Part shown: positions 1-64,000 of the stretch, piece by piece | Numbering within the stretch: the stretch's first letter is position 1 | Layout of the letters: each line of letters begins with the position of its first letter | Assembly (NCBI GenBank): GCA_014871385.1 | Contig: CM026426.1 | Location: forward strand, 71,638,756 to 71,702,755 | Length of the DNA: 64,000 bases | Direction: 5' to 3' | Source of the DNA: Ceratodon purpureus | Taxonomy: Eukaryota > Streptophyta > Bryopsida > Pseudoditrichales > Ditrichaceae | Position numbers and translations under genes: made by a program | The notes under the pieces: generated by a model | Told to the model about the DNA's origin: nothing | What the model saw: the letters and a program-made list of their open reading frames with translations, nothing else | Databases searched by the model: none

Positions 1-984
1 CCAAAGGAGGAGAACGGCCAGCAGTATTAGAGGTCATCAGCGGCACAGCTCCGAGCACAATTGTACATAGATAGCTGCTGAAGGGGACAGCGGGAGATAG
101 AACCGGTGGGGAAGGAGACAGTCGGTTGGGGTTACAAGGCACGGGTCGCCGAGCTTGTCGCCATAGCCTGCGCCGACAGCAACAGCAGGCAGAAACGACC
201 TGCTGCATAACCATTGAGGGAGGGAGCAGGTATAGAGGTGAAGCAGAAGTTTCAGGGGTGGGCCGGGCAAGGTCACTGCACCCGCAGTTTCGAGAGCCAT
301 GAGCAGACAATCAGATAAGCAGGGAGCAGCAACACCCGGAGCAAAGGCAAGCGGCAGCAATCTCAACAATCACAAGACGCCAGGTAACTATTCACAACTG
401 GGGTAGTTGGGGAGCTTTACAGCTCGGATCTTGGAGAGGCCAGATAACAGTCGAGGCAGACAGAGGTAAAGGATTTAGGGAAGGAAATCAGTGGGCGATA
501 CAGAATGCAGGGAGGGGATTAAAAAACAAGGATAGAAAAGAGGCTTGGGACAGAAAAAACAAGGACAGGGACTAGGTTGAGAGAAGAAGAGAGACATCAA
601 TCTTAACATTTAGAGAGTGGGGGGAAGGGGTAAATTTAGAGGAGGAGGTTTAGAAGGGGAGCATAGAGGAACATAACATAAAAATAAAAACAAAAGAAAA
701 ATTAAAAATGAATGAAAATGAGCTAAGAAAGGGAGCAGGTGGGGGCAGTAACCAGGGTGCAAGACAAGGTAACTTGCAGACTTCTACTCACGACAGGAGA
801 CCAGCACTCTAGGGTGATCTTAGAGCTTACCTGTAAGGACCAGGTGTAGCTCCACATCAGGAAAAGATTGATCTACAGTCAATGGAGGGGCAAGACCCCC
901 CAAGGGACCAGGACTAGTACCACGGGAGCAGGGACCATGACCAGGGAACACCACCAGGAGGAAGTTCACTAACCCCATGGCCAG
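1..984. other. No gene recognised; purine-rich stretch
   Basis: I see no coding pattern here on either strand. Positions 420-760 are strongly purine-rich (GGA/AGA runs) and grade into the GGACCAGGA-rich style of the gag-like relic that follows, so this is probably 5' non-coding or decayed sequence of the same retroelement. No convincing LTR boundary or primer-binding site was found. Confidence 0.4.
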
Positions 985-3252
985 AGGCCCCAGGAGGACG
1001 AAGATTGAGAGAAAGGTAGGTAGAGCTACTCAGCTCACCATCCTTCCCTTAGAGCATTGGCAAGGTTGGAGAGACCTCCAGGATAATGACTGGGCCGAGT
1101 AGGTGGTTCTGGGATCTTTTTATGAGTACACCTGGCAAGCACCACGTACAGAGCTCGTAGCAGACCTGGTGGAGGGGTTCTTGTACACCAAGGGGGAGAA
1201 GATTGAGTATTCCATGCCGATTCGGGCCACAGTGAGGGGTATTCCAGTGGAGATCACAGCATGGACCATACAGCAGGCTCGGGGATTGAGGGGACCAGGA
1301 CACCACCAATTCCTAAGGGCAGTACCTCCCTGGAGAAGAAGTACATGACCATGTTTGGATTGACCAAGGCAGACCACACCAGTGATGGGACCCGGATCAG
1401 GGGGTTTGATGAGCAGTACCAGGACAGGGTCAAGGCACTCGTGGAGATCATGTGTGTGAAGAAGAGGTCCCAGTATGCCAGCAGTGAGCTACTGGAGAAC
1501 ATGTACCAAGCTGTGAGGAAGGGAGACCACAACTGGGCCCCCCTTATACTTTCCAGCTTGAGGAGGATGCTTATTCGGATTCACACCAGCCCGACCAGAG
1601 AGATCAAGGGGGCAGAGTTGATGGATGCACTACTCCGAAACTGGTTCCCTAATGATGAAGAGTATGTGGATCTAGCCCCCCAAGTGAGCTCTACTCAGGA
1701 AGAGGATGACAATGCGGGACCACCAGATGTAACACCAGATCGACCAGCAGGACTGCTACCACCAGATGTGGCCAGTGAAGAGGGGTTTGAGACTTAGTTG
1801 ACCAGGCAGGAGGAGGACCAGGCAACCTCAGTGGAGTGCCAGTCTTCATCTTCACCTGGATTGTCCTAGCAGCAGAAGAAGGGGAAGAGGAAGGCCGTGG
1901 CATTTCCAGGACCTGGGGAGCAGACAGGCGGGTTCAAGAGGCTGAGTAGGATGGGGAACAACCCCATATATCAGGAGATCAGCCCAGATTCCTTGGAGGA
2001 AGATGTGAGGAGTGTCACCACACCAAGAGGAGCAGGAAGACATCAGGGCAGGAGGATGCGGGGCTAGGTGAGTAGTCCAGTACTGAGCTCCACTAGTCCA
2101 GAGTTGGTGTTCGTATCGGCACCCACCAGACAGCAGCCAATTTCATACCGCCAGCACCAGGGTTAGCACCAGGACCACCTCAAGGTTCAGCACCAGGACC
2201 ACCACCAGGACCAGCCTCAAGAGCAGTCTCAAGACCAGCCCCATGAGCAGTCTTAGGAGCAACTGCAGGAGTAGTCTCAGGACCATCCACAGGAGCAGCA
2301 CCAGAACCAGGATGTGGAGGACCAGGTACAGGATTAGGATCCCATGCATCACCAAGCGGAGCCAGCTGTGGATTTTCATACAGGCTCGGTAGGGACCAGG
2401 AACCCGCGAGGACCAGTAGTATTGGGGGGCCAAAAGGATGTCACCAAGGAGGTGGACCAGTTGGTTCAGCAGTTGCAGGTGGCACTGGCCCAAACATCTC
2501 GAGTGCAGATGTTACATGGACAGGAGGACAGGTCTGGACCGAGTTACCAAGTATTGTTGACCACCAGACAGGTCCAGGAGGAGCAGATTCGGCAGTTGAC
2601 TGACCAGCTGCAGCAGGCTCAGCACCAGTTGATGGTACTCTAGTAGGACCAAGAGAGGGAGAGACAGGCTTGGGTTGAACAGGGGGTCCAGGCAGAGGTA
2701 GTCAGCACCAGCAGATTGGAGTTGGAGTCCAGGACCAGTGCCAGGTTCAGGGATTTTGACCGGCTGGCCATACGAAACCAGCAGCTCAGGTAGAGGGTGA
2801 AGTTGGCTGAGGCCAGTTCTACTCAGGCTTCTAGGGGGTTGACCAGGCATCTGCTGTGTACCTCTAAGAAACAGGTATTGGACCAGGTTCAGGCCTACTC
2901 AGGGAACCAAGCTAGGTACTCCAGGTATTTGATGAAGTTTGCTGAGACTTACCCATATTTTGTGTACTGGTCTAAGGATGACCAGGATGAGGAGGACTAG
3001 GATATGCTTGATAGAGGGCAGTCTGTGGATGATGGACGGGTTTCCAGCAGTGGCCTGGGGACCACTTCGGGTATTGGATCCTAGTCAACAGAGGGACCAG
3101 CAGGTACCGTTCCTGCTGTACCACCATTACCAGCACCACCAGGAGCAATATCAGCAGCAAGGGGGGCGGCAATAGTTAGTGGCTAGCCAGTAGATGTAGG
3201 CTAGAGTACTGGTAGGACTAGTAGGACTTTCTTTTTTGATTTCTTGATACTT
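985..3252 (+). pseudogene. Gag-like, Gln-rich coiled-coil ORF relic of a retroelement, broken only by TAG codons
   Basis: A protein-like frame runs from about 985, shifts frame once near 1280, and then stays in a single frame to the TAA at 3253. The first part (1030-1790) is globular, with motifs such as LEHWQGW, FYEYTWQAP and ELMDALLRNWFP. The later part is rich in Gln and Asp-Gln and has coiled-coil-like heptads (VDQLVQQLQ, IRQLTDQLQQAQ), ending with a Tyr/Asp-rich YPYFVYWSKDDQDEED segment. Between 1261 and 3252 I count 14 in-frame TAG codons (1795, 1867, 2065, 2164, 2254, 2272, 2335, 2641, 2644, 2791, 2998, 3082, 3184, 3202) and no TAA or TGA. Most sit where CAG is the local codon norm. 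The gag-like label rests on general architecture (globular N-terminus, Gln-rich tail, next to repeats); no protease or reverse transcriptase is present, so the family is uncertain. Confidence 0.5.
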
Positions 3253-3326
3253 TAATTTTTCTGGTCAACAACATAAAACTTGATACCGAGCATCTGAGGG
3301 CAGATGCAGACTAAAAGGCGATAATG

Positions 3327-4527
3327 TTAACTGGGGATTTAAGGTAGTAGAATAGATGGGCAGTAAAAGTGTAGGGGAGCAGTAAAACTGTAGTTACTGG
3401 GGGGGCAATAAACTGTTAAGTCATTGTCCAGCCCTGCAGTAACTCTGTTTGGATGAAAACCGCATATTTTGGATGAAAACTGCCAGATGAATGAAAATTG
3501 TCGGATGGATGAAATCTGGTGGTTAGATGAAGTCTGGTGGTCGGATGAAAACTGTTGGCAATTAGGGTTTTTGGGGGTGGCGGCTAGGGTTTTGGATGGG
3601 GTTGTGGGAGAGGGGGCTGCAAGGCTCATTCTCTCTCTCTCCCTCTCAGTTCAGAGCTCTCAGATGGTAGTTTGTGTGTAAGACATGTTGTAGGACTGTA
3701 GGAAGATGCTGTTAAAGCAGTGTCAGGACCCTGGGGGGTCCAGACAGTGATAGCAATAGGGAGCAGAATCATGTGCGGATTTACAGTGAGTAAAGGAAAG
3801 GAATTGATTACCTTTTTGTGGGAATGACTGGAATTGCAGTTATGAGTGGTTGGGGGACCAGGTTAGTCAATTCGCCTGTTGGGTCCAGTAGATCTGGTGT
3901 TTAAATGAGTGGGTATTGTAGATCAGACCAAGGAGAGTAGGAATATGTATCAAATCTAGAAAATACCACCAGGATTTGAGTAGATCTAAGTTGGCAGTTT
4001 CAGATCTAGGACCAGGATTTAGAGCAGTTTCAGGAGGCAATACAGAATTTTCGCAGGATTTCAGAGGGTTTTGGGACAATATTTATTTTTTAAGGAGTAA
4101 GGAAAAAAGTCCTTTTACATCCGTCGACCCTTCAAGATCCTGAAACTATCGTAACAGCAACTCCTAGGACATCTCGCAACTTATCCTACACACACTACAA
4201 TTTGAGAGCTCGAAATTGAAAGGGAGAGAGAGAGAATGAGCTCCACAGCCCCCTCCCCCACAACCGCATTCAAAACCCTAGCCGCCGCCCCCAAAACCCT
4301 AACTGCCAACAGTTTGCATCCGACCACCAGACTTCATTCAACCACCACATTTCATCCATCTGACAGTTTTCATCTATGTGGCAGTTTCCATCTAGAATTA
4401 ATACTTTCATCCAAAATAGAGTTACTATAGGCTAGGATGGTAACTTAACAGTTTACTACCTCCTCAGTAACAACAGTTTTACTGCTCTCCTACTGTTTTA
4501 TTGCCCCTCTATTCTACTATCTAAAAT
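3327..4527. repeat. Large inverted repeat, arms ~400 bp, spacer ~390 bp
   Basis: The left arm (about 3327-3735) is the reverse complement of the right arm (about 4125-4527) at roughly 75-85 percent by eye. Shared blocks include the outer ends (GGGGATTT..AGTAGAATAG), several GGATGAAA units, TTAGGGTTTTGGGGG followed by GGCGGCTAGGGTTTTG, and the CTCATTCTCTCTCTCTCCCT tract. The arms look like two copies of an LTR or MITE-type sequence in opposite orientation, directly after the gag-like relic. The spacer (3736-4124) holds nothing recognisable. The arms could fold into a long hairpin RNA if transcribed. Confidence 0.7.
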
Positions 4528-4529
4528 CC

Positions 4530-5334
4530 CCGGTTATCCTTGAGATTCGCATTGTGGTTGAAAGGGATGGTTACAAAAGTGATGACTCTCATGCTTCAAG
4601 GGAAAGTGATATGAATGATGTAGACGATGGCAACGAAGATGAGTTTTTATAAACAAATGATGACCATATAACGAACCTACCTCCTTTGAGTGTTGAGAAC
4701 CTTTCAAGAACAAACAGTGCATCCGAAGGCGACATTGCCAATATTCCTTTAAGACATGGATTTTGGCCTAGAACCAAAGTCCTAGCTAATGCACGAATTT
4801 CTACTATTCTAGGGTAAATAGAGAAACTCTTCTAGCACAAGCTTCAGTTTACGAAGGTGACATAGACTCGGAAGACGAGCCATATATTGGGGCAAAGGAC
4901 GGCCGACCTCCTCCTCCATTTACAATTGTCAGAGACATATGGAAAGGATTTTTTGTATTTGTTAGACCAAAGATGGCTACGAAGAACCAATATGGTTGGG
5001 AAAGGTCATGGAGCATCCACAGTTGAACACATCTTTACCTAATTATAAGGAATTCAAAGTCCGATGGTGGATTCCCAACAATGGATATGAGGCAGTGGCC
5101 GATGCATCTTGTGGATGGAATACTATGCCCATGTTTCAGGATAAATTCGATCACAACGCAAAAACCCCAGATTGGATTTCTTCAGACAGTAATATTGCCT
5201 CCTGGAGGCCAATAAAAAAAGGTCGGATCCAATTTGCTCGTACAATACAAATTCAGTTTGCTCAGGACAATCTTCGTCGTATTTCTAAACACGAGAGAAA
5301 TCTTCTTAAAGTCGATGACATGGACCTCTGCTGA
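4530..5334 (+). pseudogene. Relic of the C-terminal part of an Element 2-type transposase-like protein
   Basis: Translated segments match the C-terminus of the 948-residue ORF at 40121-42967 in order. LRHGFWPRTKV corresponds to LRDGFWPNTRI there; IVRDIWKGFFVFVRP to VGRDVYAGYFLAIRP; and the segment ending SDSNIASWRPIKKG to HTDCIMASWQSRIKEG. The frame changes at least twice (near 4990) and in-frame stops occur near 4650 and 4815. Upstream catalytic parts are missing, so this is a truncated fragment. It shows that the family had more than one copy in this neighbourhood. Confidence 0.65.
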
Positions 5335-8300
5335 TATATAACAACGGATACAGGTCTTACGAAATCACCTTGGAAGAATACAAAATTCTTCTGATAAGAT
5401 TTTAGCACTGGTATCAAGATTCTATCTCACTTTTTGTACGATATTTTTGTATATTCTGGAGACAATTTTGAACCATAGGAATATATTGCAAGCCCTTATG
5501 ATGAAACAATAGATCCGTAATATAGGAGTATACGCAAGCATAGCACTACTTAGAATTACTTCAAATTTGGACATCGTCTTTGTGTGAAAAGCAATTCATA
5601 TTACAATTTAATACAAGACTTTCAAAGGTTTCCACCAAACATTTGATTTTGATTATATTAGCACAATAAAATAATTATGAAACTTCTTTTGTTGTTTTTA
5701 ATTTATCCTTGCAGATATGGCACTGAAACATTACAACAATTCACTCCCCACTTCTTAAATACAGTTTCAAATCTGGCAAATTTCATCCTCTCCCAAAGAA
5801 ATCAGTCTTTCAAGACAGGGTTTCCGGCTTATTTAGTTGCACTTGATTTAATTTTCTAATCTGCCCGCTCATGTAGTGAGCACATCCCCTACATCTTTTT
5901 TTTTTTAACTCACCTTGTGGCCTCGCTATGTATTCCCGTTATTACTACTTTTCTTCTTCTGCTGGGACTCATTTTTTATTATTTCTTAAAACACCTTACT
6001 AATAAGTTTGTTTTCATTCACTTCGATTTCCACTTTTTCTTTCATGTTTTCATATTTCTTTTTCTTTATCATATTTTCTTTCTCTTTTCATCTTTGCATT
6101 TTCATTTTGACTTTTTCCTTTAACATTTAATTTTTATTTTTTAATTTCCGTTTTTTACCTTTTCTTTCCTTTTTAAACTTTAATTTTTCTTTTTAATTTT
6201 TCCTTTCCTTTTTAACCTTCCTTTTCTTTTCAATTTTTTTTAAAAAATCTTTTTTCTTTTTGACCTTTCATTTTCTTTTCAACTTTTCTTTTTTCTTTTC
6301 AACTTATCTTTTTTATTTTTAACTTTTTATCTTTTTAAATTTTCTTTTACTATTTCACTTTTTTTAAAATTTAATCACTTTTTTTAATACACGACTTTTC
6401 TTTCACTGCATGCTCCTATCTTAGATAATCCTGTTATTTCTTTTACTATAGTTTCTTCTCTTTTGCTAGGTTATTCCTTTTCCCCTGTATTTGGTGCATA
6501 ATGAATTCTGCACTTATTCCACCTTGGCAGCAAAATAATTTTTCATAAGTATGACTAATTCTAACATCCACAATTCCACACTATAACCTATCTCACTAAG
6601 GTTTACATTTATTGTTGTAAGCAAATAGTATAACCTTGAAGATAACGTAGATTGGCCATTTTAATGTATATTGTGTTTAACCCTCAAGTTCAAAGTTTTC
6701 AAGGCGCATACCGAAGTTTAAAGTACGGTGATGACATCCGTCATATGGAATGTCTTCCTTAATCGATTTACTTGCTTGGCATTCTCAGAGTGTACATTCT
6801 AGTAGGTGCATATTGTGTACCGACGGCCTCATCTTGTTGTTCATCGTTTTGAAGGGTTAATGGGTAGAGTAGAGTATCATATGCAGTATTGAACTACTTA
6901 GAGGTTCCATTGGACTCATTCTTAAATTTCAATTTACACTTTCAATCTATGTAAAGCCTAATTATTTAACAGCCTAGGAACTTCATGTCAATTACCACAG
7001 TTGAAGCACAGACTTAAGTGCGCAATCAACGTTCATCTAAAACCTTTGTTGATTCAGTTTGTAATAATGAAAGCGAAAAATTGAATTGTACAATATAAAC
7101 TATATACATTTATGGATGTTACGGAAAAACTCTACATACGTATCAGACTACCTCGATTACCTATCGACTGTTCCCGGAAAGGTGGATTTGGGCAGAGCAA
7201 GACATGGCACCAGTCACGCCGATGACGAAGACGTACACGTCCACCTCACGATCAGATTTCCTAGGCTCCGCTTCGACATGCTTCAAGCCCGTAAGACCTC
7301 ACCTTTGATTTACACGTCCACAACTGTACGACTAGATGAGCACAATACAAGTGTGTTGGACCTCAATGAACAACATCGAGAGCATGTATAACAACTAACT
7401 CATGCCAACTTTAGACATGAAATAGTATCGAGGTGTTACGTTGGAAAATGGCAAATGGCTTTATCACTGCCGATGGAATTGAAAGTCTTCAAGAATCCTC
7501 AAACCTTAGTGACTCTACCGATCGTGCTTCCACGAGGCCCACGCCTTATCCGTTCTGACCGATTTGAAGGAAATAAATCGCTCCTGACGGATAACAGAAT
7601 CACTGTGTCCTGGTGTAGTTTGATGAACTTTATTCTATAATCAGGCCTGAAAAACGACGCTTCTACGACTAGTGTTTGATAATTCTACTTGATATCAATC
7701 TAAGAGGACATAGGCGCAACTCTATTTGACTATATCAATGGATTTAAAGTAAGAATGAGTAAGTCCATGAGTTGCAACTTAATCGCGATTTTCAGCAAGT
7801 CTAAACAGACAAGCAGACAGATTGCCATTCACGATGGTATTGTGTAACAAATGTGGAGAGGTGATTCAATGAACAGTCCAAGGACATTTCATTAACCTGA
7901 CTCTATCTAATCAAGACAGTGTTCACATCTGTTCCACAATAGAGGAGTATTCCCTTCTGCACTAAGTTAGTCCATCTGCACTATTTCCTGTGGATAAAAA
8001 AATACTGTATTTCAGATCATGTGTCCAAAGTGGGTCTAACCTAGGTCATGGCACATTCTACTTCTGAACAATGTCAAATATGCCTCAACAATATTGAAAA
8101 ACATAAACGAAGTACTGCTGTGGCCTATGCTGATTACCATTGACATGCAATTGGAATTTCTTATGAGTTGCCTGCCTAACACACCCTCTTCCATGCTATA
8201 ACTTAGAGGCTGCCCGAAAAGACTCAAAAAGCAAACTCACCTTATCCTGCCCTGACATCTCGTTCCCTACGCAGCCGTGAGCCATTCACGACCTAGAGAG

Positions 8301-8751
8301 TAGATTTCTCGGGCAGCAAGTGGTCCATTAATTCTGCTGCTCCTTTTAGCCCCTTTTAGCCCCTTTTTGCCTTTTTTTTCTGCAACTCCTCCTTTCATTG
8401 TTCACCAAGCTCCAAACACAAATCTATTTAACAACCCCTCAAATTCTATTGAAAATCAACTACAAACTATGAACAAATGAAAAGAAGGCGTGGCCAATAG
8501 AGACCACAACTTGTACACTGCGTCAGATTCGGATAATAATGGGATTCTAGACTAGTAAACATGGTGGACCCAGTGAGGGGGAAAAATCTCTGGGACCAGT
8601 GAATGAGAGCCTGGGGACCGGTGCCTGGATTTGTCTGCCCGAGAGAAAATTACCATTCGCCTTGTATGAGCCTGCGCAGATCCCGATTGAATGCAGTACT
8701 CTTGGTCGTCGCCAACTTTGTCCACTGTGACTAGAAGTCACGCTCGGAGGT
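5335..8751. other. No gene recognised; T-rich tract and PsbQ upstream region
   Basis: The stretch from about 5880 to 6440 is almost pure pyrimidine on the + strand (TTTTCTTTT repeats), so open frames there are compositional artefacts. The ORFs around 7086-7391 and 7455-7640 show no motif I recognise. The last 250 bases before 8752 are the presumed promoter and leader of the PsbQ gene and include a GGATAATAA (I-box-like GATAA) near 8531. I see no clear TATA box. Confidence 0.4.
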
Positions 8752-10342
8752 ATGGCGAACGCGGTTGCAATGGCAGGAGCCGTGAGCTGGATGGCGTTGC
8801 AGGGATCTCTCATGACGGGGAGCATTGTGTTGAGCGGGAGCAACAGCAGAGTGGCTGTGTGCTCAGGGAGGTCCGTTGTTGTTGTGGCTCGGGCAGAGCA
8901 TAGCGATGACGGTGGTGTGCAGACCCGAAGGTCGATGTTGACACTGTTGGCTACTACTGTTGCCGGAATGGCACTCGTGAAGGAAGCGCATGCTGTCTCG
9001 GCCATCAAGATTAATCCGCCTCCTCCTCCCTCGGGCGGACTTCGTAAGTGCCAATGCGCCATAGCTCGCTCATGGAAGTTCGTCTTTACCATCGATTGGT
9101 TTGGAAGCCTTCGTTTTATATTCTCTCTCCTTCGAGACTTGATTTTCGTCTGAACCTAGCGCTGTAGGCTTAAGGTGAAGATTGAATGTTTATGCGCCAT
9201 ATCTTGATGCGTTTGCCTATGTTTCTTCTGCCTGCTTTGGCGTAGTCTTCTATCTTTATTTGCTTTCAACTTCTCGTCTGAATCAAGCGCTGTAGGCTTA
9301 AGGTGCTCGCAAGAACCAATGCGCCGTAGCTTGTGCAGTGAAACGCTGTCCTTGCACTTGCCAGTGTTTATCATGCATGTTTTGGCGCAGTACTATCTTA
9401 TTTTTCGTGTGTTGAGTAGACCGGATTTTTAAATGTAGGCTTGAGAGGTCTCAAACACGAATGAGCTATAGCATGTAGCTACTCCGGTTGATGCTTTTAT
9501 CGATGTCGTTAACCTGGCCACGGTAGTACTTATTTTTACGCTAGTAAGTCTTAATTTCGTTTTGGAGGTTGTCCACGATTTCGATACGTGTGTTATCGCT
9601 TGGTTCATATTTGTTATTTTATTTTCGTTTTTTGTTGAGTGAACTGTTGAAAGGGAAACCTACTGCGTAGTTTTCTACATCGATATCCAGCGACACCCAA
9701 TCGATAACGGCCTCTCGATCTGCAAGTTGTTTCTGGCTATGGATTTGGACTTACGTGTGAAATTGTTTCTACTGCAGCCGGGACTGAGAACGCCGATCAG
9801 GCCAGGGATACTGACTTGCCACTGCGCGAGAGATTTTTCATTCAGCCATTGTCTCCCGCTGATGCCGCTCAGAGGGCCAAATTCTCTGCTCAGGACATCA
9901 TGGCTGCCAAAGGCTTGATCGACAAGAAGGCGTGGCCATATGTCCAGAACGCTCTTCGTTCCTCAGCTGGTTATTTGCGGTACGATTTGAACACAGTCAT
10001 TTCGTCGAAGCCTAAGGAAGAGAAGAAGTCTCTCAAGGCCCTGACTGCCAAGCTCTTTGATTCTCTTAATGCCGTAAGATCTTCTTCCACTTTAACCCTC
10101 ATTTCTGGCTTTATATCTTCTGGCAATTTAGACGCAGCTTATCTAATACCGACTCATTATCATTTCCAATACATCAACTTCCCTTAACGTTGCAAAACAA
10201 CGTTTTCCAAATATTGTTTCTTATACATTTTCATATAATGCAGCTTGATTACGCAGCAAGATCGAAGAGCGCTAAGGATTCTGAGAAGTACTATTCTCAG
10301 ACAGTCACATTGTTGAATGACGTCCTCGCGAAGATCGTCTAA
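8752..10342 (+). CDS. psbQ: PsbQ, oxygen-evolving enhancer protein 3 (photosystem II), three exons
   Basis: PsbQ is a nuclear-encoded extrinsic protein of the photosystem II oxygen-evolving complex that acts in the thylakoid lumen and stabilises Ca2+/Cl- retention. Exons are 8752-9043, 9778-10073 and 10244-10342. The donors are GTAAGT and GTAAGA, both acceptors are CAG, and phases match, giving 228 residues, normal for the family. The N-terminus is a Ser/Ala/Val-rich plastid transit region, followed by a twin-arginine signal ([17 protein letters not shown]) and an AHA-type lumenal cleavage site near residue 83. The mature start is Pro-rich ([18 protein letters not shown]), followed by the [12 protein letters not shown] motif and the four-helix region ending LNDVLAKIV. 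Intron 1 (734 bp) contains imperfect internal repeats (GCGCTGTAGGCTTAAGGTG near 9158 and 9287; CCAATGCGCC near 9051 and 9316). The start ATG has a good context (GGTATGGCG). All splice sites look functional. This is the only clearly intact host gene in the window. Confidence 0.95.
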
Positions 10343-13130
10343 AGGGTCGTAGATTGCAGATTATCTAGTTTACACTCGAAAATATTGTTCGACCACACTT
10401 TGTATTGTGCTATCTTTCGGAATTTTTTTCACCTCGTCTGAAGCCAAGTTTTGTGCTACCGTTGTCCTAAAAATCTAAATTGCATGCATAGAGTTAGTCT
10501 ACATTCTCTTCACGATTACACCTCAAATTTAAGTAGAGTAATGGGAGAAATCTGTTTTTCTAAAATTAATTGCTTTTGTGCGCCTGTTCATTAGCGTATT
10601 AAAGAATCCCAAGTGAAGCGAGCTTATTACAATGCAGTATAGTTCTTAATTCTCATATGCTAATAAAAGCTTGGAAATGCAATCTTCCTAGGATTTTCAT
10701 CTCTTGAAAATTTCAATATTATTGTAAAGGTCAAAGAGGTATTTAAGTAATTATGGAGAAAGTGTGCAATTAACTTTGCATGAACATTGAATCAACAATA
10801 GACATCCATTTGATATGTCTCTCTCAAAATTTCAAGGAAATGAAGTGAATTTTTTAAGAAAATATATATTCTGTTCACGAAGGAAAAAATATTAAGAGTG
10901 AATTTCATTATGATGATTAAATATGAATATCCACGGTACAATTTCATAACCAATTCCCTCGGTGGGTGGTTGATAAAAAACCCTAAACTCTACATCCTAA
11001 CCCTACAGATGTTCAAAAAAGGAAAGACAACCTCCACGATTAAATCTGGGAAGTCAAAGGAATTAATGGAAGGCCATGCTCATCGAGCCGCCGAGTTGAT
11101 GGCAATGCTGCGCTTGTCTCATTTCTGACTAATTCTGTGAGAGCTCCCCACCTTCCTCAGATCCTTCTTCATAATGCAATTGTAATCGCGATCACAACGT
11201 CCTCAATGGATCCTAGTCGGCTAGCCGCCAACTAGGAGAGCCAACCCCTTATGTACTCAATCGACATATGGCATTTTGTTTCCTATTTTTTTCTATGTGG
11301 AGAAATCTATACACAACGACAGAATGTTAGAAAATGTGGAATTAGAAATAGATATAAAAAACAAGTTTTCCAGGCTGTTCAATTTTCATTGTTTGCCGAT
11401 AGCGGCATTCAAAGGAGAACTTGCCCCTTCCACACTACACAAATCTGGGTCAAATGTCCATCGAACGCGCCAGGCGTACGAGGTTAGCAAAACAATTTCC
11501 TTAAAAGTTACACCTGAACAACATTAACAAACAGTGCGGATTATTTGCTGTTAGTAAGTCTTTGCCCTACCGTTAAATTAGTCCTAGTCGGCTAGCCGCC
11601 GACGACGACTAGAATAGGTCCAAGTTGGCTAATAGCCGAAAAGAAACCCTAGCTAATTGTTGTCCTTTGACTTTCATCTGTTGAGTGGGAGAATTAGGCG
11701 GCTAGTTCCAGTAGTTTGCAGAGCACCTTCTCTCCTCTTGGCTGAGCGCCCTTTTGAATGCAAGTGCACCTAATTTCTCAGTCACGAGCATATTGTAGAG
11801 GTCAAACGAAACCGAAGACGAGCCCGTGATGGGGAGGCGGGGTGTCGCTACAATGGTGAGGAATAGCAATGTGGGATGTTCTGTATCAACGAAGAGACTA
11901 GCTGATAACAAGGAGCTGCAGCCATGGGTTAGGGCGAAGCAACGCGCCTGTTGTGGCACCATACCCATTCTAGCCTTCGTGCACATTGCACGTCTCATGC
12001 AGCCAGGTGTGGAGTGATTCTAAAGTGTTGCTCATACCTTTGAGATGATCCAGATTACGGAGGCTTCGAGGATTGCCTTTCCACTGACCACCGGGGGGTT
12101 GAAGAGCGAAGGCAGTGTTCACTTCAGCCACACTAGGGAAGTCTCAATTGACGCGCTTTCAACTACAGTGTCGGTTTGGGTCATTGATGAAGTATACGAA
12201 ATCTTGCAACATTTTGCAAGTGTAGTAACTGTGGCGGGGATTCCAGGTGGGAATTGAAGAGCAGCTTGCAATCATCGTCTGGTTCCGTGAGAGCATCTGT
12301 CGACTTTGGGTAGAGTGGTGTCGAACCCACAATCAATGCAAAAGACCGCACGGTGCATGGTCATTAGCCTGCATACTAGGTTTTTTTGTATGTAGAATAT
12401 TTTAGGAAGTATTACACTGTGTCGATATTGTTAAGCTGGTTTTCAATAGAGCTCCATCGACATAGTTAAATTCCTACGAAAACAATGATTGCCCCAGTAC
12501 TCCAGACATTACTAATAGTTGTTGTTAGTAGTTGTTATTGAGACTTTAGTAGTAGTTGTTAGTATGATGAATACCAGATTGTAAGTAACATGTAAAGGGT
12601 GATCAATATGGAACACTATTGTTGTACTCCGATGAGAATATAGTCATATGACAAAACTAAGATATCTTTTTTCTCCTATTTTGCAAGCTCGGTTTTATTG
12701 AAAATAGGCAAGGTAAGGCATGAGGTATGCATTCTTGGAGATTGGATTTACCATCTGTTGTAAAAAACTTTGGCGAGTAGCCGAGTAGTCCTCAACAGAC
12801 AATACAAGATTACTTGACAATAATCATGTAATTAGGGGAATTGTAAAAATCACAACCTGTGCTATGTGCACCCCCTTCATGTAATCACTGCTCGTAAGGT
12901 AATCAAAATGGTCAGGAAGTTCATCTCGGTTAGAGCATCGGCAGGCAGCCAACAATTTGTCATGAAAGAAAAGGTGATGAAGATAACATAAATACAAAGA
13001 AGAAGCATAATAGAAGATTAATATGGGTCCATACAAATTATTGCTTTGTCTTGTACAAATTTTATTTGGAAAAATCACAACGTTTACAATGTTTATGTAT
13101 AACGTAAACAAGATTAAACATGACTCCAAA
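10343..13130. other. No gene recognised; PsbQ downstream region with a short duplicated motif
   Basis: The first few hundred bases are the PsbQ 3' UTR and flank. An 18-19 bp motif, TCCTAGTCGGCTAGCCGCC, containing the palindrome GGCTAGCC, occurs at 11211-11229 and again at 11582-11600. A TTAGTAGTTGTT-type simple repeat lies at 12510-12570. The short ORFs here (for example 11702-11998 minus, 12045-12257 plus) carry no motif I recognise. Confidence 0.35.
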
Positions 13131-13159
13131 GATATTTTACAGCAAAGATCACAAATGTC

Positions 13160-15590
13160 GGTGGGCAGCCAACTAGTCTTCATCTAGATCATCCCAGTTC
13201 ATTGCAATGCCATTAGATTCAAAGTTTGCCATAGCAGCAATTGCAACTTCTTTAGGTATAAGAGGGGTCTTCGGAGGAACCCACATGCGTAGTTTTCTTG
13301 GTCCTATGAGTGTACACAACGGATTTACACTGCACCCACTCCGCAAGAGTCAACTCCCTCTCCCACCGTCTTATCCACCACTCCCTAGCAACTATTTTCT
13401 TACTTTCCTTCTTGCCCTTTATCGGATTCCACCATTCAACTTTGAACTTTCCATATTTAGGTCTAGGATCTATTAAAAGAGGCTCTACAATGCCACCCGT
13501 TCAAATGGATAGGTGGCATTTTTTACTCAGACAACAGAAAACCCAGTTGCCGTGTAACACGTCATGGTAGAAGTTGAACAAAGACTTTGGCCTAGTATTC
13601 TTAGGACCGTAGAAAAGATAGGACTCCACTTCATCTTTGTCTCTGGGACAAATATCCGGATCCTCTATATAATCGTCATCTGCATCAAATGCTATGATGT
13701 GATCCCGTTTCCAGTCTGAGATGGACAAAAATCCTTTGAGCAAGGTTGTCGGATTATGAGGGAGTGGCTCATTAATTTCCTCTGAAACTCGCTCCCAAAG
13801 ATGTACATAGGGCCAGATGTCTTGTGTATATTTCTTATCCCAAGCCATGCTAGTTCTCCGTTACTCAATGTATTTAGACATTCCATTTTTTATGAAATTC
13901 CGCTTGTCTGAACTCTCTTCTGCTCGTGCCACCTCTTTATCCACATTCGCCTTGCCCTCATCAACTTTGATACCGCCCCATAAGCGCTTATAGGGAACCG
14001 GTTTCGGATCACTGACGGGTAAACATGGTTTGCCCTCTGCATCTGCCCTCCACATTTTCATAGGTTTACTAGGTGGAAGCCATGACGGATTAGTTGCACG
14101 CTTCTTATACCTTATCACCGGCCACCCATGCGTCCTCTCCCTCCTCTACTACATAGAACTTAAAAGGATGTATCTCACTATGACCCTCTAATTGCATTGC
14201 TTCCGTCGTGATGAAAATCAGCAATGTAACTTATGAAGTCAGCCACTTCTTGAACAACCTCCAAAATAAAGGCAACTGTGCTTTGTAAATCCATGAATGC
14301 CTTCATAAAGTTGGTAAGACGGTATGTGTTCTTCCGTTGAATGAGCTTCAAAAGGTGACTGAAGAGGGCATTAATGTCGTCATGCATGTGTCCCAAAATC
14401 AAGAAACCGACTATAACTTCCTTGAATATTCGTCTCGCCCTTAGTAGTGAGCAGAATACTAAAAGAAAATGGTTCTTGTTGTCCTTTACTGAATTATCAA
14501 GCTGGAGATACAACTTCTTCAGCAAAGCAATGGTAGGCCTACAAGGCAGAGGAGGAGGGAGTGGCTCATCTCTAGAGGGTGGAATTGAGGGGATGCAATA
14601 TGATGTTCCATGCATCAGCCCATCAAAGAATTCATTTTGCGGCGGAGCCTAGAAAAGTGCTTTTGTCTCCCGAACAGGTAGTCTCTAAGGCACAAAATAC
14701 CGTGCACAATGAGGATATTGTGAAGTTCAAGTCTCCTGGCTATAAGGCGGTTGCATAGTATGCGTAGGCACCGTCTCTATGATACGGTATTTGACCAAGA
14801 CCTATTGTTGACTTTTAATACGTTGCATTAGCAGGATCGCACTTTTTGATGTGTACATCTTGTCGTCTATGATGCAAAGGAACTCTGGAAGATTTTGTAT
14901 AAACTGCATTGACTACCCGTAATAAGTATTGTGACTAGCTTGTTGATAGTTCAGGTGCCAATTCCTATCCTCTGTGAAGCTCTGCCACTCGTCCGACCAT
15001 CTTCCATACTTTGCGATGAGTTCAACGAGGAAGTCACACTTAGTGCACTTAGAGAGATTACTTCCAACCGCCTTGACTTTGACATTTTGGAAGTACTCCT
15101 TCCTCATTTGATTAATGGAAGATTGCAAAATAGGCTCTGCGTCGCATTGCTCATTCACCTGGACAACATATAGTCAGGATAGTCAGTTGGCAAGGTTTTG
15201 AATTCGTCAGCAAACTGCCAACAATAGTAATGAGTAAACCTCTTACGATCCAATGACATTATGGTCTAAACGTCAGATGAGCATACAATACAAAGAATGA
15301 AGAGCAGGAACTTACGACATTGGCCATTTTGCACATGTGATTCCAATTCATTGCGAACGGGAGTACTTTCAGCGCACCTAATCTCTTCTTTCCAATCATC
15401 CGGAACTTGCCAGGCTTTTGGTCCATGTTCTCGTTCACAATTGTGGTCAGCGTCGCACGCGCTTGTATCGTGTGAATTTGGGGACCATGTACTCCAAATT
15501 GCCGTGACATCCATTGAGACGGCCACTTTTTGACGCAACTTTGTAGATGTAGTACGCGGATTTTGAAACACTGTGAATAATATACCATGC
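13160..15590 (-). pseudogene. Decayed second copy of the Element 2-type transposase-like gene
   Basis: Read on the minus strand, blocks match the 948-residue ORF at 40121-42967 in the same order. Near 15470-15380, IQARATLTTIV matches LQATAILRTIL. Near 15110-14940, INQMRKEYFQ and CTKCDFLVELI match LSKIRKESFSE and CGDCDELKRQ. Near 14520-14360, LQLDNSVKDNKNHFLLVFCS and FLILGHMHDDINALFS match LQLDNASGDNKNRYVFAFCS and FLIVGHTHDDIDALFG. C-terminal pieces lie at 14118-13500. The gene is split by stops and frameshifts. Its divergent neighbour at 16.7-19.3 kb resembles the ParB/methyltransferase gene, so the pair repeats the gene order of Element 2. Confidence 0.75.
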
Positions 15591-15895
15591 TACCTCGCAG
15601 AGTTCAACGTCGGCAAGATTAAGATAGAGCTTTCGCTTTCAAGGTACAGTGTGCAATTGCTCTTGTACAACAAAGGACATCTCGCGCCCGGCCTCAAAGG
15701 TAGTGGCGTAAAATCTACAACAAATAGGCATTGTATCTTCCAACCTAAACGTCTAACAACAACGTTTGTTGCAACACCTCTTTGAACTAAATAGGTGGCA
15801 TGCGATAAGCCCAACCAGGCAACAAAGCTTACTAGAGGAGACGTTGTCTTTTTTGCAAAATTTCCTCCAAACGGAGCAATAGAGATTCTTCAAAA

Positions 15896-16150
15896 ATGAC
15901 CATATTCGTTATTTTGAGACAATTTCAGAACTTTGAGACTTTTAGAAGAAAATTTCAGCAATTGTTTTTAGACAATTTGAACTTTTTTTTGACTTTCTAA
16001 TTATAGATTATCCTCGACTCGACAATAATCTTCCCATATATAGTCAAAACTTTATGACAAATGTAGAATCAATTAGGAAATCAATGAAAAAGCTATAGTT
16101 AAGCATTAAATTGAAACTATGAAAAGTCTCAATATAACAAATATGGTGTT
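15896..16150. mobile_element. 255 bp MITE with Element 2-like terminal inverted repeats
   Basis: The left end (ATGACCATATTCGTTATTTT then GAGAC) and the reverse complement of the right end (AACACCATATTTGTTATATT then GAGAC) match at 21 of 25 positions, and both closely match the 26 bp ends of Element 2. AAAA flanks both sides (15892-15895 and 16151-16154), a 4 bp duplication like the GATA of Element 2, although AAAA is low complexity. It has no coding capacity. It holds one degraded copy of the 21 bp palindrome at 16008-16028. It is best read as a non-autonomous derivative mobilised by an Element 2-type transposase. Confidence 0.75.
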
Positions 16151-16739
16151 AAAACACCATCTAGACCATTGTCCTCATTGCCGTTCTATAAATTCTCAAA
16201 GCAATGTGTGATAATATCATAGAGAAGATGACCTCCTTCAAGTCAAGTGTGAATCAATCACCATCTAAGAGTAGTCATGTGCACAGATCGTATACAGAGA
16301 CGAACACAATTCCAACTTCAGAATCCCCTAGGACTTCGTCATCACATGCCTTGTCCGGTGAACATACTTGAATCATCGCCCTTCCACAAACTGGTTTTAA
16401 TGGTTAGAATTACATGTCGATATTACAATCAACATTTGAACGTGGCAACTAGAGAAGCTGTCGCATCGATTGCCCTCATGGCATGATTGGACAGATGTGT
16501 CGTATGACCATCCATGCATGGATGGTCTGTACATAGGCATACGGTATGTATCCTACCGCAAAGAAAAAACTCTGTGAAAGTCTGCTATGGAAGCCAGAAT
16601 AGATGCCATCACAATGGAGATCGGATAGACGCAAGAGACAAGGGAGTCATCGAGGAAAAGGAATCTGAGAAAGGGTGCGACTAATGAGGGCGAGGGGGGA
16701 AAATCGAAGTGAGGTAGGAAAAAGGAAGAGAAGAAGCAG

Positions 16740-19250
16740 AGCTTAGCGGACGCCCTTATTCTTGCAAACAATCTAACCGCAAAGATGAAGGATGCCGACG
16801 TACTTCTTATATACGAGACGCTACTAGAGGGTCTTAGGCATTGTTTGCCGTACGATCAATGTCTTATTAGCGACCGGATTCTCGCAGAGAAGGTGCACAT
16901 AGCTCCCGAGAATTTGAAGTACAGGGGCCTCTTTAAGAAGAGGCACAACTAGATAAATCTCTTTTACAAAGGACTTGGAGCAATTTGAAAGAAGCTTAAG
17001 TTATGCTGCATTCCACTGAGGTGCAACCGGATCTCGAAGGATCTAGAAACAGGCGCGGTCAAAATGGCTGGCTTTAAAGCAATTCAGGATCTTGTTCCAC
17101 AAGAAGACCAATGTGTTCTTTTCACAGATGAAGAGGTTTAAGAAAAGGTACCCTAGTACAACACAAATTGTTGCCATTAATATATTATTGGAGGCCAAAA
17201 CACTAATGAGGCTTGTCATGAACTGGGAGAGAAGGAACCATTGGGATCGAAGGCTTGGGAATACTACCTCATGCACGATGTTATTCATATATTCGACAAA
17301 GACGAGGACACCCTCATTAAGGTGTCTAACGCCTTGAACATCAAGGTAAAGGATAAGGTTGCAGAAGCAAACTATCGATCTTAAGTGGAGTGGATGCGGG
17401 CAAAGTGGATCGAGAAGGAGAAGACTGATAAGAGAGCCGAACGGAAAAAATGGAAGGTAAGTTACAATTTCTTTCTTTACTCTGGTACATTTATGGTTCA
17501 AACCCGTCGATAGGTCGTCGACATTGATATGGCCACTCTGTTCATACCTAAATATTATATTTAATGTGTTGATATAATTCTCATGTGAAGGATTTTATCA
17601 AGGAGTTTCTCAGTCTAATCCTTGGAAAAGCAGCTCAGGCAAAAACATGGAATTTGCCCCTTGTATTTGAATCTAACGAGACGTAGTTGGACTGGCAATC
17701 GTCTTCAATGCATGGGAGGAGGGGACTCACTGGAGAAGATGGTTTGAAGCCTAGCATGATAAAAAAGCTAGCTTGGCGGGATATAACATTGAATGACTTG
17801 CAGTGGGTGATTAATCTCCTCGACCACGAACATAAGAGGCTCGCAAAAGAGATTATTAACCGGAAGAATAGCCCGTGGAAGGTGCAAACGTTACAGTACA
17901 TTTTCAATCACTCCAATGGGTTTCAAAGAAGCTTGCAAATCGATCCAAGGCCCAATATTTTAGCTTTCATTATGTATGGGACGCAAGAAGCGCCGAGGGA
18001 TTCTTTTTGGGACTGCTCAAAAATCACTGGCTTGAAACGGTCGTTGCCGCCATATTTGGACAAAACGATTATGAATTCTGTAGAGGATTGGACTGGCAGC
18101 GGGAACTGCCAAGCGAGCTACTCCTACCTCCATGTCTGTCTTGGAGCCAGCTAATGAAGTTACGGGTCGTTAGGTCATCAACGTCTGGGGAGGTGGAAAC
18201 GTTATGGCCATTGCTCTAGTAAGTGAATGGTCTCTTACTCTCTTATGTAGTTATCGTTCTCTCCCTTGTTGTAGGCAGACAGCTAATGCTCACTGCTTCT
18301 GACCTATGTCTACTCTCCTAATCTACCCTAACCTTTCCATCATGGGCTTCTTTAGAGAAACGAGGCAACAATAATTGAAATAGAACGGAGGGAGGAAGAG
18401 AAGTATGACGCACACTGTCGGGTGAGGATCATGAGGTTCATCACAAACAAATACAACATACCAATTGGGAATCGAATTTGGAGGATCCAAGATGGAGCGA
18501 GTCCTTTGGTTTTCTCCACTGCAAAGGCAATTGGGGCAATTCTCACACCCGCTGATTTCGCTGTAAATGCGGAAGTAGCCCATCTGATCGGGAAGGGCGG
18601 ATCTCCGAATGCACGGAAGTTTATTGAGGTTCCGGTGACTATAGAAGATTATAATATTGAGGAGTAGGAGCCCCGGAACTTGGACAAATGTGCAATCAAA
18701 GATGAGGGTCTCAACGAGACGGGAGAAGCTACAACCGAGGATGGATATGGCGACGAGGTGATCTACAAAAAAAATGCCCTTGATGATGCATTCGAGGATT
18801 CGAATTCTTGTTATGCAAACCCTCCTCTGTTGCAAGTCGAGGAGGAGCAAAAAAAAACCTCCCTTGGGTCTGTTTGCTCTTCACCCACTTTGCATATGAG
18901 CCCAAAAGTTCAAAACTACTTCAATGGAACCTCCAGTCCAGGTGGACCAGGTGAGGCCCGCAACAACGATGCATGTACCTCTTATATTTAGGCTCTACTA
19001 GGATCAAGTTGTCCAAATTGCACCTATTTAGAAGCCGGTAGTAAGCATTGGGAGGCAGGGGCTTGATGCACCTTTTGGCGGCTCGCCGACGGGCGAGGAG
19101 CAAACGTCATCCAATCCACCCACCAAGAGCAAGGGCGGATTGAAGATTTCATTTGTATCGGAAGGTATCAAAAGCGCACCTCGGCGGATTAGGCCAGCTG
19201 AAAACCTTGATTCCAAAACCTGATCCGCGAAGAGAAGTAAGGTCGCTAGT
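16740..19250 (+). pseudogene. Decayed ParB/methyltransferase-type gene, divergent partner of the 13.2-15.6 kb relic
   Basis: Several exon-like segments with intact splice signals remain: one ending before GTAAGTT at about 17458, one ending at 18220 before GTAAGTGAATGG, and one starting after TTCTTTAG at about 18351. The junction near 18220/18351 joins a Gly-rich motif (VINVWGGGNVMAIAL) to RNEATIIEIERREEEKYDAH. This looks like motif I plus the following acidic strand of a permuted DNA methyltransferase, and it parallels SGENVLGIHTGSKFMIAAM at 56.8 kb, which is also followed directly by a GTAAGT donor. The tail (18664-19250) is acidic and low complexity, like 57.6-58.8 kb. Stops and frameshifts break it throughout. 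The assignment rests on position, intron placement and motif style rather than long identity. The 19250-20055 stretch after it holds nothing I recognise. Confidence 0.45.
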
Positions 19251-20055
19251 CCATGGCAGGCCAATTCTCTTCAGGGCGGCATTTCACCCGAATCTGCAAG
19301 GGATCAAGAAGGGTAGAGACTTGTGGGATCAAGAAACGGAAGGCTCTCTCTAAGAAGGGTTCTATTAAGAAGGGCACATGTGGGGAGTCGCACATGAGCC
19401 CAAAAGACGGTGATGCTCCTAAGGTCGTATTGTCACCCTAACCAAAATTCTCTAAAGGTCCTAAGCTTAAGAAGACCTGAAGAGGTTAGTTTATCAGGCG
19501 GTATCCCCGTCCATATTTTAGGTGCCTGTATTAAAAATCTTGTGTACGTTGAAGGCATTAGATTCATGTTAGATGTATTAAACCATAATAATATAAATCT
19601 TGGGTAAATGGCCATGTCTAGGCTTTCTCTTTCTCTGTTGTTCATTAGATGTCGGCTGTCCGCTGACGTACGCAGCTATTTTGCGAGCGATGAGAGGTGA
19701 GTGGTAAGATCTGGGGTTTTTTGATGATTTCCATTGTTTGGAGCAGTAAGTCTATGTATTTTTAAAACATAAAATTCTCACTTTTGCAATGCAATTTCTA
19801 ATCATAGTAAAGAGGTGGGCCTATGATTGTGGAAAATTACCCACGGAGAAATGCAAGAAAGACAATAAAAATTCCAAGAAGGAAAAAGCAAACAAGAGTG
19901 TTGATGTGACCCTAAGTTTTAATAAAGGAATTTTTGGGGCATGGTAAAGAAGAGGACCTATGACCATGGAAAAATTATAGAACTGATGGAATTGCAAGAA
20001 AAAAGAAACAAACTAGAGTGCTGATGTAAACAAAAATGAAAGAGAAAAAGTAGTA

Positions 20056-20456
20056 CTTCCTCTGTCCCAAAATGATCTTTGTGTTTGATTAAATGATCCG
20101 GATTAAGGTTGAAAATGACAATTTTGAAATCATTTTTGAGCTAGAAGTAGAGTTTAGTGCAATCTTTTATTTCTAAAAAATTTGAGTTTAAAAATCCTTT
20201 TAAAAGTGTAGGTTTGGAGCATTGAAAAGTGGAATTTTTTGGCCATTTTTAAGGAGCACCGGTAGCCACTCATTTCCTTAGCTCCCTTGGTTCTTCTTGG
20301 AACATTCATCCATGTTATCCAAATGTTCATCCAAAATATTCCAATTTTCATCCAAAATTTTAGAAATCATCCAATAAATTTCATCCATCCATCAGGAAGA
20401 TCATTTTGAGACAAGAAATGCAAGCCAGCAGGAAGATCATTTTGGGAGAGAGGGAG
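20056..20456. mobile_element. Stowaway-like MITE (Tc1/mariner type), 401 bp
   Basis: The left end CTTCCTCTGTCCCAAAATGA pairs with the right end, whose reverse complement is CTCCCTCTCTCCCAAAATGA. Both are flanked by TA (20054-20055 and 20457-20458). CTCCCTC-GTCCCAAAAT ends with a TA target are the hallmark of plant Stowaway MITEs. A secondary internal copy of the terminal motif (GGAAGATCATTTTGAGACAA) sits near 20394. ATTCATCC repeats fill 20300-20390. There is no coding capacity. Confidence 0.8.
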
Positions 20457-20759
20457 TATAATGAATCAGAAATTTACATGTAAAAGAAGAAAATCAAATG
20501 ATAGTGCGGAAATCCAGAAATTTAGAAAATAAAAAGTATGATGGGATAAAAATATGCATAAAGAAGAAATGAGAAGAATGAAATGAAAGTAAGGGAACAA
20601 AACAGATTGAAAAAAAAAAATAGCATAATGAGATAGAAATCTACATAATAAAAAAGGAAGGGAAAACAATTGAAAGTGCGAGACATAAAAATATTAAATA
20701 AAAATAATTTAAGTGAGTGAGACAGTAATTTTATCTGGCCTGTGAAACTCCTGCTGATC

Positions 20760-22490
20760 GACGAAAGCAACATTTTGTTTACGCTTAAGGGAAACAAAGA
20801 CCTCCTCCTCTCCAAGTGAAGGGTACTGGTGCACCACTGTTCACCGTCGTGCATCTTCCAAAAGCTTCGCAAAGCAATGTCGGGTTCACTCTTTTTGCTG
20901 CAGATTTGTGTGCCCATCTAAGCTTGAGTTCTTCCTCTGTCGATGCGTTTACAGAGCACTTTCCTTTAAGGAATTGGTAGTATGCAACACACTGCATGAA
21001 GGCACAAACGAAGTAATCGACAACTGCGACATACAAGTGAGAGCCTTGATCGCTAGACTGTTGCTTCAACTTGTTATGGATGGATTCTGATAGAATTACA
21101 ACATGGCATCTCCACAAGTTCCTCGTTGCTAAGATCCTTTTAACATACCATTTTCATTCCTTACTTCAGCTATAGAAGATCAATATTTGCTGTAAGACTC
21201 GGTAAGTAGGAAAAGAAATGAAACAAAGTAGTGCTTACCAGCTCCATGAACTCACCCCATTGGCGGTATCGAAAGTGCCAGAACGCAAGTCATACCTCTA
21301 CTCATGGAAGGGCATCCTATGTCGCAACGTCAGATGACATCAACCATGCACAAATTGCAAGGTACTTGGTTTCGGCCTCCACCATGGACTTTGCATTCTT
21401 ATACTCATTGCGGAGTTTTCTGGTGTTGTGCTTGTAGATCAGGCGGATGTCAGCCTTCGTGTGTTTTTTCAAGGACTGTGCCCGGTGAAAAGGAAAGTCC
21501 TCTCCCTGTCCACCATCTTCTCAAACGAGTCTCCACTCCTATAGATATTGCGTACAACATTCCAATTAGCCTAGGCGCTGTCGGTCATGAATACCTTGAA
21601 GTTCACATTCTTCATGTCGTGTTTTGCCATGATGCGATTCAGATTTTTCCACACCATCTGCTCAACTGTCGCGTCCTCCGACTGCATGTCGTATACTGTG
21701 ATGGTCATAACCCTGCAGTATGTAGAATTGTAAACATGGCAAGCCATTGTTGTCTAGGATCTGACATGCTTGACATGGTCAAACATTATCCATGCATTCT
21801 CCAGGTCACCACCCTTCTACATCCTCTTCACCAAATCCACTCCGCTCCCGAGACCAACTTCTGCCATTTTGAAGACAAAGACCTTGTCCTTGTCCTCCCC
21901 TTGCCCTAAAAATATATTCTTCTGTGTGCACTTCCAATTGCTGGTGCCACGGAACTTTGTGATACTGTTCATAATTCCATAGTGTCAAATAGATTGAAAT
22001 ATAGTGACACAATACGAATGTTGGGTGAGGTTAGATAATTTGTCTTTAGCCAATATCTTTTGCGCTTCACCTTCCTTTGCCAGAAGAAAGGGGCCCAATA
22101 ATTTGTTTGCAGTCTCTAGAGCAATGGAGGAACGAGTTGCTGACGGAGTGCATTCCACCTGCTCTGCTATCAAAGTCTCGGTCTTGTCAATGAAGTCTCT
22201 ATATGCGCCAGTCTTTGCAGGGTGGTTGTGAGTTCCCAAATGAGCACATGCTCTTGTCATGTGTGAGGATGCAGTAACGTAATATATCTTTGCAGGACAT
22301 AAAGCAATGCATCTCAAAGGAATATTACAGGATTTGAAAACAACCGTGGATAAGACAGAAGGTTTATCCTCGACAACAAACAATATCTTGGAAAGGCCAT
22401 CCCATTCATGGATTCAAAGTTTGGATTCGAAAATTTGCAGTAAACATCAATGTTACGTGAGGCACCTGCGAACAGGGTAGAGACACGTAT
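20760..22490 (-). pseudogene. Decayed MULE-like (DDE) transposase gene
   Basis: Minus-strand segments in order: NIDVYCKFSNPNF and MNGMAFPRY (22450-22390); TRACAHLGTHNHPAKTGAYR (near 22240), a typical transposase HxGxHxHP stretch; TPSATRSSIALETANKLLG; MACHVYNSTYCRV and MTITVYDMQSED (near 21720); NVNFKVFMTDSA (near 21600), whose Asp fits a catalytic position; MVDRERTFLF; and WHFRYRQWGEFM (near 21250). This pattern is common among plant MULE-type transposons. Stops interrupt the frame at several points, for example after MTDSA. A TATATAT sequence near 23064 could be the old minus-strand promoter. Clearly non-functional. Confidence 0.6.
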
Positions 22491-23579
22491 TAGCACAAAA
22501 CAAAAAAAATCATAGGGCAGGATATAAGGTTGCAGAGTATTGAGGGTCGTATGTAAACTAGCGGATTCAACAATGAACATGGGTTTTCGGGAGGGAAGTA
22601 GCTGAGGGCAATTATGGTGAGCAACAAATCTTGAGGAGCACAAAACTCGTGGAGGTCGGAGATGATCGGGCGGTTGACTATTAGCGGCTAAGCTCCCTCC
22701 CAATAGTAAATGGCCACCGCCAAGGTCCTTCTTGGCTAGACATTGCATAGACACAAAGTGCAAACACCATAAGGATCAATTACGAATGTAGTTCACATTT
22801 ATTAAAGTGAGAACAAGCCTCAAAGGCTGAGCTCTGATGTAGTACTAGGGTTACCAAATTGAGAAGGAAGCAATAGAAAGTCGACTTGAGGATGATAAAA
22901 ACAAACGTCCAAAAAGCACATGTAAACCATGAGCAAGGAACAGAATTGGAACAATTACCTTTGGCCATACACGATTAGAAGTTTGGCAGCAGCTTTGCTC
23001 CCGGGTAATCTTCCGGCCTTCACACGCAAAATGAGCTCACTTCCAGACTACCTTTGGCTCCCACATATATAGAATGGAGAAGTGCCACCTACTAAGAAGA
23101 AGAAGAAGAACAAGGATTGATTTAGGACAAGATCGTGGTTAGGGTTTACGATCCTCTCATACTGAACTGTCGAGCTCTCCTTGGTGATCAAACGTGCACA
23201 TCCGTAAAGAGACATATTTGGGGTGTCTGCATCAATGTCTCATCTGTCGACCCCACTCCATATCGGTGCTCTCAACCGGAGTTGTCATGGCGCTCGACGA
23301 CCGGGCGGACGTCCGGACATTCCAGGACATCCTATGACTTGGGAAAAAAATCACACGGACAAGTTTCACCCCGGGGTGAAATGAGATTCTTAATGCGGAG
23401 CCGTTGTGGCAAAGGAGTGGTGGGGGGCCATCGGCGGCAACGAGGGGAGGGGGGGAGGTTGCTGCCAAGGTTGTTGTAGTAGACAGACCGTTTGTTAGTC
23501 TGTTAGTCCGTCATGGTGACATAACACACCCCCTCGTTTGTCTGATAAGGGCCTTGACCGGTTGACTCATCGTAAGGGT
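22491..23579. other. No gene recognised; probable 5' region of the MULE-like relic
   Basis: No coding pattern is visible. An AAG/AGA simple stretch lies near 23092-23112 and a GC-rich GGAGGGGGGGAGG tract near 23440-23458. The minus-strand ORF at 22780-22968 begins with an in-frame ATG and could be a non-coding first-exon remnant of the adjacent transposase relic, but it has no recognisable motif. Confidence 0.3.
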
Positions 23580-23826
23580 AAACATTAATCTAGTGCTGAC
23601 TTTTGCGCGTGTGCGCTCAAGCGCGTGCGAAAATGCGCCTGCACTCCGGCAAGCATGAATACAAAACAAAAATAAATAAAATAAATAAATGAGATAAAAA
23701 AAAATTCGTGCGCGCGTCCGTCCGCACTCTCTTGATAGCTCGCGCCGGACTTCCACCAAGTTGTTGTTCATTTTATTTTGGTGCTACTTCCTCCTTTTGT
23801 GTGCGCGCACACCCACAAAAAAAAGC

Positions 23827-23910
<84 letters not shown>

Positions 23911-24394
23911 AAATTAATTTTTTTTAAATTTTTATTTTCGCGCACGCTGGCTTGCATGCGCATGAGTGCTCGCGCCCGTCTGCACTCGCCCGATAGCTCG
24001 CGCCGGACTTCCACCAAGTTAATGTTCATTTCATTTTGGTGCTACTTCCTCCTTTACGTACGCTTCTATACGCTCGCGCCCAAACGCATGCACCCGAGAG
24101 CTTGCACCGAAGTTCCACCAAGAAGTTGTTCCTTTCATTTTGGTGCTAGCTCCTCTATTGCACGCAAGCACTCGGGCGCGCGCGGACAGTCGCGTGCATA
24201 TGGGCGAATGCGCGCACAAAAACAAACCAAAAATAAAAAATAAAAAATAAATATGTTATCATTATTATTATAATCTTTACCGCGTGCCCCTCTGCATGCG
24301 CCCAAGTACTCGCGCCTGTCCGCATTCGCCCGATACCTCGCGCCAGACTTCCACTAAGTTGTTGTTCATTACATTTTGGTGATTCTTCCTCATA
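23580..24394. repeat. GC-rich tandem repeat array (left half)
   Basis: At least four diverged copies of a unit are present. Each has a CpG-rich portion (GCGCGC, CTCGCGCC) followed by GACTTCCACCAAGTTGTTGT, then TTCATTTCATTTTGGTGCTA and CTTCCTCCTTTG. The second portions lie near 23748-23800, 24005-24055, 24110-24155 and 24346-24393. The last copy stops at TTCCTCAT, exactly where Element 1 begins, and the array resumes at 35503 on the other side of the element. Confidence 0.75.
23829..23907. repeat. (TA)n microsatellite, ~79 bp
   Basis: Uninterrupted TA dinucleotide repeat within the GC-rich array. The ORFs drawn through it are artefacts (Tyr-Ile repeats). Confidence 0.97.
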
Positions 24395-24414
24395 GGTGAA
24401 AGTACGCTAGAGCC
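24395..24414 (+). repeat. Left terminal inverted repeat of Element 1
   Basis: GGTGAAAGTACGCTAGAGCC. It matches the inverted right end at 17 of 20 positions and contains GTAC. The preceding CCTCAT is repeated just beyond the right end. Confidence 0.85.
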
Positions 24415-24639
24415 ATGTCACTTTTGGCAAAAACCTGTTGTACCAATTGTACCCCAAAGTACTTTATACTATCGGGAGTACTAATTCTTGGTCAACATTG
24501 GCCGTCGGATGAAGGGATAGGTTTCGGGCCACGAGCATCGTCGGATCTGGATGCGCCAATGGGAGGACGTCTGCGTCACGTGGACAGACTGGCTGCAAGC
24601 ATCGTGTACAGGATTCCTTGGACAAAGTGGACGGTGTCA

Positions 24640-26050
24640 AGCTGGCTGTTTATAATTAGGCTGCAGCATCCAATGGGAATGACATTGTGATGTGGATCTT
24701 CCTTGCGACGAGGGATTCAGATGTAGAACTTGGTATCTTTAATTGTTTATGTGCCTAGAGCTATGGTTAAGTGGAATTTACATTTATTTTGGATGAATAT
24801 TACATGAGAAAGCGGTATATGGTGTGCTAATGTGATGAAAATTTGAATGTAATTAGAATTTTGGTGTCCATATTGAACTTGTAAATTTAGGGTGTAGACT
24901 TTAGGGTCTTACTTGATCATTGAATTTTAAAAGGGTTCATTTGTGATAGAAGACATGGTATTGGGAAGATTAAACCTAGGTATATTGGTCATGGTATGTA
25001 TGAGAGGTTTCTTGTAGGCTTGATCGTGCAGACCTTGACATTTTACAAAAGATAGATATAGGAATTCAAATATATTATATTATCAAAAGTGTTTCAAAGT
25101 CAACAAACATCTCGCCACTTACACTTTTTTTAAGTTCTAATGTAATGAGTCAATTTTCATTTTTGTCTTCTTCATCTATTCATTCAATATTATTTTGGAG
25201 TCCTATCTTTATTTAGTTAGTTAATTGATCTTTATTGTTCAATCCTTATCTAGACATCGTACACCATCTTCGTACATCTATGTTTTACTCACCTCCATTT
25301 CATTTCCATATATTTTGTCCTTATTTTGTTCGTTTGCTTGTTTGTTTTTTTCTTTTGTTTTTTGTTTTTTTTTTTTTTCAAGTTCTATTCATTCTCTCAT
25401 TTATTTATTTTTATTTTTTTGGTCCTACCTTTATTTTTTATTTTTTTTATTTTTCCTTCATTGTTCAATCTTTTTCGTCACATCCTATACCATTTCACTG
25501 AATCTACCATTTACTCACCTAGTGAGTTCTCTTTTTCATTATTTTCCTTTTTTCTTGTTTCTATTCTATTGATTAAATTTTCACATTTTTTTTAATTCAT
25601 CCATTCAATTTTTTTTTAGGGTCCTACCTTTATTTATCTACTTATTTAGTTGTCCTTTTTTGCTCAATCTTTCCCTAGAAATCCTATACCATCTTCCTAT
25701 GAATTCTATCTTCTACTTTTTTATTTTATTTTACTTTATTTTTTATTTTTGGATTTATACATAATTTATTTTTCAATCAAATGATTCAATTTTCATCTCT
25801 CTCTTCTTCATCCATTCATTATATTTTATTCCGACCTCCTTGTGCACCTTGTGCATTATCCACTTCCTTTATATTTTTTGTTTTATACTTATATGTTTGC
25901 ACCTTGTGCATTATCCATTTCTTTTTTATTTGCTTGTTATGATTATTTTTTTAATTGTTTAATTTTTGATTTTTAATAACTTTAATCTGGGCTGTCCACT
26001 TCATCTACGTTTTTGCCTAGTTTGTTAACTGAGAATAGCCCGCAAGTAGA
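24640..26050. other. AT-rich left arm of Element 1 with diverged tandem repeats
   Basis: No gene. From about 25130 to 25900 there are four or so diverged copies of a ~150-200 bp unit containing the phrases TTCATCCATTCAATTTTTTT, GGTCCTACCTTTATTTAT, TTGTTCAATCTTT and ATCCTATACCATCTTC. Copies start near 25145, 25370, 25590 and 25785. The phrase TGCACCTTGTGCATTATCCA is repeated at 25850 and 25900. The ORFs reported here are poly-Phe artefacts of the T-rich sequence. Confidence 0.6.
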
Positions 26051-26440
26051 TTTCATAAATCCTAGAAGTCACGGAGCATTTGAGAGTTATTAATTTTAGT
26101 TCTTGAGGTAGGTGTCATTTCGAATGGTAACCGGTGGTCACCAGTTGCTGCATTGGCTGCTAACGCAAGGAACCGGTGACCGCAGGTAGTTCCATCGGGT
26201 GACCGGTGATCGCCGGTCGTCGTCTCGCACCTCAGTTTGGCGGGGGGTTCCTGAATCTTAGTTTTGAATCTGCTGTGTGCTATGCGTTGCTGCGGGTGTT
26301 GTAGGTTCGTCTGGGAGGGTTTTACCGTGAGCTCCATTCGCAGGGTTTAGGGTCAGAGTGAGTGTGAGGGTCAGAGTTAGGAGGTTTAGGTTGTTGGGGA
26401 ATGCCGTAGCGACATTTTGGTGTTAGGGTTTAGGGTCGCC
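26051..26440 (+). promoter_or_regulatory. Presumed promoter and leader of the RING-like gene
   Basis: A GC-rich stretch follows the AT-rich arm. ACCGGT/GACCGGTGA motifs are repeated (near 26130, 26170, 26200). Two TAGGGTTTAGGG telo-box-like motifs occur (near 26343 and 26425), a motif common near the start of plant genes. The initiator context at 26436-26445 is GTCGCCATGG, close to ideal. No TATA box was identified. Confidence 0.45.
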
Positions 26441-29400
26441 ATGGAGGAGAGCCTCACGGCGCGGACACTGTTAGCTGGGGCTGGAGGGAGAAGACTGGTG
26501 CAGTCGAAGTCCGGCATTTCGAGCAGGAGGGAGGAGTCCACGACGGAGGCGTGCACCGACGACGAAGGAGGCAACACCGACGTGCTCCGCAACGACGAGG
26601 CGGTCCCGGCGTCGAATCGGAAGAAGGCTGGGAGGTCTGTCAAGAAAATACAGTCGGTGGAGGATGTTGAGGCTGATATACGGCGCTTGAAGGCGCCCCT
26701 TCGCACATTGACCAGGGAGGATTCCCACAGAGAGTACGGTCTTCCTCTAGAAGGTGACAACCCCCACCGTTTCCGAAAGAATACCGTGCGGGCCGATGCT
26801 GTGAAGAAGTTGTTTGGGGGTCGTTACGGAGATGGAGGCCGTGCCGGATTCTACTGGTTGAATTGCAAGGTACCGGAGGTTGTGGCTCGGGTGAAATTCC
26901 TTCATCCCATCCTGTACCAGCATGGACCGGGAGAAATCCCTAACAACGTCAAGGTGAAGTTTGCGGAAGGTGTAACTTTTGAATACGAGGAGGGTGCTGG
27001 GTTCGTTGATTGGTGCGCTTTTGGTGCAGAGAAGAATGAGCGCCAGCAGTCGAGGTACAAACAGGACCTTTCTAAACTCCTAGCTTTGAGGAAGACATTT
27101 GAAGGGAAGGGTCCCGTCGATGTGCGGAGAAAGGAGTGGCGCAGCATCAAATTGGAGCCCGGGACGGATGGGGATCGTGGGGGAGGGACCTTCGACAGTG
27201 GAAGGAAGTCGCTGCTTGCGAAGGAGGAGGGACTGGAACCGGGTTTGGGATCTTGTCTTGGGGAGACAGGGGATTGTGATGGGAATTTCAAAAGTGGGAT
27301 GGGTTCTGGGGTTTGTGTGCTGGGGAGTGTGCAGGATCGGAGTGAGGGACTGGTGGGATGGAGGAAGGGACTCGTGCAGGACAGGTTGAAGGAGTTAGAG
27401 GGATTGATGGGGGTGTTGCACTTAGAACTCAAGGCATTTGCTGTGAAGAAGGTCCACTGTCTGGAGAGGACCAAGGCAGCGAGGTTGAAGTGCAAGCAGA
27501 GGACCTGCTTGGTGGATAGCTGCAAGCATCAAATTCAGCAGAAAAGGGTCAGAATCGACGTGCTAGAGTCGGAGGGTCAGAGCTTAGTCCGGGAGAAGAT
27601 CAAGATGGAAGGGATTCAAGAGCAGCTGGAGGAGGAGGAGGCTCAGATGCGGGTTGACTTGGCTGAACAGAAAGCAGCCGAATTGGAGCTGGAGGGTGTG
27701 GCAACGATGCTTGAGGGGAGGCAGAAGTTATTCGATGCATTAACTGCCAAAAAATTCCAGCTGAAGCGAGGGAAGAGCAACGCCTCCATCTGGCCAGGCC
27801 CAATGGTGTACACGGAGACAGTTGATGAGTCCGTCGTTGGGAGTTCTAGAGATTCGGGTTCTATCGCAATTACAGCTTGCTGTTTGTGCCTATTTCCTTT
27901 CCCATGCAATGACGTTGTTCTATCTAGTTGTAGGCACCTTTACCACCCATTCTGTGCTTCTGTTGTATTCGTGAATTGCGGTGCGTGCTTGGCCAAGGGC
28001 TGCGGAGCGGTTCCCCATCCGGACTGGTACAATAGCTGCGGGTGGGGACATCCATTGTCGGAAATGCGTGATCAAGGGAGAAAGCTAGGCGTGTTAGAGG
28101 AGAGGGTCAGAGTTCTCCAAGCAAGGGCACACTGTGCAAAGTCGATGTTGCCAACAAACAGTATGTTAATTGTTGATGATGTACGAATGTTTTGCTAAGT
28201 ACAAATGGGTCATTGTCTCTAATATCCGTGTATATTGTATAGTTTAGGTACTATGCTGTGGAATTTGCTAGCGTGTAGAGTACTTAGCAGAGTCTAGATG
28301 TACTTAATTCTCGAATTAAACTATGATGTTGCGGTAAGTCACTGTGAATGTACTTATCTTCGTTACAGTCCATTTGGGCGTGCTATGCTCTGTAGTATGT
28401 GTGATATACTGAGTACACTATGGTAGTTGATGATACACTGTCTATAGGAGCTGGATCTGCAGTGTACTAAATCTTTGTACATACTTTCATCTTTCCTTTT
28501 TAGAGTCCTAAATGTATAGTACTTTCTGAATGCTGCGATTAAGCTACTATGCCGGTGTACTAATTTGACGAGTCTAGGTACAAATCTATTGTACTTATTC
28601 TACCCCTTTGAACATGAAGTACCTACTGTATAACGCCGAGACTATTGTTTGTACCCACACTCTAATATTAGTACACAATGTACATTAGAGTCCTCTTAGA
28701 GGTACTAGGAAGTCCGTTTTTGATTCTTGTAACCCGAGTTTGTACTTTGCGATTAAATTTAACCTAGAAGATTGAATGGTTGTTTGCAGAGTCTTCTACT
28801 TTTTCCTTCTATGCGCCTGCTGTAACGCTGCCTATCGTGGTGGAAGAGAGATCGAGCCAGGTTTACTTACCTGATCCGGACGTCTCCAAAGACACTGAGT
28901 TGCCGGTGCTGTTGCAGCATGGCCCTTCCAGGATCTTGTCGAAGCAGACTGCGAGTGGCGCCAAACGGAAGAGGGAGGATCCAGTTGTCTTCGAATGCTT
29001 GGAGGGAAAAGGTGGTCGAAAAGTAGGACCTTTGGAGCCGGAGCTGGACTCTGACGACGACTCTTCAAGCGATGAAGATAATGATGAGAAGATGCCCACC
29101 CTCCCCTCCAGTTCCGGGACAACCAGATCAACAGGCTCGGGTGGAGGGGTAGAACCTGCGAAAACTTCTCCGGGAGTGCTGCCGGTATTCAAGTCCTACA
29201 GTTCATCAGCCCTGTAACTGTAGAGGTCCCCAATCAAGTGGAACCCGGGGAGAATGCGGCGTCCAAATCTCCTATCCAACACCTACAAATTCTGGACAGA
29301 GATGACGTTGTTGAGGCTCTGCAGGTGGTGTGCACACAGATGGAGGTTACATCTCCACCCACTCAACCGATTCCCGGATATCAGTGTCTACCCGGGAGGA

Positions 29401-29909
29401 AACACGACGTCAGCCACATGGAAAGTTCAGCCATAGAACCCACTGGTGAAGCTCCTTTACTGTTTTTTAATATGCGTAGTCTGGATAGATTTATAAAAGA
29501 TTTATATGGATTTTTAGATTTCAGTTTATATTACTAACCATAGGTTTCCATTACAGGTGCTGTCCAGAGGGGAGTAGAGAGCCGCGGCAAGAGGGTCAAG
29601 CAACCAGTCATAGGGCCGCAGCAGACTGTTCCGAGCGAGAGAGAAAGAGACCACGGTGAACAGGTTGCGATTGAAAATTTGCACTGCGTGGATAAGAGCG
29701 TGACACAATTGTTTCATGAGGCTCTTGCTAGTGGAGAGGAAGTAGAACCGAGAACCCACATTGCGACTGAGAGGATCACCCGGGCATGTGCGAAGGAACT
29801 TCCAGAACCTGTAGAAGGCAGTGATGAGGCATCTCCCGGGAGCGCGCGAAAGAAGAAAGGAGAGAAGAAACGCAAGGTAGGTGGGGCGGCGTCCAAGAGC
29901 CGGAAGTAG
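26441..29909 (+). CDS. Coiled-coil protein with a C-terminal RING-like Cys/His cluster (Element 1 gene A)
   Basis: Exons: 26441-28160, 28790-29445, 29557-29909. Donor GTATGT and acceptor TTTGCAG join in phase (PTN-K-SSTFSF); the second intron is GTGAAG..TTACAG. Residues about 99-214 form a compact domain (YGLPLEGDNPHRFRKNT ... FYWLNCKVPEVVARVKF ... FVDWCAFGAEKN). Residues about 312-434 are a long charged coiled coil. Residues about 476-530 carry a RING-like cluster (CCLCLF, then SCRHLYHPFC, then CGACLAKGC, HPDW). Exon 2 adds an acidic Ser/Asp tract (DSDDDSSSDEDND) and a basic KRKRE motif; exon 3 ends in Lys-rich GEKKRKVGGAASKSRK, likely nuclear. The frame must change once between about 29000 and 29210 (one base short or two extra), so this copy is probably mutated or has an unseen splice. 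E3 ligase or adaptor activity is only a guess. Confidence 0.65.
28161..28789. repeat. Intron of gene A packed with GTAC motifs
   Basis: Hand count gives 18 GTAC tetranucleotides in 629 bp against about 2.5 expected, mostly in TGTACT, AGTACT, GGTACT or TTGTAC contexts. The spacing is irregular (tens of bases). The neighbouring 1720 bp exon has 6, about the random rate. GTAC is a palindrome and is also the core of SBP-box transcription factor sites. Confidence 0.85.
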
Positions 29910-30104
29910 CACCGCTGGAGATGGAACGTCGTTGTCAATTTTGGTAGATTTTGTGGAGGGTTTACGGAATGTAGTTCACTTGTGGCCAGCTTTGTATTGT
30001 AACCTCAATTGCGGGGTTGACTTCAATACATTGACATTGTCGCATAACAATTGTGGGAATGTGGGCTGTTGGGTTGGAAAACTTACCAGGGCCAGTCTAA
30101 TTAT

Positions 30105-31154
30105 ATGGTTGAAGATTTGTCTAGGGGACTAGAGAAGACCCCAGTCCCTCTTGTGTTCTCTGATGTTTCTTTTCCTAGTTTTCAATACATCAACAAGAGC
30201 ATTGTTTACGACCAGGCAATTGTGAACCCAACGCTGTCCAATCTAGGCAAGGGATCGTTCTGTTCCTGCCCATCAGGGGACTGCTTGACCGCCACGTGTC
30301 CATGTACATGTGCAACAACCGCCAACGGTGGCAGATTTGCATACAGGGCAGGCGGATTCCTCAAGGATTCTTTTCTCCAATGACGCATAAATGAAGCCTA
30401 CCACTGTACTAGTACTCTACAGTAATACTGTACTAAGCTACGCCGTATTGAGACTGTTGTCACATGTGAGGCACACAAGTCCTGGGCCTTCATTTCTGAG
30501 TGTAATGCAAAGTGTGGATGTCGTATCGATTGTGGGAACCGTGTTGTATAGCAGGGCATGAGATACGGTGTAGAGGTTTTTTGTACAGCCCGTATGGGTT
30601 GGGGTATCCGGGCAAGAGAACCTATTCCTAGAGGGGCGTTTGTATTTGAGATGACGGGGGAGATTCTGACCAATGCCGAGCAAATGCTTAGGAACTGGGC
30701 AGTGAAGGGGGGCTCCTCTTACAGCTTACAGATTGATGCGGACTGGGCCGCTGAACGGGTGTTGAACGACAACTCAGCTTTGTGCCTTGATGCAACCTGG
30801 TTCGGAAATGTGGCCCGATTCCTCAATCACCGATGGGTCCCACTCCTATTTGCACCGTATGCTCTCAGTCGGTTTATACGTATTCTCCATACTTCTAATG
30901 CCCCTGTTTCCTATGTCTACAGGTGCGAGGATTTGAACTTGGTAGATGTCCCAGTCCTAGTCGGAAGGTTAGACCGGAGCTTCTACCAGCTGGCATTCTT
31001 CACAAAACGCAAAATTCAGCCATTGGAGGAACTATCCTGGGATTACGGAACTGACTTCAGCAGAGAAGACCTTGATTTGCCGTACTTTGAATGCAAGTGT
31101 GAGAGTTCTTTATGCAGGGGAAAAGTATACTTACAAAGTACTTATTCTACCTAG
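30105..31154 (+). pseudogene. SUVR/SUV39-type histone H3K9 methyltransferase relic (pre-SET, SET, post-SET) in Element 1
   Basis: Enzymes of this family methylate H3 lysine 9 in nuclear chromatin. Order of motifs: an N-terminal MVEDLSRGLEKTPVPLV and FPSFQYINKSIVY lead; pre-SET cysteines (CSCPSGDC, CPCTC, then ECNAKCGCRIDCGNRVV); SET core (ARMGWGIRA, GAFVFEMTGEILT, SYSLQIDA, LCLDATWFGNVARFLNHR, EELSWDYG); and post-SET CKCESSLCRG. The frame is constant but contains TGA (30381), TAA (30423) and TAG (30549), the last between GNRVV and QG, where the family has a sense codon. About 90 extra bases lie between FLNHR and CEDLNLVDVP, ending in a pyrimidine-rich TCTACAG. They look like a small intron whose donor has been lost, and they remain open. 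It lies 3' of gene A, same strand. The family call is strong; function of this copy is doubtful. Confidence 0.8.
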
Positions 31155-31345
31155 TGTACACCAAGCACATACTCTACACACTGTACATGTGATACATTTC
31201 TGTAAAGACAATTTGTACATATTTTGAATATTGTACACAATGGACATATTGGACATATTATATCATCGGCTGAACTTACGACAATGGCATTCAGAGTTTG
31301 TATCAAGCTATAGGAAATACATTTTTGATGCTATATTGTGGACTT
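31133..31345. repeat. GTAC-rich intergenic spacer between the convergent SET and transposase genes
   Basis: Five GTAC within about 130 bp (31136-31255), in the contexts AAGTACTT, TGTACACC, TGTACATG, TGTACATA and TGTACACA. The two genes converge here, so this holds both 3' ends. ATATTGGACATATTATATC near 31245 may serve polyadenylation. Confidence 0.6.
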
Positions 31346-34300
31346 CTATTCTTCGTTAAATGCCCACCAGTCCCTCAACGCATCCTCACAAATCCTCTTT
31401 GACTCAACTGTAATCTTGTACACTGGACTACCTTTAACTCTATGGGCTGCAAGAACCATTGGGAACTTGCAAGCTCTGACCAAATGAGCATCTATATGTG
31501 CATCAACTGCCCTATCACAAAACACGTATGTTTTATCACCTCTTCCATACTTCTTATAGTACTTAGCTCGGATCACCTTGTCCCCTGCAGAAAAAACACC
31601 GCCCCATGGACATGACAAACCCTCCTGCAATACAAACTTTGTACGTTGACATTGTAGTATGTAGTAGTCCACTCCGTCTACGTTTTCACTCTCTGCTGGG
31701 ATCATGAAATTGTCACCGACAGACACCAAATCACCTATCTCCACGGAAGTCCCATCATGAATCCAGTTGGCATCGTCATCAAGCACTTCAATCTGGTTTG
31801 CTACATCGCCAGTACTAAGCGGCTGTAGACGCTGGACCTTCCACTCCTGCACATGAGACGCGTTTTCACAGTTATTCCAATTACCATCGACACAGGGGAT
31901 GCAAAAGCAAGAGAGTTCACGAGTTCTAAGAAGAGTAGGGTCAGACACAGAGAAACCCATAACCGAATGCAAATTCTTAGAGCCAGGTAAAGTACGACAT
32001 TTAATACTACTATCTCTGTGATCTACTTCAAATTCGCCTATGTTCGAGAAGACGCGAGAGATTGGGTCAGTTGTTGACTGAGCGTATGTGCTCGAAACAC
32101 GCTCAGAGTAGTTTTCTTTCAAAAAATCGACAACGTGCCCAGCATTCTGAAGCGGTCTCAGGGGGTTTCGAATGTGTTCGACCCTCAACGCCCTTTTCAC
32201 CACTGCACCTGCACCATCCCACTCCCCCTTCCCGTGAGCTGATTCAAAAAAATTCCACCGCATCAAGCACCCCGCCGTGAGTAACGGATACCGCCCAACA
32301 AAGTACATGGCTGTGGCACACTTGAACTGCGATCTACAGCCGTCACTGAATACCCAATGCTCCTCTATGGAAAGTCCAGCATCAACCACCCAGTCCCAAT
32401 GCAACATTAAACAATGTTGCACAAATGCAAAATCATGCGCCTTGTCATCCGAATTGTAATAATGCGTTTGCTTCATGATATCGTCACCTTCCCTCCACAT
32501 CGAAATATGCACAAGAATGGTAACACTAGTTTTGAAGTAATACATGCTTTGCACTTCGTTTTGTATTGCAAAGGTGTAATTTTCAGCATAGTCTATATGG
32601 GACACAAGAACTCCTTCTGGGATATTCTTCATCATGAGCTGACATTGCTCATCTTGCCACCTCGCTCTGAAATTGTGAGTCACAAAAGTAGTCACTGTTT
32701 TCTCCATGTACGAGAGGAACTCATGGACTGGCATCTCCTTGAAAGCCTCTCTCAGTCTTTTCTTCGGCTGCCCTGTTTCTGCATGCACTCCAACCTCGTA
32801 GTACTCAAAGCACTTCCACTTTAGTAGGAACGACTGAGAATCTTGTAACTCTAATGGACAGACCTTGAATAAATGAAAGCCACACTGTGTACAATTACCC
32901 ATAAGGCACTCCAACCTATGCCATCTATCGAACTCTCCCTTTGGACATAAACAAGCCTTCCACATAGCTGTAATGTGTTTGAAAATAGAGACGTGAGCAT
33001 GGCAACCAGTCCCTTCTTCTTCGTTTGCACACACTAGACATAGACAAGTGCAATTTGTTGAGGTATGAAAACCCCTCAGCTTGTCCCTCAGATTGATTAA
33101 TCCAGCCTTCATCATGTCCATCTCAACATGATAGATGCAGCAACATGTATTCCTCTCTTTTAATTTCTTTACCCACCACGGCTTCAACCTCTCGAATGCC
33201 CTCTGCCAAACACTACATTCAGGGTGGACTTCGAGGAAACGTTGGAAATACGAAGTCTGTAAAAAAATCAGAGCATAGCACACGTTGCTTACTGTTAGTA
33301 CTTAATTACAATCACGGATACTAAAAGTACTAATAATCTACATATACCAATAGATAACCACATCATAGTACACATCGAGTACTTTGTTTACTTTGAAATT
33401 ACTTAAACTACTTTGAAGTAGAAATGTAATACAAATGGTACGCTAGTAGACTTATGAAAGTAGCATCCCATGATACATAGTTCGGAAGGGATACAAAGTG
33501 TACATGATCTTCTTACATTCTGTAGGACTACTACACTGTGAATACACATCGGAACTATGAATACCTTGAACTTGTAAATGGCTGTACTCTAACACAATCA
33601 AAAGTACGAATATGATTGTTCTCTTCCAAAAGAATACAAGTGTACTCCGAGGCAAGGTACTGAAACTACACAGCATAGACAATTGCGACGTAATGTACTG
33701 TTCGACAACAAAGGTGGAGGAACAGTACATTCTAGTGAATACAGCAGAAGTTAGAGCACTCTGCGTACTCGACATTGCCAATTTTTAAAACAGAGTTAGA
33801 GAGATTGTATAGGCAAACTTACTTGCGTCTCAGAGAGATAATGAGTAGGATGAGGTGGACGCCAGAGTTTGCGCCCAACTCTGTGCCTAACAATGTCATT
33901 CTTGTTAGGAGAAACTTTGGTCTGAATCTCCCACCAACGGAGTATGCACTCGTTGACATATTCGGAAAGACCAGCCCTTGGCTGCCGAGACAAACGCAAC
34001 TTCGGAAGTAACCCCTGAGAATCCTCCTCTGGCAACCTCCTTCTCAAAGCAATGCTAATACTCTCTTTAGTTGTGTCCAAAACTCTAGACAACGCATCCA
34101 CTCGGACATTGGAGCCGGAACTAACTGCGGCATCTAAGAGTGTTGATTTCCGAGCTAACAGATCATGAGAGTTTGCAACCTTAACTAGACAAAGCTCATT
34201 CTTAAAGTTGTCAATGAACGCGTCCCTAGCTCGGGCTTCTTGTGGACGGTGATAACAATCAGGCAAAAAGGGAGAAACTGTAGAATGACGAAGAACCCTT

Positions 34301-34623
34301 TCCATGACATCTCTCCGCCCAGCCAGATTAGGACACTGTTTCAACTCTTGAACAATGGCTTGACAAATTCGCAAGGAAATCCTACTATTCTCTCTGACTG
34401 TAAAAGACTGAGCTGCAGCTTGCTCCGCCGTATCCTGAGCTAGAACTTGAGACTCTGCTACCCTCTCCCTATCACGTACTCTCTGCCTGGTTTTCCTCTC
34501 CCGCGCTGCACTAGCGGTAACTAGTCTTTGAGCCTCAAGGGCTTCGACCTCGGCAGCACGTTCAGCTGGACCTGGACGACTCAATCCCTCTCGTACCCTC
34601 CGCCTCTTTGCGGTATTTCCCAT
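31346..34623 (-). CDS. DDE-type transposase-like protein, 903 residues, two exons (Element 1 gene C)
   Basis: Exon 1 is 34623-33823 (starts MGNTAKRRRVREGLS) and exon 2 is 33256-31346. The donor CAA-gtaagt and acceptor ttacag-ACT join in phase as HPTHYLSETQ-TSYFQRFLEV. Exon 1 is basic at the N-terminus with an Ala/Glu/Arg helix. Exon 2 has a Cys-rich region (ERNTCCCIYHVEM, CTCLCLVCANEE, CLMGNCTQCGFH). It is followed by an RNase H-like triad arrangement: HIDYAENYTF (Asp codon at 32591-32593), VFSDGCRSQFK (Asp at 32342-32344), and NFFESAHGKGEWDGAGAVVK downstream, then a C-terminal domain. No stop interrupts it. An in-frame upstream extension to 34686 exists but follows a possible acceptor, so the 34623 ATG is preferred. 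I know HGKGxxDGxG-VK proteins as repeated, transposon-like families but cannot name the superfamily. It is the presumed mobilising enzyme of Element 1. Confidence 0.8.
33257..33822. repeat. Intron of the transposase-like gene packed with GTAC motifs
   Basis: Hand count gives 13 GTAC in 566 bp (about 2.2 expected). The flanking exons have 9 in 1911 bp and 2 in 801 bp, close to random. Confidence 0.85.
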
Positions 34624-35502
34624 GAGCAGATCCTTCGAAGAAAACTTTTGCAAAGTCTTCAACCTGGAGAAATGCAGAAGGAACAATCACAGAAGAAGTC
34701 GACATGAACTTCTCCACCAGCTATGGACAACAGAAGTATGGACACAAAAATAAAATCAAAAGGAAGGATTCAAGGAGACCCCCCTCCACTATCTCATGAG
34801 AGGACTGAAGTTTGATGGAGACTGAGGCGCCGCCCCGACGCATAATGATGCGCCACAGTAACTAACTAATTCAGGCTCGGCGTCCGATGAACTCGCTGAC
34901 AAGCAATGTGGAATGCCACGTATTTGCGTGGTAGTACAAAGAGTACTTTAAGGACTACGAGTACAAGCGCCCGCGCAGCCACCATAAAAAAAGATATATC
35001 CGGTAGAGCGTTTTTTGGGAGATTCGACGCTTGGCCATTCTGGATTGGTTCTTGCTCTACCAGATTCTGCCAAGAAATTAAGAAAAAAGACAACTTTTGC
35101 ACAACTTTTTTGCTGCAAAAAAACCGTTACTTCTTTGCTAGATCTACGAAATTTTAATCATGCTACCATGGCAATTCATTTCCCACCTTACTGGGCTCCC
35201 TGTCAGGTATTCTCCAACAAGCGGCAGCTTCCATTCGAGTTTCAATGACGCATGAACTTTGTACTTTTCTGATACTTTTGTACTTTGTGACATCCGCCTA
35301 AGGTTGTGCAAAAGTATCAATTAATTTTTTTTTTCTCAACTACTATTGAATTAGTCCCCCTTGAGTATTGTATAATATAGGAGACACAACAAATCAATAG
35401 AAAACGACCTCCAATATTGAGTAATTCAAAGTACAAATTCTAGTACTTTGCCTTTCTTTCACTGTGACATACAAAAGTACAAGGGTCTAGTGTACTCTCA
35501 CC
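34624..35502. repeat. Right arm of Element 1 with GTAC motifs, promoter region of the transposase-like gene
   Basis: Nine GTAC fall between 34930 and 35502, including three within 40 bp (34933-34970) and one inside the terminal inverted repeat. This is upstream of the minus-strand transposase-like gene and must contain its promoter; I could not pick a TATA box with confidence. The short plus-strand ORFs here (34906-35157, 35015-35248) show no motif. Confidence 0.6.
35483..35502 (-). repeat. Right terminal inverted repeat of Element 1
   Basis: The reverse complement reads GGTGAGAGTACACTAGACCC. CTCAT follows directly (35503-35507), duplicating the left flank. Confidence 0.85.
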
Positions 35503-35700
35503 CTCATTGCGCGCGCCTGTCCGCATGCGTTCGTCTATACGCGCTCGAGAGCACGCACCGATCTTCGACCAAGTAGTTCGTCATATCATTTTTGTGCTAG
35601 TTCCTCCTTTGCACGCGCCTACACGTACGCGCCTGATAGCTCGTGTCGGACTTACACTAAGAAATTGTTCATTGCATTTTCATGCACAAATAATCGATGC
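35503..35700. repeat. GC-rich tandem repeat array (right half, beyond Element 1)
   Basis: Two more diverged copies of the unit seen at 23.6-24.4 kb, with CGATCTTCGACCAAGTAGTT near 35560 and GGACTTACACTAAGAAATTG near 35650, each preceded by CpG-rich sequence. The array continues the left half and was split by the insertion. Confidence 0.7.
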
Positions 35701-36889
35701 TAGACAAAAGAGCTCTACTGTTGAGTGCGCGATGTGATGGAAATCGATGACTGATGAGAACATTTTTGTAATTTGATATTGGAATCAAAATAGATAATTA
35801 GATTAGCAGGAGAATTTGAAGTTAGTGAAATTTTGTTTGAACTATAGCACTTTGTGTTCATTTGTACTACCTTCGCGTGGATTAATTCAAAAATTTATAT
35901 GCGTCTATCCATTGTTGACTATGTCGTTCATCACACTTGATGGCTTTTTATCCATGACTTTTTTTCATTTTCCTCCCATTCTATCTTTTTGTTTGTTGAT
36001 TTTTCTATTCTTCTTCCGTTTTATCTTCTCGTTTTTTTTTCTTCCATTCCTAGTCTATCATGTATTAATTTATTTATTATTCTTCCATTTGTCTCCCATT
36101 CTATCTTTCATTTTATTTGATTTTCCACTTAAAAATAGAGTATGTTAGTTTTTTTTTTATTAATTTTTATATTTAACTGACACAAACAAGAGCGTATGTT
36201 AGTTTTCAATAGCACGTCACTACCTTATAAGTTTTAACCCCCCACAATATACATTCTTTGTCCTCAAATCAATCATATTCTCCCTACTAAACATGGACAC
36301 TATATTTGTAAGCCGTAGTGGAGCACCAACCATTGAAGGACAAAAATATTTCACTGTAAAGTAGACCCAAATATCGAGGCGGACCCGACATTCCTGATCA
36401 CAAGATCTTCAGTACCTTCTCCACGATTTCAGAGATATGTCTCAATATTTTCGTTTGGGGACAATTTTGTTGTTTAGTGTGTCCAGAAATGGATATTTTT
36501 TTGTCAAGGTTGGAGGAGGGGAAGATGGCTCCAGAAAAAACCTAAGGGAAGAAGGGAGACCTTGAGAGCCTCCAACGCCTCCTTCTAGAGTCGACCGCAC
36601 GGCTCGGGGTTCAGTCGGGGTCGGAGGGTGGAGGTCGCGGCCCCTTGACCGACCGTCGCGACCACCCTCCGGGCGGTTCAGATCCAGCCGTTGGATTCTC
36701 GAGGACGGCCGAGATCTAATGGCCGTGCATGGCCCGCCTCTATACCTACAAGACCGTACAGGGAGTCCGGCCAGCATTAAAGGCTGGCCTAACCCTATTT
36801 TTCTTCACTTGGATATGCAAGCCTGTTGTGCTCGATTTACTTCAGTTCACTTGCATTCCTCCAAGCTTTCTTATTATTCCACAGATTAT
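35701..36889. other. No gene recognised
   Basis: An AT-rich stretch (35900-36180) is followed by a GC-rich block (36530-36780) containing GATCCAGCCGTTGGATTCTC and GCCGAGATCTAATGGCC, a motif style often seen in plant promoters, then CCTCTATACC near 36737. It may be an old promoter or LTR. I could not connect it to a coding region. Confidence 0.3.
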
Positions 36890-37640
36890 TGTGGGGGGGA
36901 AGCACAATAAAGTGGACCAAAAAAGTGCTTATCTTTTCACCAATTTCAGCCCCTTCCGTAAACACTAGAGAAAGTGGGATCTACGTTATGTCCATGCATG
37001 ATAAAGTTTGGGATACGAATAGTAGACTTGATGGACTTCAACTTCCCAAAGTTGCGGGAGAAGACACTGAGTTTACCATGGAAAACGGAGACGTCGAACT
37101 CGGACAAAGTGAACTGACTCATTTGGAAAAGTGAACATAAATGTTTAGGGTTTTGTCCAAAATCACTTTTAATTTCGCGGGGCCCTCCGTATGTTTAAAA
37201 GGTATTCTAAAATAGTCAATTCATATAGTCATTGATTGATTTAGGGTTCCAAAAGTATCGCAAGGATGCTTTTTAAAAGGGTCTTTTCCGCGATACTTTT
37301 AGTCACTTTTTTTCACCGAACATTGTTTTTTAAATTGAAAAAAACATCATCTAAAGACAATAAAGGGCCCCAAATGAAGAAATCAAGACTTTGGAAAAGT
37401 TCATTTTCATGATTTTGAACTAGTGGTCAAATTTAGTTTCAATTGAGGATGTTCTGTTTATGAAGATGTGTGTAAGATACCTAATGACACCTTAGAAAGT
37501 GACTAAAATGCTCAAAAACTACACCAAAATGCTCAAAATCAGCTTTGAGCCTTCAAAAACAGCACACTTCATATTCACTTGTTACTGGTCACATTTTGCA
37601 CTTTGTGGTCCACTTTATTGTGCTCTCCCCCTGTGTCACT
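36890..37640 (+). repeat. Copy of a ~700 bp repeat, outside Element 2
   Basis: It is homologous in direct orientation to 39130-39850 inside Element 2. Shared phrases in order: GAAGCACAATAAA, AGCCCCTTCCG/AGCCCTTCCG, TTTAGTTTCAATTGA(G/A)GATG, GAAAGTGACTAAAATGCTCA and GTCCACTTTATTG. It suggests that the left arm of another Element 2-type copy once lay here. The ORF at 37768-38106 after it has no recognisable motif. Confidence 0.65.
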
Positions 37641-38689
37641 TTTGTACTTCTGTCACCACCGTTTGTTGGTTATTTTGTAACCAACGAAAGCATGGTGAAT
37701 ACTATAGCAACCATCTCGTGATTTTGGTTACATCTTGTGGTTTTGGTTACATTTTGAGAATGGTTAGTTGGTTAATTTGAACCAACATGAACTATCACGG
37801 CTCCATATTGAGTGGGTCCATTGCACAATTTCTAAAGCTGTCTTCTTAGTTATCTTTGAGCCATGCTTCATACAGATTAGGGAGGACCGTCAACTCCCAA
37901 GAAAAAAGCGGAATTGGATTGGGAGGCTACAAATGGCTCCAATTGCGTACATTAGGGAAAAAAATGGGGTCTCCAATGGGCCTTTGGTCGGAATCCGTGC
38001 CTCAAAATTTGGCCATGCCCGTGCACTTTACCTGGTGGCACCAATGGTGTGGGCGGAGATAGTCTTGCACAAAAAGATGGATAGGCGTATGATTGCAAGG
38101 CTTTAGGTAGAGTTATTGGATAGGACTCAAATGGATATTCCAATCCATTGGTCAGCAGAGAGCGATTGCATCACTTCTTAGTCAAATTGTCTAGCTCCGT
38201 AGATATTGAATAATGGGATACAAACACATGCAATTCCACCAAATGTTGAAGGATGTCCGAGAGAGTTTTATGATGACCATTACAGCACTCATCGAGATGG
38301 CAACCACAAATACCACCCAGAAAATTACCTTGGTTAATATCGCCAAGACCACGAAGGTGTCAACATCCAAGAATAGGGACACCATTCTGCGTACAAGGAA
38401 CATCGTTCGGAAGATCGTTCCAACAAAGAAAACTACGCATGAAAATATGGCAATAGCCTTAAACTTGCACATAATTATGGCGAAGAGTACAACCTGAACG
38501 GTGGACTCATTACAAATTATGAACGGTCGATAATGATCCAGTAACATTTGCTGGAGCATGGCCTAGTAGTTGCTATAGCCATGGAGATTGTCATTATAGG
38601 ACGGGTGTTAACACTCCAGATATTTACGTAGAACCAGAATTGGCCGTGCTAACAACGAAATCAGAGATCAATACGGATGGCTAGGACAA

Positions 38690-38823
38690 ATTACCTATTC
38701 CTCCCAGAAGTGCTAGTCATCCAAGAGCCTCACCTATAAGAGAGACATGTCAAGATTCAACTCCAAATCGCGGAGGTGATGCATATAACAATTGTCCTCC
38801 AACATATCAAGGATCCGGCGATA
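38690..38823 (+). pseudogene. Pro/Gly/Tyr-rich reading frame interrupted by Element 2 (left part)
   Basis: The frame from 38695 reads DKLPIPPRSASHP and then GGDAYNNCPPTYQGSGD up to the GATA at 38820-38823, where Element 2 begins. Weaker coding-like sequence with stops (YDDHYSTHRDGNH) extends left to about 38240. It continues in phase at 62417 (see that entry). Product unknown; repeated PP-Y-G-G-D motifs suggest a low-complexity structural or TE-encoded protein. Confidence 0.55.
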
Positions 38824-38849
38824 AACACCAAATTCGTTATATTGAGACA
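38824..38849 (+). repeat. Left terminal inverted repeat of Element 2
   Basis: Starts AACACCAAATTCGTTATATT and ends GAGACA; 25 of 26 positions match the inverted right end. Additional inverted copies of the TTATATTGAGAC core occur at 38858-38870 and around 38913-38935, typical of subterminal transposase-binding sequence. Confidence 0.88.
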
Positions 38850-39129
38850 ATTGGAAGTCTCAATATAATGGTTCCACTAAAAATAGTAAAATTTTCCGTT
38901 CACTAAAATGAGACTATCCATTATATTGAGACTCTCAATATTAAATTCCTTCTAAACATGTGATCGGAAATTTGGAAATATAGAACTTGGTGTGGTATTG
39001 CAGATATCATGTAGATTAAAAATGGAACTTTGATGTACTTTTAGAATAACGAATGCAGAACTCACTATTCTAGTAGGCAAGGAAGTGTTTGTTTCTAAAA
39101 AATTGTCTCAAATACATGTCATCGACGGA

Positions 39130-39850
39130 GAGAAGCACAATAAATTGGATGAAGAAATTGCTGAGGTAATTACAGTTTTTAGCCCTTCCGCAGAGATTGA
39201 ACAAAAGTGATGGAAGTATATTTTTTGGGTTTATATGGACTCTCAACTTGTTTACCTACAACTCGGAGAAGTTTTGTGCAAAGTAGACCCTTTAAAGTTA
39301 TTGCATGAAGGCTTTAAATTCCAGAGAAGTGATTGTTTTTATTTGAAAAAGTGAGTATAAAAGAAGAGAAAATGTCAAAATCTCACCTTTCAAGAAGTAG
39401 TGCATTGTGTATGTTTAAGAGATTTTTTAAAATAGCCTATTCATATACCCACTAATTGTTTTACCGTTCCAAATGTACTGATGTTTTTTAAGAGGATCAC
39501 TCTCGTGGTATACTCTGTGAGTTTTTTTCCCCAAAACATTGTTTAGGGATTTGAAAAAAACATTCTCTAAAGGCAATTGCAGGCACCAAATGAATAGACC
39601 TAGTCTTTACAATATTTGATGTTTATGTTTCAAAAGTCGGACTCAAATTTAGTTTCAATTGAAGATGTTCCTTTTATGAAGATGAGTGTAATATACCCTA
39701 TGAGACCCTAGAAAGTGACTAAAATGCTCAAGAACTACACCAAACTGCTTTTAATCAGATTTGATGTTTATTCAAAAACACTGTTTTTATTCACTTCTTA
39801 GAGATCACATTTTTCACTTCTTAGTCCACTTTATTGTCCTATCCTTATCA
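39130..39850 (+). repeat. ~700 bp repeat in the left arm of Element 2
   Basis: Direct-orientation homologue of 36890-37640. It lies between the left end and the 3' end of the transposase-like gene. No coding capacity is seen. Confidence 0.65.
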
Positions 39851-40120
39851 CATTGTCCTTTGCATCGACTTGTAAAATAAACAAGAAATGCATAACTATA
39901 ATGTCTGACTTAAACTATAAACTCAACTTATGGTACCATGCAATCTTCTTTATCATATAGAAAATATTCGTATTCTTAATAAGAATGGTAACAGAAAGAT
40001 ACATGTATTGTACTATCTTTATGTATCTAATCCTCCCATCATTACGCTATAGTAAATGATTTCCCATGATGGTCATATCGTGAAATATATCGGCTGCCAA
40101 CTACATCTAAATACCCAATT

Positions 40121-42967
40121 TCACTCAGAAGATGCACCCCCATCATCTTCTGCTTGGTAACGATCAATGGAAGCTTTAATAATTCCGCTCTGTAAAACTG
40201 GAATACGCATCCGTGGATTCAAAGATCCCTCTTTAATACGAGACTGCCATGAAGCCATGATACAATCTGTATGGACCCAAGTCGGGTCAAATGCGGGATC
40301 TTCACGCCAAGTATTACCATTGTTGGAGTCCCATCCCTCGTAAGTTTCTGCGTCCACGTGAAGAGTTGTGGCTGGAGTCCAATATTGTACTGAAATTTCA
40401 TTTGGATGGTTACGAACTGAATTTGGATTAGTCAGAGCTCTCCCTATCCAAACAGGTGCTCGATTGTCTTCATCAGGTGGTCGGATAGCGAGAAAGTACC
40501 CTGCATAAACATCTCTTCCAACACGAAACGACTCTCGAGGACGATCTCGCCTACGACCAACATGAGGTGCATCTTGTTCAAATTCTTCTCGCAAAGTTCC
40601 ATCTGCTTGGAACCGATCAATCTCCGAAGGCGCGATCCTTGTATTTGGCCAAAATCCGTCACGAAGATGGTCTACTTCGGGGAGTGGAATATCTAGAGCT
40701 GCTTTCACACCCATCCAGTAGTACTTGATGGGTTCGATTGATCTTCGAAACTCTCCAGACAAGTCATCATCTGCCATTGCACTCCATAAATTGATGAATG
40801 ACTCGAGACCTTTGCAAACCTCGTCATGTCCACGCATTTGCCGAGGTATTATAGGGTCTGGATCACCATGAGGCACGTTCGGGGATCCACTCTGAGTCTC
40901 CTTCCAGAGTCGAATTCCACCGCCTTCTCTTGGCAACCATTCATTATCAGTACAGACGAGCTTGTATTGCATCAAAGGCCAACCATCGTTATCCATGTAG
41001 AACTTGAATTGTTGAGCGTTGCTATGGCCTTCCAAAGCATCACGCCCAGTGCACAAAAAACCATCAACAAAAGACTTGAAATCAGGGACTTCTTCAATGA
41101 GATGTGGAATAACCGGACAAGACTCTGCATCCATGAAAGACTTCATGAGCAATGGTAAGGTGGGGTAGTCTGTCCCCCGAAGCTTGTAGCTCCATCTCCC
41201 AAAAAGAGCATCAATGTCATCGTGTGTATGCCCAACAATCAAGAAGTTAATATAGACCTCCTTGAATACACCATGGAATGTTAGAAGTGAGCAAAAGGCA
41301 AACACATATCGGTTCTTGTTATCGCCAGATGCATTGTCAAGTTGGAGATTCAGCATCGGCGGGAGAGGTTTTGCCTCAACCACTTCATTGGAGATGGGGG
41401 GCACAGATGATTCACACATCTCAGCACTATCGAGCAATGCCGAAAACAACGGAGCTGATCTTCCTCCATTGAAAAGCTCCCGAGATGAATGTTTCGGTGG
41501 CTCTTCCAAATCCCGGAGCAACTTCGCAATGGAGCCAATGGTGTGGTTGGAATCACTAGGATAAACATCTAGTCCATAATGTGCATATCTCACGTCTCCG
41601 TGACCGTGAGCAATCATCCCCGTAACAGAAACGGGGAGCTTCATGAAGGAATCCATATTCTTACTTTTATGAGAGAAATGGGGAGAAGAAGTCTTCGAAT
41701 GATCCATTTTATCATGAATGATAGTAACACTCTTCTCTGGTTCTTTCTCTGAAATAAAGCGGTTCGCATAATACACTTCGCGATGTGCTTTTTGACCTGC
41801 AAGATGCATGTCTAATCTCTTCTGGCACACGTCAAAGGGTCCCGTACCCCTAGTGCATGCTGCTCGTTGCCGCTTCAGCTCATCACAGTCTCCACATCGA
41901 GCAAAGTTGTCTCCGCGTTTCTTAGGAGAGAATTCCGAGAAGGATTCCTTCCTAATTTTGCTCAGACCACTAGGTGAGATATCTTTTAGCCCCTGTTGCT
42001 GATTACCTGCGTTTATCTCGGAAAGAGTGCTACTCCAATGAAATGAAGATGGAAGGGACATGGCCACAACTTTCTCTCCATTGTCCCTTGTTCTTGACTT
42101 GTGCGGCATATGATCCGCAGTTGTCTCTAGAATTGTCCTCAGTATGGCCGTTGCTTGCAGAGTGTGAGATTGCGGTTTTTTAGTTCCAAGATTCCCATGC
42201 GGTTCTGCGCGCTTTCCACTAGAGGCTGCCACCTTGTATCGATAATAAGACAATTTGTGCAAACCCATTATAGAGGTCCACGCTTTAGGACAAACCTCCA
42301 AACCTTCAAGGGTAATCTTCTCTTTTCCGGTAGAGTCTATATGTATTTGTTTATGCACATCGAGCAATCTGTGCTTCCTATGATAAACTCCACCCTCAAC
42401 GTATAGTTCAGATCTAAGAGCAGCAATAATATCTCGGGGAAATGGTTGAAGACAGTTACTTGAGCAACAAGACTGTGTGGAGACATGGGTAATGGATTCA
42501 TTACTCAGTAGCGCTTCTTTTCTAGGAATCTTGTCTGGATTACTTCGCTCTTGTGAACTATCGTAGGCACGGGATCCTACACGAGGACGCTGACCTGCCT
42601 GAGCAATCTCAAGATTGAACTTGTACATTTGGTCGTGGTCATGGAAACTGGCTCCGTTGAGGAAGGCACGAGATGTTGGCCACCCTCTCAATTGCCATAA
42701 CCAGTCCAGAGGAACATCCTCTGGGTGAAACGATTCAACAATAAGAACTGCGACATGGTCATCACCAAGTGGTTGATTGTTACTGTTAATGACCAGAGAA
42801 GGGTCAACGTTATGGCAAATCCCTCTTGCCACGTCTGTACCTGCCTCGTTTCTGAGGATAACACATTTTGTCATCCAGTCTTTTCTAGAAAGGCCTTCGC
42901 AGTCAGCAATTCCAGCATGTCGGGCAACATTCTCCGGTCCAACTCCAAGACCGTCGGTCTCAGCCAT
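40121..42967 (-). CDS. Transposase-like protein with LDN-DNKNR and VGHTHDDID motifs, 948 residues (Element 2)
   Basis: One uninterrupted 2847 bp frame. The ATG at 42967 follows an acceptor-like ATTATACAG, so a 5' UTR intron is likely. The N-terminus is an unrecognised globular region. A Cys pair motif lies at FARCGDCDELKRQ. The catalytic-type core is HDKMDHSK (Asp about residue 418), LQLDNASGDNKNRYVFAFCS (Asp about 544) and FLIVGHTHDDIDALFGRWS (about 583). This arrangement resembles the DUF7869-type RNase H-fold proteins, which I regard as transposase- or integrase-like; the family name is from memory and moderately certain. The C-terminal domain (VGRDVYAGYFLAIRP, MASWQSRIKEG) is conserved in two relics in the window. 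It is the presumed enzyme mobilising Element 2 and the related MITE. It is divergent from the ParB-type gene. Confidence 0.75.
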   Translation of the reverse strand: MAETDGLGVGPENVARHAGIADCEGLSRKDWMTKCVILRNEAGTDVARGICHNVDPSLVINSNNQPLGDDHVAVLIVESFHPEDVPLDWLWQLRGWPTSRAFLNGASFHDHDQMYKFNLEIAQAGQRPRVGSRAYDSSQERSNPDKIPRKEALLSNESITHVSTQSCCSSNCLQPFPRDIIAALRSELYVEGGVYHRKHRLLDVHKQIHIDSTGKEKITLEGLEVCPKAWTSIMGLHKLSYYRYKVAASSGKRAEPHGNLGTKKPQSHTLQATAILRTILETTADHMPHKSRTRDNGEKVVAMSLPSSFHWSSTLSEINAGNQQQGLKDISPSGLSKIRKESFSEFSPKKRGDNFARCGDCDELKRQRAACTRGTGPFDVCQKRLDMHLAGQKAHREVYYANRFISEKEPEKSVTIIHDKMDHSKTSSPHFSHKSKNMDSFMKLPVSVTGMIAHGHGDVRYAHYGLDVYPSDSNHTIGSIAKLLRDLEEPPKHSSRELFNGGRSAPLFSALLDSAEMCESSVPPISNEVVEAKPLPPMLNLQLDNASGDNKNRYVFAFCSLLTFHGVFKEVYINFLIVGHTHDDIDALFGRWSYKLRGTDYPTLPLLMKSFMDAESCPVIPHLIEEVPDFKSFVDGFLCTGRDALEGHSNAQQFKFYMDNDGWPLMQYKLVCTDNEWLPREGGGIRLWKETQSGSPNVPHGDPDPIIPRQMRGHDEVCKGLESFINLWSAMADDDLSGEFRRSIEPIKYYWMGVKAALDIPLPEVDHLRDGFWPNTRIAPSEIDRFQADGTLREEFEQDAPHVGRRRDRPRESFRVGRDVYAGYFLAIRPPDEDNRAPVWIGRALTNPNSVRNHPNEISVQYWTPATTLHVDAETYEGWDSNNGNTWREDPAFDPTWVHTDCIMASWQSRIKEGSLNPRMRIPVLQSGIIKASIDRYQAEDDGGASSE

Positions 42968-43105
42968 CCTGTATAATGAAGAACATATTATTAGCGATGA
43001 CTTAAGATGATTGAATGCATGCTAACGCGACAGAGAGCAATTTTTATACAATTCGTACATTACAAACGAGTTCACAAATTTTGCACAATAAGTACGAATA
43101 CTTAA

Positions 43106-43946
43106 TTATCCTCGAGTCGAGGATAATATCATAAAAAGTATATATACCAAGTTGCAGCAATAATTTAAATCCAGTATAGCATAATTCTACATATTCACAG
43201 TCATGACTCGCAAGCACGTCTCTCTTGTGGGAAGGCACTAATTCATTGAGTAATACATACATCTCAAATTCCTCTTACATCGATCCATTTATACAAGATC
43301 GTATCCTCGACTCGAGGATACATCTGTAATTTCTCAGTACTTATATTAAGATCTCTATTTGTAAGGCGAGCAACTTTCTACTTTTTAAAGATGATGAACA
43401 TGTGAACACTCTTCTGTATAAACTATAGATGCATTTGATGTACGATTCTATGTCATGGAGTTACTGATGTCTTCTCCATTTTGTAGAAACTCATTTCATT
43501 TAAATTTTAATGAAAGACTGGATGATCCATGCTCGTGAACTCTAATTCAATGTTATTTAGTGTCCTGAGTTTTTAAGAACGTGTATTTTTATCCTCGAGT
43601 CAAGGATAATTTCCTACATTCTGGAGCACAGACTGCACTTCTAACTCTCAACGAACAACCCATATTATTATGTCTAAATAATTCATTAAATCTTAAAATT
43701 AGTTTAACATTACGTATCCCGTATCCTCGACTCGAGGATTCTGCTCTGTACACATCAATTATCGAGATCGTTATCCTCGACTCGAGGATAATGCTCTGTA
43801 CACATCCATCATCCATGATTGAGAATTGTTATCCTCGACTCGAAGATAAAGTATTAGTATATGGAAATATAGGAGCTATCTCAAATGTTTGTTATTAAAG
43901 AAGCACACTTTCCAAATCCTTCAGATTATCCTCGAGTCGAGGATAA
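43106..43946. repeat. Palindrome cluster I: seven 21 bp palindromes upstream of the transposase-like gene
   Basis: Unit: arm TTATCCTCGA, central G or C, arm TCGAGGATAA. Copies: 43106-43126 (perfect), 43301-43321 (perfect arms with GTA/TAC ends), 43589-43609 (one change), 43721-43741 (GTA end, one break), 43771-43791 (perfect), 43829-43849 (one change), 43926-43946 (perfect). Copies at 43721 and 43771 are each followed by CTCTGTACACATC, so part of the cluster is a short tandem. The cluster probably lies in the 5' UTR intron or promoter of the minus-strand gene. Confidence 0.9.
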
Positions 43947-44149
43947 TCCTACTACATCCTTTGAACCTAATACCAAAACTTACTAAAAATAGAAAGTATG
44001 GAATTTATGCATTCCAATCCAAACTTTGTCGATGTTGTACGAAGCTTAGGTCGAACATCATGACTGATAGTGGACTCAAACCTACTACACACTTCAGCAT
44101 CAACAGTCATCACAGAATGAAAGAAGAGCACGAACAGGACTATACAGTG

Positions 44150-45415
44150 AGCTAATATCGAATCTTGTGTACTCGATACAAACTTCAGCCAATAAAGAGT
44201 TCACTGGACCTAATGCAAAGTACAGTCTAATGAATATAACGACATTACATAAGATGGAAGCAAGCAAGCGAGCAAGCTAACAGGAGATTCAAGAGAATGT
44301 TGCACCAAACATACGTGCACGGTGACCGCAAGTGAGCTCTAAGGTGTGCCTCCGGAAAATGAAGGAGGAAAAGACTGAACGCTTCGACCGACGGAGAGGT
44401 ATGGTACAAGTTCCTCCAGAAAATAGGATCCCTAATCGGAGCAGCCACCGAGCCGAAATATCAGCCGCCACATTAAAGGAACTTTGTCTCCCATTCACAT
44501 AGTCCAAGTGGAAAAGTCAATGACGATTCCCGTCCCATTCTTTATAGGATATATATGGATTAACGTATTCAATGTTTTTGTCCTATGTTAGGGATATTCT
44601 AGAGTACGGAAAAATCGTTTACGAAGTAATGTTCTGCTCAACCGAATAGTTCCCTTCCAAGATAAGGTGGAATTTTCGAAAAGTAGGGGTTTCCTTCATT
44701 ACGTAATATTTCCATGCGACATTGAAACTTAATGTGAACACGATCACATTCTCAACGAAGATTATTAATCCCTAAAAGGATATGCGTAGTGGATGTGTTT
44801 TGCGGTTTACCCATGTAACTTATTTATGCATTGAAGAATGGAAAATGCTGTGGTGGAGTTGAATTTTTCGGTGGAAGACAATGTCAGTACTATAAATGGT
44901 CTATATTTTATCCAAATTTTCTGGAGTACTATAGAGCAACTGGACCACTACCCATTTATGCAACAAATACGTATAAATGGGCATTCAAGACTGCATAGAA
45001 TAGACATACTAATTCCAATTTTTTTTCAAATGAATTCAAAATATTCTTCACCGTCGTGCAAAAAACTATAAAGAAAACAAGAAATCGAAGTAAATAGAAA
45101 TTAGAGTATACAGTGGAATAATAGTGCAAAGAAAAAAATCTTCATATTAAAAATGCAAATTACATATTTACATGCATTATACTAAATATCTATAGATTAT
45201 AGGATTATAGTAAAAATGTTCTACTACTAAACATGTTTGATTTCATTTATTGAGGTAAATTCGTTGTACTTCTGGTTTTAAACCTATTAGTGCAAAAATA
45301 TTATGAATCAGATACAAAATTCTTACAATATTTTATTAATTAAGACATAATATAGAATGACCTTTATTACCAAAAATAGTATCAATTGAGGAACAACATT
45401 CAAGGTCCAATCCAA

Positions 45416-45470
<55 letters not shown>

Positions 45471-45659
45471 ATTTATTTTTGTATATAGAAATGGACTTGA
45501 AGAAAGATATTACACTACAATATCGACTTTTGATGACTCAATATACAAAAAAAATTAATAAATAAACGATGTAAATTTTTAATGTAAAAAATGATAAAAA
45601 TAAAATGGAGGAGAAAAATGGAAGCTTTCAAATTTAAAAATATAGTGTGGATTACCTTC

Positions 45660-45729
<70 letters not shown>

Positions 45730-48700
45730 TGAAAGAAAAAAAAGTGGTTTTAAAGGAACACATACAAATAATATAGAATTTTTTAGTGATTCAATAAACT
45801 AAGCATGTAAATGCATAATGAATGTAGATTTTGATGAAAAAAATTTTAAAAAAAAAAAAATGAAATAAAAGAAATGTAAGCATTCAAAATTTGGAATAGA
45901 GTAGAGAAGATGGAGGTAAGAAACATTGGATATTTAAAAACAAAATTATAATTGATACTTGAATGTTTTTAGTCCTGCGCAAAGTTAAATAATTCGAGTT
46001 TGATGCACGAATTAAAAAGCAGGAAAAGAAAAAAGTACTGAAAACAAATTAAATTAAATAGAATGGTGAACAACTTTAAAATATATTGTAGACATTATAA
46101 CTTCTAAAGGAACAGAAGCATTTAAAAATATTATTGTTATCAACTAAATCTTTGAAGCCTTTATTCATCATAACTGTTTAAAAAGAGCTCTTTTTCAAAA
46201 GATGGTAGATTCTGCAGAAACGGAGTTTTTTAAAATGAATCTATCTTTGTAATTGTGAAAATGTTTTCCAGTATGTTCATAAAACAAAATTTAAGTATAA
46301 TAATACAGAAACCTTTTACAAATGCGTAATACATATTCTTAGAAAAGACTTAAGAATGATATTGGAACTATTTGAACCTGGCCAAATTTTAAAAAAACCA
46401 CTTTCCTAACATTTAAATATAAAAAGTCAATCAAATGCTTTAAAAATTTCAATTTAGAAAATAGGAAAATTTTTATGAAATCCTATTGCATAAAAAATAT
46501 AGAACCATATGAATTTTGAAGCAAAAAAGAATTCACTGAAATAAAATTTAAAAAAATATATAATTTTAATTCCAACCAATTAAGTAATGCACGAATAATC
46601 GTGGCATAGCAAAATTTAAAACGTACAATCAAAGAGGAATGATTGTAAGATGTAAGAGGTAAATAAAGAAATTAAAGAAAATCTTCCAAAAATTAATATA
46701 TACATATATAAATAAACTTAATATTTAAGATCTAGATTTAATTGTTATTCCCATTTTAATCATTTAAAAAATTTATTATGATTATTAGTAACTGTATTTG
46801 GTATTTCCATTATTTTTTAATAGAACAGATATGGTGTCGTAGCGCAATTAAAACTAACTCATTATCTGTAAACTTTTCGTCTTTAAAATTTTTATTTATC
46901 GAACTTAGCACTTAACTATTTGAATCCTAAAAAACATGATATATTATTTTCTATGAATCTTAATACATAATTATTAAACATCAGTGAAATAATTTAGAGG
47001 CATTAAGAAATTTTAAAAAGCATTTAATTTTTTAATACGCCAAGCTTGTGGTAATATAAGATTTGTGCTTGTGATGTTATAAGGCCAAAAACATGTTAAT
47101 GAATATTTATTGCATTCTAAACTTAAAAAAAATACTTCATACATATTTTTTTAATTATAATTTTCTAAAGATATATAAAGATTTATAGTTATGTTATTTA
47201 AAACAGTTGCAATTCTGTAAAAAGAACAATAATACATAATATTTCAGTTTAGATTTTATTCTGAAGAAAAAACTTAGATTACATGTCCATGGAATTTGAA
47301 TTTTTTTATTGTCAACATGTAATTCTTTTTTTGTCACCAATAAATGTTCTAATTTAACGGTTATTAGTATCCTAAATATAATTGTAGAACTACAATTTCA
47401 GATCCAAAATAGATGTAATCAAACATTCACAATTAGAATAACATTTCAAAATTAATGCACAAATTAATAATACATACATGAATTCAATGAACTAATTGCA
47501 TATAAGAAGGAATAGCTTCAGCAACTACGGCATTCAGATATTAGATAGTGGCAGTGACTTGGACATTCCAACTGTATTGTTACCACACACCTTAGCTGCA
47601 ACGACCACTTGTTTGAACTCTATAATAAAGAATTTAGAATGACAAGGATAATTAATAATAAAAACACTTCTTCATTATTTTGAGACAATAGATTTCGAAT
47701 GAAATAAACTAGGTTTCAATGCATAATTTCAAAATAAGAAATTAGTCTTACACATCATAAGGCATTAGTGTTTGCTGAAGGTCATTTTGCTCGTCTCTTG
47801 AAAGTTTCTTATCACATTTACAAGTACTTAAAAAATTTGGAGGACCTACATCTGATTGTTCCTTGACAGCAAGTAAGAACATATATTTTTGAAAGATAAT
47901 TAGTAAATAAGAATGGTTAAAAAAATGGAATGGTCTAATTTTTTTAATTATATGTATTGTTGTAGTAGAGCACGAGCAGAGGCTTAGTATTCTGGATATT
48001 CTACATTATTACGTGACCCAAATCAAAGTTTATCACCATCTTTGTGCACCTGTATCTCATTTCCATCTACCATACACTCAGCCACCAAACGTTTGCACTG
48101 CATTTGAAAGTACAAAAGTAAAATATAATCATTACAAATGCATAAATAATTGCCATACTTGTATTTAATTGAAAAAATCTTAATATTATTGTACGAATCA
48201 TTACTTAAAACATTAGGATAAGAGAGTATTGCACGATGATTTATAGAGTATTAAAAAACAATCGTTCTAGCATTTAATGCAATGCAATAATGTCTTGAAT
48301 GAACAACATGTAATAATCATTATATTAAAGTAATTCCTATGAGCCTACATTGGCTTTAATGTTTAAAGGAGCATTCGTAGCAAGTCAAGGGTCCAATGAT
48401 ACTGTGGATCAATGTGACAATGCTGGTTCACTGATGTGCAATTTTGATCACGATGACCTCTCCGAGTCTTCATGAGATCGATAACTGATTGTTCTTCGCA
48501 TTCAATCACTTTCTCCACGTTCCTATTATGGATACCGCTTACATACTTCTTCAACTATTTGTAATACAATGATAAATGAATATATTAAATTTAAATGAGA
48601 AAATTAAAATGAAATTCATAAAGCATTAAAAGAAACATACTATTCACAAAGATTAATTTATTCACAAACAAATCAAATGTTAATTCAAATTAAATTGTGC

Positions 48701-51185
48701 AGCATAGCATTATAAATTCTAAGTTTCACACTCTTAGTAAAGAATTCTCATTTACAAAAAAAATGTTTATTAATGATTATTGCGTTCTTTAATTATAACA
48801 CTTATTATTTACTTTCTGGAACATTTATGTCTATGTTCAAGCTATGAATGCGTGAATTGAATATATCTTTAAAAGAATTCAAAAACAACAAATGTTTTTC
48901 GAATACAAACGTAAGCTAACTTTCACAACTAAAATAATATTTCAAAATCCAAGCACAAATTAATTATATATTCATAAATTCAATAAACTTATTGTTTATA
49001 AAGTAGGAACAGTTTCAGCAACTATGGCATCTAGGTCCTGTAGCAAAGTAAAATAGGAAAATTATGCATTGATATCCGTACTATGATATATGCAGAATTG
49101 TCTGCATATGCAGAATGCCTTCTTGTTACATTTGAAGCGTAAGAAAAAAAACTTGCCAAAATGTTTGTTTCCTGTTTTATAAAGCAACATGTATTATAAA
49201 TAAGTCATACCATTGAATCATATACATATGAAATGAACATTTAAGTTGCTTTGAATATGTAAAGTGTATTTATGTGTTTAATACGTTAAAATATAAGTAA
49301 TGCAGATTGTTAGAATTACATAATTAATAAATTTTTAAATTAAATATGAATTAGTATTGTATTCAGTTAATAACATCACAAGACCCTTAACATCACAAGA
49401 AGCTTATAATACCACAAGCCTGTATTAGAAAAAAATTATATCATTTTCCAAATTTTGAAACGTACTATATAATTTTGTATATACTTGTTGATTTTGTTTT
49501 AATAATTATTCAAAGTATTATAAAATAATTAATCAAATGTGACTGATGTAAAGCATAATTGTGTAAAAAAAATGAATAATAGAATAAATTTCCATAATGA
49601 ATTACTTCAAATACACTACAGCACTTAATTTGTTATAAATAGAAGCTTTGAAGTCCCCATACAATGGATCCTCTAAATTCTATTTTTTTTAATATTTGCT
49701 AGAAAGATAGTATCCTTAAAACTTATACTTAAATTAATTATTATCTTTATACGGTATTTTTTAAATTTTGAAACTTCATTTTTTATTCACATTTAAATTT
49801 TGAAACTTTATTTTTTATTCACATTTAAAGTTTTTTAAAGTTTATTTATTTTAATTCCACATTTTATTTTTGACATTCTTCCATTTAATTTCAACTGTTC
49901 CTTTTTTAGAAAGTCATTAATATCCCACCTTAATTTCTCTATTTTTAATTACTATATGTTTCATCAATTTTCTCTTCAATCCTATCATCAAACGTCCATT
50001 CCTAATTTATAAGCGTCACAAAGAATTAATTTTTTATTTTTTATTTTTTATTTTTATTTTTATTTTTTATTTTTATTTTTATTTTTTTTAAATTTTTATT
50101 TTTTTAATAAGTACTTAATTATTATTCTTTAAGAATTTCATCCCCAACTCTAACGTACAACATTATAAATTCTGAATGTTGCTATTCCTCCTCTTTGGAT
50201 TTCTTTAAATGTTTATTTTTTGTTTTTATAATTTTTTTTAATAAATTTTTTTTCACCTTTTCGTCCATATGTTATTTTACATTCTAATTGCTTATATTCC
50301 TTTTTTTTTCCCTTTTTTAAAAAGAAATTCTGGATTTTTAAAACCTTTTTATGTTAGTTTTAATAATTTGAAGAAATTTTCTTTTCCTAGTCTTCCTTCC
50401 TATCTTTTAGATTTGGAATTCTTACATTACTCTTCGTGTTTTTTTTTTTTATTTAAATTGTACAAAATAAAAAACTACATATTTAATTCATTTATTTATT
50501 TATTGAATTGAATAATCGGAATTCCATTTCATTAAAGAATATGCCACTTCAAGAATTTCATCAACCATATAATCGATTTATATTAAATAGATTGCAATAA
50601 TTTAACTCTTGCACCATCAATTTGTAAATAGTGCAAAATTTATATGTTAGTATATGAAATAATAGTCTATGTTCAAGTCAATGTTTGAAGTGGAAGTCTC
50701 ATAAAGATTCCTTGGAATTTACTCATATTGAACATAGATGTTGAATAGTTATTTAAATTGTTCTTTTATTTAAAGGTGTTTACGTAATTGTCAACCATTG
50801 TAATACAATGGTTTCAAGATTTCACCAATTTCCATTAATTTTTAATATTTTCCATCAAATTTGTAATATTACTTGGTATCCAATTTGAAAAGCGTCATTA
50901 CATTAGAAGTTGTTTACAAAAGCCAATCTTTAAAAGACATAATCCAGGTTATTAATTTATAAACATTCAAATACTTAAAGCTAATTAAATTTAAGTTTTG
51001 TTTGAGGCATCAATTGAAACATTATATAAATAGAAGAATTTCCGAATACCATTGCATACTTCTAACAAAGAAGTACATTTCAAACAAAGAACTATATTTA
51101 AAACATGATTTTTGATTTATAACATGTATGTATAATTCTGGAGGAAATTTTTTTTCTTTAGTCAAAAAAAGAATGTCGTAGTAGA
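44150..51185. other. AT-rich central region of Element 2, no clear gene
   Basis: From about 44500 to 51180 the sequence is very AT-rich and without intact coding frames. It includes two (TA)n tracts (about 45417-45469 and 45661-45726) and a TTTTTATTTT run near 50030-50110. A pair of ~150 bp direct repeats at 47390-47550 and 48890-49035 share TTTCACAACT/ATTCACAATT, CAGCAACTA(C/T)GGCAT and neighbouring sequence. A diverged copy of the Element 2 end (TTATTTTGAGACAATAG) lies near 47674-47690. It may be nested old insertions between the two divergent genes. Confidence 0.5.
47750..48556 (-). pseudogene. Possible decayed spliced gene fragment, family unknown
   Basis: Three short coding-like segments on the minus strand are preceded by acceptor-like sites: 48556-48363 (KKYVSGIHNRNVEK, CTSVNQHCHIDPQYHW), 48099 to about 48030 (CKRLVAECMVDGNE, VHKDGDKL) and about 47868-47750 (SDVGPPNFLSTCKCDKKLS). 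They stand out as more protein-like than their AT-rich surroundings. I recognise no family, and the exon order does not join into one clean frame. Confidence 0.25.
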
Positions 51186-51968
51186 AGTTGTTATTTAAAA
51201 ATAATGATTTCCATTTAATGCCCGGGGCCAACGATGGGCCCGTTCAGAGGGCCGGGTTCGGGATAATGGGGCCCGTGCTGACGTGGAAGTCTCGGGGGTC
51301 GAGGACATCGTCTCCACCTTCTCGTCTTTCCCGCTTCGTGTCTCCTCCAGTTGCGTTGTTGTATGTTTTGATGCTCCATGCGGGGGGACGCTGCTGATGT
51401 TGTTGTTGTTCACATTTCTTTCCGTGCATTGAGTTTATTGCTCTCCCCGTTGTGTCCTACGGATTAGGGTATGGAGTAGATTACTGAGGAGCTGCGTTCG
51501 AGTGAAGGGAGGTACTCTGCCGGGCTGCGGTTCTAGGGTTTACAGGATTGCGTTTACAGTTCCGTCGTGGGAGACTTTCTCTACTACGGAGGTCGGCGGG
51601 GGTGCAGAGAGGAGGGGCAGAGAAGCCCGTGCTGAGTCTACTGCTTTTGTTTACTTTGGGTGCCGTTCAATCTGGGAGCGATGGCTGCGCAGATGAGTAC
51701 GCGGTGATCGGCTTTGCGTTTGCGTGTGTCCTCGCGACGAAGTGCACAGGAGTTGTGGGTCGGAGGTTTGCTCAAACAAGTACAGGAATCAAACGAGGTG
51801 CGTCACTTCAACATCCGTTGCTGTTTTTCCTTTCTTCATGTGAATATTTTCGGTGTTCTATCAGTGTTGCATTTGACTGTGTTGAGCGGACTATGGTTCA
51901 GGCTGACTGTGGACGTCGTGGAGTTCCGCAGTTTTTGCTCACGGTTTTCAACATCGTCAAGTTCGAGG
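51186..51968 (+). promoter_or_regulatory. GC-rich presumed promoter and 5' exon of the ParB/methyltransferase-type gene
   Basis: Composition switches abruptly from AT-rich to GC-rich at about 51219. GATTAGGG and CTAGGGTTTACAGG telo-box-like motifs occur near 51463 and 51531. A donor-like GTTCGAGG-GTAAGC ends the block at about 51968, and a good acceptor (TATGTGTACAG) precedes the coding exon at 53698. A 1.7 kb 5' UTR intron would carry palindrome cluster II. The ORFs inside (51548-51982 and others) have no recognisable motif. Confidence 0.4.
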
Positions 51969-52713
51969 GTAAGCTTCCCTAAAACCCTGAACCCTAATTT
52001 TGCGTCTCCGGAGTGAATGCACCGTTTCGTTATATTTTTTTAAAGATACTCTTGCATCTGCCGAAGTAGAAATTCATTTCAGCATGATTAATGTTCTCTT
52101 TGTAAATTGTTTGGTTCTGTGCATCGAGTCGTTGAGTAAGAGAATGCTTGATTTTGATCTGCCTCTTTGTGCATTCAATTAAATCTGACATGCATTGGGT
52201 CGTCGTTTCTTGCATGCCTGCAATTGCAATACAGTTTTTATAGAGACACTACTGGAATACATAGGTTCAATGTGCGGAGCTCCTGGTTGTTAATTATCGT
52301 AGGTGTTGGAGTTGGAAGCGCTGTTCAGAAATCATTAGCATATTCCATTCAGAGGAGAAAGTAGTGCAGTTGGGGGTCTCCATATACTTTTGAGGTACGT
52401 CAGAAAAATTACCGAAGTCGATCACGGAATGGTTTAGATGCTTGCAATCTAGATGAGCAATACAATTTCTGAGGATTATAGACTACAAAGGAATACATAG
52501 GACACTGCACATCATTGCTGTTTCTATGCCGACCTCTATGTTATCTTTAGATACCGAGCAAAACTATCTTCAATGGAAAACATGGCACATACTTACATAT
52601 CCGATAAGAACAATTGCATACAAAAACAATGTCGAAGAATAACTTGATATTGGGTACACTGACGTCTTAGCGAGGTGTATTACGATTTTCCATAAGAGGT
52701 AACCTGACCTAAA

Positions 52714-53640
52714 TTATCCTCGAGTCGAGGATACTGGATTCGGCGGAGAGTAGTCTTCAGTATCCGGAACAGTAACCTAATTTATCCTCGAGTCGAGGAT
52801 ACTGGATTTGGCGGAGAGTAGTCTTCAGTATCCGGAACTGTAACCTAATTTATCCTCGAGTCGAAGATAACAAAGATGCTATAGTTGAGTTTGAGCTTAC
52901 TTAGAATGTGAACTAAATTCTCCTTGAGTCAAGGATAAGAAAACCAATTTCCTCATTTTTGTCAGAAAATGTTATCATTTGATTTTAAACCTACAACTGT
53001 CCTCTCTAAATCGAAATCACCCAACCAGAAATTAAAATCTATCCTCGAGTCGAGGATATCCCACGACACATATTATTTGTAAAAAAGTGTACACGACACA
53101 GAGTGAAGAATTATAAATCATGGTGTGCAGCAATTTCCTACAGAAATGAAAGAATTGTCAAAAAGATAGGAACTGAAAAACACCAACGTTACATTCTCAT
53201 GTTGGTCATGACTCGAATCTTTGTAACATCATCCTCGACGAGAGGATAATCCAAAATTATACAATCAGTGAAGAAATTTATCAACAGACTTGAAAGTAGG
53301 TTCGGTAAAATGATGTCCTATCTTCGCTGACCGTCCTAACCAAACCGAATCTTGTGAAAACATTCAGTTAGGGAACGTTTATTCCTTGGAGCAACAGACA
53401 TGTCTAGAAGAGTTCATAAGTTAGACGTTTGATACAATAGTAAGACAGTTAAATTAGCATTAAGAAAGAGGTGAACAATGAGCAATAAAAACCTTTAACT
53501 GATATTGCTATCCTCGACTCGAGGATAGCTGAAACATCTTTCCACACATAGAATCATGTCTCTGGTCACTCAATCAGTTCTAATCAATAGAAGCGTTTCC
53601 ATCACAAAATTGTAGCATTATATCCTCGAGTCGAGGATAT
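52714..53640. repeat. Palindrome cluster II: eight to nine 21 bp palindromes upstream of the ParB/methyltransferase-type gene
   Basis: Same unit as cluster I. Copies: 52714-52734, 52782-52802, 52850-52870, 52918-52938 (degraded), 53039-53059, 53229-53249 (degraded), 53508-53528 (perfect, C/G outer pair) and 53620-53640 (perfect, ATATCC/GGATAT). The first three, and the start of the fourth, are spaced exactly 68 bp apart. The tandem spacer includes CGGAGAGTAGTCTTCAGTAT. The last copy ends 66 bp before the start codon at 53707, inside the presumed 5' UTR intron. Confidence 0.9.
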
Positions 53641-55225
53641 GAAGTCAAGGATTTCAAGTCGATTAATAGGTGCTAATTATAATTGTTATGTGTACAGGAA
53701 CTAGGCATGGAGGAAGACGATGGTTACGACTATGGAGGTAGCGCACCGTTTTTGGCAGAGTTTGAAAACCCGTACTCAGACAGACCATTTATTGAGGATG
53801 GAGCAATTAATTACGGGAAACTGTGGAGGTTCTCTGACTGTGTTCATAGTTGGACGTTAGCTCCATGTCGGCTGAAGAACTACGTCTACTTGCTCCACAG
53901 GGAGAAGGACACGGCACCCTTTCTATCTCTCCGTATTGATGAGAAGGTTACAATAATTGAGACGTTTCCCCCTGACCATATTGGCATTACTCTATCAGCA
54001 ATGTTTGAGGATGAAGCCATGAACGGACATATTCACACAATCATTGTGAAGATTGGAGAGGACTGCGGACCTCAATTCGACATACATGGTCTACTTAAGA
54101 AACTTACAGGACCTCCTCTTGAGACTCTACGTCCTGAATTAGAGAAGCATCACTTACCTTGGTTGAGAACAAGTCCTGGAGGTGTTTATCGGAGAATCTC
54201 ATCCATATATCGAACATTGATGGAGTGGGCCGATAACGTGCCGAAGAGTGTCCCGGTCCTGAGTAGAAGAAACCGACAACTTGACGCAGGCTCGGGAAAA
54301 GACATCTCTCCATTAGGGACACAAGGGAGCCAAACTATGGATAACTCGAACCCCGCCTTGCCAGCCGCGGCAAGGAAGCGAAAAGCTGTAAATGAGAAGT
54401 CATCCGATCGAGAGGAGAAACGTCCGAAATCCACTGGTGGCGGATCAAGCTCTGCTTCAGGCCTCACACAAGTCGATCGAAGTAAAGGGAAGAAAGCTGT
54501 TCTTGTTCCAGAGTTTGAGAAGTATGCGAAGCTCCAATCCGACTTCTGGATTGACTGCAAGGAATGTTACGTTTTTGGGCAGCAGTCATATAGCGTAGAT
54601 ATTAACCAGTGTGTTTTGGCAAAAGATGAATACATCATCCGCCGCCTTCAGAGGGAGATAGTAGAAAGCGTTAAGATGCAGTTAATACAAATTGGACACC
54701 AAGAGCAACGCCAGAAAGTGTGCTTGACACCAGTGGACAAAGATGGTCATCTATTGAAGAAAAAGCCTTCTAGTTGGGAAGAAATTAAGAATGGCCGCTT
54801 CATGATTATCAACGGCCAACACAACATTACCGCCTCAGCAGAGCTACAAGTAGGGGGATGTGGAGAGTCTCGGAAGAAGGAGCTACAATTCTGGGATGCC
54901 TACATTGTTTGGACACTGGATGCAGCAAAGCTAACACAAATATCACGATTCTATAATTCCGCCAATCACTTGGAACATGTTCAGCCCACATGGGAATGGC
55001 AACTGATTGCTGGACGCAGAATATGGAACGTCTGGAAGCGACCGAGTGATAAGGAGAACGAAAATGAACGACGCAAAAATGAATCAGTTTTTAATCCGGT
55101 TGACTATGCGGTAAGTGCCCTGAACTATTGCCTTCTTAAAATGATTTTTTTTTCAAGGGAGGTAAGGTAGTTCGTTCTAAGTAGAAGTAGCAGTGTTTCC
55201 ATTCTTTCTAACGATGTAGATATAA

Positions 55226-55378
55226 TTATCCTCCGGTCGAAGATATTTCAGCTTCATAGGGCCAGGGTTGTGCAAATATGAATTTTTCAGATGTATGACC
55301 TCCAAGAAAATAAGTACTAGGACGTATAATATATTTGCTGCATATTGTACTTTGCTATTATCCTCGTGTCAAAGATAA
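55226..55378. repeat. Two degraded palindromes inside intron after the ParB-like exon
   Basis: 55226-55246 (TTATCCTCCGGTCGAAGATA) and 55358-55378 (TTATCCTCGTGTCAAAGATA) are diverged copies of the Element 2 palindrome, both within the intron that begins at 55111. Confidence 0.75.
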
Positions 55379-57058
55379 GTCTGTGATGTATTTTGTGTTA
55401 CTTTGTGTCAAGTTATACAATGTCTAATAGGGATTTTCTAACAAAACAAAGGTGTGCGTTGGTAATGAAACAGAGGTTTACACAGGCAATAATTAGTCGA
55501 TTCCAGGCGATTAATCCAAATAAAGACGGAAAGAGCGTGGTCTCTCATTCAGATCTGAAGAGTGAAATCCAGATGATCACTCTGGAAGACGAGCATTTTG
55601 CTATGTAGCAAGAATTCATAGAGAGACACCACACCGGCGATCTTGTCAATCCAGACATAGGTAAATTATATAAAGAGAAAGACGGATTCAAGCTTAATCC
55701 CAGATTCTACCTAAATCGGGAGTTCTTCAAACACTTTGGCCATTTCACAGACGCAGATTTCAAGGTATACGTCCAGCACCTTCTTGGACGCACACCGGGT
55801 TGGACCCAGGTGTACCCAAAAGTCACAGTCTTCAAGGCCGCGGATGTCCATCCTTCACACCACACTAGCCACGAGTGAGTGGAGAGGAGAAAGCGCAAAC
55901 GCATCGTCGTAGAGGAGCTCGTGGACATTAATAGAGAGCTCAGCAATCTGCTAGCGAAAGACGGATCAGTCGATGCTGAAGAGTGGAAGAAGTGGAAAAG
56001 GTCCCACAGATTTTCAAGCGGGACATATAGCAGCCTTCTCTACCTGCCTGGTAGAGAATATTTCTCAAAAAGATTGACAAACGAAGGAAAGAAGAAACGG
56101 GCTCAAGATTATGTGGAGAAGTTCCCATTCGTTTTGCCTTTCTTCCAGAATTTCCTGCGTATGAAATCCAATTTGCCCGAACGGTCGAGGAAGTGTAGAC
56201 TAAGGACTCAGAATAGTGTGTCCCTTTCTCTCGGGAAGAACTGGACCTACAATGACTCCAGGTTTCTAGGTCTTGCAGTCATGGATCTAAGGCATTGTCC
56301 TGTAGGAGAAGAATCAGAGGAGGGAAGTAACAAGACTGAGCTCTCCTCGTACGTTGATAGAATGGTTAAGAAGCTGGCGGAGCCATCGTTCATGGATCCT
56401 TCTGTTTGGATATGGATCTTTCGCAACGAAGATGGGGTAATAAGGGGCGCACAGGTGGCGAAGTAAATGTTTCCCGGGTACGAAGCCTTGCATTCTATTT
56501 ACAAATCTTCAAAGAATGAGAGGCTGTATGGTGCAAAAACACGTGCCGCACCAGTGAATGTGTACCTTCTATTTCTCCTCAAACTTGGAGATAAGCGGGC
56601 AAGTTCTCTTCGGCAGAATGTGAAGAAAAGGTTCACGGTACCGAACGAAATTGATTACTACTCTGACTATGGGGGATATAATGAAGTTAAGTACCGGTTG
56701 TTTGCTTCGGAGCTTCGGATTGAGTTCTATTTTGAAATCCTGCGACTTTTCAGCACAAGCGGAGAGAATGTCCTCGGCATACACACGGGCTCAAAGTTTA
56801 TGATTGCGGCCATGGTAAGTATTCGATCAGTCTCACATTTGTCTCTTTCTGTTTTCATGGTTCTTGGATAGTATTTGTTTAAGATATTGGCATTCTCTTC
56901 TTGTTTTTCATGTTCCAATACGCGTACATTATTCTATGATGCTCCGATGCGCATACACTATTATATCATATTACAGTATCCGCAGTCTTTCTTATCATTT
57001 ATAATAAACGATTGAGTTTTAGGTGACATAGCTTATATATTTAAATTGGTCAAACTCA

Positions 57059-57330
57059 TTTTCTTCGAGTCGAGGATATGTTTGTCAGCATAGTTGGAGC
57101 AGCCACCAACCTTAGCGGAGGTTCTGACTGGACAGGACAGCCTACTTGTTCGCTTACTAGTGGTCGTTTCATGGTGGACTGGATGGAAGTGATTATCCTC
57201 GATTCGAGGATATAGTCATGGATTTGAGAGGGTTCATAAACTTGTGCTCAATGAAGCTGTTATTGGATCACTCTGAATTCAGGAAGTCTTTATATTACAC
57301 TAAATCATTGTATCCCCGAGTCGAGGATTG
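57059..57330. repeat. Three palindromes inside the methyltransferase-domain intron
   Basis: 57059-57079 (left arm degraded, right arm TCGAGGATAT intact), 57193-57213 (TTATCCTCGATTCGAGGATA, nearly perfect) and 57310-57330 (GTATCCCCGAGTCGAGGATT). All lie between the donor at 56815 and the next coding segment near 57400. Confidence 0.8.
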
Positions 57331-59316
57331 TCAGTTCATATTTCTCTTTTAATCGGTTCCATCAAAGTGTTTGTTACGCACGCCCTCAATATTTCCTACT
57401 ACGGTGTAGTGTGCAAATTGCGTGAGGCTGCATATCTGGAGAAAAAGACCCTGTCAAAGAATATCGACGTCAATGACTATCTTCACATCGATTGTCCATA
57501 TGATCCGAGAGCGAAATCAGGCAGTCCATCAGTCATAAGAGTATCTCAAATCACTATGGTGGATCAACGTCCTGTTTGAGCCTGTCGTGGTTCAACATCA
57601 ACTATGCCTTCTTTAGTGGGAGCGGGAGTAGATAGGATGGAAGAAATTGAAGACCCTGATTCTGCCTACAATGACACAAATCCAGAAAGCGAGCTCGTCA
57701 AGGAAACCCAACAGGATTTTAACATTACTGCTGGCTTCGACCAGTACGGGTCTCAACTGGAACCAGAGGGAGATGAATCTCCGGAGGACCAATCATGGAA
57801 TGATGACAACGAGGCAATGAATTCTCCGGACACTCGGAGAGTGAAGCCTGCGGTTCTGTTGCCTCCTGAAGATTTAGAAATCCCAGATCCTACGCCAGAT
57901 CTAAATGAAGTTAGGATGGGCAAAGTTGACTCACTTGTACCAGTATCGAAGGATTTGAATCCAGGCGTGGAAGTTCAAGCTTCAGCAGGATTATTGCCTG
58001 GACTCATTACACTAAGTGACTCAGAATCTGATGGCGATGAAGATGATGGTAGCACAGATTCTGAACGTGAAGATCCAAGCGATCTTCCACTTGAGAATTG
58101 TCCAACAAGTGCTTCTCCAGTTCATGATTCAGTCGCGGTGGAGGTACGAGTGGAAAACTGTGAAGCAAGTGAATTCTATAATGCTGCAGGAAAGGCTCTT
58201 GCTATAGGCGTGGTAGTGCCAAAGGGCGAGGGGGAGTGGTGGACGCTCTGTGAGCAGAGAAAGAAAAAAAAAGCAGTGGAAAAACTGGCTGTCCAACAGA
58301 AGTTGGAAAGACTGCAGGAAGAGTTGGAAGCATACAAGAGGCTACAAGCACAGGGGGTACTTGTCGGGAGTTCGTCAGCAGCACCGGCTTCTTCAGATGT
58401 TGTGTTGGGTAGCACGGACGAACCTCCTATGGAAAAGGAGGATGTTCTTTTGCCTGGTACCGAAGTAACAAATCCGGTCGAAGGTGAATCAGAATCACTC
58501 GTACCTGCTCTTTCCCTGGATGTAGCCGGAGTTCCACCTGTAGCAGAGGAGGTGGTTCCAGATGTGGTGACATCCTTGGATTCGGGGGATGACTCCTTGA
58601 AGTTCTCGTTTGAACATGATCTTGAAACTCATCCAATGTCACACGAACAGGAAGTACTTACGCCATTGGATGGGGATCAGCCGATCATCACTAAGCAAGT
58701 CCCAACAGAGGATTTTGTGGCGCCACCTATTGTTAGTACCGAGGATGATGTCTACGACATTGAAATCGGTATACCAAGTTAGGCAGACGGGGTACAGAGC
58801 GCAATGTCTCCTACGGAGGTAATTACTCTCACTTGTATATGCTGAATGGAGGTTTGTTAATCTTAAAATAATACGTGTCATGTCCAAACCTGTTTCATCA
58901 TTTGTAATTTCTTATACAAATGAAGTGGATTGACAGGATTGAATCTGGACTATTTTGTTTTGGAGTGACGCTGGTAACCGCGAAGTGCTGAGGGTTTTTG
59001 TAGATAGTTCACCCATTTTGATCTAGGTCATGGACAGTATACGGGTGCCTACCTCGCGGTTGTAATACCATTTTTCTTTAATCGTTATAAATATAGGCTT
59101 TTCATTTGTTTTGAAGGCATGTTTTTTTAATCCTCAAATGAATATATTGGAAGATATTCACGCCCAACCCCTCACGAACTTACATCCACCGATAGAATAT
59201 GGGAATGCATTTCTGAAGTAAGTGTCATAGTGTCTCGCAAACTATATAATTCACTTATTTGTAGACTTCTTTTTTTTCAGGTAACTTCAGCTGTTTTGTT
59301 TTTTATTGTTTAGCAG

Positions 59317-60665
59317 ATAGGCTTGCATAGTGCAAGGAATGCCACCATCGGGTCCAAAGTGGCCGTGCAGTCAAGGTCTCCTTCGAAATGGCTGAACATT
59401 GTTCTAGATTTGAACGGTGTCTTATGCCAATGTATTGAGAGATCAACAGCTATCAACAGCATACGTATTCATCGAAGTATCCAACTATAATAGGACCGAA
59501 AGGTGTATTTTGTCGGCCACGTGTGCGTGAATTCTTGGATAGTATTAGTGAGTTTGCACGTATTGTGGTTTGGAGCTCAATGAAAAGGAGCACGGTTTCC
59601 ACTATTTCTAATTACCTCTTCCATGATCTCCCTACTCCATTAGCTATTCTCGGACAAGACCATTGCCAAACCATAGACATTGGAGAGGGTAGGTCTCTAT
59701 TTCGGGGTAATGAGAATAAATTGATTTACCTAAAAATTATGCCACAACAATTGTTCTCTAGTCGTGCGGAATCTTGGCCCTTTAACATTGATAATACTAT
59801 TCTAATAGACGACTCCCCTGAGACAAGCGTTTGTAATGACAGTGGGAACGCATTATTTCTGGATACCTGGTCCCGTGATCGCATGGACTTCAATTACCTT
59901 GTAGATACTCTTGCACCATGGCTACGGGAATTGAACGATGCATGCTTACCGGGTGAACTTAGGAATTATGTGAAGGAGAATAGGATAGGAATTGCACCTA
60001 TGTCCCCTGACAATCCATTGCTGTCGCATATGATGCGAGGAATGGCTTTGTCTTCTAAGAACGTAGGGGTGCACTATGATATTATCGGAGTTCCTGGTTT
60101 GTATGGGTCCTAAAGGATCCAATACGACTACAAGTTCTGTTCATTATGATTATAATATTTTTATTTTTATACAAATTTAGTGTTGTAATTCTTTTTATAA
60201 ATTATGGCTGTAGCTTCTGGATGTCATTTTGGTTTCTTGATGTCATAATAAAGTAATAGTTTTTATCGAGAGTTCATTTTTGGATTGGTTTTAAAAGTTT
60301 ATTTTTTAATTATATATGATTTGTAGGTATCGTATATATTTATGTGTATATTTATGTGTTTCTATTTATGGCGGATTACAACTGGTGTTAATTTTAATGT
60401 ATCATTTTTACAGATAGCTGGAACTACTATCAACAACGATACCTTTTTAGACGAAGAGACTGAAGTTCCAAACTCAGTTTCTAGTAGCCTAATCTCTGGA
60501 AATTTGGACTCTACATGCGAAGGTTCTGGTCTTCCCGATAATTCAAAGCCCTATGTCATGTTCTGGGCCTCTGATGCGGCGTCCGCCACTATTGATTTCT
60601 CAAAAGGAGATGTTGAAGATGGGGTTGTGGATAGCCACTCCATTAATGACCTAAAGATCCCATGA
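59317..60665 (+). pseudogene. FCP1/SCP-type (HAD superfamily) phosphatase relic in Element 2
   Basis: Family members are Mg2+-dependent protein phosphatases of the NIF/CTD-phosphatase group using a DxDx(T/V) nucleophile motif. After acceptor TTTAGCAG (exon start 59317) comes SKWLNIVLDLNGVLCQ, with the motif as DLNGV, so the second Asp is replaced by Asn. The frame then shifts near 59470 into GPKGVFCRPRVREFLDSISE, followed by IVVWSSMKRSTV and ILIDDSPE, the usual order for the fold. It ends at TAA 60111-60113 after PWLRELNDACLPGELRNYV and ENRIGIAP. A further exon-like segment follows acceptor TTTTTACAG at 60415 and ends at 60665 (acidic, Ser-rich). The frameshift and altered Asp suggest inactivity. 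It could be captured host cargo or a 3' part of the ParB-type transcript. Nothing is seen between 60666 and 61060. Confidence 0.6.
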
Positions 60666-61059
60666 ATTCCTAGTTTATCATCAAGGGGAATTCAGTGCAT
60701 AATTCTATTGGAGTGTTTAATATTCCATCATGAACATCCGAATCCCTTGACTTTCATCCAATATCTAAGAAAGAATGGATTTCGACTCTAACTAGATTAT
60801 AGGACTGCAAGCAAGTAAGAATCCACTAGGTCAGAATACTAATGTCTGTAATATGCAGTGACTGAGGCGGAATATATTGAGAGTTATATCCTTAGGAAAC
60901 ACAATGAATTCATTATGAGCACGGAAGTTCTTCAAAGTCACTAGAAACCAAAGTCCTGTGTTCTTCACGCTTATAGTTCTAACATAACCCAGGATTCATC
61001 TAGTGTGTTAGCAAATAAAGTTTCACTTATAGGGCTTACTTATTTCTTGCATTCTCCAG

Positions 61060-62416
61060 TAACATGTGGAAGGCGTATAAAGATATACGTGTTTTCAAAA
61101 TTCTGAAGATTGCTCTAAATATATAGGAAGAGCAAGAGAAATTACGAGGACATATTTTTTTATACTTAGATATTTTATTTTAAATAGAGTATAGTGCAGT
61201 GAGACGTTCTATCTTCCACACTCGTAATGCAGAGAGTGCACATATTTTTAGTCTTCACATTACAAAGTGTGCACATTTTTTGGGTGTCCTCAAAGAGACC
61301 ATCATTACTTTTCATATTCAATAAATATTGGCTGGTCCAGATTTCCAACTGTTCAAATCCTTATTTGTTTTCCAATCAATACCATGGAATTGAAATGTTT
61401 TGAGTTAAGCTTGAAGAAACATCCATGATAATAGGGTGAGCAATCTGAAAATGTTCATTTGGTCTAAATATTAAAAAAATTGTGGATCTACTCAACATGT
61501 TTTGATACGAAGCATATTTACTATATTTAGATTATTTTTGTATGGCTCTTAGACATTCCATGTCTTGCAATGTAGAAAATGCACATTTTTTCACCTTGCA
61601 CTGGAACGAGTGCACATTTTTTACACTCTACGGAGACACTAATCATCACTTCTATTATTCAATGAATGGTACATGATGGAATATAATTCAAAGGCCTCAA
61701 ATACATATATTTTCGCATGTTTAGTCATGCATAAGCCTTGTACATGTTGCATCATATTTTTTCTTCATAGTGGACTAGACTTCATTCATACGTTTTCCTC
61801 CTAAAAAAAAAAAAAAAAGTTACCCATACCATACCATGGAATTGAAATGTTTTGAGGAAAGCTTCAAGAAACATCCATGATGATTTCTCCACAATAATAG
61901 GGGGAACAATCTGGAAATTATCATTTTGTCTCAATATAAAGAATATTGTGGATCTACTCCACATGTTCTAACACGAAGCATGGTTACTATATATAGATTA
62001 TTTTCATATGACTCTTAAACATTCCATCTCTTCCAATGTAGGAAATGCACATTTTTTCTCCTTGCACTATAACGGGTTCGCATTATCTAGTCTATAGAAG
62101 AGAAACTGATCGTCACTACTATTATTCAATGATGGTTCCATGGATTATAATTCGAAAGTCTCAACTACATATATATTTTTCCGTGTTCACTCATGCATAA
62201 GCCTCATACTTCTTGCATCACATTCTTACTTCAGAGTGGAGTAGAGTTGCTCCATTTGTTCAGGAAAAAAAAAAAACAAGAATTTTTTCCGTACCTTACC
62301 ATGAAATTGAAATGTTTGAAATGGAGGTTCAACAACTATCCTTGATGTCAACTCCGCAATAATAGGGATGTAGTCTCAAAATGGTCATTATGTCTCAATA
62401 TAACGAATATGGTGTT
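61060..62416 (+). repeat. Right subterminal tandem repeats of Element 2 (~460 bp unit)
   Basis: A unit beginning ACCATGGAATTGAAATGTTT starts at about 61381 and 61836, and in shortened form at 62299; an earlier partial copy covers about 61190-61330. Each unit contains GTCTCAATATAA-type sequence resembling the terminal inverted repeat (61446 weak, 61926 good, 62391 the true end), then GTGGATCTACTC, CATTCCATGTCTT and GCACATTTTTT blocks. The last unit is cut off exactly at the element end. Confidence 0.75.
62391..62416 (-). repeat. Right terminal inverted repeat of Element 2
   Basis: Reads TGTCTCAATATAACGAATAT then GGTGTT on the + strand. GATA follows at 62417-62420. Confidence 0.88.
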
Positions 62417-62620
62417 GATAATAGAACTCCTCCTCGACATCGGGGACGTGGCTGTAACATTACCCCGCCTTCATATCAAGGACACAGCGATTATAGATCA
62501 ACTCTTCCGAGTCGAGGGTATGGTGTGAAAAGTACTATTCTACGTCAATTTAAAACATATAGCTTAACTCCACCTTCACGCCCTGGAAGTGGTGATAACA
62601 AAATCCCTCCTCCAAGTTGA
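62417..62620 (+). pseudogene. Pro/Gly/Tyr-rich reading frame interrupted by Element 2 (right part)
   Basis: It continues the frame of 38690-38823: after one GATA, AAT-AGA-ACT-CCT reads NRTPPRHRGRG, then NITPPSYQGHSDYRSTLPSR, YGVKST and PGSGDNKIPPPS before a TGA at 62618. TPPSYQG on the right echoes CPPTYQG on the left, and GSGDNK echoes the reconstructed GSGD-NR junction, so the two halves belong to one repetitive protein. Function unknown. No gene is recognised from 62621 to about 63160. Confidence 0.6.
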
Positions 62621-63169
62621 GGATATTGTGATGACACTACTCGTCCAAACAGTCGAGTGTATTGCGACCTTTCTTATCTTAATGACAACGTATTGCCTCC
62701 TACTTTTGAATCCCCGCCCCTACCCTTGACGAGTTGTAGGAGATCGCTATTTTGACCAAGAAGAGGAATTAGAGCGGAAAAGGCAGGATTATGTGCGACA
62801 AATTGAACGTTATTTGTTTTATCTAAAACGCAACAATCAAAGATTGAAGTAGAAGCTTCATGGAAGTTGACTTATTCCACAGTATATGGGCTATGGCAAA
62901 CCTCCGAACAACTAGAGGCAAGTGAAATGAACAACTAAGGCGACTGGATTGACCCGGGTAAATACAATGGAATAGGGTGGACATGAGACTATTGAAAGGG
63001 GGTTGGGGGAAGTAGATACTACGACAATCAAGGGGAAACACGACGCTAATGTAATCACGACATTGGAAACAAGGAGGTAGAAAATTCTAGGCTTGACATC
63101 TAACCAGATTTGGATGATTTATATATATGATACATGGAGTGATATATCATGATTTGTGCACCACATTCA

Positions 63170-63997
63170 TGATGTTGATGAGGGCCCAAGCAAGCTCCGT
63201 CCGCTTGCTCCGGAAAAGGTGAAGCCGCATTCCTTGAAAAACATTATCCTCCTCATTGCTACTAAGGTATAGTTGACATATGCGTTATTCCCTGCTTCAT
63301 GATCTCTTCTAAGCATCTCTCGAAGCGTCCCACCGTTCCACCAATGCATGTATCTCACGTAGTCCTTCTGGTGAATAGCCACGAAACGAATGACACCTGG
63401 ATGGGGAATTCTCAGGGCAAGAGATTCGTTGTTGTGGTTCACTCATGCTAAATCCGGCCGAAAATCATAGTCGTAGGGCCTTTTAGCAGCAAACTCCCAA
63501 ACCAGAGAGGTTTCCAGAGCTCGCTCGATACGAACCCTACGTATGGTTGCATAACCACCTTTTAGGACTTTGTTATCCAATGGCCGGACAATTGCGGTTT
63601 TGGACAGGACAACCAAAAATCGCATTTGTATTGCCATCTCAATCTCCCGACCAAGCAAAAAATCCCACCAATTAATAGAATCACGTCGATGCCTTGCAGA
63701 TCCCATGGGGAGGATTAGTTTCTGGAACAATTCTGCCTTCAAAACAACCTCATTGAAGGCATTGTCTCCCACCCTATGCTCCCTTGTAAACTTAGCCATA
63801 CTATCATGTGCATTCCATAATGCATCGTCTACTTGATTTTCCACAAAACGAGTGTATCCCTTCTTCTGTCTGTCATTGTTCATCAAAGCATCCTTAATTG
63901 ACAACTCCATTTCAAGCTTGAGTTTCTTGGATCCGTCCTCTTCATACCAAACATAATCAACGAAGCAAGGGTGGTCCCCTTGTAGAATCAAACGATC
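63170..63997 (-). pseudogene. Protein-kinase-like gene fragment, truncated in the N-lobe, reaching the window edge
   Basis: The minus-strand frame enters at the right edge and runs to 63443, is broken by TGA (63443-63445), and continues in the same frame to about 63170. After an unrecognised N-terminal part come NKVLKGGYATIRRVRIE (glycine-loop-like), VWEFAAKRPY (VAxK-like lysine) and ESLALRIPHPGVIRFVAIHQ. The hinge-like YVRYMHWWNGGTLREMLRR follows. No HRD or DFG catalytic motifs follow, so the C-lobe is missing or lies beyond an unseen intron. The upstream part continues outside the window. The kinase call rests on motif order only. It could be a captured fragment in a further TE. Confidence 0.5.
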
Positions 63998-64000
63998 TCA

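Follow-up and report, generated by a model that had tools for sequence, protein, structure and literature searches.

Subfamily-specific palindromes in the non-coding DNA of a DUF7869 transposon from the moss Ceratodon purpureus: candidate binding sites for an element-encoded protein

Introduction

The En/Spm transposon carries numerous short sites for an auxiliary protein; these TNPA sites are non-palindromic and subterminal. Sequence-specific self-recognition has already been described for the VANDAL transposons of Arabidopsis, which are Mutator-like (PMC6446971, available part). According to the available parts of PMC5735166 and PMC10398659, VANC motifs lie within introns as well as in the intergenic and terminal non-coding stretches, and form arrays that diverge. 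In bacteria, ParB-parS, Noc and KorB link a ParB/sulfiredoxin-fold domain to several palindromic sites near genes (PMC10770331 and PMC11790492, each as far as available). The available texts describe KorB as a ParB-type clamp able to act at a distance (PMC11790492) and VirB of Shigella as a ParB-type transcriptional antisilencer that works from palindromic virS sites (PMC10770331).

The locus described here lies in the 362-Mb genome of Ceratodon purpureus. The window, the whole stretch of 64 kb that was analysed, spans C6:71638756-71702755; C6 would be the V sex chromosome, judging from the gene name KC19_VG078600. Like VANDALs, the moss transposon in this window (Element 2) places its motifs within introns and elsewhere in the non-coding DNA. 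Many of them form tandem arrays, which vary from one related element to another; the motif differs between families, and the element encodes a second protein. VANC motifs, however, have 8-9 bases and are not termed a palindrome in the available part of PMC5735166, whereas the moss sites are 21-bp palindromes; and VANDALs are Mutator-like, whereas moss gene 1 matches only DUF7869. VANC is the closest functional precedent for the putative role of the moss sites. The bacterial ParB systems share the fold predicted for moss gene 2 and the repeated palindromes near genes, but their sites have 16 bp (PMC10770331, available part) and the moss sites lie in a eukaryotic transposon. VirB is likewise a bacterial regulator, whereas its moss counterpart is putative and element-encoded. 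With En/Spm the element shares many short sites and an auxiliary protein, but its sites are internal dyads. Literature searches returned nothing on DUF7869, on the palindrome's letters or on a Ceratodon purpureus transposase, and, among the papers listed, nothing relevant on ParB together with DNA transposons and palindromes, or on palindromic intron motifs of moss transposons.

Results

Element 2 (38824-62416) has inverted ends and a GATA target-site duplication, as expected of a cut-and-paste DNA transposon (Table 1). At up to 3 mismatches the window contained 19 matches to TTATCCTCGANTCGAGGATAA, whereas 100 dinucleotide shuffles gave 0.00 on average. Allowing a fourth mismatch brought the total to 21 palindromes, 20 inside Element 2 and 1 in the MITE at 16.0 kb, which confirmed the count of about twenty plus one given in an earlier note on this DNA. 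The 20 sites formed four groups, at 43106-43946 (n = 7), at 52714-53640 (n = 8), at 55226 and 55358 (n = 2) and at 57059, 57193 and 57310 (n = 3); the second cluster, previously put at eight to nine copies, has exactly eight. With exon limits predicted from homology and GT/AG sites, 0/20 fell within exons, in line with the earlier observation, and all 20 lay within four presumed introns. The 'upstream regions' of that description indeed hold palindromes but are themselves probably 5'-UTR introns, as a splice acceptor directly precedes both start codons. The reported absence from the end regions also held: the ends bear another motif, TTGAGAC and its palindrome, and the palindrome found there (38921-38943) differs from the internal one. 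No private palindromes of like kind stood out for the reading frames at 26-33 kb, and Rfam gave 0 matches at gathering scores across 38500-62800.

The arms of the window palindromes were nearly fixed. Symmetry ended at base 21, and complementarity in the six pairs beyond was not above that of shuffles. Pairs 2-10 varied little and were complementary in 15 to 21 of the 21 copies. The outermost pair, 1/21, was complementary in 14/21 copies (shuffle p 0.0006, for copies that are not independent). The earlier proposal of compensating outer bases stood for this pair alone, and there weakly: 4 of the 6 double changes were complementary and 2 non-complementary, and 5 further changes were single. Both G and C were present as centre base upstream of each window gene, so that neither strand is preferred there. 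In the window copy, a 68-bp tandem array lies among the palindromes upstream of gene 2.

Table 1. Features of Element 2 and of the MITE sharing its ends (window coordinates)
Feature	Position	Strand	Basis
MITE sharing Element 2 ends	15899..16155	.	
Palindrome in MITE, 2 mismatches	16008..16028	.	
Left target-site duplication GATA	38820..38823	.	sequence, repeated at 62417-62420
Left terminal inverted repeat AACACCAAATTCGTTATATTGAGAC	38824..38848	+	inverted match to right end; ends shared with MITE family
End-region palindrome TTATATTGAGA-C-TCTCAATATTA, motif distinct from 21-bp palindrome	38921..38943	.	
Gene 1 (protein of 948 aa; DUF7869 in Pfam), modelled as an RNase H-like (DDE-type) transposase	40121..42967	-	
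Presumed 5'-UTR intron of gene 1, seven palindromes	42970..44327	-	acceptor TATACAG/GATGG in sequence; predicted donor GTATGT
Palindrome, 0 mismatches	43106..43126	.	
Palindrome, outer bases GTA..TAC	43301..43321	.	
Palindrome, 1 mismatch	43589..43609	.	
Palindrome, 3 mismatches	43721..43741	.	
Palindrome, 0 mismatches	43771..43791	.	
Palindrome, 1 mismatch	43829..43849	.	
Palindrome, 0 mismatches	43926..43946	.	
Presumed 5'-UTR intron of gene 2, eight palindromes	51971..53701	+	acceptor TGTACAG/G in sequence; predicted donor GTAAGC
Palindrome, unit 1 of 68-bp tandem array	52714..52734	.	
Palindrome, unit 2 of 68-bp tandem array	52782..52802	.	
Palindrome, third at 68-bp spacing	52850..52870	.	
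Palindrome, fourth at 68-bp spacing, 3 mismatches	52918..52938	.	
Palindrome, outer bases CTA..TAT	53039..53059	.	
Palindrome, 3 mismatches	53229..53249	.	
Palindrome, outer bases CTA..TAG	53508..53528	.	
Palindrome, outer bases ATA..TAT	53620..53640	.	
Main exon of gene 2; ParB/sulfiredoxin fold predicted for model residues 290-422	53710..55110	+	
Gene 2 intron B	55111..55428	+	ends predicted: homologues and GT/AG
Palindrome, 4 mismatches	55226..55246	.	
Palindrome, 3 mismatches	55358..55378	.	
Gene 2 second large exon, three in-frame stops in window copy	55429..56812	+	
Gene 2 intron C, 3' end approximate	56813..57380	+	
Palindrome, 3 mismatches	57059..57079	.	
Palindrome, 1 mismatch, centre T	57193..57213	.	
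Palindrome, 4 mismatches	57310..57330	.	
Gene 2 last part, one in-frame stop (57577) in window copy	57382..58782	+	
Right terminal inverted repeat GTCTCAATATAACGAATATGGTGTT	62392..62416	-	
Right target-site duplication GATA	62417..62420	.	

Genome-wide, the exact palindrome core occurred at 218 places and its reversed control at 0. Among the 50 of these 218 places that were listed, 31 made up three clusters, each next to a copy of gene 2, and 19 were isolated. Of these 19, 14 were fetched and all sit in the middle of MITEs with Element 2 ends, and one more falls in a MITE match; the 4-bp duplications were identical in 12/14 of the MITE copies checked. A common dispersed repeat unrelated to the elements was rejected, since the listed places (50/218) map beside gene-2 copies or in MITEs where examined. 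The main gene-2 exon had 93 genome matches. Ten were complete or almost so, with identities of 68-100%, and many of the others stood near 41%. Four copies of the window's subfamily together held 105 sites, located in the regions preceding the two genes and within introns B and C (the stretch fetched for one C5 copy stops short of intron C), with 0 in coding sequence. Array periods varied by copy: the window and C4 copies had 68 bp, one C5 copy had both 104 and 53 bp, and another C5 copy had 51 bp. Identical bases between window and C4 copy amounted to 313/336 in sites vs 1002/1254 in 50-bp flanks, and between window and second C5 copy to 137/147 vs 420/532, a comparison somewhat biased in favour of the sites because they were picked by consensus likeness; a third copy compared with the window had no aligned sites. 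The palindrome had been called private to the two Element 2 genes. Its tie to the family was borne out, but it is common to a subfamily of full elements and their MITEs, and compatible sequences occur in the introns of gene-2 relatives.

A sister subfamily, B, carries a different 21-bp palindrome, TTTAGCTCAC-N-GTGAGCTAAA, with 446 exact copies in the genome and 0 for the control. Three copies of gene 2 with identities near 40% had been fetched before anything was known of their palindromes. They carried B palindromes both ahead of gene 2 and within intron B, and first-type sites were absent from them. A fuller B copy, read as two stretches with about 5.6 kb between them unread, shows the two genes in the same divergent arrangement. 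Its sites stand ahead of each gene and within introns B and C, and degenerate ones form an array 3' of gene 1. Over five loci, 0/69 B-type sites fell in coding sequence. At up to 4 mismatches, the first-type and B palindromes were each absent from the other's loci. A locus at 29% gene-2 identity had decayed sites resembling the first type. The gene-2 tree grouped all four B copies in a single clade (support 1.0) and spread the first palindrome type over several clades; being midpoint-rooted, the tree gives no direction of palindrome change.

The predicted proteins of gene-2 relatives from public contigs read as running past the splice donor into introns, where compatible or close-variant palindrome sequences were found. 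A rule defined 49 tails, of which 12 were shorter than 8 letters and were removed, leaving 37 to be scored; 17/37 fitted a perfect palindrome and 20/37 did so with at most one mismatch, in a scoring that left the base before the centre free and took one of its two words from the same data. Addition of 11 hand-picked segments, four of them noticed beforehand, gave 19/48 perfect fits and 24/48 at up to 1 mismatch, the corresponding figures for 60 shuffled sets being 0.00 and 0.15. When just the window's word was used, 10/48 segments fitted perfectly.

In total, 40 MITE matches, window included, were scored among 410 first-look candidates. In the 39 besides the window's, 793/819 palindrome bases were kept (96.8%) vs 7017/7130 (98.4%) of the remaining interior, and the palindrome ranked 177th of 184 windows in conservation. 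The deficit sits in four CpG bases (140/156), the other 17 bases (653/663, 98.5%) being like the remaining interior. Exclusion of three matches with exact palindromes led to the same outcome in the other 36/39 (730/756 vs 6471/6581). Since the palindrome is no better kept than the remaining bases, inserted MITEs decay freely and the site is kept only in their consensus. Selection on the palindrome in inserted copies was not found in the 39 scored matches, which counts against the reading favoured below.

In a Pfam search with E up to 1, gene 1 had DUF7869 as its sole match and is, by this search, not a Mutator-like transposase. It models as a DDE-type transposase, with an RNase H-like catalytic core in which the three invariant acidic residues are present. 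For the gene-2 product a ParB/sulfiredoxin-fold domain was predicted. Its main exon had no Pfam match, 19 relatives gave single weak matches only in Pfam and NCBIfam, PDB sequence searches yielded nothing convincing, and no relatives were confirmed in viral and prokaryote collections. Typical ParB signature residues are GERR and EN.QR. The conserved gene-2 stretches GQH[N/S]ITAS and YNS.NH fit by eye in their place in the fold, but the residues differ (GQH[N/S] vs GERR; YNS.NH vs EN.QR), a difference from the bacterial proteins that counts against our favoured reading. The same holds for the in-frame stops that break the window gene 2, and for the second large exon, in which a profile search against PDB sequences found no helix-turn-helix (best E 0.11, an unrelated enzyme).

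Discussion

The wholly different palindrome of the sister subfamily, in the same kinds of places, is the strongest evidence for a dimeric binder. The dimeric DNA-binding protein suggested earlier is therefore still the best reading, on this main evidence and not on outer-arm compensation. Such a pattern calls for a factor that differs in dyad specificity from one subfamily to the next, and it suggests that each family encodes a protein recognising its own DNA. On balance, the palindromes are probably subfamily-specific dyad binding sites for a dimeric element-encoded protein acting in cis. The likeliest binder is the gene-2 product, because its predicted fold is that of proteins loading at palindromes. 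This protein would load as a dimer at its own subfamily's palindromes in the non-coding DNA of the DUF7869 transposon, with effects in cis within that subfamily, on full elements and on MITEs with one site. The outcome may be that element genes are held open against silencing, or that element chromatin is organised, as with VANC for VANDAL and VirB against H-NS. For gene 2 we infer dimeric binding, CTP use, spreading and anti-silencing.

A more far-reaching version, a eukaryotic self-recognition resembling ParB-parS, is a tentative possibility that we rather doubt. Here, a ParB-fold protein would load at private palindromes, spread as a clamp and block silencing, and protein and palindrome would co-evolve, leaving sister subfamilies without cross-activation.

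Alternatively, the palindromes could be internal binding sites of the gene-1 transposase, aiding synapsis or self-regulation like the subterminal repeats of other DNA transposons. The DDE-type model of gene 1 would suit this role, as would the one site kept in the consensus of MITEs, which should need the transposase alone, in trans. The ends, however, bear another motif, and the palindromes cluster around the genes rather than the ends, which makes this alternative unlikely.

We consider it quite unlikely that the intronic sites act as RNA hairpins, with 9-bp stems and 3-nt loops, governing splicing or stability of element mRNAs. Several observations do point that way. All Element 2 sites lie in presumed introns, and z was below -3 in three of five folded sites. 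In the B palindrome, the pair next to the centre, which could not form in an RNA stem, was the least complementary inner pair (37/56 vs 47-53/56 for pairs 2-9). In the relatives, 19/25 motif matches start 17-30 nt past the splice donor, in two different introns, although short tails bias this count toward small distances. The window's own nearest sites are 115 nt (intron B) and 246 nt (intron C) past the donors. DNA binding alone does not explain the regularity seen in the relatives, and this counts against the binding-site reading. The gene-less MITEs, however, carry one central site, the B array 3' of gene 1 lies outside any proposed intron, and the centre base shows no strand preference upstream of the window genes.

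Tandem-duplicated non-coding sequence without function, its symmetry maintained by template-switch correction of quasi-palindromes, is very improbable. Local tandem duplication is plain and the MITE copies show no extra palindrome conservation, but diverged copies, and also a subfamily with a different palindrome, have their sites at the same kinds of position, the sites show fewer changes than their flanks, and compatible palindromes stand beside gene-2 relatives (37-48% identical to the window exon in the 14 intron-B relatives compared). It is very improbable that cruciform or hairpin DNA itself, the other reading suggested earlier, is the signal for a structure-specific host or element protein, for although symmetry is retained while the sequence differs between subfamilies, the arms are short and the sequence is fixed more tightly inside each subfamily than structure alone requires.

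Compared with the VANDALs, the moss element is a transposon of another kind with a similar layout, long dyad sites and, within a single genome, two subfamilies whose sites differ entirely; its candidate binder belongs to a fold known in bacteria for loading at palindromes. If the binding-site reading is true, the moss would offer another anti-silencing system, independent of the first, together with a eukaryotic role for ParB-type proteins, and would supply two ready-made specificities for direct binding tests.

Another observation concerned pair 6/16 of the first palindrome. In the relatives' tails, this pair was concordant in 19/20 readable motifs, although five of these share nearly one tail and two motifs had been added by hand. 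In the gene-2 tree every tail with the G/C variant fell in one clade, where the C/G form occurred too. In the C. purpureus genome, with a free 3-base centre, the G/C type was found at 6 places (reversed control 1) and a mixed type at 10 (control 0), figures not fully comparable with the 218 C/G places, for which a stricter centre was used. Mixed sites do exist; two of these ten fall within MITE matches, and another six stand next to decayed fragments of gene 2.

Element 2 and its ends

Near the ends of the transposon Element 2 and of the MITE that shares them, a second recurring motif, TTATATTGAGA, was detected, which adopted the form of a full palindrome at 38921-38943. Copies with one mismatch were present elsewhere, too. 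The end motifs probably serve as transposase sites. The right end of Element 2 also contained a repeat of ~466 bp in two to three units (61351-62414).

Gene 2, coding for a protein with a predicted ParB/sulfiredoxin-fold domain, was interrupted by in-frame stops in the window copy; its main exon was open in certain copies at other places in the genome. It is separated from gene 1, the putative DUF7869 transposase gene, by a 6.6-kb spacer (44561-51190) of 24.5% G+C with long AT runs, where a search allowing up to six mismatches found none of the 21-bp palindromes. A reading frame within Element 2 (59439-60110) exhibited an NLI-interacting-factor-like phosphatase domain (E 2.1e-9) and was perhaps captured by the element.

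Coordinates of the features
Feature	Position	Remark
TTATATTGAGA motif, Element 2	38837-38943, 61929-61939, 62392-62403	
TTATATTGAGA motif, MITE	15909-15919, 16127-16137	
Gene 2, window copy	53710-58782	In-frame stops at 55606, 55876, 56464, 57577
54-bp-period array, sister subfamily	695-1093 of reverse complement of C5:700000-706500	
Decayed gene-2 fragments with mixed or G/C-type palindromes	C6:41086159-41088036, C6:50647845-50650055, C6:95113941-95116441	

Related subfamilies and other window content

In the sister subfamily, whose palindrome differs, degenerate palindromes formed an array with a 54-bp period directly 3' of gene 1. Unlike there, the corresponding position of the window element was devoid of palindromes. 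At three C6 loci, decayed gene-2 fragments adjoined palindromes of the G/C type at pair 6/16 (usually C/G) or mixed ones, perhaps representing a third subfamily.

Elsewhere in the window, the reading frames of 26-33 kb, which include a SET domain (30552-31151, E 1.8e-15), may be part of another element. An additional DUF7869-like fragment (14178-14648) was recognized by eye from the reading frames.
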